Shown here: positions 1-64,000 of the stretch, piece by piece
Layout: each line of letters begins with the position of its first letter
Position numbering within the stretch: the stretch's first letter is position 1
Assembly: GCA_005883575.1 (NCBI GenBank)
Contig: VBFH01000023.1
Span: 62,001 to 126,000, forward strand
Origin: Chloroflexota bacterium
Lineage (GTDB): Bacteria > Chloroflexota > Dormibacteria > Dormibacterales > Dormibacteraceae
DNA: 64,000 nucleotides
Direction: 5' to 3'
Notes under the pieces: generated by a model
What the model saw: the letters and a program-made list of their open reading frames with translations, nothing else
The model's database searches: none
What the model was told of the DNA's origin: nothing
Made by a program: the position numbers and the translations under genes

Positions 1-551
1 CTGGTTCACCGAGGATCCAGTGCGTGACGCTGACCGCGTAGCACCCGACGTCGAGCAGCGCGCCGCCGCCCAAGGCCGGCTGCAAGCGGATGTCCTGCGG
101 ATCCGTGGCGGTGAAGCCGAAGCTCGCCTGGACATGAAGCGGCTCCGCCAAGCTTTCGACGAACTCGCGCATCGCGGGATGAAAGCGGTACATGAAGGCC
201 TCCATCAGATGCTTGCCGAATCCCTTCGCAGCAGCCTCCATCTCCTCGGCCTCCCGCGCGTTCAGCCCAATCGGTTTCTCGCACAGGACGTGCTTGCCCG
301 CCTCGAGCGCGCGCAAGGTCCATTCCCTATGAAGGCTGTTGGGCAGCGGGTTGTACACCACGTCGACCTCCGGGTCGGCAAGGAGCGCGTCATACGAATC
401 GAGGATGCGTACGCCGGGGTAGGGCTGGAGCATCGCTATCGCGCGTTCGGGACTGCGGCTGGCCATGGCCACGATGCGGCCGTTGCCGGAGGCATCGATC
501 GCAGGAAGCAGCGCGCGGCGCGCGATGTTCGCTGCGCCCAGGATCCCCCAG
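1..551 (-). CDS. Gfo/Idh/MocA-family oxidoreductase, C-terminal part beyond the window edge
   Basis: Read on the minus strand, this frame stays open to the window edge. It encodes a Rossmann nucleotide-binding start (GILGAANIARRALLPA), the family EKP motif (HVLCEKPIGLNAREAEEM), then MEAFMYRFHP and GGALLDVGCYAV, so it is an NAD(P)-dependent sugar or polyol dehydrogenase-like enzyme of unknown substrate. About 180 residues are visible; the family is usually 330-370. It follows the ThuA-Gfo/Idh gene by 16 bases and is probably co-transcribed. No ATG, GTG or TTG lies between the in-frame TGA near 627-629 and the Rossmann motif. CTG at 551 is the only plausible start, so the 5' end is provisional; a sequencing frameshift or a non-standard start would both explain it. 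Confidence 0.8.
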
Positions 552-567
552 CCGGCGCGCCGAGGAG

Positions 568-2172
568 CTATATGTCGACCTGCAGCTGCACGCCGCCCTG
601 CTGGAGCGATCGCGTCGCCGCCTCCATCACCGCCACGGTTCGGCGCGCTTCAGCCGCGGTCACGGCGAGAGGCTCGCCCCACGCGAGGTGATCGCCGAGA
701 TTGCGATAGAAGCCATGCTGATCGCGCGAAGGGATCGCGGGCAGCTCTTCGCCGGCCGGGCTCAGCACCCTGACGCGGGCGGGAAGATCGGCCGGGACGG
801 CGGCCTCGGCCCAATCGCCGACGACAGCGCCGTGCGTTCCGAGCAAGTACCACTTCGGCTTTCTCGCCGCCGCGATATCCGACTGGAGGAACGTGGCCTG
901 CGCGCCGCCGCCGAAGGTGAGGTCGACGCGGACCTGATCCGCGTTGGTGACGTCGTGCCAGACGCGCTTGTGGGCTTGCGCGGAAATCGTTTTCACTCGG
1001 TCCGGAAACAGCTGCAGGATCCAGTCGAAGTAGTGCGAGCCCCAGTCGTAGATGGTGCCGCCGGAGATAGGTTCGTGACTGTGCCAGAAGTCGCACGGGT
1101 GGTCGTATCCGCCGATGAACGATTCCATGTAGAACAGCTCGCCAATCCGCCGCGAGCGCACCACGTCACGCATGACGATGAAGTCGGGATCCCAGCGCCT
1201 GCTCTGGTACACGGTCAGCACGCGATCGTGGGATGCGGCGAAATCCATCATGCGATCGGCGTCGGCGACGCTCAGTGCGAAAGGCTTCTCGCAAACCACG
1301 TGCTTGCCCGCGTCCAGCGCCGCCAGGACAGGGTCGGCGTGCGCGCTCGGTGGAGTCCCGACGACGACGAGCCCCACCTCCGGGTCGTCGAGCATCTGCT
1401 CGTGGCCGGCATGCGTGCGCACCGACCAGTCGCTGGCTGCGGCCTCGCGGCGTTCGGCGGCGATGTCACAGACGGCCGCCAAGGTCAGCCCACTGGTGGC
1501 CGCGATCGAGGCGGCGTGCTCGCGGCCGATCGCGCCATACCCAAGCAGTCCCACGCCGACAGCGGGCGCGGCGGCGCGGCCGGCGGCGAGAAGAAGCAAG
1601 CGCCCGACGAGTTTCTGAAAGTTCGGATCTTCGTAGGTCTTCGCGCCGTGTCCAAGGCCGAGGTGGACGAATCGGCCTTCGCCGTACGTGCGCTCATACG
1701 CCACCACCTGCTCGGTGAAGCGCCAGCTGGCGCGCAGAAGGACGTTGGCCGCAAGCGGCGGCCCCTCCGACAGGTACAGCTCGTCCAGGACCTTCCACTC
1801 CGAATCCAGTCGCTGCGTCGCAGGGTGATGCGCATCCGGTCTGATGACGAGCTCGGTCAGCGGTCCAGGCCCGCTCGGACCCCATCCCGCCAAATCGACG
1901 ATAGGCTCGGATGACGACCAGGCCGCGAGCGTGCCGTGCAGCAGCACGAGCCCGCCGCCTCGGCGCACGAAGCTGCGAAGGGTCGACGCCTGGCGCGGGC
2001 TGAGCGGCCCGTCGGTCGCCGCGAGCACGACCTGCCGGTCCGCCGACGTGACGCCACCCATGGCGACGTCGAAGCGCCTTGCGTCCAGCGAGCTGAGCAG
2101 CGGAACGGCCAGCCGCCTGTAGTCGTGTGCACCGTCGCCGAGTACCGCGACGACCGAGATCCTTTCTGACAT
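568..2172 (-). CDS. ThuA-like domain fused to Gfo/Idh/MocA oxidoreductase
   Basis: The 534-residue protein has two parts. Residues 1-200 look like a ThuA/trehalose-utilisation domain with a glutamine-amidotransferase-like fold (SFVRRGGGLVLLHGTLAAW, then GRFVHLGLGHGAKTY). Residues 205-534 are a Gfo/Idh/MocA dehydrogenase with Rossmann motif GYGAIG at 211-216, EKP at 295-297, and the C-terminal substrate domain around FWHSHEPISGGTIYDWGSHYFDW. Separate ThuA and Gfo/Idh genes are often neighbours in sugar-catabolic loci, so the fusion fits a role in modified-sugar oxidation; the substrate is unknown. The ATG at 2172 follows the preceding gene's TAA without a gap, suggesting translational coupling to the glycosyltransferase upstream. 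Confidence 0.85.
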   Translation of the reverse strand: MSERISVVAVLGDGAHDYRRLAVPLLSSLDARRFDVAMGGVTSADRQVVLAATDGPLSPRQASTLRSFVRRGGGLVLLHGTLAAWSSSEPIVDLAGWGPSGPGPLTELVIRPDAHHPATQRLDSEWKVLDELYLSEGPPLAANVLLRASWRFTEQVVAYERTYGEGRFVHLGLGHGAKTYEDPNFQKLVGRLLLLAAGRAAAPAVGVGLLGYGAIGREHAASIAATSGLTLAAVCDIAAERREAAASDWSVRTHAGHEQMLDDPEVGLVVVGTPPSAHADPVLAALDAGKHVVCEKPFALSVADADRMMDFAASHDRVLTVYQSRRWDPDFIVMRDVVRSRRIGELFYMESFIGGYDHPCDFWHSHEPISGGTIYDWGSHYFDWILQLFPDRVKTISAQAHKRVWHDVTNADQVRVDLTFGGGAQATFLQSDIAAARKPKWYLLGTHGAVVGDWAEAAVPADLPARVRVLSPAGEELPAIPSRDQHGFYRNLGDHLAWGEPLAVTAAEARRTVAVMEAATRSLQQGGVQLQVDI

Positions 2173-3312
2173 TTATGCCGCCTTGTTTGCCGAGGTTTGG
2201 CCGATCCGCCGGAGCACATCGAGCGTGCGCTCGGCGGCGTTCGCCCAGCTATAACCCCTTGCGCGCCGGATGCCTTCCTCACCGAGCTTCTTCCGCAGTC
2301 CCTCGTCGGCCAGCAGCCTCTCGAGGCCGCCGGCGATGGATGCGGTGTCCTCGGCATTCACGCTGATCGCCGCGCCACGCGCCATCTCGGGCAGAGCTCC
2401 CGTCGCGCCCACCACCGCGGGCACGCCGCGCGCCATCGCCTCGAGGAGAGGAAGGCCAAAACCTTCGTACAGGCTCGGAAATGCGAGCACCGACGCCGAT
2501 CCGTACAGCGCAGCGAGCGTCGGCTCATCGACGTGGCCCAGGTAACGAACGCCGGGCTCCGCGGCGATCCGCTCCAACGTATCCCCATAGGCCCAACCCT
2601 TTCGACCCGCGATCACGAGCTGTGGCACGCCAGGGCGGCCGTTGATGATGAAAGGAAGCGCGCCGCGGCCGCGCAGCTGCCGGTAGGCGGCGAGCAGTCG
2701 CGGATAGTTCTTGCGCGGCTCGACGCTGCCCACGGCCAGAATGAAGCCCGGCTCGACGCCCTCCGGCAGCGGCCCAGCAGCTGGCGCCATGGGCATACCC
2801 TCCGCGACGACTTCGACCCTCTCCTCGAGGCCGGGGAGGTTGTACAAACGCAGGAGGTCACGGCGCGTCGACTCGGAGGGAACGATCACCGCGGCCGCCT
2901 GACGCAGGGCGGGTGGCAGCACCGCACGAAAGTAGAGTCGCTGCTGCCACGGAACCTCGGCCGGCCTGACTCGAAACGCGAGGTCGTGGACAAAGACCGC
3001 CGCAGGCGGCGCGCTCGGGCGGCGAAACGGAGGGCTTGGCCAGTACGGATAGAGGACCGCGTCCGCCTCCAGCTGAGCCTCGACCGCCGGCAGCCAGCGG
3101 GCCTTGATGGCGAGCTCGTGCCGGTAAGGCGCGTAGACCGCTTCGCAGTCGAGGTCCCGGAGAGAATCCGGCCGCTCGCGGCTGCAGAGCAGCACGAACT
3201 CGTCGCCGGATCGGTTGGCAACCAGAGCGCGGGTCAGCTCGATCGCAACCGTGATCATGCCGACCCGCTGCGGACGCCAGCAGGCGGTCACGTCGACGGC
3301 GAACCTGGCCAC
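2173..3312 (-). CDS. GT4-family glycosyltransferase
   Basis: Starting from GTG at 3312 gives 379 residues (VARFAVDVTACWRPQRVGM...), a normal size for a GT-B retaining glycosyltransferase. The C-terminal nucleotide-sugar half carries FILAVGSVEPRKNYPRLLAAY, an alpha/beta core, and the GT4 signature SLYEGFGLPLLEAMARGVP with its two glutamates. The N-terminal acceptor half has VFVHDLAFRVRP. It probably transfers a mannosyl- or glucosyl-type sugar in glycan or glycolipid synthesis; donor and acceptor cannot be read from sequence. The frame is open further upstream, but that extension has no family similarity. A TACATT box at 3324-3319 lies six bases before the GTG, so the message may be leaderless. 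Confidence 0.88.
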   Translation of the reverse strand: MARFAVDVTACWRPQRVGMITVAIELTRALVANRSGDEFVLLCSRERPDSLRDLDCEAVYAPYRHELAIKARWLPAVEAQLEADAVLYPYWPSPPFRRPSAPPAAVFVHDLAFRVRPAEVPWQQRLYFRAVLPPALRQAAAVIVPSESTRRDLLRLYNLPGLEERVEVVAEGMPMAPAAGPLPEGVEPGFILAVGSVEPRKNYPRLLAAYRQLRGRGALPFIINGRPGVPQLVIAGRKGWAYGDTLERIAAEPGVRYLGHVDEPTLAALYGSASVLAFPSLYEGFGLPLLEAMARGVPAVVGATGALPEMARGAAISVNAEDTASIAGGLERLLADEGLRKKLGEEGIRRARGYSWANAAERTLDVLRRIGQTSANKAA

Positions 3313-3409
3313 TACAAGAATGTAAAAGAGGGGCAAAGTCGATTGTGCGAGGAACCCCCCGCCAGGGGTAACATGGCACTTAAGAGCGAACTCGCCCTCC
3401 CTCCTTTCT

Positions 3410-3445
3410 GAAGGTCCTCTGCCCCCCGGCTGAGGGCCTTCTTTT
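3410..3445 (+). terminator. Stem-loop with short T run in the 3313-3589 intergenic gap
   Basis: A ten-pair stem (3410-3419 with 3432-3441, one T-G wobble) and a 12-base loop is followed by TTTT. The wobble pairs only in plus-strand RNA. No plus-strand gene ends just before it, so it may terminate antisense transcription or be a structured leader element of the minus-strand glycosyltransferase. The remainder of the gap shows nothing else I can name. Confidence 0.35.
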
Positions 3446-3589
3446 GGGTACGAGAAGGAACCCAAGCGCACTCAATTCCCCGCTTTTGGATCCGACCGTG
3501 CCTATGAAGTTCGTGGATTGCGCATCTTCGGCGACAAGCGCGCGATGTTCGACCTTCGGTCGTGGCGCCAAGCGCGCGACGTTTCGGGG

Positions 3590-5299
3590 TCAGCTCATCT
3601 CCGAGCTGCGGATCGCAAAGGCGCAGTCGAACGTCCCCGTCACGGAGCCGCATTCGACCTCTTCGACGTACCAGTCGTTCGCGAGCCCGGCCCATCGCAG
3701 GATGGTTTCGATCGTCGACGTCCACACGTGGCATGACTTCACTGTCTTGATCCGTCCGAGCGCGAACATGTTCGAGAAGTTGACGAGCCAGAACTGGTGC
3801 TCATCGACTTGCAGCCACGCGTGTGTGTGCTCGCCGCGCACGTTGTCCATGGCATCCGTGAAGTTCTTGACCAGGCTGGCAAGCTTGCGCTGCCGGCCCG
3901 GCACGAAGCGCCGCGGCCCGCCCAGCCCGTGCCGGCCATCGGCGAGCCACCGCTCGGTCGCGCGCCGGCCCCACGCGCGGATCATGTCCTCCGACTCAGG
4001 GCCGTAGATTGTCTCGAAGGCCTCGTTCAAACGGCTCAGCGATTCGACTGGCGATGAGAGCTGGTCGTCATGCGGCGCGTCCTGCTCGATGTACTGCACC
4101 AACCCCGCGGCGTAAGCGATCTCCGGCCAACGATCGCCGGTGACGTCGCGGGCCACATGCACGAAATTGCTGAAGTGCGAGTTCAGGACAAAGCGGCCGC
4201 GCGCCCGCGCCGGTCGCACACCCATCAGCTCCAGCGTGCGAATCGCGGACGCACCGGCCGCGGTTGGCGTCGGCGGCGGAGAACCGTGAAGCATCGCCGG
4301 TGGTGCTGCCCCTTGCACAGGCTGAATCGCGCGCATCGACGTCGTGTCGGGACCGTTCGAGGTCGTGACAGGCTTGGGCAGAACCGCGACCCCGCCCGCC
4401 GGCGACGCGCCGGCGGCCGGCGACGCGCCGGCGGCCGCGACCGGCGTCGAGGCCGCGACCCCTGGCGGCGATGTGCGCCGCTGCGGCAGCCGCGCCATCT
4501 GCGCCAGCAGGTCGCGCACCGTCTGCGGGCGCTGTGCCGGATCCTTCGCCAGCACCTGGGCCAGCAGCACGTCGAGCTCGTCGGGCAGGTTGTGGTTGAT
4601 CTTCACCGCCGACGGAATCGGAGTATTGACCGTGGCATAGGCGACCTCCATCCGGTTGGAGCCGATGTAGGGAAGCCGCCCGGTCAGCATCTCGAACGTG
4701 AGCACCCCCATCGCGTAGATGTCGGCGCGCTTGTCTACGTCATGTCCCATCACCTGCTCCGGCGCCATATAGCCCGGAGTGCCGATGGCGAGGCCGATGG
4801 TGGTGAGGTGCGTCGGTTGGCCGGCCCCGCGCGCGAGCCCGAAGTCGGCGAGCATCGCGCGTCCATCGACGTGGATGAGGACGTTGGTCGGCTTCAGGTC
4901 CCGGTGGACGATGCCCGCGTCGTGCGCATGCTGCAGCCCGTCGCCTATCTCGCGCAGGTAACGCCACGCGCTGAGCGTGTCCATCGGCCCGCGATTGAGG
5001 ACATCTCGCAGCGTGCCGCCGCGGATCAGGGGCATGGTCAGGAACGCGTTGCCGTCGATGACCTCGAAGTCGTATATGGGCAGGATGTTGGGATGGTCGA
5101 GCTTGGCGAGAGTCTTGGCCTCGGTCTCGAACCGCTTCACGAAGCCGTCGTCCTGAAACAGCTCCGACGACAGCGCCTTCAAAGCGACCTCGCGGCCAAG
5201 AGGCTGCTGCACCGCGCGATAGACCACCGCCATGCCGCCGCCGCCGAGGCGTTCGACGATCTCGTACTGGCCGAGTCGAGTCCCGGTGAGGTCTTTCAA
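3590..5299 (-). CDS. Ser/Thr protein kinase (PknB type) with C-terminal V4R-like sensor domain
   Basis: Residues 10-270 form a complete Hanks-type kinase: glycine loop GGGGMAVVY (19-27), catalytic lysine K41 (ALKAL), HRDLKPTN (132-139), DFG (152-154), and GTPGYMAPEQ in the activation segment. A Pro/Ala-rich linker (about 275-350) contains an 18-base tandem repeat (near 4395-4435). The last 200 residues end in GSVTGTFDCAFAIRSS. They resemble heme-NO/4-vinyl-reductase-like (V4R) small-molecule sensor domains; this assignment is from pattern only. There is no transmembrane segment, so the kinase is probably cytosolic. TTG at 5299 overlaps the TGA of the response regulator upstream (ATTGA), indicating translational coupling in one operon with the histidine kinase. 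Confidence 0.88.
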   Translation of the reverse strand: MKDLTGTRLGQYEIVERLGGGGMAVVYRAVQQPLGREVALKALSSELFQDDGFVKRFETEAKTLAKLDHPNILPIYDFEVIDGNAFLTMPLIRGGTLRDVLNRGPMDTLSAWRYLREIGDGLQHAHDAGIVHRDLKPTNVLIHVDGRAMLADFGLARGAGQPTHLTTIGLAIGTPGYMAPEQVMGHDVDKRADIYAMGVLTFEMLTGRLPYIGSNRMEVAYATVNTPIPSAVKINHNLPDELDVLLAQVLAKDPAQRPQTVRDLLAQMARLPQRRTSPPGVAASTPVAAAGASPAAGASPAGGVAVLPKPVTTSNGPDTTSMRAIQPVQGAAPPAMLHGSPPPTPTAAGASAIRTLELMGVRPARARGRFVLNSHFSNFVHVARDVTGDRWPEIAYAAGLVQYIEQDAPHDDQLSSPVESLSRLNEAFETIYGPESEDMIRAWGRRATERWLADGRHGLGGPRRFVPGRQRKLASLVKNFTDAMDNVRGEHTHAWLQVDEHQFWLVNFSNMFALGRIKTVKSCHVWTSTIETILRWAGLANDWYVEEVECGSVTGTFDCAFAIRSSEMS

Positions 5300-5688
5300 T
5301 TCGACCTTGCCCTGGCAAGGTTCTCGACGATCGAGATCAGGTCGGCGAGGCGAAACGGCTTGCTCAGCACGTTGTCCGCGCCCGCGGCGAGGAAACGCTC
5401 GCGATCGCTCGACATCGAGTGTGCGCTGGCGATGACGATGGGCATGGCCGGCACCTCGGCCTTGATCCTGCGCATCGCCTCCAGGCCGTCGATGCCGGGC
5501 ATCGCGACGTCCATCAGGATCATCGCCGGCCGCTGCGACAATGCGATGTCCACAGCTTGGAGGCCGTCGGCCGCGATCAAGACCGGGTATCCCGCTTTCT
5601 CGAGCACGCGCTTGCAGAGACGCTGCGCCACCTCGTTGTCGTCCGCCACGAGCACAGTGAAGGTTCCAAGAGCGACCGCCTCAGGCAT
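5296..5688 (-). CDS. Single-domain response regulator (CheY-like)
   Basis: The 130-residue protein from ATG 5688 is one receiver domain: acidic pocket VLVADDNE, phospho-acceptor aspartate in ILMDVAMPGIDG, and the conserved lysine in VLSKPFRLADL. It has no output domain, so it must signal by protein contact, either to the adjoining Ser/Thr kinase or as a phosphorelay intermediate. Its first eight bases overlap the end of the histidine kinase gene (ATGCCTGA), and its stop overlaps the kinase start, so the three are surely co-translated. The frame is open 180 bases further upstream, but that stretch only overlaps the histidine kinase and is not receiver-like. Confidence 0.9.
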   Translation of the reverse strand: MPEAVALGTFTVLVADDNEVAQRLCKRVLEKAGYPVLIAADGLQAVDIALSQRPAMILMDVAMPGIDGLEAMRRIKAEVPAMPIVIASAHSMSSDRERFLAAGADNVLSKPFRLADLISIVENLARARSN

Positions 5689-8071
5689 GCCGGAGCTGCA
5701 TAGCGTTCGCGCTCTCGGGGGCGAGTGGGACCGTGAAGTGAAACGACGAGCCGTGCCCGATCGCGCTTTCCACCCAGATCTTGCCTCCGTGCATCTCCAC
5801 GATCTGCTTAACGATCGTGAGGCCCAGGCCAGTCCCGGGAATCGACTGCGCCGCGCCGCTGCGGACACGCCGGAAGCGCTCGAAGACGTGGCCGATCTCG
5901 TCCTGGGGGATGCCGATGCCGGTGTCGGTCACGCTGATCAGCGCGAAGCGCCCGTCCGCACGACTCGCAAGGGTCACGGTGCCGCCCTCGGGCGAGTATT
6001 TGACGGCGTTGTTGACCAGGTTGCTGAGGACCTGGATCAGGCGATCGCGATCGCCGGCGACGATTGGAAGGCGGGGATCAAGGTCGGACTTGAACTCGAC
6101 CGCGACGGCTGACGGAGCCGCCCGGGAGATGGCCTCCATGACGATGTCGTTGATGTCGACGTCGCCCGTCCGCATGGTCATACGCCCCGATTCCATTCGG
6201 TCGAGATCCAGCATGTCGCCGATCAGCCGGTTCACCCGGTCCGCGTCATTGAATATGTAGCCGCCGTAAGCGCGCACCTCGTCGACCTCGAGGCCCCCGT
6301 CGCGGATGAGCTCGCTGAAGCCCTGGATGCCCGTCAGCGCGGTCCGAAACTCGTGGCTGACGATGCTCAGAAACTCGCTCTTCGTTCGGTCGAGCTTCTC
6401 GAGGTTGGCATTCGCGTCACGCTGCGCCTCCAAAGCCTCGGCCAGCCGGTCGGACGTCTCCCGCACCGCGGTCACGTCCTCGACCATCACGAGCACGTGC
6501 TCGGGGGTTCCGCTCGAGTCGGGGATCGAGGTGGCGGTGAGCTGAAGCCACAGCCACCTGCCGGCGCCGGTCGCGGCGCGGATCTGGAGGGTGCCGCCGT
6601 CGGTGATGCCGGCCAGGAACGGCGCCTTGTGCAGGCGAGCCGCCACCTGGTCGTAGGCACGCATCAGGTCGGGCCACGCGGTGGTCCGCATCGTCTCGGC
6701 GTCGTGCTCCAGCATGTGAAGCAGCGACGCGTTCGCTTCGAGCAGCTCACCACCATTGGCGATGCGTGCGATCCCGATCGGTGAGCGCTCGAAGATCGCG
6801 CGGTGATCGGCTTCGCTTCGCCGCAGCGCCTGGGCCGTCTCCGCCCGACGCATGAACTGGCCTACCTCGACGCCGGTGGTGGCGAGCGCGGTGACCATGG
6901 CCTCTTCCGGGCTGCGGGCAGCCTGGGACACGAGCTCGATGACACCGATCACGTCGCCACCCTCGAGGATCGGAAACGCAAGCGCCGAGCGGAGGCCGGC
7001 CGAGAGGGCGGCCGTCAGCGGCTGGTAGTCAGCCGACTGTTCGAGATCCTCTTCGGCGATGAGCACCCCCGCCTGCCACACACGACCGCGGAGCCCCGAT
7101 CCCTCGGCAGCGACTACCCCGCGACTGGCGTGCAGGAATCCCTCGAGCGCCGCACCCGACGCGTTCCAGGAATGGCGCACGCGCATCGACTTGCGCTCGT
7201 CGTCGACGACCCATTGCTGGGCCGCGCTCCATCCCAGACGCTCGCAGAAGGCACGCAGGACCAGTGGCATCGCCTGGTCGGCGCCGGCCGAGGTGACGAG
7301 CACCTCCCGCACCGCGGCTGTGCAATCGCGCAGGGCCTCGACGCGGCGCCGCGCAGCGATGTCGCTGCCCTGGACGAGGAGCACCGGCTCGCCGGTAGCC
7401 GTGTTGGGCACCCTCGCGAGGAAGAGACGCACGGGGACCTCCGGGAGGTCGCTGATCTCCCCCTCCCACCTCGTCACGTCGCCATTGCGCAAGAGTTCGA
7501 TGGCATCCGCGACCGCCGGCCGATCGTTCTCGGCCGCCAGCTCGACCAGCGACATCCCCAGCAGGTCGTCGGGGCCGCGACCGAGGATGGCGGCCAGTCG
7601 ATCGCTGACCTGCGTCAGCTTCCCGTCCAGGTCAGCAAGTCCAAGACCGACCTCCGCCGACTCGACGGCCGCGCGGAGGCGGCGCTCTGCCGCGGCCAAT
7701 TCTTCGACCCGCTGCTGGGCGCTCGCCGCGGCGAGGCGCGAATGTCTCGTCAGCTCATTGGCGGCGATCGCAACGCCGACCAGGACCGCGGCGAGCAGAA
7801 ATCCGGCGGCGACGCTGGAGGCGGGCTCGCCGGTGGCGAGCGGCCGGATCACGAGCGCCAGCGCGCCGACTGCGGCGACGGCGATCGACTGGGCGCGGTT
7901 GGGCTGGAGCGCCACGAGCAGGGCCACGGCCAGGTAGAGCGGAAACGCGACTACGGGCTGAGCGTCGGCAAGCGCCTGAACAGCGAAGATCGCGGCGACG
8001 ACCGCGAATGGCGTGGCACGCTGCACCACGACCCGGGTCCACGAGGTTGCTTGCGGACCGGCCCCTGGCAA
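5681..8071 (-). CDS. Membrane-anchored PAS/GAF hybrid-input sensor histidine kinase
   Basis: The 796-residue protein starts with about 110 residues of hydrophobic segments (AVVAAIFAVQALA, PLYLAVALLVALQ, AGFLLAAVLVGVAIAAN). Next come a coiled linker, a PAS domain (about 130-240), a GAF-like domain (about 250-415; LRSALAFPILEGGDVIGVIELVS), a second PAS, then HisKA with SHEFRTALTGIQGF (His near 573). The HATPase_c domain has NLVNNAVKYSPEGG, DTGIGIP and GTGLGLTIVKQI. It should autophosphorylate and feed the adjoining single-domain regulator. The TTG at 8071 is the furthest plausible start; an internal GTG could serve instead. No receiver domain is attached. Confidence 0.9.
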   Translation of the reverse strand: MPGAGPQATSWTRVVVQRATPFAVVAAIFAVQALADAQPVVAFPLYLAVALLVALQPNRAQSIAVAAVGALALVIRPLATGEPASSVAAGFLLAAVLVGVAIAANELTRHSRLAAASAQQRVEELAAAERRLRAAVESAEVGLGLADLDGKLTQVSDRLAAILGRGPDDLLGMSLVELAAENDRPAVADAIELLRNGDVTRWEGEISDLPEVPVRLFLARVPNTATGEPVLLVQGSDIAARRRVEALRDCTAAVREVLVTSAGADQAMPLVLRAFCERLGWSAAQQWVVDDERKSMRVRHSWNASGAALEGFLHASRGVVAAEGSGLRGRVWQAGVLIAEEDLEQSADYQPLTAALSAGLRSALAFPILEGGDVIGVIELVSQAARSPEEAMVTALATTGVEVGQFMRRAETAQALRRSEADHRAIFERSPIGIARIANGGELLEANASLLHMLEHDAETMRTTAWPDLMRAYDQVAARLHKAPFLAGITDGGTLQIRAATGAGRWLWLQLTATSIPDSSGTPEHVLVMVEDVTAVRETSDRLAEALEAQRDANANLEKLDRTKSEFLSIVSHEFRTALTGIQGFSELIRDGGLEVDEVRAYGGYIFNDADRVNRLIGDMLDLDRMESGRMTMRTGDVDINDIVMEAISRAAPSAVAVEFKSDLDPRLPIVAGDRDRLIQVLSNLVNNAVKYSPEGGTVTLASRADGRFALISVTDTGIGIPQDEIGHVFERFRRVRSGAAQSIPGTGLGLTIVKQIVEMHGGKIWVESAIGHGSSFHFTVPLAPESANAMQLRHA

Positions 8072-8167
8072 TACCCCAGAACCCTCGCCCCCCCTGGCGG
8101 GATTGATCGTGCGCAGGGGTCAAAGTGTAGCCACGACCCTGCGCGGTTCAGCCCCCTTAAGCACAGT

Positions 8168-8222
8168 CTCCTCTCCATTCACGGGGAGGTGGCCCGAAGG
8201 GCCGGAGGGGCCGAAAGGCCGG
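8168..8222. repeat. REP-like run of palindromes between phosphatase and histidine kinase genes
   Basis: Three small hairpins lie back to back in the 152-base gap: an imperfect CCTCTCC/GGGGAGG pair around 8169-8190, GGCCC-gaa-GGGCC, and GGCC-gaaa-GGCC. The GGGGAGGTGGCCCGAAGGGCC wording resembles widespread extragenic palindromic repeats and shares the GGGGAGGT arm with the repeat inside the E2 gene at 61106-61181. It may also act as the terminator for the minus-strand phosphatase... or as an mRNA-stabilising element. Confidence 0.45.
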
Positions 8223-8223
8223 T

Positions 8224-9363
8224 CTAAATGCGCTTCAGCGCCAGCACCGTTACATCGTCGAACAGCTCCTGATCCCGGGCTCCCTGGGCCAGGATGTCGA
8301 CCATCTCCTGAGCCGTCTGTGCCCGCCGGACCTCGTAAGGGAGCTGCACCTCTTTGGTGGCAAGATCGGGCCGAAGCTCGAGCAGACCGTCGGAAAAAAC
8401 CACCAGCGAATCACCCGGACGCAGGCTCACCTTTCCCGTCACGAACTGGGTGTCCGGGAAGATGCCGATGGGCGCGCTTCGCTCGCCCAGGAGCTCCTGT
8501 GCCGTGGCGCCGCGCAAGATGCGCGCGTGGCCATGGCCTGCATCCACGTAGTCGAGCTCGCCGGACTGAGGGTCGAAGCTGCAGTGAAACACCGTCACGT
8601 ACGCGTGGTTGACCTCCAGGGCGGCCGACATGACCCCGGCCGCCTGCTTGACCCCGGAGTCGAGCGGCGCCACACCGGCCACCCCGCGCAGGGCCGCGCG
8701 GGCGGTGGCCATCATCAGCGACGCCGGCAGCCCCTTGCCCATCACGTCGCCAAGGGTCGCGGTCACGCGCCGGTCAGCGGAGCGATACCAGTCGTAAAAG
8801 TCGCCGCTGATCTCTCGCGCCGCCGTGAAGTGGGCTGCGATCTCGAAACCGTCCGCCTTGAAAGGCGACGCAGGCAGCATGCCCGACTGGAGCTCTGCGG
8901 CGCGGCGCATCTGCTCTGTTCGCTCCGCGACCATGCCCTCCAGCCGGTCCAGACTGGCCCGGTGCTCCAACTCCAGGCTGCGGCGGCGGATGTTGTTGAC
9001 GACCAGGAGATAGAGCTGTGTCGCACCGACCGGCTTGACGTGATAGGCGTACGCCCCGTGCTCGAGCGCCGCCGTGCCGAGCTCGGGATCGTCGACTCCC
9101 GAGATCATCACTACCGCGGTGTCGGGACGCACCGATCTCATCTCCTCGAGCAGACCGTAGCCGGATTCGTCGGGGAGGCGAACGTCGAGGAGCGCAATCG
9201 CGTAGTCCTGAGTCTCGATCAGCTTTCGCGCCTCGGCTCCGCTGAGAGCCACATCGCACTCGAAGCCGCGGCTGCGCAGTGTGCGCGCCATGACGCGCGC
9301 CAGCGGCTCCTCGTCTTCGACCACGAGGACCCGCTGGGACGCCGCAGATGCGCTCACGGCCAT
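8224..9363 (-). CDS. Response regulator with PP2C/SpoIIE phosphatase output (RsbU-like)
   Basis: From ATG 9363 the protein is 379 residues. Residues 10-130 are a receiver (VLVVEDEE, IALLDVRLPDESG, YHVKPVGATQL), followed by a coiled coil (about 135-170). The SpoIIE-type PP2C domain carries GDFYDWYR, TLGDVMGKGLPASLMMA, YVDAGHGHARI and LVVFSDGLLE, supplying the metal-binding aspartates. Enzymes of this design dephosphorylate a STAS anti-anti-sigma protein. Such a STAS protein and an RsbW-like kinase are encoded divergently starting at 9645, which makes partner switching the likely role. The frame extends upstream to 9519 without receiver similarity, so the inner ATG is preferred. Confidence 0.9.
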   Translation of the reverse strand: MAVSASAASQRVLVVEDEEPLARVMARTLRSRGFECDVALSGAEARKLIETQDYAIALLDVRLPDESGYGLLEEMRSVRPDTAVVMISGVDDPELGTAALEHGAYAYHVKPVGATQLYLLVVNNIRRRSLELEHRASLDRLEGMVAERTEQMRRAAELQSGMLPASPFKADGFEIAAHFTAAREISGDFYDWYRSADRRVTATLGDVMGKGLPASLMMATARAALRGVAGVAPLDSGVKQAAGVMSAALEVNHAYVTVFHCSFDPQSGELDYVDAGHGHARILRGATAQELLGERSAPIGIFPDTQFVTGKVSLRPGDSLVVFSDGLLELRPDLATKEVQLPYEVRRAQTAQEMVDILAQGARDQELFDDVTVLALKRI

Positions 9364-9514
9364 GCAGTGTAGGTGCCCAGTGCGGGGGATCCGAAGCATA
9401 TGCGCGGCATCGGCGGCCGGAGCCAAGGAAGGGATGGCGCGACGAGGAGCGCAGCCGAGCTGCCCGACGACCAGCGCCGGGCCCCTGACGCTGGCTTCAG
9501 GGTCGCCCGAAGCC

Positions 9515-9539
9515 CCCACGAAATCGCAGATTTAGTGGG
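9515..9539. repeat. Inverted repeat sharing a 14-mer with the region upstream of clpP
   Basis: CCCACGAAATC (9515-9525) and GATTTAGTGGG (9529-9539) pair at ten of eleven positions around GCA. The string GCCCCCACGAAATC at 9512-9525 recurs exactly at 36418-36431, where it also forms one arm of an inverted repeat upstream of a minus-strand gene. It lies in the 281-base divergent gap 9364-9644, so an operator or a leader hairpin for the phosphatase gene is possible. Nothing else in the gap is recognisable. Confidence 0.35.
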
Positions 9540-9644
9540 TGGGTGACGCCCGGCCGCCTGGGCCAGCGCACATGCGAGGAGCCTCCGGCGCTGGGCACCT
9601 TAAGAGGCTAAAGTCCGCTTCTTCTGCCATATGCTCTTCCGGCT

Positions 9645-9986
9645 GTGGCTTTGGAGGTCGAGACCCGACCGTCGGAGAACGGGGTGACCGTGCTGGCGCC
9701 CACCGGGCGGCTCGACGTCGCTGGCGCGCCGGCCCTGAAATACGCGATCGGCGAGGCCGTCAAGAACGGCCCACCAAAGGTCGTGATCGACATGGAGGGG
9801 GTCAGCTTCGTCGACTCGACCGGTCTGGGTTCGGTGATCTCGGCTTTGAAGCAGATCCGAGGCAGCCAGGGCGAGCTTCGCCTGGCGGCTCCGAACCAGC
9901 AAGTGCGCGTCGTCCTCGAGCTGACGACTCTGGACCGGGTGTTCCCCTACTACGCGACAGTCGAGGAAGCCCTCACCGGCTTCTAG
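9645..9986 (+). CDS. STAS-domain anti-sigma factor antagonist (RsbV/SpoIIAA-like)
   Basis: The whole 113-residue protein is one STAS domain: VTVLAPTGRLDVAGAPAL, KVVIDMEGVSFVDSTGLG, then GELRLAAPNQQVRVVLELTTLDRVF. Ser58 in the DST motif is the residue normally phosphorylated by an RsbW-type kinase and dephosphorylated by a SpoIIE phosphatase. Start is GTG 9645. The RsbW-like gene follows three bases after its stop, and the REC-SpoIIE gene is divergent, so all three partners of a switch are within 2.2 kb. No sigma factor is encoded in the window, so the regulated target may be something other than a sigma factor. Confidence 0.92.
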   Translation: MALEVETRPSENGVTVLAPTGRLDVAGAPALKYAIGEAVKNGPPKVVIDMEGVSFVDSTGLGSVISALKQIRGSQGELRLAAPNQQVRVVLELTTLDRVFPYYATVEEALTGF

Positions 9987-9989
9987 CCG

Positions 9990-10409
9990 ATGGGGACTGG
10001 ACACCGGCGATTTGAATTTCATGCCACGTTCAGCGGTCTCGATGAAGGACTCGACATCCTGCACGATTCCGTCGATCGGCTTCGCCGGGCGACCGGCCGC
10101 GGACCCGACGATCGCGCGCTCATGCTCTTCGAGACCGCGCTGGGCGAGATCGGCAGCAACGTCCTCACCCACGGCAAGCCCGCCGGCACCGAACGACCCG
10201 TCGAGTACACGCTGCGCCTCGACGGCCACGGGGTGGTCGCTTCGCTCACCGATTCGGGTCCTCGGGTCCACGAGCACCTGTCCCGGGAGATGCCCGGACA
10301 CGAACACGAGGACGGGCGTGGCCTGGCGATGGCGCGGTCGCTCCTCGACGAGCTCGGCTACGAACGCGACGGCGAGGTCAACCGGTGGAAGCTGGTGAAG
10401 CGCCTATGA
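9990..10409 (+). CDS. RsbW-like serine kinase / anti-sigma factor
   Basis: The 139-residue protein has a GHKL ATPase fold of the HATPase_c_2 kind: N-box ETALGEIGSNVLTHG, G1 box SLTDSGP, and G2 box DGRGLAMARSLLDELGY. Proteins of this size bind a partner (a sigma factor or another effector) and phosphorylate the STAS antagonist, here the gene three bases upstream. ATG 9990 is the only sensible start. Its TGA overlaps the ATG of the next small gene (ATGA). The order phosphatase, STAS, kinase indicates a classical partner switch linked to the downstream Tad locus. Confidence 0.88.
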   Translation: MGTGHRRFEFHATFSGLDEGLDILHDSVDRLRRATGRGPDDRALMLFETALGEIGSNVLTHGKPAGTERPVEYTLRLDGHGVVASLTDSGPRVHEHLSREMPGHEHEDGRGLAMARSLLDELGYERDGEVNRWKLVKRL

Positions 10410-10624
10410 CCGCAGACCATCTCCCCGAAGACCCAGGCCGCGCGCTGATTCACGAATTCCGCAACCTGCTCGCGGTGATCGTCAACTACAGCGAGCTCAT
10501 CGCCGAGGAATCCGGCGACGCCGAGGCGGTCAAGGCCGACATCGAGGAAGTCCGCTCCGCGGCTGAACGCGCGATCGCGCTGACCGAAAAGCTTCCGCGG
10601 CAGCCGCACCCGGCGAATCCATGA
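10406..10624 (+). CDS. Mini-protein consisting of a HisKA-like phosphoacceptor helix pair
   Basis: This 72-residue protein resembles only the dimerisation/phosphoacceptor part of a histidine kinase: ALIHEFRNLLAVIVNYSEL matches the H-box pattern (His followed by acidic Glu, then a hydrophobic helix), and the rest is a second charged helix ending at AIALTEKL. No ATP-binding domain follows. The gene overlaps the RsbW-like ATPase gene by ATGA and precedes a receiver-GGDEF gene, so it could be phosphorylated by an outside ATPase and pass phosphate to the receiver, like an Hpt protein. That role is inference; it could also be a non-catalytic adaptor. Confidence 0.65.
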   Translation: MTADHLPEDPGRALIHEFRNLLAVIVNYSELIAEESGDAEAVKADIEEVRSAAERAIALTEKLPRQPHPANP

Positions 10625-10655
10625 CTTCGAAGGGACGTTCACAAAGGACGACAAG

Positions 10656-11651
10656 GTGACGGTCACTCGACGGCCTGGCACCGACCATCCCCACTCGGCG
10701 CTCATCCATCGCGACATCGCGCTCGTGATCGACGACGACGACCAGGTCCTCCGCCTGGTCAAGCGCGTGCTCGAGCGCGCCGGTTTCGAATGCGTCACCG
10801 TCAACGACGGGCGTGCCGCGCATGAAGCTGCGGTTGAGTGGCGGCCGGACATCATCCTCCTCGACCTGATGCTGGGAGAGACGACCGGCGACCAGATCAT
10901 GTCCGACCTGCGCGAAGACTTTCGGACGCGGCTCATCCCGGTCGTGTTCCTCACCGTGCGCGACTCGCTGAAGGACAAGGTCGAGCACCTGCTTTCTGGC
11001 GCCGACGACTATGTGACCAAACCTTTCATCCCGGAAGAGCTGGTGGCGAGGCTGCGAGCCGTGATGACGCGCTCAACCACCGCGCGAGGCCTGAGCCCAC
11101 TCACCGGGATGAGCGGCAACGCGGACATCTTGCGCGAGATCAGCCACCGGCTGGCTCAGCGCGAGCGCTTTGCGGTGCTCTATCCCGACATCGACGCCTT
11201 CAAGAGCTACAACGACCACTACGGATTTCTCCGTGGCGATGACGTGATCAAGACCCTGGCCACGATCATCCTCGAGGTGCTGGAGGAAAACCACTCCCCG
11301 CAACACTTCGCCGGCCATGTCGGCGGCGACGACTTCGTGATCCTCACCGAGCCGAGCATGGCGGAGATGATCGCGACCGAGATCACCCGCCGATTCGACG
11401 AGGCGATCCCAGCCCTCTACGACCCGACCGACCGCGATCGCGGCTGGATCGAATCCGAGGAACGCAACGGCAACATGCTGCGCACGCCCCTGGTCTCGGT
11501 GTCGATAGGGATCGTGATCGCCGAGCCGGGGAGCTACAGCAGCCCGGCGGCGGTGGCGGCACGTGCGTCCGAGGTCAAAGGCGTGGCCAAGCGCATGCCG
11601 GGTTCCAAGTGGGTGCTCGATCGGCGCCGTCCCCCGGAGCGTTTCAGCTGA
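10656..11651 (+). CDS. Receiver-GGDEF response regulator (probable diguanylate cyclase)
   Basis: The 331-residue protein from GTG 10656 has a receiver domain (IALVIDDDDQVLRLV, phospho-acceptor D70 in IILLDLMLGE, YVTKPFIPEEL). It is followed by a GGDEF domain with YPDIDAFKSYNDHYGFLRGDD and the signature GGDDF at 223-227. GGDDF is a permitted form of the active-site motif, so synthesis of c-di-GMP is likely. No RxxD inhibitory site stands five residues before the signature (the sequence there is PQHFAGHV), so product inhibition at the I-site seems absent. Its stop overlaps the next ATG (TGATG), tying c-di-GMP synthesis to translation of the fused pilus motor. Confidence 0.9.
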   Translation: MTVTRRPGTDHPHSALIHRDIALVIDDDDQVLRLVKRVLERAGFECVTVNDGRAAHEAAVEWRPDIILLDLMLGETTGDQIMSDLREDFRTRLIPVVFLTVRDSLKDKVEHLLSGADDYVTKPFIPEELVARLRAVMTRSTTARGLSPLTGMSGNADILREISHRLAQRERFAVLYPDIDAFKSYNDHYGFLRGDDVIKTLATIILEVLEENHSPQHFAGHVGGDDFVILTEPSMAEMIATEITRRFDEAIPALYDPTDRDRGWIESEERNGNMLRTPLVSVSIGIVIAEPGSYSSPAAVAARASEVKGVAKRMPGSKWVLDRRRPPERFS

Positions 11652-14600
11652 TGCGCCTTTTTTCCAGGGAGAAGGAACGCGAGGAGCGCGGTGCTGGCAT
11701 CCGGCCCGACTCGAACCCGATGAGCGAGGTCAAGACCGAAAGCCCCGCCGGTCTTCCTGACGACGCGCGCGCGCAGTCGCGCATCAAAGTCGTGATTCAC
11801 CGACTCGACGGTGGGCTCGAGGAAGGCGAGTCGGATTCGCGCCGGATCGTGGGCGAGGGATTTCCTGTTTACTCAGCTGCCGACCCGTCGCGTCCACGGC
11901 TCGTCCCGACCAGCGACATCAAATACGTGGTGTTTGGCTCGGTCGACGACCCGGCGCTCGAGCCCGACCCGGGCGACCGGAGCAGCGCGCGAAAGGCTGT
12001 CCTGCGCTTCCGCGACGGCGAGTGGATCGCGGCCTATATCGAGCAAGGCGCCCAACCAGACGGTGACGGCATCGCGATCAAGATCCGCCTGCCGGAGCTG
12101 CAGCGCGTGATCCCTGCCGTGGCGGCCATGCCGTCGCTGCTTGAAACGCAGTTCGTGGAGATGTGGACGGCGCCTGCCGCAATCGACGCGCCGACCTCAG
12201 GCACGCCGCGCCGCCGGCGCTCCGACCTGCTCGAGGCGGCCGCAAGCCAGGGTCGTGACCTGAACAAGCTGGCCAACGAGTTCCGCGACCGGCTCGCGTT
12301 GATCCGCGACGTCGGCTTGACGACCGGTGACACGCACGCGTTCTCGCGCGCAGTGAGGACCCACCTCGACCAATTCCTGCTGGAGGATGCGATCACGCTC
12401 AATGCGCAGGAGAAGTCGGCGCTCGCCGACATCATCCTTCGCGCCGCAGTCGGCTACGGCCCGCTCGACAGTCTCCTCCACGACCGGTCGGTGAGCGAGA
12501 TCATGGTCAACGGCCCGGACCAGGTCTTCATCGAGCGCCGCGGCGTGCTGACCAAGGCGGACATCCGTTTCGAGGATGAGAACCAGCTCCTCGAAACGAT
12601 CCGGCGCATGGTCGCGACCACCGGACGCCACATCGATGGTCTCAACCCGATGGTCGACGCCCGCCTGCCAGACGGGAGCCGCGTCAACGCCATCATCCGG
12701 CCGGCGGCAATCCATGGCGCCGCCCTGACGATCCGTAAGTTCAAGGACGCGGTGCTTGGGATCGAGGACCTCAAGCACGAGGGGAGCCTCAGCCCCGCCA
12801 TGGCCGAGTTTCTGCAAGCCGCGGTCCTCGGGCGCATGAACATCCTCGTCTCGGGCGGTACCGGCTCGGGCAAGACGACGACCCTGAACGTGATCGCGCG
12901 TTTCATCCCGCACAACCAGCGCGTGATCACGATCGAAGACGCGGCCGAGCTGCAGATCGACCACCCGCACGTCATCGCCCTGGAGCATCGTCCGCCCAAC
13001 GTCGAAGGCAAGGGCGAGCTCACCATCCGCCAGCTGCTGCGCAACAGCCTCCGGATGCGCCCTGATCGGATCCTGGTCGGCGAGGTCCGAGGCGCCGAGG
13101 CTCTGGACATGCTGCAGGCGATGAACACCGGCCACGACGGCTCGATGTCCACCATCCACTCCAACTCGGCGCGTGACGCCCTTTCCCGGCTCGAAACGAT
13201 GGTGATGATGGCCTCGATCGACATCCCGTTCGAGGCAGTACGGGCGCAGATCGCGTCTGCGGTCAACCTGATCGTTCACCAGGCGCGCATGCCCGACGGC
13301 CGGCGCAAGGTCGCGCAGATCGCCGAGGTCGTCGGCTATGACTCGAACGGAGCGATCCTGCGCGACATCTTCCTGCTCGGCATGGGCACAGACCTGCGGC
13401 TCGAGTACAACGCCACCGGATACGTTCCCACCGCGCTCGACAAGGCGGCGTTCTATGGCGTCCAGGTCAACCAGGACCTGTTCGACCCGGCCAAGTCGCG
13501 ATACGTCCCGGCCGGCTCGGACAGCATGATGCCGGTCGTCAAGGACCCGCTCATGTCGGGCCAGGGGAAGACTGAGAACGTGGTCCGCCAAGTCGTGGTC
13601 GTGCCATTCAGCTCCGACCGCCCTGGGGAGGCCGCGGCTCGGTCCGCCGCCGCAGCCGGGCCACCGCCGGCGCAGACGCCGGAGATGCAGGAGGAGATGC
13701 GCAAGCTGATCGACGCCGCCCGATCCGCCGTGGCGGACCTGCAAGCTGCCGCTCCGCAGCAGCCAATCGATGCGCCGACGACGTCGTTTGCCCCCCAGGC
13801 TCCGTCCCGCCCGCCGATGGAATATCCGGCCGCCCGAGGGCCGGCCGCTCCCCGCGAGCTCACCACGCCGATGCCGGCCATGTACGCGCCGATGGGCGAC
13901 GGCGGGCACGCCCAGCAGGCACTCGAGGCGGCCACGGCCATGGCCCGCGCCACGACGGCGCTCGGCCAGCTCGCGGCAGCCTCCAGCGGCTTCGGCGGCA
14001 TGCTGCCCACTGTGACCGCGAAGGAAGGGACCGCCGGTCCCGCTGGTGCTTCGCGCCGCATCCAGGCCGTGATCGAAAGCATCATCACCCGCCGCGGCCT
14101 GAGCCTCCGGCTGGCCTCAGCACTGACCCAGGCCTTCGAAGGCGCTGAGCTCAAGTCCAGCGAGCACGCTTCCGAGAACCACATCAGCAAGGATTCCGCC
14201 GGACGGGAGCTGCGTCTCGCCGCCGAATCCGGCCTGCTGCAAACGGTGCGCTACCCGCAGGGCGAAGCAGGGTTCCGCGCGTCCCAGGGCTTGCTGCGGG
14301 AGGTCGCGGAAGGCCTGGGCCAACCGATCAACGCGGCTGCCCCGCTCACCGCGGAGACGATCATCGGGAGCCTTGCGGTGGGCCAGACGGAAGGCACCGT
14401 CACGATCATGTTCACCGACGTCGAAGAGTCGACGCGCCTGCTTTCGACCCGAGGCTTCACGGCCTCGCACGAGATCATGAAGGCGTACGAGACCATCATC
14501 GACGACAAGGTCGCGCTACACGCCGGCCGCCGGATCAAAGGCCTCGGCGATGGTTTCATGATCAGCTTCGGATCCGCCCGGCATGGTGTCGAGTGCGCGC

Positions 14601-16516
14601 TTGACATCCAGCAGGCGATCACCGAGTACAGCAAGCAAAATCCAGAGCGCAAGCTGCGCATCCGGATCGGCCTCAACACCGGCGAGGTCGTGGAGGAAGG
14701 CGGCGATATCTTCGGCGCGGCGGTCAACGTCGCGGCGCGCGTCGCGGGCAAGGCGAAAGGCGGCGAGATCCTCGTCTCCGAGATCGTGCGCCAGCTGGTC
14801 GGGCCGATCGCGGAGGTGAAGTTCGACTTCCGCGGCCGGTACAAGCTCAAGGGGTTTCCCGACCGCTGGCGCTTGCATGAGGTCTCGCCGGGAGAGGTGA
14901 AGGAATCACCTCACGTTCTCGCGTCAGCGGACGGGTTCGTGGATCGCGAGCAGGAACGACACGACATCCGGATGGTCCTCGACCGCGCAGGCACCGGCAA
15001 CGGATCGCTCCTCTTCTTGACAGGCGCGCCCGGCATCGGCGCAACGCGCCTGGCCTCCGAGGTCGCCGGCGAGGCGGCTGCGAAGGGCTGGATGGTGCTC
15101 AGCGGACGATGCCTCGAGAACTACGACGAGCCGTACGCCCCGTTCCGAAGCATCCTCGGGGCGGCGGTGTCCGCGACGACGGCGAAGAACCTGCTCGAGG
15201 CGGCCGGCCACCACGGACCTCTCCTCGCCCCGCTCGCGCCCAACCTCCGCCAGAAGCTGCGGGGCATGGCCGCAGGCCACGATTTCCCCGCCGACAAGAT
15301 CCGCGAGGAGCTCTTCAAGTCGGTGCACGAATTTCTCGCCGGTGTGCAGGGCTCCAAGCCGCTCCTGATCGTGCTCGACGATCTCCAGTGGGCCGACGAG
15401 GCGACCGTGATGCTCCTGCGCGACCTGGCGCTCCGCATCAACGGAAGCCGGATGGTGGTGCTCGGAACGTACTGGGACTCCGAGCTCGACTCGGGCCGGC
15501 CATTCGCGACCGCGCTCTCGCGCCTGCTGAGGCGCCGCCGGGCCCAGCGCATCACTCTGGGCAGGCTGTCGGACCACGACGTCGAGAGGGTCGTGGCGGG
15601 CCTGACGGAGACGCCGCTCACCCCGGTCGAGCTCATCGGCATTCAGGCCGCAACCGAAGGCAACCCACTTTTTGTCGAGCACTCCCTGCGCTATCTCGCG
15701 GAGTCCGAGAGCATGCTCGGCGGCACGGCACGTAGCCAGGCGAGCTTCACCGAAGAGGACCTCGAGCTTGCCCAGAGCGTGCGCGGCCTGATCGGCAGGC
15801 GCATCCAGCGCCTCAGCGAGCCGGCCCAGCGCATGCTCGTAGCCGCGGGCGTCATCGGGCGCGACTTCGACATCGCGCTGCTCGAGGCGTTCGGCGAGCT
15901 CGCGGGCCACGAGCTCCGCGACGCCCTGGACGAGGCCACGCGCGGACACTTCCTGGTCGCAGTGCCCAAGGACAGCTATCGATTCGCGCACGACCTGGTC
16001 CGCCAGCGCGTGCTAGCGGTCCTCCCGCTGCCGCGTCTGCAGGCGTATCACCTCGCGGTCGCAGACACTCTGGAGCGCGTCTACGGCAAGGCCGCGCGCG
16101 ACCACGCGGCCGAGATCGGCCACCACCTCTACCAGGCAGGCACCGCCGCCGACCCGGCACGCACCGCCGCGTTCCTCGGTCACGCGGCGACCAACGCGCT
16201 CGCGGTCGGCGCCTTCGAAGAGGTGCTGCGTCTGGTCGATTCGACGCTTCAGCTCCTGCCTGCCGACAGCACCCGCGAGCGGGCAGAAGCCTTGAGCACC
16301 CGGGCGGACGCGCTCTGGGGTTTGGGCAGGGTCGAAGACGCGAAGGCCGCCTGGCGCGGTGCGATCCAGCGCTACGACGAGCTGAGCGACGGCAAGGCCG
16401 CGGGTGCGCTGCACCGCCGGATCGCGCGCCTCGAGTCGCATGTTGACGGACACGAGACGAACGGCGCTGCGCCCGCAGACGTCGACGCACCCCGCCCGGT
16501 CGAAATTCGCAGCTGA
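11651..16516 (+). CDS. Fusion: CpaF/TadA pilus ATPase + class III adenylate cyclase + AAA/helical-repeat module
   Basis: One frame of 1621 residues from ATG 11651. Residues 40-190 hold two beta-rich modules (KVVIHRLDGGLEEGESDSRR, ARKAVLRFRDGEWIAAYIE) resembling small DUF6982-like domains. Residues 200-620 are a complete secretion ATPase: Walker A GGTGSGKTTT (about 402-411), Walker B RILVGEVRG (about 472), His box MSTIHSNS. A Pro/Ala-rich linker and an unassigned helical region follow (620-905). Residues 915-1075 are a class III cyclase with metal ligands D923 and D967, adenine-type K963 and D1019, transition-state N1026 and R1030. Residues 1100-1621 resemble the AAA_16 plus TPR module of cyclase-linked ATPases, with Walker B VLDDLQWADE, but Walker A reads GAPGIGATR. 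It should power Tad pilus assembly and make cAMP. No stop or strong internal start separates the parts. Confidence 0.93.
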   Translation: MRLFSREKEREERGAGIRPDSNPMSEVKTESPAGLPDDARAQSRIKVVIHRLDGGLEEGESDSRRIVGEGFPVYSAADPSRPRLVPTSDIKYVVFGSVDDPALEPDPGDRSSARKAVLRFRDGEWIAAYIEQGAQPDGDGIAIKIRLPELQRVIPAVAAMPSLLETQFVEMWTAPAAIDAPTSGTPRRRRSDLLEAAASQGRDLNKLANEFRDRLALIRDVGLTTGDTHAFSRAVRTHLDQFLLEDAITLNAQEKSALADIILRAAVGYGPLDSLLHDRSVSEIMVNGPDQVFIERRGVLTKADIRFEDENQLLETIRRMVATTGRHIDGLNPMVDARLPDGSRVNAIIRPAAIHGAALTIRKFKDAVLGIEDLKHEGSLSPAMAEFLQAAVLGRMNILVSGGTGSGKTTTLNVIARFIPHNQRVITIEDAAELQIDHPHVIALEHRPPNVEGKGELTIRQLLRNSLRMRPDRILVGEVRGAEALDMLQAMNTGHDGSMSTIHSNSARDALSRLETMVMMASIDIPFEAVRAQIASAVNLIVHQARMPDGRRKVAQIAEVVGYDSNGAILRDIFLLGMGTDLRLEYNATGYVPTALDKAAFYGVQVNQDLFDPAKSRYVPAGSDSMMPVVKDPLMSGQGKTENVVRQVVVVPFSSDRPGEAAARSAAAAGPPPAQTPEMQEEMRKLIDAARSAVADLQAAAPQQPIDAPTTSFAPQAPSRPPMEYPAARGPAAPRELTTPMPAMYAPMGDGGHAQQALEAATAMARATTALGQLAAASSGFGGMLPTVTAKEGTAGPAGASRRIQAVIESIITRRGLSLRLASALTQAFEGAELKSSEHASENHISKDSAGRELRLAAESGLLQTVRYPQGEAGFRASQGLLREVAEGLGQPINAAAPLTAETIIGSLAVGQTEGTVTIMFTDVEESTRLLSTRGFTASHEIMKAYETIIDDKVALHAGRRIKGLGDGFMISFGSARHGVECALDIQQAITEYSKQNPERKLRIRIGLNTGEVVEEGGDIFGAAVNVAARVAGKAKGGEILVSEIVRQLVGPIAEVKFDFRGRYKLKGFPDRWRLHEVSPGEVKESPHVLASADGFVDREQERHDIRMVLDRAGTGNGSLLFLTGAPGIGATRLASEVAGEAAAKGWMVLSGRCLENYDEPYAPFRSILGAAVSATTAKNLLEAAGHHGPLLAPLAPNLRQKLRGMAAGHDFPADKIREELFKSVHEFLAGVQGSKPLLIVLDDLQWADEATVMLLRDLALRINGSRMVVLGTYWDSELDSGRPFATALSRLLRRRRAQRITLGRLSDHDVERVVAGLTETPLTPVELIGIQAATEGNPLFVEHSLRYLAESESMLGGTARSQASFTEEDLELAQSVRGLIGRRIQRLSEPAQRMLVAAGVIGRDFDIALLEAFGELAGHELRDALDEATRGHFLVAVPKDSYRFAHDLVRQRVLAVLPLPRLQAYHLAVADTLERVYGKAARDHAAEIGHHLYQAGTAADPARTAAFLGHAATNALAVGAFEEVLRLVDSTLQLLPADSTRERAEALSTRADALWGLGRVEDAKAAWRGAIQRYDELSDGKAAGALHRRIARLESHVDGHETNGAAPADVDAPRPVEIRS

Positions 16517-16530
16517 CGAGCTCTGCACCT

Positions 16531-16555
16531 GGCGGCCGGATTCATTCCGGTCGCC
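16531..16555. terminator. Hairpin with ATGAA-type loop after the fused motor gene
   Basis: A ten-pair stem (one wobble) encloses TTCAT. Read on the minus strand it becomes CCGG-a-ATGAA-t-CCGG, the same plan as the hairpins at 19374-19392 and 23112-23132. It lies 15 bases after the stop of the fused gene, in a convergent gap, so it may end transcription, but it has no T run. A second stem, GAACCC-agca-GGGTTC (16703-16718), precedes the end of the opposing gene. The rest of the 209-base gap is featureless. Confidence 0.4.
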
Positions 16556-16725
16556 ATCACGCATGCCTCCTCGCGGCCAGGCGCTCGTTGCAGTGAATAC
16601 ATGGACAGATCTTCGTTGCTGGAGCGAGTTAGGGGCGCGAATCCGGCCGGCATTCTCATCAGGGCGTGAAGGCTGAAAGCGTCGTTGAGCCCCCGGAGTA
16701 GAGGGAACCCAGCAGGGTTCGCCTA

Positions 16726-18729
16726 CTAGCTGATCAGGCGGGCCGCCGGAGGCACCGGCGCGAACTGCGCGTTGTACTTGAAGCTGGGTAGAGTCCCGGT
16801 GAACGTGAACGACGCCGCGATGATGCCACCGGTGCCCGCCGCCTCGGAAACGTAGGGCGAGGTCACCGCGACCGAGGCTGATGGCGCGTAGACGAGTCCG
16901 ATATAGGCGCTGTTCCCGGAAGCTCCGATCGAGTTCGAGCAAGCATTGGCAGCGGGCTCGTAGACACTGATCCAGTTGTACTGGTAGCCGCTGAAGACAT
17001 AGGTGTCGCTGGTGTTGCTCGCGCTCAGACAACCGCCCGCGGGATAGTAGAGCTCGACCGCGCCGGGCGTGACCGGGCCTGGGCAAGTGATGTAGGCGTC
17101 GCCAACGGATTTGCAGTTGTTCTCGTTAGCGCGGTCGCCGGCCGCGCCCGTGCCCCGCGCGGGGTTCTGATTGGGTAAGCCGGCGGCCAAGGGCGCCCGT
17201 TCCGGGTCGGGCGGGTATGCGCCTGTGGTTCCTGGGGCGGCGGCGGCGTTTGGGGCGAAAGGCGAAGCCAGCTGTGAGGACAGCGTGACCTGCTCGTTGC
17301 CAAGCGTGCATCCCGCGCCGGTCGTCAGAGGGCACGGGTTGGTGTTGGTGTTGGTCACCGAGCCGGTGACCGGAACGTTGGTGGCCAGCCCGAACGGCCC
17401 TCCGCATCCAGCGGGTGGCGGTGCTGCATAGATGTTGTACGAGGTCGCGCCGGGCACATTGCTGATCGCGACCTGGACATCGTCGAAGTGGTTGTTCAGG
17501 TTCACCGAGCGACACATGGACGGCGCGCTTTCGCGCGTGTAGGAGACACCGTTGTAAGTATCGGTACGCACCGAGGTGATCACGAACGACCAGATGCCGA
17601 ACGGCAGGTCGCGCGGCCCGGTGAGTTTGGTCACCTGAAACGCACCCGCACATCCGACGCCGTTGGAGTCCCAGAACTGGTTTGACGCCACCTGGTTGTT
17701 CGATGCATCCGGCTCGTCGGGAGGTTTCAGCTCGTTGCTCACGAAATCGGTTGTGTCTTGAGTGCCGGCCAGAAAGTCATAGACGCCGCCGCTGAGGAAC
17801 CAGCAGTGCGCGCCGTTCAGGATCGGCAGCGAGGCGTAGACGCCGGGCAGGAGGACGACGTTGCTGCTGCCGATGCCCTGGCTGCCACCGGTCACACTGG
17901 GCGCGGCGTAGCCAGGATCCGCCAGCCGAAAACCCGAACGGGTCGCTCCCGCAACGTCCGGGTAGGTGCAGGGGGTCGTTGCTCCGCTCGGGTAGCAAAG
18001 GTTGGAGACCGAACCCGCAACAGTCGACTGGCAGCGGGCGAACAGGTCTCCGGCCACGGCCAAGCTGCCGCCCGCGACGGAGACGCCTCCGTTGGACACG
18101 ATGTCACCGGTGACGCCGAGCGTCCCGGCTCCGTTGATGCTGATCGCCGAACCTGCAGCTCCTCCGCAGCCCGACTGGTTGAGCGCACCGACGGCCGGTG
18201 TGAGCCGCTGATTGTTCACTTCCCCGTTCCCCGTCGCGCCGAGGGTGGGCGTTGCCCCGTTCGTGAGCACGCGTCCGAACTGGAGTTGGAGGGTCCGGGT
18301 CGCGGAGATCGTGAAACGACTTCCCTGGGCCCCGGCCACCCGAGCGACATCGGTCAGCACAGTGCCGTCGGAGTAGGTGCAGGTCACGGTCCACGCGCTC
18401 GCGCCGGGTGTTCCATAGCCGGAGCAGGCGGGCGCGTTGTAGAGCCTCAGGTTGGAGCCGAAGATCGCAGTCGCCGCCTGCTCGGCGGAGACGTAGCTGC
18501 CGGTCTGCTGGAGCTTGTCCGCCGCCGCAAGCGCCGCGGCGTCGATGGCGGCCTGCAGGTCACGGCGTACGGCGTAGGCGCGCGAGCCGTCGATTGCGAT
18601 CGCGACCATCCCGATGAGCACCGTCAGCATCAGCGCGATGATCACGATCGCCTGCCCAGACTGTGCCTGTAGGCATAGCCCTCTTCCCGCAGGGGAGAGG
18701 GCTCCAGGGTGAGCTGCGCCCTTGGCCAT
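16726..18729 (-). CDS. TadG-like Tad pilus protein
   Basis: From ATG 18729 the protein is 667 residues. After about 20 residues comes SGQAIVIIALMLTVLIGMVAIAIDGSRAYAVRRDLQAAIDAAALAAA, the N-terminal membrane anchor and pseudopilin-like helix of the TadG/TadE group. The remainder is a large Gly/Ser/Asn/Thr-rich extracytoplasmic part with many cysteines (GCGGAAGS, CTYPDVAG, CWFLSGGVYDF). It should be an exported minor pilin or pilus-associated adhesin-like protein. Residues 9-18 are encoded by a palindromic repeat (18677-18703). It follows two TadE-like genes on the same strand; the nearest start is five bases past the preceding stop. Confidence 0.82.
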   Translation of the reverse strand: MAKGAAHPGALSPAGRGLCLQAQSGQAIVIIALMLTVLIGMVAIAIDGSRAYAVRRDLQAAIDAAALAAADKLQQTGSYVSAEQAATAIFGSNLRLYNAPACSGYGTPGASAWTVTCTYSDGTVLTDVARVAGAQGSRFTISATRTLQLQFGRVLTNGATPTLGATGNGEVNNQRLTPAVGALNQSGCGGAAGSAISINGAGTLGVTGDIVSNGGVSVAGGSLAVAGDLFARCQSTVAGSVSNLCYPSGATTPCTYPDVAGATRSGFRLADPGYAAPSVTGGSQGIGSSNVVLLPGVYASLPILNGAHCWFLSGGVYDFLAGTQDTTDFVSNELKPPDEPDASNNQVASNQFWDSNGVGCAGAFQVTKLTGPRDLPFGIWSFVITSVRTDTYNGVSYTRESAPSMCRSVNLNNHFDDVQVAISNVPGATSYNIYAAPPPAGCGGPFGLATNVPVTGSVTNTNTNPCPLTTGAGCTLGNEQVTLSSQLASPFAPNAAAAPGTTGAYPPDPERAPLAAGLPNQNPARGTGAAGDRANENNCKSVGDAYITCPGPVTPGAVELYYPAGGCLSASNTSDTYVFSGYQYNWISVYEPAANACSNSIGASGNSAYIGLVYAPSASVAVTSPYVSEAAGTGGIIAASFTFTGTLPSFKYNAQFAPVPPAARLIS
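18677..18703. repeat. REP-like palindrome inside the TadG-like coding start
   Basis: AGCCCTCTTCCC (18677-18688) and GGGGAGAGGGCT (18692-18703) form a 12-pair stem with one mismatch around GCA, followed by CCAGGGTGAG. This GGGAGAGGGCT..AGGGTGAG wording is that of common extragenic palindromes in high-GC bacteria, yet it lies inside the reading frame just before the membrane anchor. Confidence 0.55.
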
Positions 18730-18734
18730 CCCGG

Positions 18735-19265
18735 CTAGTACTCCGTCCGGTAAACCGCGGCCGCCGAGATCACGACGTGGCCTGCGGTCGCTTGAGCCAC
18801 GATCGGTGTGATAAGCACCAGGTTGAAGCGCAGGGTCACCTGCAGCTGGTCGTTGCCGCTCGCGGGATTGACCGCGCTGCAGCCGCCGGCTGCGGTGGCT
18901 GCATACTCCCCGCCAGGTGCGTTTGGAGGTGGAGACGCCTCGACGGTGGCCGGAGGGGCCGGCTCGGTGACGTAGAGCCAGGCTGCGTTCTGCGGCGGCG
19001 TGGACGAAGTCAGGGGACCTTGCGGGCACGGTTCGGTCACGGGGTTGCCGAGCATCTGGGCGGTGACTGCGCTGAGCACGTCAGCGTTTGTCGGCAGCTG
19101 GTTTGAAGCCCGGACCGCGTCCCGCGCGCCCTCGCGGGCCGCGTGGTTCAAGGTGTCGTAGTAGAAGATCGCGCGCCCGATGTCGATCACGCCGAACAGC
19201 ATCAGCAAGAGCACCGGGGAGACCAGCGCAAACTCGATCAGGGCCTGCGACCGCTGCTGCTTCAA
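18735..19265 (-). CDS. TadE-like minor pilin (first of two)
   Basis: From TTG 19265 the protein is 176 residues and opens LKQQRSQALIEFALVSPVLLLMLFGVIDIGRAIFYYDTLNHAAREGARDAVR, the typical short positive leader, a glutamate at position 5 of the hydrophobic helix and the TadE helix. The C-terminal part is a Pro/Thr-rich exported domain. The frame is open to a TTG at 19418 that overlaps the previous gene's stop (AATTGA), but the added 51 residues coincide with a string of hairpins (19290-19392) and look non-coding, so the inner start is chosen. It should be exported and processed as a pseudopilin; no TadV-type peptidase is in the window. Confidence 0.78.
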   Translation of the reverse strand: MKQQRSQALIEFALVSPVLLLMLFGVIDIGRAIFYYDTLNHAAREGARDAVRASNQLPTNADVLSAVTAQMLGNPVTEPCPQGPLTSSTPPQNAAWLYVTEPAPPATVEASPPPNAPGGEYAATAAGGCSAVNPASGNDQLQVTLRFNLVLITPIVAQATAGHVVISAAAVYRTEY

Positions 19266-19339
19266 CTTCCCCGGACCGTGATCAGTCGCCGGGAAGGACT
19301 TTCGTCCTCCCCCGCGGGCCCTCTCCTGTTGCGCACAAC

Positions 19340-19392
19340 GCCTGGTGAGGCCAGGCAAGAATCGCTGGATGGCGGCCGGGATGAACCCGGCC
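19340..19392. repeat. Two adjacent hairpins between the TadE-like genes
   Basis: GCCTGG-tgagg-CCAGGC (19340-19356) and GGCCGGG-atgaa-CCCGGCC (19374-19392) are perfect stems of six and seven pairs. The second is nearly identical to the hairpin at 23112-23132 and belongs to the CCGG-N-ATGAA-N-CCGG group also seen at 16531-16555. GGAC-tttc-GTCC lies just beyond, near 19293. Confidence 0.55.
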
Positions 19393-19414
19393 TTGGCACG
19401 GCGCTCGTCTCTTT

Positions 19415-19987
19415 TCAATTTCCCTGCACCGTCATGTGCTGGTTAGCGGCGACCTGGAACACGCCGAACTGCGAGCGGACCAGCGGCGTCAGCGGGCCGT
19501 ACGTGTACAGCACGATCACGTTCACATCGAGCTGGCCCTGGTTTGTCGCCGGGCTCGTGAAGTCGAGGCCGGGCGTGTTGTTGTAGCAGATGTAGAGCCA
19601 CGGCTGGTTGGCGGTGGGCGGGTAGGCGGCAGACCCGTAGGGCGGGTTGTGCACGCCATTGCCGTCGGTGGGGTTGGGACAGGTCGTGGTCGGGTTCTTG
19701 AGCACCGAGGCTGGAAGTGAGATGGTCGCCAGCTCGCTGTCCACGGCTGCCTTGATCTCCGCGTCGTATAGGTAGGGGTGCGAGCGGCCGGCGGCGTCGA
19801 ACCACGCCCCGTGCCTCGCACCCTCGCGCGCGGCGTTCGACAGGGCCTCGGAAACGTAGATCGAGCGCCCGATGTCGACCAGCCCGCCGACGAGCAAGAG
19901 CAGGACGACCGAGGACACGGCAAACTCCACGAGGGACTGCCCCGTCTGGGCGCGCCGAGCGCCGAAAAGTACGTTTCTGAGTGTCAT
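19415..19987 (-). CDS. TadE-like minor pilin (second of two)
   Basis: From ATG 19987 this is a 190-residue protein. RAQTGQSLVEFAVSSVVLLLLVGGLVDIGRSIYVSEAL is a TadE helix with the conserved glutamate, preceded by a positive leader (MTLRNVLFGARR), and NAAREGARHG follows as in its neighbour. The exported part has a cysteine pair region (CPNPTDGNG, LYICYNN). It is the first gene of the minus-strand pseudopilin operon and diverges from the CpaB gene. A GTG 18 bases upstream (20005) is a possible alternative start that would nearly touch the divergent gene. Confidence 0.82.
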   Translation of the reverse strand: MTLRNVLFGARRAQTGQSLVEFAVSSVVLLLLVGGLVDIGRSIYVSEALSNAAREGARHGAWFDAAGRSHPYLYDAEIKAAVDSELATISLPASVLKNPTTTCPNPTDGNGVHNPPYGSAAYPPTANQPWLYICYNNTPGLDFTSPATNQGQLDVNVIVLYTYGPLTPLVRSQFGVFQVAANQHMTVQGN

Positions 19988-20034
19988 GTAAGGGGGGCTC
20001 GGCACCGGGATATCTTGCCTATGATTGGTCGGCC

Positions 20035-20796
20035 TTGCGGACGTTTAGTGCAATTACTTCGCGCCGGCCATTCACGCTGCTTGGCATCCTCCTCGCGCTC
20101 CTCGTCATCGTCGCTTTCGTTCTCGTTGCACTTAACGCCAGCACCGCCGGCAGCAGTCAGTACCAGACCGTGGTGGTGGCCAACAAGGTCCTGCAGCCTC
20201 GAATCCCGATCACGGCCGACTCTCTGACGACGTCCAGCCTGCCCGTCCCCGGGACATATCCGAAGGTTTACTTCGACAGGATCCAGGACGTCCAGGGCAT
20301 GGTGCCACTGGTCACGATCCCAGAGGGCCAGGCGGTGGTCGCGAACGACGTGGCCAAGGCCAGCCAGGCGCTGGGTTCTCAGTCCGAGTACCTACCGGTT
20401 CCTAAGGGCTACGTCGCGTTGACGATTCCGACCAGCGAGCAGCAGGGCGTCGCCGACTACATCCAGCCCGGCGACTACATCTCGGTGATCGCCACTGTGT
20501 CGAGCGCGGGCAAGGTCGCCTCGCTGACGATCTTCACCCAGCTCCATGTGATCGAGGTCGGCACCCGGACCGCGAACGGCGGCGCCAACGCCACAAGCCT
20601 GATCGTCGTCGTCACCCAGTGCCAGGCCGAGGTCATCACCTGGTTTTTGGCCTACGCATCGCTCAAGTACACACTGGAGTCCTACCACGACTATCAGCCA
20701 GGCGAGCAGGCACCCGATCCCAAGTGTCCGAGCGTCGGCGACGCAAAAGGCGTGACCCTGACGGTCGTCAAGGCCGCCTTCCCCGGCCTGTTTTAG
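20035..20796 (+). CDS. cpaB: CpaB/RcpC-like Flp pilus assembly protein
   Basis: About 253 residues from TTG 20035. The protein begins with a positive stretch and one membrane helix (RPFTLLGILLALLVIVAFVLVAL). It then has an SAF domain (YQTVVVANKVLQPRIPITADSL... and IPEGQAVVANDVA), and a second domain with VPKGYVALTIPTSEQQGVADYIQPGDYISVIATV, the hallmark of CpaB/RcpC. CpaB stabilises the Tad secretin channel in the periplasm or cell envelope. A GTG at 19981 is in frame but would overlap the divergent TadE start, so the inner TTG is preferred. TadB and TadC follow on the same strand, ten bases on. Confidence 0.85.
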   Translation: MRTFSAITSRRPFTLLGILLALLVIVAFVLVALNASTAGSSQYQTVVVANKVLQPRIPITADSLTTSSLPVPGTYPKVYFDRIQDVQGMVPLVTIPEGQAVVANDVAKASQALGSQSEYLPVPKGYVALTIPTSEQQGVADYIQPGDYISVIATVSSAGKVASLTIFTQLHVIEVGTRTANGGANATSLIVVVTQCQAEVITWFLAYASLKYTLESYHDYQPGEQAPDPKCPSVGDAKGVTLTVVKAAFPGLF

Positions 20797-20806
20797 GAAC
20801 CGAGGC

Positions 20807-21751
20807 ATGAATCTTCCGCCCGAGACGCTCGTTGCCGTTCCGATGGCGGCGGCCATCTTCGTTTTCTTCTGGGCGCTCGACAAGGTTCGCAAGGAACGGG
20901 TGTCCGCACCCACCGAGGCGATGCCGCCGCGGGCCACGCCTCGCGAGCTGGTCGACCGCCTGCTCAAGCCGGCGGCGGAAAATCTGAGTCAGCGACGCAG
21001 GGTGCAGGGCAAGCCGACGCTCAGCGAAGACCTGGCGCGAGCTGGGCTCAACATCACGCCGCCCGAATACCTTCTGATCCGGATCGGCGCGGTCGGGCTC
21101 GGCGCCCTGATCGGCTTATTCCGGTTTGGGTTCACGCTCGGCCCGGTCATCCTCGGTGTGATCGGCTTCGTGCTTCCGCCGCTGGTGATCGCCTACCTGC
21201 AGCGACGGCGCCAGCAGCAGTTCAACGAGCAGCTCGCGAGCATGCTCCAGCTGCTCTCCAACTCGCTGAAGACGGGCTACGCGATCGACCGCGCCCTTGA
21301 GACCGTCGCCGCGAAATCGCAGCCGCCGGTGTCGACGGAGTTCGAGCGAGTCACTACCGAGATCACGCTTGGCACCTCGGTCGAGGACGCATTGAGCGCG
21401 CTGCTGCTGCGCATCAACAGTCCCGACCTCGAGTTCATCGTGACCGCGATCCTGCTTCACGTCCGCGTCGGCGGCAACCTGGCCGAGGTGCTCGACAACA
21501 TCTCGGATACGCTGCGCGACCGCCTACAGACGAAGCGCGACATGAGCGTACTCACCGCGCAGTCCCGGGCGTCGGCGAGCATCATCACGGGCCTTCCCAT
21601 CCTTCTCGCGCTCGGCCTCTACGTCTTCGTCCCCGGCTACTACGCGCCGATGACCAGCACATGGGTCGGCTACGCCATGCTCGGCTTCGCCGGTTTCATG
21701 ATCCTGATCGGCAACCTGCTGATCCAGCGCATGACCGCGCTCGAGGCTTAG
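20807..21751 (+). CDS. tadB: TadB-like type II secretion F-domain membrane protein
   Basis: The 314-residue protein has an N-terminal helix (VAVPMAAAIFVFFWALDKV), a cytosolic stretch, and helices around IGLFRFGFTLGPVILGVIGFVLPPLVIAYL. The T2SS-F domain has LASMLQLLSNSLKTGYAIDRALETVA and AILLHVRVGGNLAEVLDNISDTLRDR. Two C-terminal helices follow (IITGLPILLALGLYVFV, MLGFAGFMILIGNLLI). TadB is the inner-membrane platform that the CpaF motor drives. Its stop is directly followed by the TTG of tadC, so the two are translated together. Confidence 0.93.
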   Translation: MNLPPETLVAVPMAAAIFVFFWALDKVRKERVSAPTEAMPPRATPRELVDRLLKPAAENLSQRRRVQGKPTLSEDLARAGLNITPPEYLLIRIGAVGLGALIGLFRFGFTLGPVILGVIGFVLPPLVIAYLQRRRQQQFNEQLASMLQLLSNSLKTGYAIDRALETVAAKSQPPVSTEFERVTTEITLGTSVEDALSALLLRINSPDLEFIVTAILLHVRVGGNLAEVLDNISDTLRDRLQTKRDMSVLTAQSRASASIITGLPILLALGLYVFVPGYYAPMTSTWVGYAMLGFAGFMILIGNLLIQRMTALEA

Positions 21752-22624
21752 TTGTTCCAGATCGCGGTTGCTGCGGGCGTCATCTGCGGGGCCATCGTGG
21801 TGGCTTACTTCATCGCCATCGACCAGTTCCGGGCCGCGACCGCCAATGGCGGTCATGTGACCACACCGGCGCGCCCGTTCGTCAAGCAGCTCGAGTCGCT
21901 GCTGCGCCCGGTCTCGCACCTCCCTGCTCGGACGGCGGGCCAGTTGCGCCAGAAGCTGAGCCAGGCCGGAAACCCTGGCAACCTGACCCCGGCCGGATTC
22001 CAGGCCGTGCGCTACAGCCTGGCGGCTCTGCTCGCGATCGCTGGACTGGCGCTCGGCCTTTTGGTCCCGCTCGGCTTACCGGACATCGTGGCCGCTCCCC
22101 TTTCCGGCGGCGTTCTGGCGGTTGCCGGCTTCCTGGCGCCAAGCGTATGGCTCGGGCAGCTCATCTCCCAGCGCAAGCGCCAGATACAGCGTTCGCTCGC
22201 CGAGGCGACCGATCTGCTCACCCTGGTGGTTGAGTCAGGCATGAGCCTCGACGAAGGGCTGCTCAGCATCACCGAGCGCTTCCACAACGCCCTCGGCGAT
22301 GAGATCGGCAAGGTGCTGCGCGAGATCCGGCTCGGCAGGCCTCGAATGGCCGCGCTCGAGCACATGGCGGACACGGCCGGCGTGGCGGACCTTCATCACC
22401 TCGTAGAGTCGATCGTGCAGTCAGACCAGATGGGCGTGCCGATCGCGCGCCTGCTTCGGGTGCAGGCGACCGAGATGCGTCGCCGGCAGCGGCAGGGCGC
22501 TCAGGAGCGGGCGGCACAGGCCTCATCGCGCATGGTGTTTCCGATGGTGGGGTGCATTTTTCCGGTGTTGTGGGTCGTCCTGCTCGGACCCGCCATCATC
22601 CAGGTGTTGCAGTCACTCAAGTGA
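21752..22624 (+). CDS. tadC: TadC-like type II secretion F-domain membrane protein
   Basis: The 290-residue partner platform protein starts at TTG 21752, the base after tadB's TAG. It has an N-terminal helix, paired helices around LLAIAGLALGLLVPLGL, and the F-domain with LAEATDLLTLVVESGMSLDEGLLSITERF and HLVESIVQSDQMGVPIARLLRVQATEMRRRQRQGAQE. A final helix follows (MVFPMVGCIFPVLWVVLLGPAII). TadB and TadC together form the pilus assembly platform. The MerR-like gene overlaps its last bases (GTGA). Confidence 0.92.
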   Translation: MFQIAVAAGVICGAIVVAYFIAIDQFRAATANGGHVTTPARPFVKQLESLLRPVSHLPARTAGQLRQKLSQAGNPGNLTPAGFQAVRYSLAALLAIAGLALGLLVPLGLPDIVAAPLSGGVLAVAGFLAPSVWLGQLISQRKRQIQRSLAEATDLLTLVVESGMSLDEGLLSITERFHNALGDEIGKVLREIRLGRPRMAALEHMADTAGVADLHHLVESIVQSDQMGVPIARLLRVQATEMRRRQRQGAQERAAQASSRMVFPMVGCIFPVLWVVLLGPAIIQVLQSLK

Positions 22625-22977
22625 AGGTGATCGACAGCCGGGGCGTTCGCACGCAGCATCAATCCTTCAGCGACCTCGACAAGCCGTTGTACACCATCAG
22701 CGTCGCGGCCGAGATCCTGGAGACGCATCCGCGGACGCTGATGCTCTACGAGGATGCGCGCCTCATCGAGCCGCACCGTACGAGCACCAATCGCCGCCGC
22801 TACTCGCAGCGCGATATCAGCAAGGTGCAGGTGATCCAGCACCTGACGCGCGAGAAGGGCGTGACGCTCGCGGGAGTGCGCCACATCCTGAGCCTGTTCG
22901 AGGTGATGAAAAAGCATCGGGTCGAGCCGCCGGGAGAGCTGCGCGAGATCTTCGACCGCTACGCGCAGCTGATATGA
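22621..22977 (+). CDS. MerR-family regulator, HspR-like
   Basis: The 118-residue protein from GTG 22621 carries YTISVAAEILETHPRTLMLYEDARLIEPHRTSTNRRRYSQRDI, a MerR winged helix-turn-helix with the HspR-like spacing and NRRRYS wing, then LTREKGVTLAGVRHILSL. The C-terminal dimerisation coil is short and there are no cysteines for metal binding, which argues for the HspR/GlnR-like rather than metal-sensing branch. Being overlapped with tadC, it may autoregulate the tad operon; heat-shock control is unlikely since no dnaK genes are near. Confidence 0.85.
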   Translation: MKVIDSRGVRTQHQSFSDLDKPLYTISVAAEILETHPRTLMLYEDARLIEPHRTSTNRRRYSQRDISKVQVIQHLTREKGVTLAGVRHILSLFEVMKKHRVEPPGELREIFDRYAQLI

Positions 22978-23003
22978 GGGAAAACCCGGATGGTTTTCCC
23001 TCA
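22975..23003. terminator. Perfect 12-pair hairpin on the MerR stop codon
   Basis: TGAGGGAAAACC (22975-22986) and GGTTTTCCCTCA (22992-23003) are exact complements around CGGAT. The left arm begins with the TGA of the MerR-like gene. It lies in a convergent gap and is symmetrical, so it could terminate the tad operon and, from the other side, rsfS. A smaller stem (TGCGG-gcttcg-CCGCA) follows at once. Confidence 0.6.
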
Positions 23004-23111
23004 TCGCGCGTGCGGGCTTCGCCGCAGGCGCGGCTCTCTTTCCCGTATACGGTTGGGACTTGTTTAAGAGCCGCTCCTAGCGATGATTGGCAGGCCTGAA
23101 GGACAAAGTCA

Positions 23112-23132
23112 CGGCCGGGATGAACCCGGCCG
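23112..23132. repeat. Hairpin CGGCCGGG-atgaa-CCCGGCCG
   Basis: A perfect eight-pair stem around ATGAA, 23 bases before the end of rsfS in a convergent gap. It repeats, with flanks differing, the hairpin at 19374-19392. Likely a short extragenic palindrome family member or a bidirectional terminator lacking a T run. Confidence 0.55.
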
Positions 23133-23154
23133 CCAGGGCAACGCTGGTAATGAC

Positions 23155-23532
23155 CTACGCGCTTGCGGCTTTCCTCCGCCTTTTTGCCGCCGGCGCCCAC
23201 AGGCTTTCCAGGTCGTAGTACGACCGCTCGCCTGGTAGGAAAACGTGCGCTAGCACCGAGTCGAAATCGAGCAGGATCCAGCCCGCGTCGTCGTAACCGT
23301 CGACCGCGAGCGGCCTGCGGTCTCGTGCCTTGGCCGCCTCGACCATCGCGTCGGCGATGGCGCGGACCTGCCGGTCGGTCTCGCCTTCGCAGATGACGAA
23401 GTAGTCGGCGACGGACGTCTGGTCGCGCACGTCCAGCACGACCGGGTCCCAGGCTTTCTTTTCGGCTGCTGCGCTCCGCAGCAGGCGGGCGAGCTGCAGC
23501 GGCGTGAGTCGCTTGGTCCGTTCAGCAGCCAA
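23155..23532 (-). CDS. rsfS: Ribosomal silencing factor RsfS
   Basis: From TTG 23532 the protein is 125 residues. The RsfS/Iojap core is clear: LDVRDQTSVADYFVICEGETDRQVRAIADAMVEAA, then DAGWILLDFDSVLAHVFLPGERSYYDLESLW. It binds uL14 on the 50S subunit and blocks subunit joining under starvation. A Lys/Arg-rich tail (KRRRKAASA) follows. The start lies two bases after the nadD stop, the usual nadD-rsfS pairing. The frame is open upstream into nadD but without similarity. Confidence 0.93.
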   Translation of the reverse strand: MAAERTKRLTPLQLARLLRSAAAEKKAWDPVVLDVRDQTSVADYFVICEGETDRQVRAIADAMVEAAKARDRRPLAVDGYDDAGWILLDFDSVLAHVFLPGERSYYDLESLWAPAAKRRRKAASA

Positions 23533-23533
23533 T

Positions 23534-24133
23534 CTACGGATTATCCATATAGAGGTTGTTTTTGGCGATGTAGGCGACCACCGCCGGCGGCACGCGGTCG
23601 GTGACGGACTCGCCATTGGCGATCGCCCTTCGCAGAGCGCTCCCTGAGATGTCCGGGGTCGGCCGCACGCAGACGGTCACGCCAGGTCCTCCAAGCCCGG
23701 CGGCCTCTAGCGCCGGCCCGTCCGGGGAGCCGCTGCCAGGCCGGGTCACGATCACGATCGAGGCCAGCCGGCGAACCTCTTGCGGTTTGTGCCACCTGGC
23801 AAAGAGCCTGGCCGCGTCCCAGCCGAGGATCAGGAATAGCTCGTCGTCCAGATGGATCGCCTTGAGCTGCTTGAGGGTGTCCACCGTGTACGAGACCTCC
23901 GCTCGCCGGATTTCGACGTCGGACACCCCGAACCGGCTGTCTTCATCGATCGCGAGGCGGCACATCTCGACGCGCTGCGTCCCGTCCGCCACCGTGCCCC
24001 GCCTGTGGGGTGGGAGTCCGGTTGGAATCAAGAGCACGCGATCGAGCTCGGCGCAATCCACGGCCGCTCGCGCGGCGGCGATGTGGCCGAGGTGGATCGG
24101 GTCAAACGTTCCCCCCAGGATCCCGATCCTCAC
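23534..24133 (-). CDS. nadD: Nicotinate-mononucleotide adenylyltransferase NadD
   Basis: The 199-residue enzyme joins nicotinate mononucleotide and ATP to form deamido-NAD. The nucleotidyl-transferase opening GILGGTFDPIHLGHIAAARAA has the GxFDPxHxGH signature, LLIPTGLPPHRRG is the substrate loop, and ISGSALRRAIANGESVTDRVP is the C-terminal ISST-like motif (here ISGS). GTG 24133 overlaps the obg TGA (GTGA). Length is normal for the family. Confidence 0.94.
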   Translation of the reverse strand: MRIGILGGTFDPIHLGHIAAARAAVDCAELDRVLLIPTGLPPHRRGTVADGTQRVEMCRLAIDEDSRFGVSDVEIRRAEVSYTVDTLKQLKAIHLDDELFLILGWDAARLFARWHKPQEVRRLASIVIVTRPGSGSPDGPALEAAGLGGPGVTVCVRPTPDISGSALRRAIANGESVTDRVPPAVVAYIAKNNLYMDNP

Positions 24134-25341
24134 GGTTGATACTCAAACTCGACGCCCGAGATCGTGACCGTGTCCCCGGGTTTCACGCCCGCGGCCTCCA
24201 GCGCGGAATTGACGCCGAGTCGGTCAAGGTCGGACTGAAAACGCGAAAGGCCGCGGTCAGTGGCGAGGTTGGTCCGTTCGACGAGCCTCTCGACGCGCTC
24301 ACCGCTGACCACATAGCCGTAGGATTTGCGCTCGACGACGAGGTCGCCGGCTTGACGGACATTGAGCTTTGTGACTTTCGCCGGCGCCCCCACTGGCGGC
24401 TGCGGTGCCGACGCCACGAGCTTCGTGATCGCGTGCATCAGGTCTGCCACGCCTTCGCCTGTGAGGGCGGAGACGAACTGCACCCCCGCTCGGCGGGTCC
24501 GCGAACGCAGCCGCCGCGTTGCCGCCAGGTCGAGCTTGTTCACTGCGACGAGATGCGGGCGCTCGAGCAGTTGACGCGAAAAGTTCGCCACCTCCTGACG
24601 CACCACCTCGAGGTCCTTCCACGGATCCACCTCGGATCCATCCAGGACATAGACGAGCGCTTTCGTGCGCTCGACGTGGCGAAGAAACCGCTGCCCCAGA
24701 CCCGCTCCATGCGCGGCGCCCTCGATCAGACCCGGAATGTCGGCCAGGACGACGCGAACGTCGTCTACGTCCGCGACCCCCAACTCGGGATCAAGGGTCG
24801 TGAAAGGGTAGTCGGCGACCTTGGGGCGCGCCGCGGTCATCGCCCTGAGCAGGGATGACTTGCCCGCATTCGGCGGCCCGACCAGACCCACGTCGGCGAT
24901 CAGCTTGAGGTCCAGGGTGATCTCGCGCTCTTCGCCCTTGAGTCCAGGCTCCGCGTAATCGGGAGCACGTCGCGTCGAGCTCTTGAAGTGCACGTTGCCC
25001 CGCCCTCCGGCGCCGCCCCGCGCGATCACGTCCGTGGCGCCGGGGCGGTCCAGGTCCGCGATCAGAGATCCGTCGGCGTCGAATGCGATGGTTCCGGCTG
25101 GAACTTTCAGCGTGACGTCAGCGCCTGAGCGACCCGTCTTTCGGCCACCCGCCCCATCGCGACCCGGCTGCGCATGCCAGCGCTTGCGTCGCCTGTAGAG
25201 GGAGAGATCGGCGACGTCATTGGACGCTTCCAGAATTACCGAGCCGCCGTGCCCACCGTCGCCGCCGTCGGGGCCGCCGCGCGGAACAAATGGTTCGCGC
25301 CGAAAGGACGCCGAACCTTTTCCGCCGTGACCGCCACGCAC
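24130..25341 (-). CDS. obg: GTPase Obg/CgtA
   Basis: Essential ribosome-associated GTPase. The glycine-rich Obg fold (GGHGGKGSASFRREPFVPRGGP) is followed by the G domain with Walker A GPPNAGKSSL, switch II DIPGLIEGAAHGAGLG, NKLD and SALTGEG. The C-terminal OCT domain ends VTISGVEFEYQP. GTG 25341 gives 403 residues but begins inside the first strand. The codons before it encode FVDSARIFV, matching the usual Obg N-terminus, and yet no ATG, GTG or TTG occurs between the in-frame TGA near 25395 and that sequence. The true start is therefore probably upstream, near 25370-25385, at a non-standard codon. The gene sits between rpmA and nadD as in many bacteria. Confidence 0.93.
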   Translation of the reverse strand: MRGGHGGKGSASFRREPFVPRGGPDGGDGGHGGSVILEASNDVADLSLYRRRKRWHAQPGRDGAGGRKTGRSGADVTLKVPAGTIAFDADGSLIADLDRPGATDVIARGGAGGRGNVHFKSSTRRAPDYAEPGLKGEEREITLDLKLIADVGLVGPPNAGKSSLLRAMTAARPKVADYPFTTLDPELGVADVDDVRVVLADIPGLIEGAAHGAGLGQRFLRHVERTKALVYVLDGSEVDPWKDLEVVRQEVANFSRQLLERPHLVAVNKLDLAATRRLRSRTRRAGVQFVSALTGEGVADLMHAITKLVASAPQPPVGAPAKVTKLNVRQAGDLVVERKSYGYVVSGERVERLVERTNLATDRGLSRFQSDLDRLGVNSALEAAGVKPGDTVTISGVEFEYQP

Positions 25342-25375
25342 AAAGATGCGTGCGGAATCGACGAAGTGCCGGCCG

Positions 25376-25636
25376 TCAGGCCTTGAGATGCTCGATGGTC
25401 ACCCGGCGGCGATCCTTGCCGACGCGTTCGTACCTCACCTGGCCGGGGACCAGCGCGAACAGCGTGTCATCGCGGCCTACGCCAACCCCGGTGCCGGCGC
25501 TGATCTTCGTTCCCCGCTGACGCACCAGGATGGTGCCCGCATTGACGACCTGGCCGCCGTAGATCTTGACGCCCAGCATCTGCGGATTCGAATCGCGGCC
25601 GTTGCGAGAGGAGCCGCCGCCTTTCTTATGCGCCAT
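25376..25636 (-). CDS. rpmA: 50S ribosomal protein bL27
   Basis: The 86-residue protein opens [20 protein letters not shown], the bL27 N-terminus that reaches the peptidyl-transferase centre, and continues [20 protein letters not shown] and [12 protein letters not shown]. There is no N-terminal cleavage extension of the Firmicutes type before the Ala-His-Lys start. It follows rplU with the start next to the rplU stop, the standard rplU-rpmA-obg order. Confidence 0.97.
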
Positions 25637-26212
25637 CTACTCGGTTTCCTTCTTGCGCCGTCGCGTCGTCTCCTTCTCGGATGCTTCCCTCACGCGTGCG
25701 GTCGGCGCTTCTTCCTTCGCTTCCGCTGCCGGCCCTTCTGTTGCGGCCTCAGCCTTCGGTGCCGCTGCCCTCTTCTTATCGGATTTGCCCTGCGCTCGCC
25801 CGGCCGAAGCCGCCTTGGCCCTTCCCCGACGCTTGCCGGCCGGCGCCGCCTCCTCTTCCTTTTCCTCGGTTTCGAGACCGACGCCGCCGACGGCGATGAT
25901 CTCGAGCGCCGTTAGATGGGCGCGTCCGCCGCTGTGCACGCGCACGCGCTTTTTGGACTTGTAGCGAATGTTCTCGATGCGCGGTCCGCGCCGATGGGCG
26001 ATCACCTTGGCGTCGACATCGAGGCCATCAACGGTTGGAGCGCCTACTTTGACGTCCTTGCCGTCGCTGAAAATCAGGACACGGCCAAGCTTCACCGACG
26101 AGCCGGGCTCGGCGGTGAGCCGGTCGACCAGGATCCGGTCGCCTGGGGCCACGCGGTACTGCTTCCCGCCGCTGACGATGACAGCCGACGGCGAACTATC
26201 GGGCTTGGGCAC
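25637..26212 (-). CDS. rplU: 50S ribosomal protein bL21 with long charged C-terminal tail
   Basis: From the GTG near 26212 the protein is about 191 residues. The first 105 are bL21 (AVIVSGGKQYRVAPGDRILVD, LIFSDGKDVKVGAPTVDG, VIAHRRGPRIENIRYKSKKR). Typical bL21 stops here at about 103. A further tail of about 85 residues is rich in Lys, Ala, Glu and Arg (EEKEEEAAPAGKRRGRAKAA, RRRKKETE) and probably disordered. The frame is open upstream to 26347, but those residues lack similarity. Confidence 0.93.
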   Translation of the reverse strand: MPKPDSSPSAVIVSGGKQYRVAPGDRILVDRLTAEPGSSVKLGRVLIFSDGKDVKVGAPTVDGLDVDAKVIAHRRGPRIENIRYKSKKRVRVHSGGRAHLTALEIIAVGGVGLETEEKEEEAAPAGKRRGRAKAASAGRAQGKSDKKRAAAPKAEAATEGPAAEAKEEAPTARVREASEKETTRRRKKETE

Positions 26213-26241
26213 GGCGAGAGATTGTACCAAGGGCAGGCGAG

Positions 26242-27051
26242 CTACCTGATCTGGATCGAGGTGACCAATACGATCGCCAGTACCAGCACCGCGTAGGGCG
26301 GGATCACGCGGGTGTATAGACCACGCGCGACCGTCACGCCTCGCCACCGCATGAACATAGCCAACGCGACCAGGACGGCTGCGACCGCAAAGCTGAGGCC
26401 GAAGAATCGCAGCAATCCCTCAAGGTCGTCCGACGACGGCGTCACGAAGAGCGTGGTGAACAGCCCGCAGTAAGGAAACCAGGTCAGGATCCTGCCCGCG
26501 TCCAGCCTCTGCTTTACTCGTTTGTCGGCGGATGGCGTGAACGGCCACAGCCGGAGAAGGCCCGGCAGACTCAAGAGATAGAGGAAGGCGCAAGCCACCT
26601 TCACCGGAAGCAGGCCCGGCACCACCACGTTACCGAGGACCTGCGGGCGAAGACTCTCCGGCTGGACCGCCGGCCCCAGCACCGCGAGCAGCCAGCTGAC
26701 CTGCACGATGAGGAGCAGGCCCGGCTCCGCCACGAACTCCACCGTCAGCGCAAGCTCGGCCCAGGCCGTAAACGCGAGGGCGACCGCTGCCAGGACCACG
26801 CTGCGTTCGTCGCCCGGGATCGGGTTCAGCGGCGCCGCAAGCTGAACGGCGCCAACCACGGCGCATAGAGCGACCGTCGCCACCACCGGTGTCGGGCGCC
26901 GTCGGGGTAGCCTGGGCCATTCCCAATCGGGCCGGCTCACGCGCATCCAAGCGAGCTCGACGATCGCCCCGAACGCGACCATCGCAAGGAGGCCCGGGTA
27001 GAAAAAGAGCGCCACAGCGTGGGTGACGATCGAGAGAATCAGCTGAATCAT
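26242..27051 (-). CDS. Polytopic membrane protein, possibly NuoH/HyfC-like
   Basis: From ATG 27051 the 269-residue protein has about seven to eight hydrophobic segments (MIQLILSIVTHAVALFFYPGLLAMVAFGAIVELAW, VATVALCAVVGAVQLAA, VLAAVALAFTAWAELALTVEFVAEP, LLPVKVACAFLYLLSLPGLL and others). Its place as last gene of a run of complex-I-like membrane subunits suggests a NuoH/HyfC counterpart, but the quinone-site motifs of NuoH are not recognisable, so the family call is weak. The final helix ends in a charged TSIQIR. No soluble subunit gene is nearby. Confidence 0.55.
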   Translation of the reverse strand: MIQLILSIVTHAVALFFYPGLLAMVAFGAIVELAWMRVSRPDWEWPRLPRRRPTPVVATVALCAVVGAVQLAAPLNPIPGDERSVVLAAVALAFTAWAELALTVEFVAEPGLLLIVQVSWLLAVLGPAVQPESLRPQVLGNVVVPGLLPVKVACAFLYLLSLPGLLRLWPFTPSADKRVKQRLDAGRILTWFPYCGLFTTLFVTPSSDDLEGLLRFFGLSFAVAAVLVALAMFMRWRGVTVARGLYTRVIPPYAVLVLAIVLVTSIQIR

Positions 27052-27064
27052 TTGTCGCGCGGTT

Positions 27065-28108
27065 TCACAGTCGCGCCGCCGCCAGCAGAGGAAGCGGATA
27101 CAAGCCGACCGCGACGTTGATCGCAAGCACCAGCGCAACCCCGACGGCCTGCCTGCCGCGAGGTACACCAAGGCTGCGCCCGAGGCGCAGCGAGCTGGGT
27201 AACCAGAGCAACATGCCGGCGGCCAGCACAAGCGCGAGCGGCCAGAACAGCTGGGTCGCTCCGCGCAGCAGCAGCACTCTGGCGGCGAACCCCGCGAAGG
27301 GAGCCGATCCTGCCAGGGCAGCGGCGACGAGAAGGTTGATCGGCCGCTCGGTCGCAACGCGGCCGCGGACCTCGCCGCGTGACGCGAAGTAAAGGGGCAG
27401 CCGTCCAAGCAGGATGGTGAAAAAGATGAGCAGCGCCGCGCGTCGGCCGTCGGTCAGCGCGACCCCAAAACCACTGAGCGCGAGGCCCCAGTCGGCGATG
27501 AAGGAGTAGCGCCAGGCGGCGCCACCGTTTTCGGTCAACCAGGCGGCGATGCTGCCCCAGGCCATGTTCAGAAGACCCAGCCCGATGAGCGTGGCGGCGA
27601 ACGCGGCGCTGGTGTCGGCGTTGAGCAGACCGTGCGCGTCAGCGACCATGACCGCCGCGACGGCGGGGCCGATGTATGCCAGCCATGCGATCGGCGAGGA
27701 CGTGATTCGTTCCTCAGGATCGAAAGGATGGAGGTAGGGCATCAATCCGATCGCGGCCGCGAGCCCGGCGGCGAGCCCGACGGCTGCAAACCGGTGAACG
27801 ACGTCAGGCCCCTGGACCCGCGCGAACAGTGCCCCGAGAGCCAGCAACGCGACCGCGAAAACCGGCGCCCTGAGCCGGCTGGCAAGGGTCCGCTTGCCCT
27901 CGATCGTCGCGTGCAAGACAGCCAGAGCAAGCAGGACGAGAAGGGCAAGATCGAACGTCGGCACCGCGGCCACCGCTGCAGTGCCGGCTAGCCCGGCGCC
28001 GCCTTTGGCGATCAGCCCGCGGCGCGAAGTCGGCACGGGGGCGAACGCGAGCGCAAGCACCAGCGCAGCCGCGGCCAGGACGACGAGCTCGAGCGCCTCA
28101 GGCAGCAC
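27065..28108 (-). CDS. NuoN/HyfF-like membrane protein (antiporter-like)
   Basis: The 347-residue protein from GTG 28108 is almost entirely hydrophobic, with about ten helices. Segments such as LNMAWGSIAAWLTENGGAAWRYSFIADWGLALSGFGVAL and PINLLVAAALAGSAPFAGFAARVLLL (the SGFPPFAGF-like turn of NuoN/MrpD relatives) suggest the proton-antiporter family. Conserved lysines expected in helices 7 and 8 are not obvious. Its start overlaps the preceding gene by 11 bases, so the run is one operon. Confidence 0.6.
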   Translation of the reverse strand: MLPEALELVVLAAAALVLALAFAPVPTSRRGLIAKGGAGLAGTAAVAAVPTFDLALLVLLALAVLHATIEGKRTLASRLRAPVFAVALLALGALFARVQGPDVVHRFAAVGLAAGLAAAIGLMPYLHPFDPEERITSSPIAWLAYIGPAVAAVMVADAHGLLNADTSAAFAATLIGLGLLNMAWGSIAAWLTENGGAAWRYSFIADWGLALSGFGVALTDGRRAALLIFFTILLGRLPLYFASRGEVRGRVATERPINLLVAAALAGSAPFAGFAARVLLLRGATQLFWPLALVLAAGMLLWLPSSLRLGRSLGVPRGRQAVGVALVLAINVAVGLYPLPLLAAARL

Positions 28109-28637
28109 GCGGAGTCCTGAGCGGAACCCAGGCGGCGGCCGCCGCGACGGTCGCCGCCGCAAGGTACGGCCAGCCGTCGTGTGGCGGACCGGACAGGCCC
28201 GCGGCCGCGCCCACGGCGAGCGCAAGCAAGCCGAAGGCCGTCAGCACAACCGGACCGCTGTCGCTCGACAGCGCGCGAGCAGCGGCCAGGCTCAGCATCG
28301 AGATGACCGCGAATCGCAGGCCCGCGCCGCTGCCGGACGTAACTGCCAGGCCGACCCAAAGCGCCAGCAAGCCCCCGGCGACGCCGAGCACCAGCCGCGG
28401 CGTCGACCCAGCCGGCATGACTGTCCAGCCCGGGGGCCCGGCGACCAGACGGCCGGCGGACGCGATCAATCCACCGACCGCGAGCGCAGCCGACGCGGTC
28501 GGTCCCGCGATCGGCAGCGATACGGCCGCGATCCCGGCGGCGGCCAGCAAGGTGCCCAACGCCAGGCCATAACGGCCATCGGCCAGCACCACGACGAAGA
28601 TGCCCAGCCAGGCGACGAAAGCGCCGGCGACCTCCAC
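28098..28637 (-). CDS. Small polytopic membrane protein, possibly HyfE-like
   Basis: This 179-residue protein (GTG 28637) has five or six helices (AGAFVAWLGIFVVVLADG, LALGTLLAAAGIAAVSLPIA, ALAVGGLIASAGRLV, LVLGVAGGLLALWVGLAV, and two more) and almost no charged residues inside them. I cannot place it by motif. It lies between a NuoL/M-like and a NuoN-like gene, where hydrogenase-4-type operons have HyfE; that assignment is by position only. Confidence 0.55.
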   Translation of the reverse strand: MEVAGAFVAWLGIFVVVLADGRYGLALGTLLAAAGIAAVSLPIAGPTASAALAVGGLIASAGRLVAGPPGWTVMPAGSTPRLVLGVAGGLLALWVGLAVTSGSGAGLRFAVISMLSLAAARALSSDSGPVVLTAFGLLALAVGAAAGLSGPPHDGWPYLAAATVAAAAAWVPLRTPRAA

Positions 28638-28641
28638 AGAC

Positions 28642-30294
28642 TTAGCGCGTCACGGCATAGGCAAGCGCGACCAGGGCGCCGAGCCACAGCACCGGTTGCC
28701 CACCGGCGGCGGCCATCTCCAGCTCGCGGACATTGAGGATCGTCCGGTACTGCTCGGGTACGCTCGCCGAACGAAGCGCGGTGCGCGCCCGCGACAGCGC
28801 TTCCGCGGCCGGGACCTTGAAGAGTGCGGGACGTGCCTGCGTGCGGATGGTGGACATGTTTGCGAGCCCGTAGGCGAGCGCGGCGAAGACCAGGAGCGGC
28901 GCGAACAGCGTGGCCGCCGGCAGCACGCTCGAAACCGTGACGACGTTGGTCAGCCCTCCGGTCAATGCGCTCGTTGAGGGCTGCATGACCTCGGCGGCGA
29001 CCGGATCGGCGAAACCGGCTTTGATCACGGCGAGGGCGGGACCACCGACGAGCGTCAGCATCGCGATCAGAAGCGACACCTTCGGAGACGTCTCCACCAG
29101 AGGGTGTCCGCGTCCCGCCGGCAGGCCGATGGCGCGCGCGCCGCCGACCATCCACGTCACCCACGTCACGACGCTGGCGACCCCGATCAGGCCTATGAAG
29201 TCACCAGCCTCAAAAGTCGCCTCGATGCCGATGACTCGGGCGCCAAAAGCGATGCCTGGGGGGAGCCCGACCGCGGCGGCGATGGTCACAAGCGATGCGA
29301 CCCCGGCCTGGTCCGGCAAGAGGGCAAGACAGGCGACCATCGCTGACGCCGTGGCCAGCAGGATTAGGCCGCCGATCAGGCCGAGAGGCGTGCCAAGCGC
29401 GATCGCGGTCAACGCAAACCCGCCAAAGCCCGGGATGAGCTCGCCGAGAAACTCGCGGCGCGTCGGCGCGGCCTGGGCACGCGCTGCGGCGGCGAACGCC
29501 GTCGTCAGTCCGATCACCGCCAGCGCGACGTTGAAGAGCGGATGCGGATAGCGGCCGTCGCCCAGCTCGTATGCGCGGACCAGCAGGTAGAAGCCCATCG
29601 GATACAGCGTCGCCACCGTGATGCCTGCGGCGCGCAGCGACGGTCTTGTCCAGAGGTCAGCCGGCCACGTGCGCCAGGGGAAAAGGCAAGACACGAGCAC
29701 CGCCGATGCGGCGAGCAGGGCGAACAGCGGTCCGGTCACGGTTGCGACGGGCACGGCCGAATACACGGCGGTACCTCCCCCGACCTGGAGGATCACCCCG
29801 AACCAGCTGAGCGCCAGCCAACCCGCGAGCAGCATCGCCCAGCTCGGGCGCCGAGCCCTGGGATCTTCGGTCACCAGCAAGACCACCGCCAGGGTCGCCG
29901 CGGTGCCGCCCGCGACGGCGGTCAGCACGACTCCCGCGCTTTCGACCGCGGCCATCGCGGACGCGAGGGCGAGGAGGGAAAGCACAGCCTGGGGCCACGC
30001 CCGCGGCTGCACCGTGAGGAGGATCGCTGCCGGCGTGGCGATCATGAGGCCGAACGCAAACGTCACCCCATCGGTCCTCAGGTCGAAGGACGAGCCAAAC
30101 CCGAGCGGCCCCAACGAAAGCTCCAGCGAAGACCGGATTGGCACCCAGACCGCAAGCAGGGCGAGCAATGAGCTCCAGGCTCCAGCGGCGGCCGCGACGC
30201 GCCCGAGGCTCTTGCCCGCGAACCCGAAGATCGCGATCACGCCGGCGGCAATCAAGGGCAGGACGACCGGCCCGAGGACGGCGGCTGACGGCAC
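28642..30294 (-). CDS. NuoL/NuoM/HyfB-like antiporter-type membrane subunit
   Basis: The 550-residue protein has about 14 helices. PLFALLAASAVLVSCLFPWRTWPADLWTRPSLRAAGITVATL is laid out like the helix 6-7 region of NuoL/M (WLPDA..P..V.L.GVLLKLG). The lysine expected in that helix is missing: TLYPMGFYLL stands where KLG-type residues occur. RREFLGELIPGFGGFAL replaces the usual DLKR.lAYSS.. pattern. It could be a proton-pumping arm of a complex-I-like enzyme whose catalytic subunits are encoded elsewhere, or a degenerate relative. It is first of the four-gene operon. Confidence 0.65.
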   Translation of the reverse strand: MPSAAVLGPVVLPLIAAGVIAIFGFAGKSLGRVAAAAGAWSSLLALLAVWVPIRSSLELSLGPLGFGSSFDLRTDGVTFAFGLMIATPAAILLTVQPRAWPQAVLSLLALASAMAAVESAGVVLTAVAGGTAATLAVVLLVTEDPRARRPSWAMLLAGWLALSWFGVILQVGGGTAVYSAVPVATVTGPLFALLAASAVLVSCLFPWRTWPADLWTRPSLRAAGITVATLYPMGFYLLVRAYELGDGRYPHPLFNVALAVIGLTTAFAAAARAQAAPTRREFLGELIPGFGGFALTAIALGTPLGLIGGLILLATASAMVACLALLPDQAGVASLVTIAAAVGLPPGIAFGARVIGIEATFEAGDFIGLIGVASVVTWVTWMVGGARAIGLPAGRGHPLVETSPKVSLLIAMLTLVGGPALAVIKAGFADPVAAEVMQPSTSALTGGLTNVVTVSSVLPAATLFAPLLVFAALAYGLANMSTIRTQARPALFKVPAAEALSRARTALRSASVPEQYRTILNVRELEMAAAGGQPVLWLGALVALAYAVTR

Positions 30295-30309
30295 CGGCTA
30301 ACTCTAGGG

Positions 30310-32886
30310 TTACGAGTCTTGCTCTTTCAGGCGGTCCAGGGCCTCGCGGATTCCGGCGGCGCGGTCGTCCAGGTTGGCCACCACCTCGGCCGGCGCCTTG
30401 TCCCGGAACTGGGCGTTGCCGAGCTTGGCCTCCACTTTCGCAAGGTCGTCCTCCAACCGCTTGCGTTCCTTCCCGCGCCGCGCGTCGCCCAAGCCGGTGG
30501 GAAAGCTGACCCGCCCGGGCGCCGCCGCCAGAGGAGTGCCGTGCTCCAGGTCGTCGACGAGCTCGACCTGGGCGAGCTTCGCGGCCAACGCTCCCACCTT
30601 GCGGTCGATCGAGCCGTCGAGCTGGATCTGCCCACCTCGCCTGGGCGCTCCCGCCGCCTGACGATGGCCGCGAATCTCTTCGACGATCGTCATCACCTGC
30701 CCGAACTGCTCCTCCGCGCCGGGGTCGACAAACCGATCCTGGAGCTGGGGCCAGTCCGCGCGCATCACGTAATCGCGGTCGCCGGGGAGCCGCGACCAAA
30801 GCTCCTCGGTCACGAAGGGCATGAACGGATGCAGGACGCGAAACAGGTTGTCGAGGCAGAGGTAGGCCACGTCCTGGGCGGCGGCGTCGCCCGCACGCAG
30901 CCGCTCCTTGACCGATTCGAGGTACCAGTCGCAGAGCTCGTTCCACGCAAACCCGTAGGCGGCGTTGATCGAGTCCTGGAAAGTGAATCCCTCGATGCCT
31001 TCGGTGATGTCCCTGCACGCCGCCGCCAGACGCGACAGGATCCAGCGGTCTTCGAGGTGCTCGCGCGCCTCGAAAGCTCCCGGCTCCACCGCCGACGCTG
31101 TGCCCGGCGAGCTCAGCACCAAACGGGTCGCGTTCCAGAGCTTGTTGCAGAAGCGGCGGTAGCCTTCGACGCGGCTCTCATCGAACCGCACGTCCTGGCT
31201 TGACATGGCGACCGACATCGCCCACGCGCGCAGCGCGTCGGCCCCGTACCTCGACATCAGCTCCCGGGGATCGACACCGGTGCCGAGGGACTTCGACATC
31301 CGCCGCCCATCGGAGGCCTGAACGACGCAGTGGATGACGACGTCCTCAAACGGCACGTCACCCATGAACTCGATGCCGGTCATGATCATCCGGCTGACCC
31401 AGAGGTTGATGATCTCCCGCGCGGTGCAGTTGATGTCGGTGGGATAAAAGGCCTTCAGGTCGTCGGTGTCGTCCGGCCACCCCAGAGTCGCGAACGGCCA
31501 CAGCGCAGACGAGAACCACGTGTCGAGCACATCCGTGTCCTGAGTCAAATCGCGGCTGTCACATTCGCCGCACATCGCCGGTGGATCGACCGACACGGTG
31601 GTATGGCCCATCGCGCAGTAGTAGACGGGCACGCGGTGGCCGAGCCAGAGCTGGCGGCCGATGTTCCAGTCGCGCAGACCGCGCAGCCAGTCGAGGTAGG
31701 TGCGCTCGTAGCGGTCGGGATGCCACCCCACCTCGCCCGCCTCGGATGCGGCCACCGCGTTGTCGCGAAGATCGCGCATGCTCAGCCACCACTGCTCGCT
31801 GATGAGCGGTTCGATCACAGCATGGCATCGGTCGCAATGTCCGACCTCATGCGCGTAAGGCTCTTCTTTCACGAGCAATCCCTGCGCCTTCAGCTCTTTC
31901 ACGATTCGCTCTCGCGCTTCGAGCCCGGGCAGGCCGTCGTACGGAAGGCCCGGCACGTTCATGCTGCCGTCGGGGTGCATCCCGTTGACGATCTCCAGCC
32001 CGTGGCGCTGGCCGATGTCGTAATCCATCGGGTCATGGCCGGGAGTGACCTTCAGCGCGCCGGTGCCGAAGTCCTTCTCCACCGCTTCGTCGGCGACGAT
32101 CGGCAGCTTGCGGCCGACCAGCGGCAGGACGGCCGTCTTGCCGACGAGGTCGCGGTAACGCTTATCGTCCGGGTTCACCGCCACGCCTGTATCGGCGAGC
32201 ATCGTCTCGGGACGCACGGTGGCGATCGTCACGTCGTCCCCTCCCTCGACGGGGTACTTGATGAAGTAGAGCGTGTCCTGGTGCTCCTGCCACTCGATCT
32301 CGAGGTCTGAGATCGCCGAGCGGTCGTGTGGGCACCAGTTGACGATCCGAGGCGCTCGATAGATCCAGCCCTTCTCGTAAAAGGCGACGAACGCGGTCAT
32401 CACCGAGCGGTAGTAGCGGGAGTCCATCGTGAAGCGCAGCCGGGTCCAGTCCATCGAGGCGCCCAGCAACCGGAGCTGGTTGATGATGGTCGCGCCGACT
32501 TGCTCGTACCACGCTTCGACGCGGGCATCGAACTGTTCCCGGCCGAGCTCCTCCTTCGTCGTCCCCTCACGGGCAAGCTGCTTTTCGATCACGTTCTGGG
32601 TCGCGATCGCGGCGTGGTCGTAACCGGGAAGAAAGAGCACTTCGTGACCGGTCATCCGCTTGTACCGCGCCAGCAGGTCGTAGACCGCGGTCTGCAGCGC
32701 GTGGCCCATGTGCAGCTCGCCGGTGATGTTCGGCGGCGGGAAGCACATCGCGAACTTCGGCCGGTCGCTGGTCGGGTCGGCGATGAACAGGCCATCGGAT
32801 TCCCAGCGCGCGTACCAGCCGGCCTCGATGGCCTGTGGATCGAATGCCTTCGGCATCTCGCTTTCGCTCGTGGAGACGTGTTTCAT
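30310..32886 (-). CDS. valS: Valyl-tRNA synthetase
   Basis: The 858-residue class Ia synthetase charges tRNA-Val. HIGH motif is [19 protein letters not shown] motif is [11 protein letters not shown], and [13 protein letters not shown] and [13 protein letters not shown]-type segments (here [14 protein letters not shown]) fit ValRS. The CP1 editing domain holds [15 protein letters not shown], and the zinc-like knot [11 protein letters not shown] is present. The C-terminal coiled-coil ends in LKEQDS. The first ten residues are optional: [15 protein letters not shown] at 32856 is an equally good start. Upstream (32887-32990) I see no T-box. Confidence 0.96.
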
Positions 32887-32990
32887 CGTGCTGGCTCGGG
32901 TTGCGGCGCCGGCGTGATGGTCGCGGTTAGCGCGACGAAGCCGGCGAGCGTACGGATACGTTCTCGGCGCGGCTCATGGTTTTGCGAATT

Positions 32991-33473
32991 CTACCGTTTG
33001 TCGCGCTGACGCTCGTCCAGATCCTCATTGGACCCGGTGGCGCCCATCCATCTCGCCGTGGTCGCGAACACACCGGGGGTAAGGGCTTGCACCTTCAGCA
33101 CAGTCCTGAGCTGGATCGGGACGACGTCGATCTCTCGTTTCGCGTTGTACATGGTCTCGCCGCCGGCCGGGATCTTGTCCGCGAACGATGCTGAAGGTGG
33201 CCAGGCGCCCGGTGGCGGGGATGCCGGCGTTGGACACGAGCACGTCGACGCCTCCGGCTGCGGCGGCCAGCTTTTCCGGCTCGCCTGGCAGCGAAGGTCG
33301 GCCGCGACCACATCTGCTCCGCCGAGCTCGGCCGCCAGCCTTCCGAGCGCTTCTCGGTTACGTGCCGACAGAACCAGCTTCGCGCCGCCTCTCCGCAGCC
33401 GCCGCGCGATGTGCGGACCGAGACCTGTCGACGCGCCGGTCAAAAGGACCGTCTTGCCCTGCAAGTCGCGCAT
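32991..33473 (-). pseudogene. Decayed short-chain dehydrogenase/reductase gene
   Basis: The 5' part encodes a good SDR start: GKTVLLTGASTGLGPHIARRL (TGxxxGxG cofactor motif), then LSARNREALGRLAAELGG and ADVVAADL. The continuation VDVLVSNAGIPATGRLATFS (NNAG-type motif) lies in another frame at about 33185-33245, and the following KIPAGGETMYNA segment, with the catalytic-tyrosine region, is back in the first frame. The long middle and the end of an SDR are missing, so at least two frameshifts and deletions have occurred. It lies between valS and a secreted protein gene and is presumably not functional. Confidence 0.75.
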
Positions 33474-33491
33474 CGAGCTTCGTGGACCGCC

Positions 33492-34214
33492 TTAGCAGGC
33501 GGTGTCGTAGTCGACGCCCCCGGTCGAGGTTTGCGTCAGCCAGACCGGAGAGTTCGTAAAGGGTGTGCTGCAGGAGCCGGCCGCCACCCAATCGGCTGCG
33601 ATCCCGCTGGGGGTGAAGCTGCCGCCCGTGATCGTCTTCCACATCGAGCCGGTGGAGTACACACCGACCGGAGGTCCGATTTGGAGCAGGCGGCCCGTCG
33701 CCCCCTGGATCGCGTACTGGTTGAGTGACCGGTTGCTCGACGACCAGCTGTTGCCGGTCTCGACGTCAAGCCACCACGCGGACACGTTGACGGCTCCCTG
33801 CTGGCCGGCGTAATTGAGCGAGGTTTCGGCTTCGCTGCATCCGATCGCCCACGCCTGCCTCTGGGCGCTGGTGCCCGTCACTGACGCCGACAGCGCCGAG
33901 CAGTTGGACGTGATGTTTTGGCGGTACGCGCCGGAGTAACCCGTGTTGATGTACAGGGACGCCGCCGGCGACTGCGGCGTGGCAGCGTACTCGGCGGCAA
34001 GACATGAGTTGTAGCTGAAGGGGCGGCCGCCGTTGACTCCGACAATTCCGAAAGCACCGCTCGGCGACGCGCCGCCGCACTGCGGGTAAGAAACGTCGTA
34101 ACCGGTGGTGCCGGAGACGTAAGGGTCCGTCGCGGCGCTGGCGAAGACCGCGCCGGACATGAGCGCCCCGACCGCGATTGCCCCCGCCAAAAACCCCCGA
34201 AGGCTGCGGATCAG
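33492..34214 (-). CDS. Secreted protein with GH25/DUF1906-like domain
   Basis: A signal peptide ([22 protein letters not shown]) is followed by about 210 residues opening [12 protein letters not shown] and [23 protein letters not shown], a pattern of actinobacterial-type secreted proteins with a lysozyme-like TIM-barrel (GH25/DUF1906). [15 protein letters not shown] carries the acidic strand end expected there. Several cysteines suggest disulfides. It probably acts on cell-wall glycans; this is inference. The first standard start is TTG 34190, which drops the positive n-region. CTG 34214 overlapping the clpX TGA (CTGA) would restore [11 protein letters not shown], a better signal peptide. Confidence 0.75.
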
Positions 34215-35488
34215 GCAGACTCTCCCACAGCTCGCGCCGGGCCTTCGGTCTCGTCGGCCACCTCGAACTCGGGTTCGAGCGCGTCGCGGATCGAGCGTTC
34301 GGAGATTATGCAGCGCTTGATCTCCGGTCGCGAAGGGATCTCGAACATCGAGTTCAAAAGCGCCTCCTCGATGATCGACTTCAACGCGCGCGCGCCGGTG
34401 CCGCGCAGCAGCGCGAGCTCCGCGATGGCGTCGAGTGAGCCCTTCTGGAACACGAGCTCGACGTTGTCCAGCGAGAAGAACTTCTGGTACTGCTTCACGA
34501 GCGCGTTCTTAGGCTCGGTGAGGATGCGCACGATGTCCTGCTGGTCGAGGTGATGCAGGGTGACGATGATCGGCAGGCGGCCGATGAACTCGGGGATGAA
34601 CCCGTACTTCAAGAGGTCCTGCGGCTGCAGGTGCTTCAAGGTTTCCGAGACCGCCTTGCGCTCGGTCCGCGTGTGCGGCGCGCCAAAGCCGATGGCGCGG
34701 CGGCCGATGCGCTGCTCGACCACCTTCTCAAGCCCGTCGAACGCGCCGCCGCAAACGAAGAGGATGTTGGTCGTGTTGATCTGGATGAAGTCCTGGTGCG
34801 GATGCTTGCGTCCGCCCTGCGGCGGCACGTTCGCCACCGTGCCTTCCAGGATCTTCAGAAGCGCCTGCTGGACGCCCTCGCCGCTGACGTCGCGCGTGAT
34901 CGAAGGGTTGTCCGACTTACGCGCGATCTTGTCGATCTCGTCGATGTAAATGATTCCGCGCTCGGCGCGGCTGATGTCAAAGTCCGCGGCCTGGATGAGC
35001 CGCAGGAGGATGTTCTCGACGTCCTCGCCCACGTAGCCGGCCTCGGTCAGGCTGGTGGCGTCCGCGATCGCGAACGGCACGTCGAGGATCTTGGCCAGCG
35101 TTTGCGCAAGGTAGGTCTTGCCGCATCCCGTCGGGCCGACGAGCAGAACGTTCGACTTGGTGAGCTCGACATCACCCACCGACTTGGAGGCGCTGATCCG
35201 CTTGTAGTGGTTGTAGACCTGGACCGACAGGACCTTCTTGGCCCGCTCCTGCCCGATCACGTACTGGTCCAGCGCGGCACAGATGGTCTTGGGGTTGGGG
35301 ATGAAGCCCGTCTTCTGCTTCTTCTGGCCGGCGGAGCGATTGTCATCCTCGAGAACTTCCTGGCAGAGGTCGATGCACTGGTCGCAGATGAACACGCCCG
35401 GACCGGCCACCAGCTTGCGGACCTGGTCCTGGCCCTTGCCGCAGAAGCTGCATCGCGTGTAGCGGCGGCGGTCTTCTCGTTCGTTCAT
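34211..35488 (-). CDS. clpX: ATP-dependent Clp protease ATP-binding subunit ClpX
   Basis: The 425-residue AAA+ unfoldase has an N-terminal zinc finger (C13, C16, C35, C38 in CSFCGKGQ and [10 protein letters not shown]), Walker [13 protein letters not shown] (Cys where Ser is common), Walker [34 protein letters not shown], pore loop AGYVGED, sensor-1 region [10 protein letters not shown] and the ClpP-docking loop IGFG. C-terminal [16 protein letters not shown] is sensor 2. It unfolds tagged substrates for ClpP, encoded 210 bases upstream with a separate zinc-finger gene between. Confidence 0.97.
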
Positions 35489-35509
35489 TGGTTCCCTTGT
35501 AACACGACC

Positions 35510-35704
35510 TTACGGGGATGCCGGCGCCGGGGGATTATGGCCCCAGAGAATCTCGTTGGCAAGGCTTATGCATTCGCTGCAGATGAATACCCCCGAGCCG
35601 GCGATGAGCCTGATGCCCCGCTCGCCCTGCTGTTTGCCGCAGAACGAGCATTTGGGACGGTGTCTGGTGACCTCGTCTCGCTTCGCTCTGCGGCGGAAGA
35701 TCAT
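35510..35704 (-). CDS. Stand-alone ClpX-type zinc-binding domain protein
   Basis: A 64-residue protein from ATG 35704, overlapping the clpP TGA (ATGA). After a basic start ([12 protein letters not shown]) it reads [36 protein letters not shown], a full zf-C4_ClpX finger (C19, C22, C42, C45) aligning with the first 45 residues of the neighbouring ClpX. There is no AAA+ domain. In ClpX this finger dimerises and binds adaptors and some substrates, so a free copy could compete for adaptors or pair with ClpX fingers. That function is inference; conserved cysteines and operon overlap argue that it is a real gene. Confidence 0.85.
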
Positions 35705-36411
35705 CCTGCGGCTGCTACCTTTTCTTTGACTTTCTCTTCGTCTTTGGCGCGCTCTTTGTCGCCGGGCTTGGTCGGGGTGAGGATGATGTCGTCGATCAGC
35801 CCGTACTCTTTCGCGGCTTCGGCGGTGAGGAAGTAGTCCCGCTCCGTATCCAGCGTCACCTTCTCGATCTTTTGACCGGTGTGGCGCGCAAGAATCTGGT
35901 TCAGCTGCTCGCGCGTTCGCAGGATCTCTTTGGCATGAATCTGGATGTCCGTCGCCTGGCCCTGCATTCCGCCCCACGGCTGGTGGATGAGGATGTTCGC
36001 GTGTGGCAGGGCGTAGCGCTGGCCGTGCGCACCGCCGGCAAGAAGCACGGCGGCCATCGAGTAGGCCATGCCGATGCAGATCGTAGAAACCGGCGGGCGG
36101 ATGTACTGCATCGTGTCGTAGATGGCAAGCCCCGCCGTGACCTGGCCGCCCGGGCTGTTGATGTACAGCGCAATCTCTTTATCGGGGTCTTCGGACTGCA
36201 GGAACAGGAGCTGGGCGACGACGAGGTTTGCGACCTGGTCATCGATCGGCGTGCCGATGAAAACGATGCGCTCCTTGAGCAGCCGCGAGTAGATGTCAAA
36301 GGCCCGCTCACCGCGGCCGGTGTTCTCGACGACCATCGGGACGAGGTAGCTGGATGGATGCTGGTACCGGTTCATGCTGGGCATCACCGTCATTCTAGTC
36401 ACGGGTTTCAC
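35701..36411 (-). CDS. clpP: ATP-dependent Clp protease proteolytic subunit ClpP
   Basis: Serine peptidase of the ClpXP complex. [37 protein letters not shown], the catalytic serine in [16 protein letters not shown] (usually AASM), histidine in ILIHQPWGG and aspartate in [11 protein letters not shown] are all present. The C-terminus has about 30 extra charged residues ([17 protein letters not shown]). The 236-residue frame starts at 36411; ATG 36375 ([17 protein letters not shown]) fits the family better. A propeptide is not evident. Tig lies upstream on the same strand. Confidence 0.95.
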
Positions 36412-36422
36412 AAAGGGGCCCC

Positions 36423-36454
36423 CACGAAATCACTGCGAAGCCTCGGATTTCGTG
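36423..36454. repeat. Inverted repeat upstream of clpP
   Basis: CACGAAATC (36423-36431) and GATTTCGTG (36446-36454) are exact complements separated by 14 bases. It falls in the 61-base gap between tig and clpP. It is extended to GCCCCCACGAAATC at 36418, identical to 9512-9525. It could be an operator, or a weak terminator after tig. Confidence 0.4.
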
Positions 36455-36472
36455 AGATCTGCCCCGGTTCAG

Positions 36473-37774
36473 TCAAGACGGCGTGATATCCAGCAGCCGG
36501 TCGAGGACCCGGCGGCGCCTCAGGCGCGAGGCGAAGTAGCGCCGAGCGGCGGCGCTCTTCTTCAGCTCGCCGATCTGGCCCTTCAGCTCCTCGTCCTGAT
36601 CCGCCTGCTCCTGGAGGAACTTGAGCACATCCTCGTCTGATGGCTCGAGCCCCTCGCGCCGCGCCAGCTCCCCCAGCACCAGATCGACCTTGAGGCGTGC
36701 CTCCGCCTCAGGGCGCTGGCCGGCCATCCACTCGTCTACCGTCTTGCCCAGGTACTGAAGGTAGCGGTCGAGCTTGAGGCCCTGGCGGTTCAACGTCCGT
36801 TCCAGGGACTCCAGCTCGCTGGTCAGCTCGCGGTCGACGAGCGAGTCCGGCACATCGACCGCGGACGCGTCGACCAACGCCTTGACGACGGCCTGCTCGC
36901 GCCCTATCTTCTCCACCGCCTCGGCCGATTCCTCGAGCTCCTCGCGAACCGCCTGGCGATACGCCTCCGCCGTCTCCTGCTTGCCGTTGGTCAGGCTCTT
37001 CGCTAGCGCGTCATCGAGCGCCGGCAGCACCTTTTCCTTGACCCCGCGGACCGTGACGCGGATCGTCCCCTCCTTACCCGTCAGCTGGGGATTGCTGTAG
37101 CTCTCGGGAAAGGTGACCTTGGCCTCGCGCGTCTCGCCCACGAAAGTGCCGGGCAGCACCGCGACGAGCTCGGGCAGCAGGACGCCCTCCTTCACCTCGG
37201 CCTCAGTTGACTTTTGCGTCTCGGAATCGACCAGGGCGCCGTCCGCCTCGACCTCGATGTCGATGACTGCGATGTCGCCGAGACGCACCTCACGCTCCAC
37301 CGGCGTGATCTCCGCCATCGGCTCGCGCAGGTCTTCGAGGCGGCGCTCGAGCATCTCGTCGGTCACCTCGACCGGAGAGGCTTCGACGTGCAGGCTCTTC
37401 GGATCGGCAAGCGTGACCTCGGGCATAACGCTGATGGTGGCCTTCAGCTTGGCGGGTCGACCACGCTCGAGCTCGAGCACCTCGACGTCTGGGTTGTCGA
37501 TGGGGTCGATCGATTCCCGCTCGAGGGCCTGGCGCACGACCTCGGGCACCATGGTCTCGACGACCTCTTCGCGCAGCGCGGCGGGACCGAGCCGAGCTTC
37601 GACCAGCTCACGCGGCGCGCGACCGGGGCGAAAGCCTTCGATCCGGGCGCGAGAGGCGAGGCGGTTCAACACCCGGTTGTAGGTGGCGTCCACCATCTCC
37701 GCGGGCACCTCGATGCTCATGCCGACCTGGCTTTTGGGCAGGCGCTCGGTTACGACAGAGAGTTCCGCCACCAT
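36473..37774 (-). CDS. tig: Trigger factor
   Basis: The 433-residue ribosome-bound chaperone starts at ATG 37774. The N-terminal ribosome-binding domain contains ARIEGFRPGRAPRELVEARLG, equivalent to the GFRxGxxP signature. A FKBP-like PPIase domain follows (VRLGDIAVIDIEVEADG, FVGETREAKVTFPESY), then the long helical C-terminal chaperone arms (SLERTLNRQGLKLDRYLQYLG and SDEDVLKFLQEQADQ). It precedes clpP and clpX as in many bacteria. Confidence 0.95.
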   Translation of the reverse strand: MVAELSVVTERLPKSQVGMSIEVPAEMVDATYNRVLNRLASRARIEGFRPGRAPRELVEARLGPAALREEVVETMVPEVVRQALERESIDPIDNPDVEVLELERGRPAKLKATISVMPEVTLADPKSLHVEASPVEVTDEMLERRLEDLREPMAEITPVEREVRLGDIAVIDIEVEADGALVDSETQKSTEAEVKEGVLLPELVAVLPGTFVGETREAKVTFPESYSNPQLTGKEGTIRVTVRGVKEKVLPALDDALAKSLTNGKQETAEAYRQAVREELEESAEAVEKIGREQAVVKALVDASAVDVPDSLVDRELTSELESLERTLNRQGLKLDRYLQYLGKTVDEWMAGQRPEAEARLKVDLVLGELARREGLEPSDEDVLKFLQEQADQDEELKGQIGELKKSAAARRYFASRLRRRRVLDRLLDITPS

Positions 37775-37805
37775 CGCGGAAATAGTACGTAGCGCCGAAA
37801 TCAGA

Positions 37806-40010
37806 TCAGGGGCAGGGCAGCGGTGGAGACGGGCAAGGGACGGGGACCGGGCTCGCGAGCACGGGACCTGTCCCGGGATCGGGCGGCACGACGTACGCCG
37901 GTCCCTTGGGGGTGGGGCTCGGCGGGTTGTCGCCCGGCAGCTTGTCGATCCTGGTCGTGTCGGCTAGGTACCAACTGTTGTTCGGCCCAGCGGCGACGCC
38001 CGGCGGCTTTGTGTACCAGCGGTTGCCCGGCACCCCGGCGAGCGCCTGGGAGACGAAGGTGTGCACACCCGGCGAGGCGACGTATATGCCGTCCGAGCCG
38101 CCACAGGAGTAACCGCACATCGTGTGGTTGATGTCGAGGATGTCGCCGACCCAAAGGCCGACCGCGAGATCTGGTGTGAACGCGATCGTGACGGCGTCCT
38201 TGAAGTTGTCCGTGGTGCCGGTCTTGGCCGCCACCGTCCGGTCCTTCCAGTGCAGCGCGCTGTTGCAGCCGAAGATCATGCAGCGGTTCTGGTCGTCGGC
38301 CATGATCTGGGCCATGATGTACGCGACCGCCGGGTCGATGGCGAGTCGCGCGCGCTGCTGGGGATGCGTCGTGTACAGGACCTGACCATGTGAGTCCGTG
38401 ACCTGGAGCACGGCCTCGGGCGAGTGATAGACGCCCATATCCGCGTACGTGGCGATCCCGTTCACGTGCTCGAGCAGGGTGATCGGATAGCCGCCGAGCG
38501 TGAGCGACGGACCGTATTCGTCAGATGGCGCGGTGGCGCTGTAGGAGCCATCGCGGTTGATGTAGCGCGGAAACACGTTGAGTCCTCGCATCCACGAGAG
38601 CACGGCCGGAACTCCGATCGAAAGCTCCACCTTTACGGCAGCGATGTTGAGCGAGTTGCCCATGGCCTTCTTCAGCGGCAGCACGCCATGGGTACGGCCG
38701 TCGTAGTTGTAGATCTTGGTCGTGCTGTACGCGTCCTTGTAGACGAGCGGGCTCGGGCCGTCGTAGACGGGCGTGTCGACCGTCGCGGCGCGAGCGTTGA
38801 TGACCGCGCCGTAGGTGTACGGCTTCATCGACGAGCCCATGTTGCGGGGGATGGTCGTGAAGTTGATCTGGCCGCCCGTCGAGTTGTAGTTGGGCGAGCC
38901 AACCATCACGAGTATGTCTCCGGTCGTTGGCTGGACGGCGACCAGGCCGGACGAGAGGGCGCCGTTCTTATCCCGCCAGAGGTTGTTCTTCAGGTTGCTC
39001 GACACGACCGCCTCGCCCTTCTGCTGCATCGTCCAGTCGAGCGTCGTCTTGACGTTCAGCTGCTGGACGCCGGGCTGAAAGCCGAGCTGGCGCAGCTCGG
39101 CGAGCACATAGTCGACGAAGTGCGGCGCTTTGAAGCTGTTGACCGGCGCGTAGTACGTCAGCTTCTCCGCCAGCGCCTTGTCCATGTCCTCCTGGGAGAT
39201 GTAGTTGGCGCGCACCATCGCCCGAAGGACCTCGGTCTGGCGCAGCTTGGCCGAGTCGGGGTGCAGCACGGGGTTCCACTCGGTCGGAGCCTGCGGCAGA
39301 CCAGCGAGCATCGCAGACTGCGCGAGGTCGAGCTTTGACGCGGGGATCTGGAAGTAGCTCTCCGAGGCGGCCTCGATGCCGTAGGACTGCGAGCCGTAGA
39401 AGCTCTTGTTGAGGTAGAGCTCCATGATCTGGTCTTTGCTGTAGGTCTGACTCAGCTCGTACGCGAGCGCGATCTCTTTGATCTTCCTGCTGACCGTCTG
39501 GTCGGGGTTCAAGAACTGCTGTTTCGCCAGCTGCTGGGTGATCGTGCTGCCGCCGCCCACCACCCGGCCGGCGCGAATGTTGTCGAAGGCGGCGCGAACG
39601 ATGCCCGCGAGGTCGAAGCCGGGGTTGGAGTAGAAGCCCTTGTCCTCGATCGCGACGGTGGCCTGGATGGCAACCGGGGCGACGTCCTTGAGCTTCACCG
39701 CCAGCCGGTGGTCGCCGTGGTTGCCGACGTCGGCAAGGATCACCTTGCCCGTGCTGTCTGTGATCAGCGTGTCACCCGCGAAGCCGGCCGAGTCGAGACC
39801 CTGGATCGAGGGCAGGCTCTCGAAGAACGACTGCGCATAGGCGTCGACGGCAAGGCCGATCACGAGCAGCACCGCGAGCACCGCCCCGAGGCCGCGAAGC
39901 ATCGCCGTGCGGCGCATCTTCTGGCCGATCGGCGACCACGCGGCGTGGATCCGCGCTCGAGGGCTGTGACCCCCCTTTGTCTTTATCCGCTCAGGAACGT
40001 TTCGAGCCAT
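37806..40010 (-). CDS. Class A penicillin-binding protein (GT51 + transpeptidase)
   Basis: The 734-residue bifunctional peptidoglycan synthase has one N-terminal membrane helix (LRGLGAVLAVLLVIGLAVDAYA). The GT51 domain has EDKGFYSNPGFDLAGIVRAA and GGSTITQQLAKQ, and the transpeptidase domain has SxxK in GSSMKPYTYG, SxN in AMGNSLN and KTG in AAKTGTTD. In the first GT51 motif the usual histidine (EDxxFxxH) is asparagine. The tail is Pro-rich (PPSPTPKGPAYVVPPDPG). It polymerises and cross-links glycan strands at the outer face of the membrane. Confidence 0.94.
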   Translation of the reverse strand: MARNVPERIKTKGGHSPRARIHAAWSPIGQKMRRTAMLRGLGAVLAVLLVIGLAVDAYAQSFFESLPSIQGLDSAGFAGDTLITDSTGKVILADVGNHGDHRLAVKLKDVAPVAIQATVAIEDKGFYSNPGFDLAGIVRAAFDNIRAGRVVGGGSTITQQLAKQQFLNPDQTVSRKIKEIALAYELSQTYSKDQIMELYLNKSFYGSQSYGIEAASESYFQIPASKLDLAQSAMLAGLPQAPTEWNPVLHPDSAKLRQTEVLRAMVRANYISQEDMDKALAEKLTYYAPVNSFKAPHFVDYVLAELRQLGFQPGVQQLNVKTTLDWTMQQKGEAVVSSNLKNNLWRDKNGALSSGLVAVQPTTGDILVMVGSPNYNSTGGQINFTTIPRNMGSSMKPYTYGAVINARAATVDTPVYDGPSPLVYKDAYSTTKIYNYDGRTHGVLPLKKAMGNSLNIAAVKVELSIGVPAVLSWMRGLNVFPRYINRDGSYSATAPSDEYGPSLTLGGYPITLLEHVNGIATYADMGVYHSPEAVLQVTDSHGQVLYTTHPQQRARLAIDPAVAYIMAQIMADDQNRCMIFGCNSALHWKDRTVAAKTGTTDNFKDAVTIAFTPDLAVGLWVGDILDINHTMCGYSCGGSDGIYVASPGVHTFVSQALAGVPGNRWYTKPPGVAAGPNNSWYLADTTRIDKLPGDNPPSPTPKGPAYVVPPDPGTGPVLASPVPVPCPSPPLPCP

Positions 40011-40410
40011 GCTTGGGGGCGCGCAGGGATTCTACGCTTTCCCACCCTCTCCAACGCGAGCGACGGGGACGGGGTTACGCGGCCACTTGGACGGGCTGCA
40101 CCACCGAACCGTCCTCATAGATCCGGGAGCACGGTCGGTGGCGCTACGGTCCCCACATCGCTTGTTTGGGGATGGGCTGCGCGCGCACCGCCGTGGACCC
40201 CCGGTAGTGGCGGCGAGGCCACTTTCGACTTCAGGTAATGTCGCCCAGGAGCCGGATTCCGATTCACCTGAGCGTCGACGTTATCCCTCCAAACTGAACA
40301 ACGCGGCCTCGAGGCACACTACTCACATCGAGGTATAGAACTGTAAAGGGGTACAGGGATGTAAAGGGTCAGCCGGGAACCTTTGCCGCACGGTCGGTGT
40401 TCAATCATCG
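40011..40410. other. 400-base divergent intergenic region
   Basis: It separates the divergent PBP and C39-like peptidase genes. I find no convincing gene. It holds a direct repeat of TGTAAAGGG at 40342-40350 and 40360-40368 (18-base period), a TATAGA box at about 40334, and a loose AGGT/ACCT palindrome near 40234-40268. Promoters of both genes must lie here. No riboswitch family could be matched. Confidence 0.4.
40342..40368 (+). promoter_or_regulatory. Direct repeat TGTAAAGGG x2, possible operator
   Basis: Two exact nine-base copies start 18 bases apart, just after a TATAGA box and 43 bases before the peptidase ATG. Spacing of nearly two helical turns suits a dimeric activator or repressor on one DNA face. 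Confidence 0.35.
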
Positions 40411-41190
40411 ATGGGCGGCGTCATCAGATTGGCGTCGGGGAGTAGCGTCCTCGCCGCGGCCGTCATCACCGCCGGGATCTATCTTGGCAACGCCGGCAAC
40501 AGCCGCCAGGTCTCCTACGTGGCGCCGAAACTAGTTCCCATCGAGGCCGAGACAAGCATTCTGGGCGACCAGCCGCCCACCAACCCTCCGGCCGCGGTGA
40601 TCCTGCCCGTTCCCTTCACGGCGCAGGCTCCACTGGGCGACTGGGCCGCCAAGCAGCACACATGCGAGGAGGCGAGTCTGGCCATGGTCGACCGCTACCT
40701 ACGCGGCGACCACTCAGGCAGCCACATCGATCCTCGCACCGCGGAGGCGGCGATCAACCAGATCACGGCCTGGAAGCCCGCCGTCGACCTCACGCCGGCT
40801 GAGGTCGGGCAGTTGGCGCAAAAGCACCTGGGCTGGGCCTACGAGGTGCTGCCCGCCGACCGTCTTCACATGAAGCAGCAGCTCGCGCTCGGGCGACCGC
40901 TGATCGTCGGCGTCCGCACTCACGGCCTGGGTAACCCGAACTACCCGGGCTACCGCACTCATTACGAGCAGCCCGGCTGGTCGGTGTCGCACTACCTCGT
41001 CGTCGTCGGCTATGACCAGTCGGACACGTACGTCCTCAACGACCCGGGCATCACCGTGGGTCACGGCTACCACATCACGTTCGACCAGCTGATACACGCC
41101 ATCGACGACCTCGACCAGGCTTACCCCTCGCTCGACCTGGGGCATGTGTTTCTGGTCCTGTCGCCGCCGCCCTCGGACGCGACCTCTTGA
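40411..41190 (+). CDS. Membrane-anchored C39-like cysteine peptidase domain protein
   Basis: The 259-residue protein has one N-terminal membrane segment (SGSSVLAAAVITAGIYLG), a spacer, then a Peptidase_C39_2-like domain: LPVPFTAQAPLGDWAAKQHTCEEASLAMVDRYL places the nucleophile cysteine in TCEEASLAM, HYLVVVGYDQ gives the histidine, and VLNDPGI the third residue. Such proteins are papain-fold peptidases or transglutaminase-like envelope enzymes; substrates are unknown. It is a single gene transcribed away from the PBP. Confidence 0.8.
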   Translation: MGGVIRLASGSSVLAAAVITAGIYLGNAGNSRQVSYVAPKLVPIEAETSILGDQPPTNPPAAVILPVPFTAQAPLGDWAAKQHTCEEASLAMVDRYLRGDHSGSHIDPRTAEAAINQITAWKPAVDLTPAEVGQLAQKHLGWAYEVLPADRLHMKQQLALGRPLIVGVRTHGLGNPNYPGYRTHYEQPGWSVSHYLVVVGYDQSDTYVLNDPGITVGHGYHITFDQLIHAIDDLDQAYPSLDLGHVFLVLSPPPSDATS

Positions 41191-41201
41191 CCTGAGAAAT
41201 A

Positions 41202-41705
41202 TCAGACCGGCTGCTCGCCCGGCCGAGCAAAGACATCGTCGGCTGCAACCAGGCGTTCTTGACGCGTACCGGGAAAGTGCACCCTGACCCCTGGCCGGCC
41301 CGGGCTCCCAAGCTCCCACCCTGCGGCGTAGAGCACCGCCGCGCGGACGAGGTCGGAGGCGTGTGCGATTTGAACGCCGTCGGTGAAGCTCAGGCTCTGC
41401 GAGCGCGAGCCGGGGAAGCCTAGCCTTACCTGTCCGCCGGTTTTGAGGTTGTAGACGTAGTCGTCCAACGAGCCGGCGTCGCTTCCGGCCACGAGCTCCG
41501 CGATCGTCGGGAACTTGCCTTCGCGCATCGACGCCTTGAGGTCGGCGCGCGTCGTCCGATCGGAGAGGCGGCGGCGGCGCCGCAGCTCGGTCAGAAGCAA
41601 GTCGCGCTCTCCGCGCAGCTTGGCGATGTCCTCCTCAAGAGGACGCATGCGATCCCTGAGCGCCGCGATGCGCTGCTCGATATCGGAAGCCTCGAGTTCT
41701 TCCAT
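41202..41705 (-). CDS. Unknown protein with N-terminal coiled coil
   Basis: I do not recognise this 167-residue protein. Residues 1-45 form a heptad coiled coil (IEQRIAALRDRMRPLEEDIAKL), followed by a basic patch (LRRRRRLSDRT) and a globular part with SLDDYVYNLKTGGQVRLGF and VRAAVLYAAGWELG. There is no signal peptide or membrane helix. It is five bases downstream of the MFS gene on the same strand and convergent with the C39-like gene. Codon use looks like its neighbours, so it is probably a real gene. Confidence 0.6.
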   Translation of the reverse strand: MEELEASDIEQRIAALRDRMRPLEEDIAKLRGERDLLLTELRRRRRLSDRTTRADLKASMREGKFPTIAELVAGSDAGSLDDYVYNLKTGGQVRLGFPGSRSQSLSFTDGVQIAHASDLVRAAVLYAAGWELGSPGRPGVRVHFPGTRQERLVAADDVFARPGEQPV

Positions 41706-41710
41706 GGATG

Positions 41711-42856
41711 CTAAGTCTCGTGCTCTGCGTGGCGATTACGGAAGCCGGCGAAAAGACCCAGGTCGTAAACGATCTTCAAACCGCCGCCGGCGAAGAATGG
41801 GAAGCCAAAGGCGGCCGCACCAATCGCCACGCCCGCGAGCGCCGGGCCGAACGACATCGCGACCCCGCGCACCGCTCCGGTCATCGCCACGGCTCCGGCG
41901 CGCTCGCCGGGCGGCACGATCGAGACGATGTAGGCCTGGCGCGCCGGCACATCCATCTGGGACAGCGCAAACCGCGCGAGAAGCAGACCGACCGCCCCGG
42001 CCAGGCTCGGGCTGAACGGCACGAGGAGTAGCAGCAGGTTGCTCGGCAGGTGGGTGAAGACCATCGTGTTGATCAATCCGACGCGGTCGGCCAACCGGCC
42101 CGAGACCTCATAGGAAAGCGACTGAAGAATCGCGACCCCTGCGAAGATCGGGCCCAACAAGGCGGCGCCGGCGCCGAAGCGGACGTGGAGCCAGTAGGCG
42201 ATGACGGCGTTGGCGACGAAACCTCCGCCCAACGAGTCCAGCGCGAACAGGGCCGCCAGCCCGGCCAGCGGCCGGAACGAGCCAAACACGGCCTCCGCCT
42301 GCCCGCCCTCGACCTGCTCCGACATGAAAAGCGGAAGCGCCGCCGTCACCAGTCCGATCGCCGCATAAAGAAGGAAGTACGCGCGCGTGCCGGCGAAGAG
42401 TGCCGTCGAGAATCCCCCGGCGGCGTTGAACAGGCCACCCGTCAGCGAGTAGCGGCCGAATGCCCGGTTGCGAGCACTGGCCGAGGCGGTCTCCGTGAGC
42501 ACCGCCTGCTCGACCGAGGCGAAGGGGCCGTAGTCGACGCTCGCCGCCCCGAGCATCCCAGTGACGCCGGCGAGGATGAGCAGCTCCGGCGAGCTCGCGA
42601 GGGCAAGATCGGCTCCGGTCCCGGCCATCAGCACCCCGATCAGGCCGAGCGTCCGGCGCCGCCCGAGCGGCACGGCCAGCGCGGCGGAGCCCAGCCCGGT
42701 TAGCGATGCGGCCGCGAGCCCGATCCCGAGCGTCAAGCCGATCTGGGTCGGGGACAGCCCGGCGCGCTCGAGGTGGAGCGCCACGAGGACCGCGGAGAAG
42801 CCGAAGGCGAAGGCCCGCAGACCCCTGGCCGCCAGCAGTAGGAATCTGTCCCTCAT
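41711..42856 (-). CDS. MFS transporter
   Basis: The 381-residue protein has about twelve helices and MFS features: GLSPTQIGLTLGIGLAAASLTGLGSAALAVPLGRRRTL contains a loose motif A between helices 2 and 3, and LVPFSPSLAGAVGLLLARFALSQMDVPARQAYIVSIVPPGERAGA corresponds to the second half. The substrate is unknown; drug/metabolite efflux is a guess. It diverges from sufR across a 53-base gap containing a palindromic operator, so SufR may control it. Confidence 0.85.
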   Translation of the reverse strand: MRDRFLLLAARGLRAFAFGFSAVLVALHLERAGLSPTQIGLTLGIGLAAASLTGLGSAALAVPLGRRRTLGLIGVLMAGTGADLALASSPELLILAGVTGMLGAASVDYGPFASVEQAVLTETASASARNRAFGRYSLTGGLFNAAGGFSTALFAGTRAYFLLYAAIGLVTAALPLFMSEQVEGGQAEAVFGSFRPLAGLAALFALDSLGGGFVANAVIAYWLHVRFGAGAALLGPIFAGVAILQSLSYEVSGRLADRVGLINTMVFTHLPSNLLLLLVPFSPSLAGAVGLLLARFALSQMDVPARQAYIVSIVPPGERAGAVAMTGAVRGVAMSFGPALAGVAIGAAAFGFPFFAGGGLKIVYDLGLFAGFRNRHAEHET

Positions 42857-42870
42857 GAGCCCCGGGCGTA

Positions 42871-42890
42871 TTTCAACAGATATGTTGAAA
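42871..42890. promoter_or_regulatory. Palindromic operator TTTCAACA-N4-TGTTGAAA, likely SufR site
   Basis: Exact eight-base arms around GATA, centred in the 53-base divergent gap between the MFS gene and sufR. A TAGACT -10-like box at about 42897 lies eight bases before the sufR GTG, so a bound dimer would cover the -35 region of a nearly leaderless suf transcript. The assignment to SufR is by position. Confidence 0.7.
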
Positions 42891-42909
42891 AACTCGTAGA
42901 CTTGGCTTT

Positions 42910-43530
42910 GTGGAGTCCAGGCGAGAAACCATCCTTGCCTTTCTGAAGATGCGCGGCCAGGCGTCGCTGGCCGAGGTCGCTGCGCATCTCGAGGTTTCCA
43001 AGCAGGGCGCGCTTCGTCACCTCGAGGCGCTGGAGGCGTCAGGCCTCGCCACCGTCGCCCCGGCCGACCTTCACCGCCGCGGACGCCCCGAACACGTCTA
43101 CAAGCTCACGCCCGCCGCCGGCGAGCACTTCCCCGACGGACATCGGGAGCTCACGGCCGAGCTCGTCGACTTCATGACCAATGAGCAACTGAAGCAGTTC
43201 TTCGAGCGCCGCGCGGCGCGGCTGGAGAGGGAATACGCCCGGCGATTGGCGGGCCTAGACTTTGAATCGCGCGTCCGCGAGCTGGCCCGGCTCGCCACCG
43301 AGCACGGCCACATGGCCGAGGTGGTCGAGGTTGGGGATGGCGCGCTCGCCATCCGCCACTGCAACTGCCCCATCCAGGATGTCGCGGCCCGCACCGGGCT
43401 CCCATGCGTCAACGAGCACCAGATGTACGAGCGGCTTTTGGGCACGGAGGTGTCGCGCACGACGTGGGTGGCCGAGGCCGCGGACGATTGCACATACGTG
43501 ATGAAGGAGAAGGGAGAGACAGTTGGCTGA
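42910..43530 (+). CDS. sufR: SufR-like Fe-S-binding transcriptional repressor of the suf operon
   Basis: The 206-residue protein has an N-terminal winged helix (ILAFLKMRGQASLAEVAAHLEVSKQGALRHLEALEASG, then RGRPEHVYKLT wing). Its C-terminal cluster site has C151, C153, C166 and C194 (HCNCPIQDVAA, GLPCVNEHQMYERLLG, DDCTYVM). SufR binds an Fe-S cluster and represses suf genes when Fe-S supply is sufficient. GTG 42910 is close behind a candidate promoter. Its stop overlaps the sufC TTG, so it is autoregulated with the operon. Confidence 0.93.
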   Translation: MESRRETILAFLKMRGQASLAEVAAHLEVSKQGALRHLEALEASGLATVAPADLHRRGRPEHVYKLTPAAGEHFPDGHRELTAELVDFMTNEQLKQFFERRAARLEREYARRLAGLDFESRVRELARLATEHGHMAEVVEVGDGALAIRHCNCPIQDVAARTGLPCVNEHQMYERLLGTEVSRTTWVAEAADDCTYVMKEKGETVG

Positions 43531-44305
43531 TTTTGAGATCAAAGACCTTCGCGCGAGCGTGGAGGGACGGCAGATCCTGAAGGGCGTTTCGCTCGCCATC
43601 TCCATGGGCGAGGTCCACGCGGTGATGGGACCGAACGGATCGGGCAAGTCGACGCTGTCACACACGTTGATGGGTCATCCCGGCTACACGGTGGACGGCG
43701 GCTCGGTCCTCTTCAAGGGCCAGAACGTCCTCGAGCTGGAGCCCGACGAGCGAGCGCGCCTGGGCATGTTCCTGGCGTTCCAGTACCCGGTGGTCGTGCC
43801 CGGGATCTCGATGGCCAACTTCCTGCGCACCGCTTTGAACTCCAAGCGCGGATATGACGGAAAGGACAAGTCGAAGCAGGTCACACCGAAGGAGTTCCGC
43901 TCGATGATGAAGAGCGAGCTCGAGGTCCTGCACATGGACGACTCATTTCTGCCTCGATACATCAACGACGGTTTTTCAGGTGGCGAGAAGAAGCGCGCCG
44001 AGATCCTGCAGATGGCGATGCTCAAGCCGGAGATCGCGATCCTCGACGAGACCGACTCGGGTCTTGATATCGACTCCATCAAGTTCGTCGCCGAGGCAGT
44101 GAACCGCATGCGCGGTCCCGAGCTTGGGATCCTGATCATCACCCACTACACGCGGGTCCTTGAGTTCATCAAGCCCGACTACGTGCACGTGCTGGTTGAC
44201 GGCAAGTTCGTGCTCTCGGGCGGGCCTGAGGTCGCGGAACGACTGGAGAACACGGGTTACGCGGAGTGGGGTCACGCCGAAGAAGAACCGAAGGAGGTTG
44301 CCTGA
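43523..44305 (+). CDS. sufC: Fe-S assembly ATPase SufC
   Basis: The 260-residue ABC-type ATPase has Walker [12 protein letters not shown]-loop [11 protein letters not shown], signature [12 protein letters not shown], Walker [14 protein letters not shown] and switch His in IITHYTR. In the SufBC2D scaffold it powers conformational change during cluster assembly. TTG 43523 overlaps the end of sufR and is preceded by a GGAGAAGGGAGAG ribosome-binding site. Its stop overlaps the sufB ATG. Confidence 0.96.
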
Positions 44306-45714
44306 TGGCCACCGTACCCAAGATCGAGGTCGGTGCTGATTACAAGGAGAAGTACGGCTTCTTCGTCCCCGAGGAATACGTCTTCAAGGCCAAAAGGGGC
44401 CTGAACCCGGACATCGTCACAGAGATCTCCTGGATGAAGCAGGAGCCGGAGTGGATGGCCAAGATGCGCCTCCGCTCCCTGGAGATCTTCCGCAAGAAGC
44501 CGATGCCCAAGTGGGGCGCGGACCTTTCGGTGATCGACTTCGAGAACATCTTTTACTACCTCAAGGCTTCGGACAAGCAGTCGAAGACCTGGGAGGAATT
44601 GCCGCCTGACATCAAGGCCACGTACGACCGGCTCGGCGTCCCCGAGGCGGAGCGCAAGTTCCTGGCCGGCGTCTCCGCGCAGTACGAGTCGGAGGTCGTC
44701 TACCACTCGCTGCAGGAATCGCTGACCAAGAAAGGCGTCATCTTCACGGACACCGACTCCGCGCTGCGAGACCACCCCGAGCTGTTCAAGGAGTACTTCG
44801 GAACGGTGATCCCGCCTGCGGACAACAAGTTCGCAGCGCTGAACACAGCGGTCTGGTCGGGCGGGTCCTTCATCTATGTGCCCAAGGGCGTGCACGTGGA
44901 GATTCCGCTGCAGGCCTACTTCCGGATCAATGCGGAGAACATGGGCCAGTTCGAGCGGACGCTGATCATCTGCGACGAGGGATCGTTCGTGCACTACATC
45001 GAGGGGTGCACCGCTCCCATCTACACGACCGATTCGCTGCACTCGGCGGTGGTCGAGATCATCGTCAAGAAGAACGCCCGCTGCCGCTACACGACCATCC
45101 AGAACTGGTCGACCAACGTCTTCAACCTCGTGACCAAGCGCGCGATGGCCTACGCGGACGCGACGATGGAGTGGGTCGACGGCAACCTAGGGTCGCAGAT
45201 CACGATGAAGTACCCCTCCGTCTACCTGATGGAGCCCGGCGCGAAGGGCGACGTGCTCTCAGTTGCGTTCGCGGGTAAGGGCCAGCACCAGGACGCCGGC
45301 GGGAAGATGATCCACGTCGCGCCGAACACGACTTCGACCATCACGTCCAAGTCGATCTCCAAGGCAGGCGGCCGGACCTCGTACCGCGGCCACATCAAGA
45401 TCTACCCCGGCGCGAACAACTGCAAGTCGTTCGTGAAATGCGATGCGCTGCTGCTAGACGATGAGTCGCGCTCGGACACGTATCCCTACAACGACGTCGA
45501 CGCCGAGAACGTGACCCTCGGCCACGAGGCGACCGTGAGCAAGGTGTCCGACGAGCAGCTCTTCTACCTGATGAGCCGCGGCATCCCGCGCGCGGAGGCC
45601 GAGACCATGATCGTCAACGGCTTCATCGAGCCGTTCACCAAAGAGCTGCCTCTCGAGTACGCGGTGGAGCTCAACCGGCTCATCCAGCTCGAGATGGAGG
45701 GCTCGGTAGGGTAG
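44305..45714 (+). CDS. sufB: Fe-S cluster assembly scaffold SufB
   Basis: The 469-residue protein from ATG 44305 (ribosome-binding site GAAGGAGG in the end of sufC) is a right-handed beta-helix scaffold: [50 protein letters not shown], and [21 protein letters not shown] with the functional cysteine. [21 protein letters not shown] is the shared SufB/SufD C-terminal segment. It accepts sulfur from SufS/SufU and forms the cluster at the interface with SufD. Confidence 0.97.
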
Positions 45715-45716
45715 CG

Positions 45717-46910
45717 ATGGCGCTGACTGCGGAGACCCTGGACCAGCTCCAGGGCGAACCTGGCTGGCTGCGCGAGCGGAGGCAGAACGCGCTGGCGGCG
45801 TATGAGACTTTGCAACTGCCATCGAAGACCGACGAGGAGTGGCGGCGAACCGACGTCAGCCGCTTCAACGCGGCCGAATACTCGAAGCTCGAGCACCTCG
45901 ACGGGCTGAAGCTCGAGCGTCCGTCGGGGCTGCCGGCGGGCGTGATCCTCAAGCCACTACGCGAGGCCGCGAAGGATCACCCCGATCTCGTTGAGCCGCG
46001 GCTGTTCTCCCTTGTGCACGCAGACCGCGATCGATTCGCCGCCCTGCATGCGGCCTTCTTCACCGGTGGCACGTTCCTGTACGTCCCCGACGGGGTGGAA
46101 TTCGACCAACCGGTGCTGGGCCAGCACTTCTCGCACGCAGGCGGTAACAGCGTCCTCCCCCACACCCTGATAGTTGCCGGCCGCGGCGCGCGTTTCAACT
46201 ACCTCGACGAGTACATCGCAGAAGACGACACCGAGGCCGGCTACCGGAGCGGCTCGACCGAGATCTTCGTGGGCGAAGGCTCGCAGGTCGGTTACGTCGC
46301 GGTTCAGAAATGGGGCCGCAACGTCTGGCATTTCGCCGACCAGCGCGCCGAGCTGCAAAAGGACTCGAACCTGCGCCTCTTCAACGTCACGCTCGGTGGC
46401 AAGTTCTCCAAGACGCGTGTCGAGGCATCCCTGGCCGGAGAAGGCTCGAACGCGGAGCTGAAGGCGATCTACTTCGCCTCCGGAGAGCAGTTCTTCGACT
46501 TCCACACGCTCCAGGACCACCGCGTCGGCAACACGCGCTCCGACCTCCTCTTCAAAGGCGCGCTGCAGGACGTCGCCCGCACCGTCTATGCCGGCCTGAT
46601 CAAGATCGAAAAGCACGCCGCGCGTTCCGACGCCTACCAGGCCAACCGCAACCTCGTCCTCTCCGACAAGGCCAAGGCGACCTCGATCCCGATGCTCGAG
46701 ATCGACAACAACGACGTCCGCTGCACCCACGGCGCCACGGTCGGCCCTGTCGACCCCGAGCACCTCTTCTACCTACGATCCCGCGGCATCCCCGAGACAA
46801 CTGCCAAGCGGATGTTGATCCAGGGATTCTTCGGCGACGTCCTCGACCGCATCCCGTTCGAGCACGCACGCAAGCTGGTGGAGGCGGAGCTGGAGGCGCG
46901 AATTGGCTAG
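45717..46910 (+). CDS. sufD: Fe-S cluster assembly protein SufD
   Basis: The 397-residue SufB paralogue opens LQGEPGWLRERRQNALAAYETLQLPSKTDEEWRRTDVSRF, as SufD does. It has FFTGGTFLYVPDGVEFDQPV, FDFHTLQDHRVGNTRSDLLFKGALQD and the C-terminal CTHGATVGPVDPEHLFYLRSRGI with the conserved histidine region. It pairs with SufB in the SufBC2D complex. It starts two bases after the sufB stop, and its end overlaps the ferredoxin start. Confidence 0.96.
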   Translation: MALTAETLDQLQGEPGWLRERRQNALAAYETLQLPSKTDEEWRRTDVSRFNAAEYSKLEHLDGLKLERPSGLPAGVILKPLREAAKDHPDLVEPRLFSLVHADRDRFAALHAAFFTGGTFLYVPDGVEFDQPVLGQHFSHAGGNSVLPHTLIVAGRGARFNYLDEYIAEDDTEAGYRSGSTEIFVGEGSQVGYVAVQKWGRNVWHFADQRAELQKDSNLRLFNVTLGGKFSKTRVEASLAGEGSNAELKAIYFASGEQFFDFHTLQDHRVGNTRSDLLFKGALQDVARTVYAGLIKIEKHAARSDAYQANRNLVLSDKAKATSIPMLEIDNNDVRCTHGATVGPVDPEHLFYLRSRGIPETTAKRMLIQGFFGDVLDRIPFEHARKLVEAELEARIG

Positions 46911-47217
46911 CCATCGGGTCGCCTCGGTCGAAGAGATTCCGCAAGACTCGATGAAGCGCGTCGAAGCCGGCGGCACGCCCGTGTGCCTCGCCCACGCCGA
47001 GGACGGCAACTTCTACGCCCTCAACGACATCTGCACGCACGAGGAGTTCTTCCTCTCCGACGGCGAGCTATGGGGCTTGGACGTCGAGTGCCCGCAGCAT
47101 GGATCACGGTTCAACCTGGAGACCGGCAAGGTCACCGGTCTCCCGGCAGTGATCCCGGCGAAGACGTACCCAGTGAAGCTCGAAGGCGACGAAATCTACG
47201 TCGAGGTGCCCGACTGA
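46903..47217 (+). CDS. Rieske-type [2Fe-2S] ferredoxin
   Basis: The 104-residue protein (TTG 46903) has both Rieske boxes: CTHEEFFLSDG and CPQHGSRFNL, giving two Cys and two His ligands. Size and lack of a membrane helix match soluble non-heme dioxygenase-type ferredoxins. Lying between sufD and sufS with overlap, it probably supplies electrons for cluster assembly, a common arrangement in suf operons of Actinobacteria and relatives. Confidence 0.94.
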   Translation: MASHRVASVEEIPQDSMKRVEAGGTPVCLAHAEDGNFYALNDICTHEEFFLSDGELWGLDVECPQHGSRFNLETGKVTGLPAVIPAKTYPVKLEGDEIYVEVPD

Positions 47218-47219
47218 GC

Positions 47220-48437
47220 GTGGCCATCCGCACCCTTGACGTGGCGGCGATCCGCAAAGACTTTCCGATCTTCGAGACGGGCATCGCTTACCTCGACTCG
47301 GCCAATACCTCGCAGCGTCCACGCCAGGTGACCGGCGCGATGCTGGAGTACTTCGAGAAGTTCAACTCCAACATCCACCGCGCCGCTTATCGCATCGCTG
47401 AAGAGGCGACCGTCCGCTACGAGGCGACGCGGGAGAAGGTGCGCGCCTTCATCAATGCCGCTTCGACGAAGGAGATCGTCTACACGCGCGGCACGACTGA
47501 GGCGATCAACCTTGTCGCCTACGCCTGGGGGCGGAAGAACATCAAGCAGGGCGACCTGATCGTCCTGACCATCATCGACCACCACTCCAACATCGTCCCC
47601 TGGCAGATCCTCGCGGCCGAGAAGGACGCGAGGATCGAGTACGTCGACATCGACGACCGCGGCGAGCTGCGGCGGGATCAGTTCGCTGAACTGCTGAATC
47701 GCGGGCCGAAGCTGGTCGCATTCAACCTGGTGAGCAACGCCCTCGGGACCATCAATCCGGCGCACGAGATGGTGGCCGCCGCGAAGAGGGTGGGCGCCAC
47801 GGTCCTGGTCGACGGCGCGCAGAGCACGCCTCACCAACCAATCGACGTGCGGGCGCTTGGCTGCGATTTCTACGCCTTCAGCGGGCACAAGATGCTGGGC
47901 CCGACAGGAGCCGGAATCCTCTACGGCCGCCGTGAGGTCCTCGAGGCCATGGACCCCTTCATGGCGGGCGGAGACATGATCAAGACGGTGCGCGTCGAGG
48001 AGACGACCTATCACGACCTGCCCTGGAAGTTCGAAGCCGGCACGCAGGCGATCGCCGAGGTGATCGGGCTCGGGGCCGCAGTGGACTATCTGAACGACCT
48101 GGGCATGGACGCCGTCCGCGCCCACGAGCTCGACATCACCGAGTACGCCTACGAGGCGCTCAGCGACGTCGACGGCCTGACCGTGTACGGCCCGCCCCCC
48201 TCACGCCGCGCCGGGGTCATCTCCTTCTCGCTCGACGGCATCCATCCGCATGACCTGGCGACGATCGCCGACCGCGACCAGGTCTGTCTTCGCGCGGGAC
48301 ATCACTGCGCGATGCCGTTGATGACGCGCCTTGGCGTCGCGGCGACTGCGCGCGCGTCGTTCTACGTGTACACGCAGAAGGATGAGGTCGACCGGCTCGT
48401 AAGCTCGATCAAGGAAGCTCAAAGGATCTTCGCGTGA
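47220..48437 (+). CDS. sufS: Cysteine desulfurase SufS
   Basis: From GTG 47220 the PLP enzyme has 405 residues: FETGIAYLDSANTSQRP, YTRGTTEAINLVAY, DHHSNIVPWQ, VDGAQSTPHQP, the PLP lysine in AFSGHKMLGPTG, and the persulfide cysteine in LRAGHHCAMPLM. It takes sulfur from cysteine and passes it to SufU. The TGA overlaps the sufU ATG (TGATG). Confidence 0.96.
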   Translation: MAIRTLDVAAIRKDFPIFETGIAYLDSANTSQRPRQVTGAMLEYFEKFNSNIHRAAYRIAEEATVRYEATREKVRAFINAASTKEIVYTRGTTEAINLVAYAWGRKNIKQGDLIVLTIIDHHSNIVPWQILAAEKDARIEYVDIDDRGELRRDQFAELLNRGPKLVAFNLVSNALGTINPAHEMVAAAKRVGATVLVDGAQSTPHQPIDVRALGCDFYAFSGHKMLGPTGAGILYGRREVLEAMDPFMAGGDMIKTVRVEETTYHDLPWKFEAGTQAIAEVIGLGAAVDYLNDLGMDAVRAHELDITEYAYEALSDVDGLTVYGPPPSRRAGVISFSLDGIHPHDLATIADRDQVCLRAGHHCAMPLMTRLGVAATARASFYVYTQKDEVDRLVSSIKEAQRIFA

Positions 48438-48832
48438 TGGCCACGGCTGACGACCAGTTCTACCGCGAGTACATCATCGACCACTACAAGCACCCTCGAA
48501 ACTACGGTCGTCTCGAGCATCCCGACATCTCCCACGAGGAGGACAACCCGCTGTGCGGGGACGTCGTCGGCATGGACTTCCGTGTCACGGACGGAGTGAT
48601 CGAGGACGTCCGCTTCCACGGTCGTGGCTGCGCCATCTCGCAGGCTTCCGCATCGCTCCTGACAGAGCGGTTGAAGGGAATGCCGCTCGACGAGGCGAAG
48701 AAGATCAACAAGGACGACGTGCTCGGGGAGCTCGGTATCGACATCTCGCCGGCGCGGATCAAGTGCGCGCTGCTGTCGCTGAAGGTCTTGAAGGTCGGCG
48801 CCTATGGATTGGCCGACATCGATGAGGAGTAA
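48437..48832 (+). CDS. sufU: SufU-type sulfur transfer protein
   Basis: The 131-residue protein has C40 and D42 in LCGDVVG, C65 in GRGCAISQASASLLTE and C110 in RIKCALL, the three Cys plus Asp of SufU/IscU. The residue before C110 is Lys, not the IscU His, as in SufU. However, the gap between C65 and C110 (45 residues) is IscU-like, so the 18-20-residue insertion typical of SufU is absent. Context with SufS favours a SufU role: zinc-dependent persulfide acceptor for SufBCD. Confidence 0.93.
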   Translation: MATADDQFYREYIIDHYKHPRNYGRLEHPDISHEEDNPLCGDVVGMDFRVTDGVIEDVRFHGRGCAISQASASLLTERLKGMPLDEAKKINKDDVLGELGIDISPARIKCALLSLKVLKVGAYGLADIDEE

Positions 48833-48841
48833 TAGATAGGT

Positions 48842-49171
48842 ATGACTGAGCAGACGGTGCCGTTTCGCGACCTGAAGGTCGACGACATCAAGAAGCTGGT
48901 AGACGAAGGCCGGGATGTCGTCGACGTCCGAGAGGACTGGGAATGGAACAAGGGACACATCCCGGGCGCGAGGCATGTGGTGCTGAGCTCGATCCTGGCC
49001 AACCCGACGGCCCAGAAATTCAGCGATGGAACGATCTTCGTGTGCCAGGTCGGAGAGCGCTCGGCCGTCGCCTCTGAGATGGCGGTCGCGCTTGGAGTGA
49101 AGGATGTCGTCAACTTCCGCGGCGGCACCAAGGCCTGGAAGGACGCCGGCCTTCGCCTGGAGGTGCCATGA
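48842..49171 (+). CDS. Single-domain rhodanese
   Basis: The 109-residue protein reads VVDVREDWEWNKGHIPGARHVVLSSI and IFVCQVGERSAVASEM, with the active-site cysteine in CQVGERS. Rhodanese domains carry persulfide sulfur; in this operon it may assist SufS-SufU transfer. A GAGGAGT ribosome-binding site lies before ATG 48842. The stop overlaps the sufT ATG (ATGA). Confidence 0.93.
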   Translation: MTEQTVPFRDLKVDDIKKLVDEGRDVVDVREDWEWNKGHIPGARHVVLSSILANPTAQKFSDGTIFVCQVGERSAVASEMAVALGVKDVVNFRGGTKAWKDAGLRLEVP

Positions 49172-49512
49172 GCGAGGCTCCTACGGTCACAACCGAGGTC
49201 GCACCCGACGCGACGGTCAAGCCCGAAGATGTCATCGAGGTCCTTCGCCAGTGCTTCGACCCGGAGATCCCGGTCAACATCGTCGACCTCGGCCTGGTCT
49301 ACGACATCGCGATCAAGCCCGAGCGCGTGGATGTGAAGATGACATTGACCGCGCTGGGCTGCCCGATGGCCGCAGATGTGATGGCAGACGTGCGGGACCA
49401 CCTGCTCATGCTTCCCGGCATCTCCGACGCCGGAGTCGACATCGTTTACGAACCGGTGTGGACCCCAGAGCGCATGTCCGAAGAAGCGCGCTGGGAACTG
49501 GGGATGGTCTAG
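49168..49512 (+). CDS. sufT: SufT / MIP18-family (DUF59) Fe-S assembly factor
   Basis: The 114-residue protein has IEVLRQCFDPEIPVNIVDLGLVYDI, the DPE..NIVDLGL signature, and TALGCPMAADVMADVRDHL with the conserved cysteine. SufT-type proteins help mature Fe-S enzymes. It ends the suf operon; the opposing lipoprotein gene ends 14 bases on. Confidence 0.95.
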   Translation: MSEAPTVTTEVAPDATVKPEDVIEVLRQCFDPEIPVNIVDLGLVYDIAIKPERVDVKMTLTALGCPMAADVMADVRDHLLMLPGISDAGVDIVYEPVWTPERMSEEARWELGMV

Positions 49513-49526
49513 AGCCGAATCCTTTG

Positions 49527-50594
49527 TCAGGCCGCGTGGGGCCAGACGTCGCTCACTGACGTGATGGCCGTCTCGGTCTCGGTGCCGTTCTGCAGGTCGT
49601 AGATGTAGGTCGTGCCGCTGGACGGATGAGTCGGCGGCTGAGGGCCACACAAGTCGGTTTCCACGCACGCACGCTCACCCCGATACCAGATGTATCGGGA
49701 TGTCAGGAAGATCGGTTCAGCGCGAGCTGTCTTGATCTCGCGAATCTCTCTCGTAGTGGTGTCCACGACGTAGCTGTGCGCCCAACCACTGCTGTCCCGA
49801 GCCGCGTAGACGATCTTTCCGCCGTCCGGCGATGCTTTGGGCCGAATCCACGCTACTCCCGGAAGGAAGTTGGAGACGGCGCCGTTGCGCCACATTTCCA
49901 CGCCGCCCGCGTCGCGGAAGTAAAGGGTGCCGCCTGACCAGACCGACATCGTCGTGCCCTGCGCGTCGGTGCTGCGGACCAGCTTGCCATCTGCAGACCA
50001 GAGACGGAACGTGCTCGGAGCGAAACCGCTGACCACCAGAGACACGTACGTCCCATCGGGTGAGTAAACCAGCCGAAAGTCCAGCGAGTTTGCGATCGCG
50101 CAGCCCGCGATAGTTTCGCACCCGCCGACACCCCCACTCGGAGCAGAGCCCAGCACACGATCGACTCCAGCGGTCAGTTGATGTACATCCATCCCGGCGG
50201 CGCTCTCGGTCGTGTAGACGACGCTGCTTCCATCCGGGCTCCACCCGAAGAGGCCCACGACCTGACCGGACACGACGGTCTTCGGAGCTCCAGCCAGGGG
50301 AGCGCGGACAAGGCCGCTCTCGTCGGCATACGAGAGTTCCGATGCGCTCACAAACACCGGCGCCAGGCTCGTCCCCACGCTGGCGAGTGTCTTTATGTAG
50401 CTGATGTCTGTGAGGTCACTAACGATGACTTGATCGTTGCCGCGAAGAGTGACCAAAGCCAGAGGGCGACTGGTGGACTGCGAGGGCGGGGTCGAAGCGA
50501 TCGCCACGGGGAAAGGTGGTGCCGGGCCGCAACCGACGCCCAGCAGCGCGGCCGCCGCCACGATCCAGACCCAGCGCCGCGACCTCGAGCTCAT
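49527..50594 (-). CDS. Lipoprotein with WD40/TolB-like beta-propeller (copy A)
   Basis: About 355 residues. The signal segment WVWIVAAAALLGVGCGPAPP has a near-lipobox ending at Cys. TolB/PD40-like repeats follow: VGLFGWSPDGSSVVYTT, FRLVYSPDGTYVSLVV, IRPKASPDGGKIVYAARDS. The family role is unknown; extracytoplasmic sensing or binding is a guess. It shares the unusual C-terminus GTETETAITSVSDVWPHAA with the paralogue at 50893-51957, so the two arose by duplication. ATG 50594 is chosen over the one nine bases upstream because a basic n-region follows it. Confidence 0.82.
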   Translation of the reverse strand: MSSRSRRWVWIVAAAALLGVGCGPAPPFPVAIASTPPSQSTSRPLALVTLRGNDQVIVSDLTDISYIKTLASVGTSLAPVFVSASELSYADESGLVRAPLAGAPKTVVSGQVVGLFGWSPDGSSVVYTTESAAGMDVHQLTAGVDRVLGSAPSGGVGGCETIAGCAIANSLDFRLVYSPDGTYVSLVVSGFAPSTFRLWSADGKLVRSTDAQGTTMSVWSGGTLYFRDAGGVEMWRNGAVSNFLPGVAWIRPKASPDGGKIVYAARDSSGWAHSYVVDTTTREIREIKTARAEPIFLTSRYIWYRGERACVETDLCGPQPPTHPSSGTTYIYDLQNGTETETAITSVSDVWPHAA

Positions 50595-50738
50595 ACAGCC
50601 CAAACGGCACCGGGCTCCATTAGTTATGGCGTCATCAGCCGGTGTGGAAGCGGAGCTGGCCGTTCACCAACCGCAGTGTCGGACTCCCGAGTGTCCGAGG
50701 GCCCGCACTGGGAGCGGGGGATGGGCCGGAGCGTCAGC

Positions 50739-50867
50739 TCAGGCGGCGAGCGACCAAACGTCGCACACGGCCGCCATCAGGGATTCGGACTCGGTACCTT
50801 CAAGGAGCTCATCGCCGTATGCCTTGCTCGTGGCAGAATCCTGATAAGAAGGGCACTGACTTCCTTA
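50739..50867 (-). pseudogene. Remnant 3' end of a third copy of the beta-propeller lipoprotein
   Basis: Minus-strand translation before the TGA at 50739-50741 gives CPSYQDSATSKAYGDE, then LLEGTESESLMAAVCDVWSL and AA. It aligns with the ends of both intact copies (CPAGYQVIRTGKSYVYD..GTETESDIVFVSDVWPHAA). The in-frame TAA at 50865-50867 closes it upstream. Only about 40 codons remain, so the middle copy has decayed. The rest of the 50595-50892 gap shows nothing else. Confidence 0.75.
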
Positions 50868-50892
50868 TGCGGTAAAGATCCCAGCTGACCGC

Positions 50893-51957
50893 TCAGGCCG
50901 CGTGAGGCCAGACGTCGCTCACGAACACAATGTCCGATTCGGTTTCTGTGCCACTACCCAGGTCGTAGACGTAGCTCTTTCCGGTTCGGATCACCTGGTA
51001 GCCGGCCGGACAAACGTCGGCAGCCACGCAGGCGCGCTCACCCTGATACCAGACGTAGCCCGGGGCGAGGAAGACAGGATCCACGCGACCTTTGCTCAGC
51101 GGTCGCACGTGTCCGGTGGTCGTGTCGGCGACAAAGGTTTCGTGCAAGCCCTGCGCATCTCGCGTCTCATAGACGATGTCGCGCCCGTTCGCGGATGCAT
51201 GAGGCCTGATCCAGTTCACGCCGGGAAGAAATTGCGAGACGGTTCCAGCGCGCCACACCTGGACTCCATCGGCGCCCTGAAAAAACAGCGCGCTATCCAC
51301 CCAGGCCGACATCGGGCGGGCCTGCGTGTCGGAGTGCTCGACCAGGATACCGTCCGACGTCCACAGCCGGAAGCTCGTCACGTTGGCAATGCTGTCGACC
51401 AGCGAGATGTGGCTGCCGTCGGGTGAATACACCAGGCTGAAGTCCCATGTGTCCGCTATCGCGCAGAACTCGGTTTGGCAACCTACCGCCGGCCGCGCCG
51501 GAATCGGGCCACCGACGACGTGGTCCTGCCCGCCGCTCAAAAGATGCAGCGCCATCCCCGAGCCGGCTGGGAGCAGATAGGCGACGGTCTTTCCGTCCGG
51601 GCTCCATGCATAGGCCATCAGGTCGTTCGCCTTGAAGACGACGGTCGTCGGGGAACCGGCCAGAGGCGCGCGGAACACGCCACCTTGCGCGAGGTACGAC
51701 ACATCCGTCGCAGTCACGAACGCCGGCCACGAGATCATTCCCAGGTTGGAAACCGTCTTCGGGTGCTGGACGTCCGTGACGTCGCTGACCACGAAATCGT
51801 TGCCGCCACGAATGTTCACGAGCGCCAGGCACGGACTGGAAGGCGAGACGCATTGGGTGCTTGGCGATGGGTTGGCTGACGCACCCCCGGTCGGACCCGG
51901 GTTGGCGGGGCCGCAGGCCGCTGCCAGCAGCGCGGTGATGACGAGCAATCGCTTCAT
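50893..51957 (-). CDS. Lipoprotein with WD40/TolB-like beta-propeller (copy B)
   Basis: The 354-residue paralogue begins MKRLLVITALLAAACGPANP, a clear lipoprotein signal. It has a Ser/Pro linker and repeats YAWSPDGKTVAYLLP, FSLVYSPDGSHISLVD and IRPHASANGRDIVYETRD. Paired cysteines in CQTEFCAI and ACVAADVCPAG are shared with copy A. It should sit at the outer face of the membrane. No partner gene indicates its ligand. Confidence 0.85.
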   Translation of the reverse strand: MKRLLVITALLAAACGPANPGPTGGASANPSPSTQCVSPSSPCLALVNIRGGNDFVVSDVTDVQHPKTVSNLGMISWPAFVTATDVSYLAQGGVFRAPLAGSPTTVVFKANDLMAYAWSPDGKTVAYLLPAGSGMALHLLSGGQDHVVGGPIPARPAVGCQTEFCAIADTWDFSLVYSPDGSHISLVDSIANVTSFRLWTSDGILVEHSDTQARPMSAWVDSALFFQGADGVQVWRAGTVSQFLPGVNWIRPHASANGRDIVYETRDAQGLHETFVADTTTGHVRPLSKGRVDPVFLAPGYVWYQGERACVAADVCPAGYQVIRTGKSYVYDLGSGTETESDIVFVSDVWPHAA

Positions 51958-52015
51958 GACGCTCTCATGTCTCTTTGCAGCGGTAACGGCCCCATTCCCA
52001 GTTCGTTACGCCGAT

Positions 52016-52549
52016 CTAGACGGAGTGAAAGATCGGGCGTCCGTTCACGCATTCCCATTGATATGGGCCGGTGACGAGTCCAGACCCCCCTCCCGCCGTC
52101 TGACCAGTGGCCGGACAATCGATCAGGCGCTGGGTGAGCTCGAAGCCCGCCAGCAGAAGGGCGACCGCCAGCGCGGCCGCAAGGAGGCCCCCCAAACGCG
52201 CCGGCCTGGACCTGGCCGTTCGAACCGTCCGGTTCAGCGCGACCGTGACCAGGATTCCGGCGCTGACCAGTGGTAGGCCGATCGTAAAGGCGGCCAGAAA
52301 GCCCATGACCAGGAGTCCCGCGGCGGCGGCCGCGCGCAGAAGCACGCGAATGGTCTCGATCTCCTGCCGCGGCAGCATGGCGACCGCGATGAGCGCCGCC
52401 ATCACCGCCAGGTAACCGGCGACGAAGCGCGGGATGTAGGGCTGGGCCGACGGCCCCTGGGCGTTGATCAATCCGACGTAGACGACATCGGCGACGAGCA
52501 CGATGACGAAGGCCACCGACGAGCTGATCAGCACCGACCGCCGTTCCAT
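52016..52549 (-). CDS. Four-helix membrane protein of unknown function
   Basis: The 177-residue protein has four or five helices: VLISSSVAFVIVLVADVVYVGLI, FVAGYLAVMAALIAVAML, RAAAAAGLLVMGFLAAFTIGLPLVSAGILVTVAL and LGGLLAAALAVALLLAGF. It ends in a short outer loop with two cysteines (LIDCPATG, YQWECVNG) that could form a disulfide. I do not recognise the family. It diverges from the citrate synthase genes. Confidence 0.6.
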   Translation of the reverse strand: MERRSVLISSSVAFVIVLVADVVYVGLINAQGPSAQPYIPRFVAGYLAVMAALIAVAMLPRQEIETIRVLLRAAAAAGLLVMGFLAAFTIGLPLVSAGILVTVALNRTVRTARSRPARLGGLLAAALAVALLLAGFELTQRLIDCPATGQTAGGGSGLVTGPYQWECVNGRPIFHSV

Positions 52550-52586
52550 TCGACCGAACTCTAAACCGGTGGAAAATCGGCTCTAT

Positions 52587-52598
52587 CTACACTTAATC
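52587..52598 (+). promoter_or_regulatory. CTACACTTAATC promoter motif before citrate synthase
   Basis: The same 12 bases occur at 57304-57315 before lpd. TACACT (or CTTAAT) would serve as a -10 box, putting the transcript start at or next to the GTG start 17 bases after the motif begins, so a leaderless mRNA is likely. No good -35 match is visible. Confidence 0.5.
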
Positions 52599-52603
52599 TC
52601 GAA

Positions 52604-53722
52604 GTGGGGGAGTTCAGCCCCGGGCTGGAAGGGGTGGTTGCCGCCGAGACCGCCGTCAGCGAGGTTGACGGCGCCAACGGCCGTCTGATCTATCGCGGCG
52701 GATACCTCATCGAGGACCTCATTCCGGTCACAAGTTACGAAGAAGCCGCGTTCTTGCTCTGGCACGGTGAGCTGCCAAACGAGAAGGAGCTCGACGCTCT
52801 GCGTCAACAGATGTCGCGGGCTCGCCGACTCAAGGATTCCGCCCGCAAGACGCTCATGGCAATGGAGCCGTCCACCGATCCCATGGACGTCCTGCGCACG
52901 GTCGTCTCGGCGCAGGGCGCAAGCCAGGCTCTCACCAAACCGACCCTTGACGAGGCCGTCGCGCTCACAGCGGTCTTCCCCACCATCGTCGGTGCCGCGT
53001 ATAGACGCCGGCAAGGCAAGGATCCCCTCCAGCCTCGCGACGACCTCGGCCACGCGGCCAACCTCCTGTGGTCGCTGGAGGGAAGGGAGCCGGAACCCCA
53101 GAAAGTCCACTGGGTGGACACGTACCTCGTCCTGCTCGCGGACCACGGGCTGAACGCCTCCACATTCGCCGCTCGCGTTGTCGCGTCCACCGGAAGCGAC
53201 CTCACATCGTGCATCGTCGGGGCGATCGCGGCACTGAAAGGTCCCGCGCACGGCGGCGCGACGCTGGCGGCGCGCAACATGCTGGACAAGATCGGGTCGG
53301 CGGAGAACGCCGAGAGATGGTTGACCGACGCCCATGCAAAGCACGAACGCTTCTCCGGGTTCGGACACCGGGTCTACCGCACATACGACCCGCGGGCGAA
53401 GATCCTCCGCGAGATGGCGAAGACAGCCGCGCCCGACCTGCACCGCACGGCGGCACGCACCGAAGAGGTCGCCCTGAAGATCCTCCACGACGCCCACCCG
53501 GAGCGCCCGAACGCGACCAACGTCGACTTCTGGGCCTCGGTGGTTCTGACCGGCGCCGGTATTCCGAAAGAACTTTTCACGACGATCTTCGCCACGTCCC
53601 GTGTCTCGGGCTGGACGGCGCACGTGCTCGAGTCGCTGTCCGACCTTCGCATCATCCGGCCGGCCTCGCGCTGGATCGGCCCCGAGCCCGGAAGGAAGCC
53701 GCTGCAGCTCGCCAAGCGATGA
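52604..53722 (+). CDS. Citrate synthase / 2-methylcitrate synthase family enzyme (copy 1)
   Basis: The 372-residue short-type (Gram-positive/archaeal) citrate synthase condenses oxaloacetate with acetyl- or propionyl-CoA. PGLEGVVAAETAVSEVDGANGRLIYRGGYLIEDL is the family start, with catalytic His in LKGPAHGGATLAA and GFGHRVYRTYDPRAKIL, and Asp in ATNVDFWASVVL. GTG 52604 follows a promoter-like motif. The second copy overlaps its stop (ATGA). Nearby branched-chain oxoacid dehydrogenase could provide propionyl-CoA-yielding flux, so either acyl-CoA is possible. Confidence 0.93.
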   Translation: MGEFSPGLEGVVAAETAVSEVDGANGRLIYRGGYLIEDLIPVTSYEEAAFLLWHGELPNEKELDALRQQMSRARRLKDSARKTLMAMEPSTDPMDVLRTVVSAQGASQALTKPTLDEAVALTAVFPTIVGAAYRRRQGKDPLQPRDDLGHAANLLWSLEGREPEPQKVHWVDTYLVLLADHGLNASTFAARVVASTGSDLTSCIVGAIAALKGPAHGGATLAARNMLDKIGSAENAERWLTDAHAKHERFSGFGHRVYRTYDPRAKILREMAKTAAPDLHRTAARTEEVALKILHDAHPERPNATNVDFWASVVLTGAGIPKELFTTIFATSRVSGWTAHVLESLSDLRIIRPASRWIGPEPGRKPLQLAKR

Positions 53723-54843
53723 GCGGCAACAGCGCGTACGTGCCGGGCCTCGAGGGAATCATCGGTGCCCAGACGGCGATCTCGATGGTCGACGGCGCCA
53801 ACGGCCGCCTCGTCTATCAGGGCTACGTGATCGCCGACCTTGCTCAGGAGATGTCTTTTGAAGAGGTCGCGTTCCTGCTCTGGGAAGGCCGCCTGCCGAC
53901 CCGAGCAGAGCTCGGCGCGCTGTCGGCCGAGCTTGCGAGCTCGCGTCAGCTGACCCAGGCCGCGACGGTCGCGCTCGAGGCCCTGCCCGCCGACACCGAC
54001 CCGATGGACGTCCTCAGGAGCGTGGTCTCTGTGCAGGGAGTCGAGCACCGGCTCGCCAGGCCCTCCCGCCCGCTTGCGATCCACGCCACGGCGTCATTCC
54101 CGACCATCCTCGCGACCTTTCACCGCAAACGGATGGGACTCGAGCCGGTCAAGCCGAGGCGAGACCTGGGGCATGCGGCGAACTACCTCTACATGATGAA
54201 CGGCGAGGAGTCGAGCCCAGAGATCGTCCGTGCCCTCAACACCTATCTCGTCCTGCTTGCGGATCACGGCATGAACGCCTCGACCTTTACGGCTCGGGTC
54301 ATCGCCTCCACCGAGTCGGATCTGACGTCGTGCCTGGTCGGGGCCATCGGCGCGCTGAAAGGGCCGGCGCACGGAGGTGCGCCCTCCGCGGTCATCGAGC
54401 AGCTGGAGGAGATCGGCGCCGCTCCCGACGCCGAGGCATGGATGCGCGCCGCGCGCAATCGGAAGGTCAAGTTCATGGGCTTCGGCCACCGCATCTACCG
54501 CGTCTACGATCCGCGGGCCAAGATCCTCAAGGAGATGTGTGAGCGGATGAATCCGCAGTTCTTCGCCCTCGCCTCCAAGGTGGAGGAAATCGCGCTCACA
54601 ATCCTGCACGAGGAGCATCCCGAGCGGCCGCAGTCGACCAACGTCGAGTTCTACTCGGCGGGCGTCCTTCAGGCGATCGGACTGCCCAAGGAGTTCTTCT
54701 CCCCGACCTTCGCCGCTTCCCGAGTCGCCGGTTGGAGCGCTCATGTGCTCGAACAGGCAGCCCACAACCGCATAATCCGGCCGCAATCGGAATACATCGG
54801 ACCGGAGCCGCGGAAGCCAGTGCCCCTCGCCGAGCGCGGCTGA
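53719..54843 (+). CDS. Citrate synthase family enzyme (copy 2), catalytic Asp replaced by Glu
   Basis: The 374-residue paralogue starts at ATG 53719 inside copy 1's stop. Residues match copy 1 closely (YVPGLEGIIGAQTAISMVDGANG, LKGPAHGGAPSAVIEQLEE, GFGHRIYRVYDPRAKIL). At the position of the catalytic aspartate the sequence is STNVEFYSAGVLQAIG. A Glu here usually lowers classic citrate synthase activity, so this copy may prefer another acyl-CoA or form a mixed oligomer with copy 1. Overlap implies co-translation at similar amounts. Confidence 0.92.
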   Translation: MSGNSAYVPGLEGIIGAQTAISMVDGANGRLVYQGYVIADLAQEMSFEEVAFLLWEGRLPTRAELGALSAELASSRQLTQAATVALEALPADTDPMDVLRSVVSVQGVEHRLARPSRPLAIHATASFPTILATFHRKRMGLEPVKPRRDLGHAANYLYMMNGEESSPEIVRALNTYLVLLADHGMNASTFTARVIASTESDLTSCLVGAIGALKGPAHGGAPSAVIEQLEEIGAAPDAEAWMRAARNRKVKFMGFGHRIYRVYDPRAKILKEMCERMNPQFFALASKVEEIALTILHEEHPERPQSTNVEFYSAGVLQAIGLPKEFFSPTFAASRVAGWSAHVLEQAAHNRIIRPQSEYIGPEPRKPVPLAERG

Positions 54844-55985
54844 CAGGCCGCGGGCTCGACGGTCCCGCCTGGCGCAACCTGGGTGCCGTCGGCCTGGCCT
54901 GGTTCCTGCTCATCGCGATCGGGCTGACCGGTTGGTACGTGGTCGTGCTTCCGCTGCGCGGCGAGATTCTCAACAACGACCTGATCACGGCGTACATCGC
55001 GGCCGGCATCGGCCGGGCCCACGGTTGGAGCCACATCTACTCGCTGGCGCTGGAACACGACATGTTCGTGCAGCTCCGGCCGCATGCAGTTTTCCAGGAC
55101 GGGGCGTGGTATGCGACCCCTCCCGTCTACGCCTGGCTGGTCCTCCCATTGACCTTGCTGAGCCCCGCCGCGGCCGTGTACGTCTGGCTCGCGCTTCTGG
55201 GCGTCGCCCTCACCGCCGCCTGGTGGATTGCAGCGCCCGAGGGCGGACGGACCCGCTGGCTGTGGCTCCTGGGCGCGCTCGCCTGGTACCCCGTGCTCTA
55301 CAGCCTGGAGTTCGTCCAGCCGGCCCTCCTTGTGCTGCTGATCGCGGCCGCGAGCTGGAAGCTGGCCGATTTGCGAAAGCCGTACCTCGCAGGTGCGGTG
55401 CTTGGGCTTTCGGTCATCAAGCCACAGCTCGTGCTGCTGATTCCGCTCGTGCTTCTCGCGGCCGGGAGGTGGCGAGTCGTCTTGCCATGGGCTTTGATCG
55501 GAGCGGCGCTGGCGCTGCTCTCGTTGATTTCGCTTGGCGCCGATGGGCTGGGCGACTACCGGATCACTCTGGCCCACGAAAGCCAGGTCGCGAACAACCG
55601 CTACTTCACCCTCGCCTACCTCCTCGGTCCCGGCCTGCTGAGCTACGCGGTTCCGGCGCTCGCCGTCCTGGTCACGATGGCGGGCGCGTACCTGAATCGG
55701 CGTGAGAGCTATGGCCGGCTCTTTGCGCTGGGCATCGTTGCCAGCACGCTGACACCGACGTACTGGCACCTCCAGGACTTCACGATCCTCGTCCTTGCCG
55801 GCTGGCTCTTCTGGCGCGAACAACCGCCTGCCTGGCAGCGCGCCTGGCTCTTGGTGGTGGTGATCGCGGGCGAGTTCGCATGGCCCTTGACGCCGCTGCC
55901 GATGCTCGTTGGGATCGCGGTGTGGTTTGCCTTCCTCGTGGCGCCTTCGCGCACCCCCGTTTCTGAAAGAGCGCTCGCGACCTGA
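54840..55985 (+). CDS. GT87/DUF2029-like polytopic membrane glycosyltransferase (copy 1)
   Basis: About 381 residues with ten or more helices. AHGWSHIYSLALEHDMF and ATPPVYAWLVLPLTLLSP match the early loop of GT-C mannosyltransferases of the DUF2029 family, and VIKPQLVLLIPLVLLAAGRW is shared with two paralogues at 62132 and 63313. They use polyprenyl-phosphate sugars on the outer membrane face. The first standard start after the citrate synthase lies past the first helix. CTG 54840, overlapping the stop (CTGA), gives LTGRGLDGPAWRNLG before helix 1. A TTG at 54732 would overlap the previous gene by 112 bases. Confidence 0.8.
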   Translation: MTGRGLDGPAWRNLGAVGLAWFLLIAIGLTGWYVVVLPLRGEILNNDLITAYIAAGIGRAHGWSHIYSLALEHDMFVQLRPHAVFQDGAWYATPPVYAWLVLPLTLLSPAAAVYVWLALLGVALTAAWWIAAPEGGRTRWLWLLGALAWYPVLYSLEFVQPALLVLLIAAASWKLADLRKPYLAGAVLGLSVIKPQLVLLIPLVLLAAGRWRVVLPWALIGAALALLSLISLGADGLGDYRITLAHESQVANNRYFTLAYLLGPGLLSYAVPALAVLVTMAGAYLNRRESYGRLFALGIVASTLTPTYWHLQDFTILVLAGWLFWREQPPAWQRAWLLVVVIAGEFAWPLTPLPMLVGIAVWFAFLVAPSRTPVSERALAT

Positions 55986-55989
55986 TCCC

Positions 55990-57297
55990 GTGACGGCCGC
56001 TGATGTCCGCGTTCCACATGCGCGTCTGGTCGTGGTCGCCGCAGCCGCGCTCGTATGCGCCATCCTCTTGTGGCTGACGGGCTCCTTCACCTTCTATTTC
56101 GACGAGTGGACCTTCATCACCACCGCGCCCGATTGGACCTTCTGGACGTACTTCGAGCCGCACAACGAGCACCCTTCGATGCTGCTGCGCCTCTCCTATA
56201 CCCTCCTTCTCAACACGGTCGGCCTCCGCGCGTACACGCCGTACATGGCCGTCCTCCTCCTGGCCCACTGCGCCAACGTCGTGCTCTTGTTCGAGCTGGT
56301 CCGCCGGCGCGCGGGCGACCTCGTCGCGATGGCGGCGGCTTTCATCCTTCTCGTGCTGGGGGCCGGATGGGAGGACATCCTCTGGGCGTTCCAGATCGGC
56401 TGGCTGGCCTCGATCGCTTTCGGGCTCGGCGCGATGCTCGCGCTCGGCCGGCGGCCTGCTGGGGCCGCCGCCTTGATCGCGGTTTCGCTTGCGTTCTCAG
56501 GCATCGGCATGGTGTTTACGGTCGCCGCCGCGGTCGAGCTCTTGCTGACGCGAGGCCGCCGTCGGGACCTGCTGTGGCTTGTGCCGCCGGCCGTCGCGCT
56601 GGCCGCCTGGTACCTCGGATTCGGGCGCTTCGGGACGCACCCAGATCCCCAACCGACCGCGGCCAACCTGCTGATCGACCCTCTGTACGCGGTCTGGGGT
56701 CTGTCCCAGGGGGTCGCCGGTCTGCTCGGAGCAGGGGGCTGGATCGGCTACCCCCTGCTGGCGCTGGCCCTCCTGGTGATGGCCTGGCGATGGCGCCGGC
56801 ATGGCCTGGACGGGTTCACGGCCGGCGTCGCCGCTGGCTTGCTCGCCTTCTACCTGGTCGCCGGGCTGACCCGCGCGCAGCTCGGATGGCAGCAGTCAGG
56901 GGCTTCGCGCTACGTGTACGTCGCCGCCGTGCTGTGGCTGGTCCTGCTCGGCGACGCCGCCCGGCACCTGCCGTGGCGAGGCACCTGGCGCCCGGCGCTC
57001 GTCGCATGCGTGTTCCTCGCCTGTTTCAACAGCGCCGTGCTCCTGGTCGAGTACACGAGCGCGAAAACGGTCCAGATGCAGCGGGCCGTGGCCGACTTGC
57101 AGGCGCTGGCCGCCGAGCGCAACGATCCATGCCTCGACCCTACCAGCGACGCCGATGTGCTGATCACGCCAGGCATCACGCCGCCGGCGTACTACCGGGC
57201 GGTCGACCGCTATGGCGACCCGGCGGCGGGAATTCCGGTGCGCGATCGAGCCGACTTCGAGGCTGCGCGCGGCCACCTGCGGAAAGCCAACTGCTGA
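55990..57297 (+). CDS. GT-C-type polytopic membrane protein
   Basis: The 435-residue protein (GTG 55990) has about eleven helices. The first extracytoplasmic loop reads FTFYFDEWTFITTAPDWTFW, with the DE acidic pair characteristic of GT-C lipid-phosphate-sugar transferases (ArnT/PMT-like). FEPHNEHPSMLLRLSY and EDILWAFQIGWLASIAFGLG follow. A soluble C-terminal tail of about 70 residues has two cysteines. The acceptor is unknown. It starts four bases after the previous stop and belongs to the same operon as the GT87-like gene. Confidence 0.78.
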   Translation: MTAADVRVPHARLVVVAAAALVCAILLWLTGSFTFYFDEWTFITTAPDWTFWTYFEPHNEHPSMLLRLSYTLLLNTVGLRAYTPYMAVLLLAHCANVVLLFELVRRRAGDLVAMAAAFILLVLGAGWEDILWAFQIGWLASIAFGLGAMLALGRRPAGAAALIAVSLAFSGIGMVFTVAAAVELLLTRGRRRDLLWLVPPAVALAAWYLGFGRFGTHPDPQPTAANLLIDPLYAVWGLSQGVAGLLGAGGWIGYPLLALALLVMAWRWRRHGLDGFTAGVAAGLLAFYLVAGLTRAQLGWQQSGASRYVYVAAVLWLVLLGDAARHLPWRGTWRPALVACVFLACFNSAVLLVEYTSAKTVQMQRAVADLQALAAERNDPCLDPTSDADVLITPGITPPAYYRAVDRYGDPAAGIPVRDRADFEAARGHLRKANC

Positions 57298-57303
57298 CCG
57301 TCC

Positions 57304-57315
57304 CTACACTTAATC
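57304..57315 (+). promoter_or_regulatory. CTACACTTAATC promoter motif before lpd
   Basis: Identical to 52587-52598. It begins seven bases after the previous stop and 15 bases before the lpd GTG, so the lpd-E1-E2 operon probably has its own, nearly leaderless promoter. Confidence 0.5.
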
Positions 57316-57318
57316 CAA

Positions 57319-58695
57319 GTGCCTGATTTCGATTTTGACGTCGCCATCCTGGGTGGTGGGATGGGGGGCTATCCAGCCGCCATCCGCGCCTCTCAACTCG
57401 GTCTCAAGGTAGCCCTCGTTGAGGCGGCCAAGCTCGGCGGCACGTGCCTCCATGTCGGCTGCATCCCGACCAAGGCGCTGCTCGAGTCCTCCGAGCTCTA
57501 TCACCGCGTCGCCGCCCGAGGAATCGAGTTCGGCCTGAAGGCCGAGGTGGTCGGCTACGACTACCCCCGTATCGCCGAGCGCCGCGACGCCGTCGTCGGA
57601 CAGCTGTACAAGGGCGTTCAGTACCTCATGAAGAAGAACAAGATCGAGGTAGTCCAGGCGAGGGGCCGCCTGCGCGACCGCAACACGATCGAGGCAAACG
57701 GAAAGCTGGTCCAGGCCAAAAACCTCATCGTCGCCACCGGTTCGGTCGTCAAGACGCTGCCCGGCCTGGATCTTGACGGCCAGTTCATCGTTTCGTCCGA
57801 CAACGCCGTGGTGGCGAAGACCGTTCCGGAGTCGATCTGCATCATCGGCGCGGGCGCTGTCGGTGTCGAGTTCGCCACCCTCTATAACCAGCTGGGCGTG
57901 AAGGTCACCCTGCTCGAGGCCCTCGACAGACTGGTCCCGCTCGAGGACGAAGACGTCTCCAAGGAGCTGCTGTCGGCGTTCAAGAAGGCAGGCATCGATT
58001 GCCGTCTCGGCGTCAAGGTGAAGGGCGCGAAGAAAGCCCGCGACGGCGTCAGCGTCGAGACCGATCAGGGCGAGGTATGGGCGAAGCAGCTGCTCGTCGC
58101 GGTGGGTCGGGCGGCCGTCTCCAAAGACCTCGGCCTGGAGCAGGTTGGGGTGCAGACGCAGCCGAACGGTTTCATCAAGGTCGACGAGTGGATGCGCACC
58201 TCGGTCGACTCAATCCACGCCATCGGTGACGTGGTCGGTGGCTTTCTCCTCGCCCACGCCGCCTCGCACGAAGGCATCACCGCGGTCGAGGACATCGCGG
58301 GCCAGCGCGTGGCGCCGATGGAGCAAAACCTGGTCACCCGCTGCACGTACTCGCATCCGCAAATCGCGTCCGTGGGAATGACGGAGAAGGAGGCACGCGA
58401 CTCCGGTCGTGAGGTGAAGGTCGGCAAGTTCCCCTTCTCGGCGATCGGGCGGGCCCAGATTCACGGCGAGACGGGCGGTTTCGTGAAGATCGTGGCCGAC
58501 ACCAAGACAGGCCAGCTCCTTGGCACCCACATCGTCGGCGACAGCGCCACCGAGCTGATCGCGGAGCCCGCGCTGACCCAGCTCTTTCAGGGCGACGCCT
58601 GGGAGCTAGGCCGCAACGTCCATCCTCACCCGACGTTGAGCGAGGCGGTGATGGAGGCGGCGATGGCGGTGGACGGCCGCGCCATCCACTTCTAG
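57319..58695 (+). CDS. lpdA: Dihydrolipoamide dehydrogenase (E3)
   Basis: The 458-residue flavoenzyme reoxidises lipoamide with NAD. FAD motif AILGGGMGGYPAAIRASQLG, redox disulfide in GGTCLHVGCIPTKALL, NAD motif CIIGAGAVGVEFATLYNQLG, second FAD contact DSIHAIGDVVGGFLLAHAAS, and the His-Glu pair in HPHPTLSEAVMEAA are all present. It is followed by E1 and E2 genes, so it serves the 2-oxoacid dehydrogenase encoded here. Confidence 0.96.
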   Translation: MPDFDFDVAILGGGMGGYPAAIRASQLGLKVALVEAAKLGGTCLHVGCIPTKALLESSELYHRVAARGIEFGLKAEVVGYDYPRIAERRDAVVGQLYKGVQYLMKKNKIEVVQARGRLRDRNTIEANGKLVQAKNLIVATGSVVKTLPGLDLDGQFIVSSDNAVVAKTVPESICIIGAGAVGVEFATLYNQLGVKVTLLEALDRLVPLEDEDVSKELLSAFKKAGIDCRLGVKVKGAKKARDGVSVETDQGEVWAKQLLVAVGRAAVSKDLGLEQVGVQTQPNGFIKVDEWMRTSVDSIHAIGDVVGGFLLAHAASHEGITAVEDIAGQRVAPMEQNLVTRCTYSHPQIASVGMTEKEARDSGREVKVGKFPFSAIGRAQIHGETGGFVKIVADTKTGQLLGTHIVGDSATELIAEPALTQLFQGDAWELGRNVHPHPTLSEAVMEAAMAVDGRAIHF

Positions 58696-58701
58696 CCCGA
58701 G

Positions 58702-60765
58702 ATGGCGCAGACGACCAAGACGAGGGACCCGGCGTTCAGCCCCGATTGGCGATTCCAGGAGCCGGTCGCGTGGCGCGACACCGACCTCGACGAGAACATC
58801 CTCACCGAGTGGTTCCACTACATGCTTCTGGGCCGCCAGATCGACTACCGCTTCCAGGTCCTGAACCGTCAGGGCCGAGCGCCGTTCATCATCTCCTGCG
58901 CCGGCCACGAGGCGGCGCAGATCGGAGTCGGCTGGCCGCTCAAACCCAAGCACGACTGGCTCGCCCCCTACTACCGCGACGTCGTCCTCTGCATGCGCAT
59001 GGGCATGACGCCGCTGGACCTGATGCTGTCGGTGCTGGCGAAGGCCGCCGATCCGGCGTCGGGTGGCAAACAAACCCCCGGCCACTTCTCCGACACGCGG
59101 CACAACATCACCTCTGGCGGCTCACCGGTCGCCACGCAGATGGTTCGGGGCGCCGGTGTCGCGTATGCGCTGAAGATGGATGGCACCGACAAGGTCCTGC
59201 TGACCTGCTACGGCGAAGGTGCCGGCGCGGAAGGCGACGCGCATGAGGCGTTCAACTTCGCCGCGATCTACAAGCTGCCCGAGATCTTCGTCTGTGAGAA
59301 CAACGGCTTTGCGATCTCGACGCCCTTCAACAAGGAGTACGCGATCCAGCACGTGGCCCAACGCGCCGCCGGTTATGGGTTTCCGGGCGTGACCGTCGAC
59401 GGACGCGACCCTGTCACCTGCTACATGGTCTCGAAGGAGGCCGTCGCTCGCGGCCGCGCCGGCGAGGGGCCGACCCTGATCGAATGCCTGGTCGATCGGC
59501 TGGGAGCCCATTCGTCCGAGGACGACCAGCGCCGCTACCGGACGCAAGATGAGATCGAGGTCCTCGCCCAGAACGACTGCCTAGAGCGCTTCAAGAAGCG
59601 GCTCCTCGACGAGGGCGTGCTGAACGCCAAGCAGGTGGCCGAAGCCGAGGAGACCGTCAAAGAGGAGGTCACCCAGGCGACCAAAGAAGGTATGGAGTCG
59701 GACGATCCCCGCCCCGAAGACGCGCTCACCAACGTGTACGCGGTCGAGGCGCCGAAGGCGATCGAGCCAGCCTCCGGCGGGGAGACCGAAGAGATGAACA
59801 TGGTCGCGGCGCTGCGCTCGGCGCTGACCCAGGAGATGGAGCGCGACGACCGCGTGATGGTCCTTGGTGAGGACGTGGGCAAGAAGGGCGGGGTGTTCCT
59901 GGTCACCGACGGATTGCGCAAGCGTTTCGGCGAGGCGCGCGTCATCGACACACCGCTTGCGGAGTCGTCGATCGCGGGCGTCGCGTTGGGACTTGCGATC
60001 GGGGGCAAGCGGCCGGTGGCCGAGATGCAGTTCACCGACTTCGCCCACATGGCGTTCAACTCGATCGTCAACGAAGCGGCGAAGTACCGCTACCGCAGCG
60101 ACGGCGACTGGTCTGTGCCGATGGTCGTGCGCGCGCCGATGGGCGGGCACGCGCACGGCGCGCTGTACCACTCGCAGTCGATCGAGGCTCGATTCGCGAC
60201 CCCCGGTTTGAAGATCGTCATCCCTTCGACCCCATACGAGGCGAAGGGATTGCTGCTCGCCGCCATACGCGATCCCGATCCGGTCCTTTTCTTCGAGCAC
60301 AAGCGGCTCTACCGGATGTTCAAGGAGCCGGTGCCCAGGGGCGAGTACCTCATCCCGCTCCAGGTCGCACGCACGGCGCGCGAGGGCACCGACATCTCCG
60401 TCTTCTGCTACGGCCTGATGGTCCACTACGCGCTGGAAGCGGCAAAGAATCTCGACTCTGAGGGCGTGAGCGTCGAAATCGTCGACCTGCGCACCGTCTA
60501 TCCGCTGGACAAAGAGGCGATCATCGCGTCCGCGCGCAAGACCGGAAAGTCCCTGGTCCTCTACGAGGACAACTTCAGCGTGTCGATCGGTTCTGAGGTG
60601 GCGGCCCTGATCGCGGATGAGGCCTGGCGGTGGCTGGATGCTCCGGTCAAGAGGTTCGGCGGGCTCGACGTGCCGTCGATGCCCTACGCCGTGCCGATGG
60701 AGGAATACTTCATCCCGACGCCGGACAAGATCACCAGAGTGCTGAAGGACCTCGCGGCGTACTGA
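58702..60765 (+). CDS. 2-oxoacid dehydrogenase E1, alpha and beta subunits fused (branched-chain type)
   Basis: A 687-residue fusion. The alpha part (1-335) has the thiamine-diphosphate motif as CYGEGAGAEGDAHEAFNFAA..ENN. GEG instead of GDG is characteristic of branched-chain E1 alpha, as are ISTPFNKEYAIQHVAQRAAGYGFPG and GAHSSEDDQRRYR. The beta part (about 360-687) has MVLGEDVGKKGGVFLVTDGL, DTPLAESSIAGVALGLAIGG, FTDFAHMAFNSIVNEAAKYRY and VEIVDLRTVYPLDKEAI. A charged helical linker joins them (KQVAEAEETVKEEVTQATKE). It decarboxylates branched-chain oxoacids and acylates E2 lipoate. Its stop overlaps the E2 ATG (TGATG). Confidence 0.94.
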   Translation: MAQTTKTRDPAFSPDWRFQEPVAWRDTDLDENILTEWFHYMLLGRQIDYRFQVLNRQGRAPFIISCAGHEAAQIGVGWPLKPKHDWLAPYYRDVVLCMRMGMTPLDLMLSVLAKAADPASGGKQTPGHFSDTRHNITSGGSPVATQMVRGAGVAYALKMDGTDKVLLTCYGEGAGAEGDAHEAFNFAAIYKLPEIFVCENNGFAISTPFNKEYAIQHVAQRAAGYGFPGVTVDGRDPVTCYMVSKEAVARGRAGEGPTLIECLVDRLGAHSSEDDQRRYRTQDEIEVLAQNDCLERFKKRLLDEGVLNAKQVAEAEETVKEEVTQATKEGMESDDPRPEDALTNVYAVEAPKAIEPASGGETEEMNMVAALRSALTQEMERDDRVMVLGEDVGKKGGVFLVTDGLRKRFGEARVIDTPLAESSIAGVALGLAIGGKRPVAEMQFTDFAHMAFNSIVNEAAKYRYRSDGDWSVPMVVRAPMGGHAHGALYHSQSIEARFATPGLKIVIPSTPYEAKGLLLAAIRDPDPVLFFEHKRLYRMFKEPVPRGEYLIPLQVARTAREGTDISVFCYGLMVHYALEAAKNLDSEGVSVEIVDLRTVYPLDKEAIIASARKTGKSLVLYEDNFSVSIGSEVAALIADEAWRWLDAPVKRFGGLDVPSMPYAVPMEEYFIPTPDKITRVLKDLAAY

Positions 60766-62090
60766 TGGCGGGCAAGACCACACGCGTCGTGATGCCGCAG
60801 CTGGGCGAGTCCGTGCACGAGGGCACGATCTCGCGCTGGCTGGTCAAACCCGGCGACAAAATCGTCGAATTCGAGCCGATGCTCGAGGTCGACACGGACA
60901 AGGTCAACGCCGAGGTGCCGGCGCCGGTGTCGGGGATCCTGCGCGAGATCCTCGCCAAGGAGGGCGAGACGGTCCAGGCCGGCGCCGAGATCGCGGTGGT
61001 CGAGACCGGGGACGGGGCCGTGACGGCCACACCTGAAGCTCCCGCGCCCGCGGCGAACACAGAGGCGCCGAAGGTCACACAAGAGGGCGCGGCCCCTCCG
61101 GCAGCACCTCCCCGCGAGCGGGGAGGTCGGGCCTCCCCTCCCAGCGGCTCCGCCGCCGACCTCCCCGCTCGGCGGGGAGGTGAAGCTCCTGCCCCGGATC
61201 GTGGAGGAGAAGAGCACCGGTATTCCCCTGGCGTCCAGATGGCCGCCTCGGAGCTCAAGGTCGACCTTTCTAAAGTCACCGGCACAGGCCTTGGCGGGCG
61301 CGTGACCAGGAAGGACGTCCAGGACTTCGCGACGAAATCCAAAGCCGCGCCCAGCGCCCCACCGCCCGCCGCGGCACCCGTCGCGCCGGCCGAGGGCGAC
61401 CAGGTCGTCCAGCTGACCCGTGTGCGCCGCTTGATCGCCGAGAACATGGCGCGCGCGAAGGCCACCATCCCGCACGCGTGGCAGACGCAGGAAGCCGATA
61501 TGTCCGGTGTGGTCGCCAACCGCGCCGCCAACAAGGCGGCATTCCAGAAGCAGGAAGGGTTCTCGCTGACCTATCTGCCGTACGTGATGGCGGCCGCTGT
61601 GTCAGCCCTGCGCGAACATCCCCACGTGAACGCGACTTTCAACGAGACCGAGCTGATCCTGCACCGAGACATCAACCTCGGCATCTCCGTCGGCCTCGAG
61701 GACACGCTGCTGGTCCCCGTCGTGCGGCGGGCCGATGGGCTGTCAATCGCCGGCCTCGCCAGAGCGGTCAACGACCTTGCGAACCGCGCCCGCAGCAAGC
61801 AGCTCAAAGCCGACGAGCTCGCGGGCGCGACCTTCACTGTCAACAACTCGGGCACTTTCGGCACGCTCTTCAGCTACTCGGTCATCAACCCCGGGCAGGC
61901 TGGGATCCTGACCATGGAGGCGATCGTCGAGCGCCCTGTTGCGGTCAATGGAATGATCGGGATCAAGCCGATGATGTACCTCTGCTTTTCGTTCGACCAC
62001 CGCGTGCTCGACGGGTTGCAGGCCGCCAGGTTTCTAACCTCGTGCCGGAAATGGCTCGAGGCCGTCGACCTGGAGACGCCCGTCTACTAG
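60765..62090 (+). CDS. 2-oxoacid dehydrogenase E2 (lipoamide acyltransferase)
   Basis: The 441-residue core enzyme has one lipoyl domain (VVMPQLGESVHEGTISRWLV, lipoyl Lys46 in EVDTDKVNAE), then a Pro/Ala linker, a peripheral-subunit-binding domain (GVQMAASELKVDLSKVTGTG, GRVTRKDVQDF), a second linker and the catalytic domain. The catalytic domain has the histidine motif CFSFDHRVLDG and FTVNNSGTFGTLFSYSVINPGQ. Residues 114-139 of the first linker are encoded by a palindromic repeat (61106-61181). ATG 60765 overlaps the E1 stop. It transfers the acyl group to CoA. Confidence 0.95.
   Translation: MAGKTTRVVMPQLGESVHEGTISRWLVKPGDKIVEFEPMLEVDTDKVNAEVPAPVSGILREILAKEGETVQAGAEIAVVETGDGAVTATPEAPAPAANTEAPKVTQEGAAPPAAPPRERGGRASPPSGSAADLPARRGGEAPAPDRGGEEHRYSPGVQMAASELKVDLSKVTGTGLGGRVTRKDVQDFATKSKAAPSAPPPAAAPVAPAEGDQVVQLTRVRRLIAENMARAKATIPHAWQTQEADMSGVVANRAANKAAFQKQEGFSLTYLPYVMAAAVSALREHPHVNATFNETELILHRDINLGISVGLEDTLLVPVVRRADGLSIAGLARAVNDLANRARSKQLKADELAGATFTVNNSGTFGTLFSYSVINPGQAGILTMEAIVERPVAVNGMIGIKPMMYLCFSFDHRVLDGLQAARFLTSCRKWLEAVDLETPVY
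61106..61181. repeat. REP-like palindromic element inserted in-frame in the E2 linker
   Basis: Two hairpins with the same arms flank a small third one: ACCTCCCC-gcgagc-GGGGAGGT (61106-61127), GCGGC-tcc-GCCGC (61144-61156 region) and ACCTCCCCGC-tcg-GCGGGGAGGT (61159-61181). The whole unit is near-symmetrical, as in paired extragenic palindromes. It keeps the frame and encodes a Gly/Arg/Pro/Ser-rich stretch suited to a flexible linker. Confidence 0.75.
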
Positions 62091-62131
62091 AGCCAACAGC
62101 GGGCGGTACAGCCCAAAATGTGGCGGCTCAG

Positions 62132-63316
62132 ATGAGGGATTCGCTCACCGCCCGAAGGCCCCCGCTGTGGCTCGCCGCCGCAGGGCTGTCGGCCGGCTAC
62201 ACGGTCGCTTTCGGGGTCGTCCGGTGGGTTGATCACTTCCTCACCCAGCCCGACGTTCAAGATCTACGCCTCCATCTGATCGCAGCGCGCGTCGGGCTCA
62301 AGTACGGCTGGTCTCATATCTACGAAGTCGATCTGCAGAAGGAGGCGGCGAGAGGTCTGAGCCCTCCGGCAAGCGTCATCGACTCCATGCACCTGTTCAT
62401 CAGCCCGCCCCCGACGGCCTGGATGCTGGCCCCACTTGCGGGGCAATCCCCGGCGGTCAGCTACCTCGTCTGGACCGTCATCAGCCTGGTGGCTTTCGTC
62501 GCGGCCGGGTGGTTGCTCCTACCCGGCGGACGGCTGACCAGGGTCACGGTGCTGCTCGTTTCGTTGGGCCTCTGGCCGGTGCACTACGGGTTCTGGGACG
62601 GCCAGACGGTGGCCGGGACCATCGCCTTGCTCGCTGTTTCGTACTGGCTCCTGGAGCGAGATCGATGGGCGTTGTCGGGGGTCGCGATGGCCCTCGCGTT
62701 CTGCCTGAAGCCACAGGACGCCCTGCTGCTGCCTCTGGCTCTGCTGCTGAGCGGTCGGTGGCGGCCTGTGGCGGCCTTCGCTGTTACCGGGGCAGTCATC
62801 GTCGCCACCTGGGCCGCCTCGCTTGGCCCGGCTGGAATCGCGAGCTGGCTCAACGACATCTCCATCATCAGATCCAATCCGTACAACTCGCCGTTGACCT
62901 ATTCGTTCATCGTCGGCCACAACGCGGCCGCGACCGGTTTGGAGCTTGCTCTGGCGTTCATCGCCCTTGGTCTCGTGTGGTACCGGCGCGATCGGCTGGA
63001 CCTTGTTTTCAGCCTTGGCCTGGTCGCCACCACGATGTCCGCGAGCTATCTGCATGAGTTCGACGTCGCCATCCTGGTCGTGGCGGCCTGGATCGTGATG
63101 CGCACGCGCCTGAGCCTGCCGATGCGCATCTGGCTGGTCGCCGGAATTCCGGCCGCGCAGTTCATTGCCATCGGGCTGCCGATTCCGATGTTGCTCTGGC
63201 AGCCAATCTGGATGGCGCTCCTGGGCCTCGAGCCGTGGATGCGCCGGCGAGAAGGCACGATCGCCGTTCCTCGCGAGTCGGAAAGGCCGCTTGCGCTGGA
63301 CTCAAGCCGGTCGTGA
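62132..63316 (+). CDS. GT87/DUF2029-like membrane glycosyltransferase (copy 2)
   Basis: From ATG 62132 (or GTG 62120) the protein is 394 residues with about ten helices. KYGWSHIYEVDLQKEAARGL, ISPPPTAWMLAPLAGQSP and CLKPQDALLLPLALLLSGRW correspond one by one to copy 1 (54840) and copy 3 (63313). These are membrane GT-C enzymes presumed to use polyprenyl-phosphate-mannose in cell-envelope glycan synthesis. Its TGA overlaps the next GTG (GTGA). Confidence 0.82.
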   Translation: MRDSLTARRPPLWLAAAGLSAGYTVAFGVVRWVDHFLTQPDVQDLRLHLIAARVGLKYGWSHIYEVDLQKEAARGLSPPASVIDSMHLFISPPPTAWMLAPLAGQSPAVSYLVWTVISLVAFVAAGWLLLPGGRLTRVTVLLVSLGLWPVHYGFWDGQTVAGTIALLAVSYWLLERDRWALSGVAMALAFCLKPQDALLLPLALLLSGRWRPVAAFAVTGAVIVATWAASLGPAGIASWLNDISIIRSNPYNSPLTYSFIVGHNAAATGLELALAFIALGLVWYRRDRLDLVFSLGLVATTMSASYLHEFDVAILVVAAWIVMRTRLSLPMRIWLVAGIPAAQFIAIGLPIPMLLWQPIWMALLGLEPWMRRREGTIAVPRESERPLALDSSRS

Positions 63317-64000
63317 CGGACTCTCGTATGAGTAAGCTGCCTCCGATCTGGCTGGCTTGTTGCGCGGTCGCGTCCTGGTGGGCGGCGGTGTACTCGCTCG
63401 GTCGCTGGACGGTGCTTTTCGTTCTGGGTCCCGTACACGAGGACCTCCGGTTCACGTACGTAGCGGCCGAGGCAGGGCTTCGCTTTGGCTGGTCGAAGAT
63501 CTACGATCCGGCGACTCTCCAGAGCCTCTCGACCTCGTTTCCCTCCACGCAGCAGTACATCCACGGGTCGTACACGTACATAAACCCTCCGCTCCTCGCC
63601 TGGATCTTCGCGCCCTTCACGCTCGCGTCTGAACCCGCCGCCTACGCGATGTGGACCCTGGTCTCGCTCGGCGCCCTCGTCTGCGCGTGGTTCCTCGCCG
63701 CTCCCTACTCGGGGCTCGCCCGGGTAACGCTGCTGCTGCTCGCCATCGGGCTCTGGCCGCTCCTTTGGGGCCTTTACCTCGGCCAGCCGGACTTGCTTGT
63801 GATCGCTCTGGTGGCTGCCGCATGGTGGTTTTGCGCACGCGACATGCCGATCGGGACCGGGGTCGCGCTCGCCCTTGCGACCTTCCTCAAGCCACAGGTC
63901 GTGATCGTCATCCCATTGGCGCTGCTCGTGAGCGCCCGCTACCGTCACGTCGCGGCATGGGTGATCGCATGCGCGGCGCTCGGCGCAGCCACCGTCGCTG
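63313..64000 (+). CDS. GT87/DUF2029-like membrane glycosyltransferase (copy 3), cut by window edge
   Basis: About 229 residues are present, open to the window end. RFGWSKIYDPATLQSLS, TYINPPLLAWIFAPFTLASEP and TFLKPQVVIVIPLALLVSARY mark it as the third member of the family. GTG 63313 overlaps copy 2's stop; ATG 63328 is also in frame and follows at once. Tandem arrangement with copy 2 suggests successive steps in one glycan or recent duplication. Confidence 0.82.
   Translation, partial: MTDSRMSKLPPIWLACCAVASWWAAVYSLGRWTVLFVLGPVHEDLRFTYVAAEAGLRFGWSKIYDPATLQSLSTSFPSTQQYIHGSYTYINPPLLAWIFAPFTLASEPAAYAMWTLVSLGALVCAWFLAAPYSGLARVTLLLLAIGLWPLLWGLYLGQPDLLVIALVAAAWWFCARDMPIGTGVALALATFLKPQVVIVIPLALLVSARYRHVAAWVIACAALGAATVA

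Follow-up and report, generated by a model that had tools for sequence, protein, structure and literature searches.

A Tad pilus motor ATPase joined in one chain to a predicted class III adenylyl cyclase in a single family of Dormibacterota

The window analysed here is a 64,000-nucleotide stretch of DNA from a Chloroflexota bacterium (assembly GCA_005883575.1, contig VBFH01000023.1), and it holds a gene in which a CpaF/TadA motor ATPase is continued, in the same frame, by a predicted adenylyl cyclase. The encoded chain comprises, in order, two SH3/Tudor-like barrels, the CpaF/TadA ATPase, a variable linker, a predicted winged-helix domain, the cyclase, an AAA_16 module and helical repeats (Table 1). 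Tad genes adjoin the fusion in every fused locus with sufficient flank, and they do so in the unfused sisters as well; the tie to a Tad pilus, which had been proposed in an earlier sequence-only reading, is borne out by orthologs, phylogeny and synteny, with TadG, TadE, TadE, CpaB, TadB and TadC genes adjacent. On the other side lies a signalling operon (STAS protein, anti-sigma-like kinase, REC-GGDEF protein) that had been overlooked in that reading and goes with the fused form only. An ortholog of its REC-GGDEF protein was found in 29 of the 30 fused genomes and in G100, and in none of the four unfused ones.

Table 1. Features of the fusion gene and its flanks; positions are those of the window, residues those of the 1621-codon frame.
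Feature	Positions	Strand	Residues	Basis and remarks
REC-SpoIIE phosphatase	8224..9363	-		PF07228 1.5e-36, PF00072 2.5e-21; syntenic
STAS protein, HATPase_c_2 anti-sigma-like kinase, HisKA stub	9684..10624	+		Pfam; syntenic in fused loci
REC-GGDEF protein (GGDDF motif)	10656..11651	+		PF00072 7.8e-23, PF00990 3.5e-16; TGATG overlap with fusion start
Fusion gene	11651..16516	+		1621 codons (1598 if the true start is ATG 11720); open frame and 22 distinct full-length orthologs
N-terminal tandem SH3/Tudor/Sm-like barrels	11780..12160	+	44-170	AF2 model, weakly DUF6982-like
CpaF/TadA motor ATPase	12353..13495	+	235-615	PF00437 1.2e-67; Caulobacter CpaF 7.3e-101
CpaF motifs	Walker A 12854-12880; Asp box 12923-12952; Walker B 13058-13093; His box 13127-13168	+		
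Linker	13496..14002	+	616-784	Two conserved helical patches flanking variable Pro/Ala-rich 721-760 (ortholog alignment)
Winged-helix-like domain	14042..14314	+	798-888	AF2 H-H-H-strand-strand pattern; common to unfused sister proteins
Fusion junction	14339..14385	+	about 897-905	Alignment of fused and unfused proteins
Class III adenylyl cyclase catalytic domain (predicted)	14381..14905	+	911-1085	PF00211, Ma1120
AAA_16 (STAND-like) module	14936..15436	+	1096-1262	PF13191 6.1e-26; degenerate Walker A 15017-15058
C-terminal helical repeats	15446..16450	+	1266-1600	Weak TPR; conserved in orthologs
TadG-like and two TadE-like minor pilin genes	16726..19918	-		PF13400 3.8e-10; PF07811 5.5e-17 and 1.8e-07
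CpaB/RcpC, TadB, TadC (two T2SSF platform proteins)	20035..22624	+		TIGR03177 above cut-off; PF16976; PF00482 3.3e-19, 5.9e-16

The single 1621-codon frame described in the sequence-only reading is open throughout. Translation may start at ATG 11720 instead of 11651, because most orthologs have nothing that corresponds to residues 1-23 and constraint is weak over residues 1-40. A frameshift or stop between 13560 and 14400, or two separate genes at this place in related genomes, had been named as findings that would speak against a fusion. Neither was seen: none of the 22 distinct full-length orthologs is interrupted there, and in relatives the place is taken by the fusion or by a shorter protein. 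Since no cyclase gene adjoins CpaF in the unfused relatives, the reading as two neighbouring genes was rejected.

The motor part, claimed earlier to be a complete CpaF/TadA ATPase, proved to be so. The T2SSE domain was matched at residues 268-544 (E=1.2e-67, far above the curated Pfam cut-off), residues 248-605 align with the solved Caulobacter CpaF with all motifs present (E ~7e-101), and Walker A, Walker B, Asp box and His box are invariant in 22/22 orthologs. The narrower subfamily TIGR03819 (TadA family conjugal transfer-associated ATPase) was reached with 326.8 bits, below the curated NCBIfam cut-off of 373.15, and the protein is therefore filed solely under the CpaF/TadA-type T2SSE ATPases. 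The motor is also the most conserved region of the chain (pN about 0.02-0.03), and pN is far below pS in both the CpaF and the cyclase domains, high pN/pS being confined to residues 721-760 and the termini. The barrels before the motor, which the first reading had passed over, are modelled by AF2 with pLDDT of about 92; Foldseek matches them to tandem Tudor/Sm folds with E-values that all exceed 0.001, and their DUF6982 match is below the cut-off.

Between linker and cyclase lies a further domain missed in the first reading, modelled by AF2 as three helices with a two-strand wing and present in L027, L069 and L070. No sequence match to this winged-helix-like domain was obtained in Pfam or the PDB, and it is strongly conserved directly before the cyclase. 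Unfused orthologs end or diverge immediately past its following helix TAETIIGSL, at the junction.

The cyclase was claimed to carry its full catalytic residue set, and this was upheld. Guanylate_cyc (PF00211) was matched at residues 912-1068 with E=6.4e-21, far above the curated Pfam cut-off; comparison with Ma1120 in the PDB gave E=1.5e-32 and a TM-score (by target length) of 0.93 to 4wp8. The metal-binding D923 and D967, the adenine-binding K963 and D1019, and the transition-state N1026 and R1030 are all invariant in 22/22 orthologs. The substrate-specifying Lys and Asp are those of the ATP-specific Mycobacterium avium cyclase Ma1120, which makes cAMP the likely product. As the source genome has 13 further Guanylate_cyc matches, the global cAMP of the cell need not stem from the fusion protein.

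Of the AAA_16-like domain with helical repeats proposed in the first reading, the family assignment stood (PF13191, 92.3 bits against a cut-off of 32.6), but the P-loop did not: the Walker A lysine is absent in 22/22 orthologs, where A, T, M, G or V is found instead. It is thus named here an AAA_16-derived module and is probably not a working ATPase. The repeats behind it match TPR_2 with an E of 0.006, below the cut-off. That this lysine is invariably lost next to a cyclase site that is itself invariant suggests that the added module has been reshaped and was not just carried along.

The fusion was found as 22 distinct full-length and 8 broken orthologs (72-85% identity) in 30 genomes of one Dormibacterota family, uncultured soil bacteria, and in 151 sampled genomes of the phylum it occurred in this family only. 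A fragment in another family (G083), probably misbinned, sits on a contig of 3.7 kb that contains runs of N. A tblastn search for plasmid copies, covering up to 5000 records, gave CpaF-only matches among those listed and none that covers 80% of the query. In the tree, the fused rows, with contig-cut fusions counted as fused, form one clade (100/96), and an unfused clade of the same family is its sister (97/95). The unfused proteins (G021, G107, G108 and G109; 855-979 codons) share the DUF6982-like barrels and a motor 77-78% identical to that of the fusion, whereas they lack both the cyclase and the REC-GGDEF operon; their winged-helix domain was seen in G021, G108 and G109, the region being masked by N in G107. 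G021 and G109 occupy the same Tad locus as the fusion. A sister protein that ends where the cyclase would start, at the same locus and with no adjoining cyclase, means that the cyclase-AAA part was gained (or lost) once.

Among known systems, Caulobacter CpaF has a similar gene neighbourhood (CpaB, TadB/C, TadE/G), but it stops after the motor (model built to residue 502) and lacks the N-terminal barrels, whereas the fusion adds 1000 residues of winged helix, cyclase, AAA and repeats. Stand-alone cyclase-AAA_16-TPR proteins such as that of G044 (1096 aa) are collinear with the added part, with 37% identity over 675 residues, yet no motor is attached to them; the G044 protein shows the opposite pattern to the fusion, with an intact AAA Walker A and with Ala in place of the adenine-binding Lys of the cyclase. 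The match to TIGR03903 (TOMM kinase/cyclase) is below the cut-off. Ma1120 and Rv1900c (LipJ) share the catalytic fold and ATP-type residues and differ in their N-terminal partners. In Pseudomonas, a pilus or surface signal is passed to a second messenger through a chain of separate proteins. Pil-Chp/CyaB of this organism and the MshEN pilus ATPases likewise link second messengers to pilus motors; however, CyaB is a separate protein and MshEN motors are only c-di-GMP receptors, while in the fusion the cyclase lies within the motor chain. The literature searched, which included few subscription papers, contained no case of a secretion or pilus ATPase fused to a nucleotide cyclase. A chain that unites motor ATPase and cyclase covalently represents a testable minimal system for asking how pilus activity or contact with a surface gives rise to a second messenger: coupling of ATP turnover to cAMP is measurable on one purified protein, with the unfused sister proteins as a natural comparison.

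Class III cyclases act as dimers. Caulobacter CpaF is a C2-symmetric hexamer (PMC11300603), and a CpaF ring of the fusion, presumably hexameric too, would drive the adhesive Tad pilus through the neighbouring TadB/TadC platform. With each subunit bearing a cyclase on a flexible linker and winged-helix-like adaptor, such a hexamer would hold three cyclase dimers beside the pilus base. Their output would be set by ring assembly, possibly by shape changes of the ATP cycle, and also by ligands or partners bound to the barrels and to the degenerate AAA/helical-repeat tail, and the cAMP would report pilus or surface status to receptors that may include an intact-pocket cNMP-binding CpaE/TadZ. Such a bifunctional motor, producing cAMP at the pilus base under gating by the ring and as a status report, is given about an even chance of being correct; we infer hexamer formation in the fusion, cyclase activity, the ATP substrate, the gating and the receptor. 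Because the fusion is preserved in about 30 related genomes, a chemical signal may be generated in these cells at the pilus base itself, and the earlier suggestion that the motor gates cyclase dimerisation, or that cAMP reports pilus activity, is plausible. A stronger form can be put forward only tentatively: the ring would be an obligate scaffold pairing six cyclases into three active dimers, ring assembly or ATP turnover during extension and retraction would directly set cAMP synthesis, and a cNMP-binding TadZ/CpaE would read the cAMP in a feedback loop on pilus assembly. The linker, long and variable at 721-760, counts against rigid coupling of ring and cyclase.

The same Pro/Ala linker would also suit a cyclase that is only tethered, delivering cAMP at the pilus base with its activity governed not by motor state but by the AAA/repeat tail, by the barrels or by the partner-switching and REC-GGDEF proteins encoded upstream. 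This possible but rather unlikely reading agrees with the resemblance of the cyclase and its AAA-repeat tail to stand-alone cyclases and with the upstream operon that tracks the fusion; however, the lost P-loop lysine makes the usual nucleotide-switch mode of such modules unlikely, and the conserved winged-helix domain before the cyclase looks as if it were transmitting. Control in the opposite direction, in which binding of ATP or partners to the cyclase part and tail would regulate the motor in extension or retraction and cAMP would be a minor product, would fit the exceptional conservation of the motor and the way in which second-messenger domains at the N-terminus, MshEN for example, regulate the pilus ATPases of other systems (PMC4624772, PMC5013675), but it is improbable, the invariant catalytic residues including a transition-state Asn and Arg that mere binding would not need. 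Still more doubtful is a protein off pilus duty, one that retains its CpaF core but serves as a scaffold for signalling or as a DNA-binding regulator while C71, C86, C88 and C93 do the pilus work: the genome does have five other CpaF-type matches, with adjoining TadB/TadC at three loci, and the winged-helix-like domain is present, yet all motor motifs are invariant, and the locus is complete, with CpaB, TadB, TadC, TadE and TadG of its own, and is kept in every fused genome whose flank suffices as well as in the unfused sisters. Finally, although every genome seen is a metagenome bin, an assembly artefact or chimeric contig has a negligible chance, since the full-length and broken orthologs repeat across 30 genomes, the 22 distinct sequences come from several projects and share one frame and junction, and synteny is conserved.

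For the bifunctional motor, candidate receptors are offered by CpaE/TadZ proteins with cNMP-binding domains that these genomes also encode, and which the first reading had overlooked. One of them has a canonical pocket: the C27-type protein carries the FGEMAL...RTASV phosphate-binding cassette with Glu and Arg in 10/10 orthologs examined (FGEMALISEETRTASV), but it is an orphan gene. The cNMP-CpaE proteins beside the Tad loci C93 and C86 were rejected as cAMP receptors, as their pockets are altered (pocket arginine lost, R to Q, in C93; the whole cassette degenerate in C86). Proteins of this kind also occur in G003, G021 and G023, where no fusion was found, and are therefore not specific to the fusion system. 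Another long CpaF frame of the source genome, C86 (L003), was checked as well and proved to encode an ordinary CpaF (about 557 codons).

The intact frame proposed by the sequence-only reading was borne out, with 1621 open codons at 11651-16516 (+) of the window and three Pfam domains well above cut-off (see table). Solved Caulobacter CpaF matched the motor part (7e-101) and Mycobacterium avium Ma1120 matched the cyclase (1.5e-32), whose AF2 model superposed on Ma1120 with a TM of 0.93 by target length. Two N-terminal SH3/Tudor/Sm-like barrels are predicted with high confidence in the structure model; their top Foldseek matches were tandem Tudor domains and Sm/Hfq folds, all weaker than 0.001, and DUF6982 matched them weakly. 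In the ortholog alignment, the CpaF core is followed by a linker whose variable Pro/Ala stretch (721-760) is flanked by conserved helical patches. After it, the AF2 model places a winged-helix-like domain, which had no match in Pfam and PDB sequence searches, and then come the cyclase, the AAA_16 module and weak TPR-like repeats. The true start is uncertain from the sequence: ATG 11651 forms a TGATG overlap with the stop codon of the preceding gene, whereas the equivalent of ATG 11720 is the start site in many orthologs.

Coordinates of the fusion domains and of the other features described
Feature	Location	Strand	Remarks
N-terminal barrels	fusion residues 44-170	+
CpaF core	fusion residues 235-615	+	C-terminal to barrels
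T2SSE	fusion residues 268-544	+	Pfam 1.2e-67
Winged-helix-like domain	fusion residues 798-888	+
Guanylate_cyc	fusion residues 912-1068	+	Pfam 6.4e-21
AAA_16	fusion residues 1096-1262	+	Pfam 6.1e-26
cNMP-CpaE, C27 type	L149:2688-3965 (G000 C27)		canonical pocket; orphan paralog
cNMP-CpaE, C93 type	L081:38-1294		beside Tad locus; pocket Arg to Gln
cNMP-CpaE, C86 type	L080:11051-12352		beside Tad locus; cassette degenerate, wholly lost
HEAT-repeat-like protein	L081:1291-2196
HEAT-repeat-like protein	L080:10184-11020	-
CpaF with winged helix	L027:7673-10237	-	no cyclase
CpaF with winged helix	L070:4656-7592		no cyclase
CpaF with winged helix	L069:3-2888	-	no cyclase
Cyclase-AAA-TPR protein	L112:1465-4755		G044, stand-alone

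The source genome is a Dormibacterota bin of 3.6 Mb in 127 contigs; an artefact is ruled out by the recurrence of the same unbroken protein in relatives, as 22 distinct full-length frames of >1500 codons (including that of G102, whose gene has a 31-base run of N). In eight more genomes (G001, G010, G012, G014, G015, G095, G098 and G103) the gene is broken or cut by contig ends. Scanning 84,980 species genomes for a pattern drawn from the winged-helix-cyclase part gave 27 loci, every one in Chloroflexi or Dormibacterota bins, whose naming series (CF_, palsa_, Pasture, S960, 13_1_40CM) are taken as separate projects. Among 151 genomes sampled across the phylum, the fusion is restricted to one family. 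A fusion fragment of 80-88% identity (L071) lies on a 3.7 kb contig (C220) with N runs in G083, a bin assigned to another family; it is probably misbinned.

Walker A, Walker B, Asp box and His box of the CpaF part are identical in all 22 orthologs, and cyclase D923, K963, D967, D1019, N1026 and R1030 are likewise invariant (22/22); motor and cyclase have therefore been kept, both sites being as intact as first read. The AAA_16-like domain stands as a family match, but position 1131, the Walker A lysine site, is A, T, M, G or V and lysine in none of the 22, which indicates from sequence that the module is not a normal ATPase. The reverse is seen in the stand-alone protein of G044, where the AAA P-loop is intact and the adenine-binding lysine of the cyclase is alanine. 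Motor, winged helix, cyclase and repeats all show much less non-synonymous than synonymous change; the only stretches that seem relaxed are residues 1-40 and 721-760.

Within the family that has the fusion, four genomes (G021, G107, G108, G109) encode a barrel-CpaF protein whose motor shares 77-78% identity with the fused one. In three, CpaF runs on into the winged-helix domain and then an end or an unrelated tail (855-979 codons); in G107 this region is masked by N. Aligned with each other, the fused and unfused proteins part immediately after the helix preceding the cyclase. The unfused gene of G021 and G109 sits in the same Tad locus as the fusion (TadG, TadE, TadE, CpaB, with TadB and TadC visible in G021), and no cyclase gene lies in between, so that the two-gene state raised against the fusion was not found there. 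In the CpaF tree, fused and contig-cut rows form one clade (100/96), with the unfused rows as its sister (97/95); the five label changes counted arise from four contig-cut fusions labelled unfused, all of which fall within the fused clade. The simplest reading of these sequences is that the cyclase-AAA-repeat part was gained once, although one loss in the sister clade may be the alternative. These unfused CpaF proteins that end in a winged-helix-like domain (L027, L069 and L070 in the table) are unusual in their own right, since the domain on the pilus motor may bind DNA or protein.

At fused loci with sufficient flank, the fusion is preceded by REC-SpoIIE (opposite strand), STAS, an anti-sigma-like kinase, a HisKA stub and REC-GGDEF, and followed by TadG, TadE, TadE (other strand), CpaB, TadB and, where the retrieved stretch extends, TadC. 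This upstream signalling operon was not found at unfused loci. Of 110 genomes surveyed in the class, 30 have a REC-GGDEF ortholog. They comprise all but one of the 30 fused genomes (29) plus G100, which shares its genus with fused G098/G099 but yielded no piece of the fusion; none of the four unfused genomes has the ortholog. Since the fused genomes are akin to one another, these co-occurrences do not count as independent. The motif reads GGDDF in place of GGDEF, which leaves the activity of the protein uncertain.

Class III cyclases are active as dimers. CpaF forms C2-symmetric hexamers driving both extension and retraction (PMC11300603, PMC11656802). Each ring would hold three cyclase dimers, cAMP would be produced at the pilus base, and cyclase output would depend on ring state and flanking sensory parts. 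We put at about even chances that the fusion is a bifunctional motor with some motor-cyclase coupling; simple tethering of the cyclase, without motor-gated activity, is rather unlikely, and sequence alone cannot tell the two apart. The CpaF-cyclase combination was not found in the literature searched. Its component parts are known, and the fusion reads as a CpaF motor to which a cyclase module, since conserved and remodelled, has been added, rather than as a new kind of system.

Among the nine PF00027 matches in the source genome, three have the cNMP-binding domain at the N-terminus of a CpaE/TadZ-like ATPase. Of these, the C27 type retains FGEMALISEETRTASV, identical in 10 genomes, and as a candidate receptor it putatively ties cAMP to Tad proteins independently of the fusion. 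CpaE/TadZ-like proteins with this domain, of whichever type, were found in 24 of 41 relatives, all belonging to the same family; they also occur in genomes where the fusion was not found. The Tad loci on C93 and C86 each encode what looks by eye like a HEAT-repeat protein, placed between their CpaF and cNMP-CpaE genes. Elsewhere in the window, two adjoining genes (52604-54843) both appear citrate synthase-like, by eye from the beginning of the translated sequence, and a gene run at 43523-49512 resembles, also by eye, a SUF iron-sulfur cluster operon.
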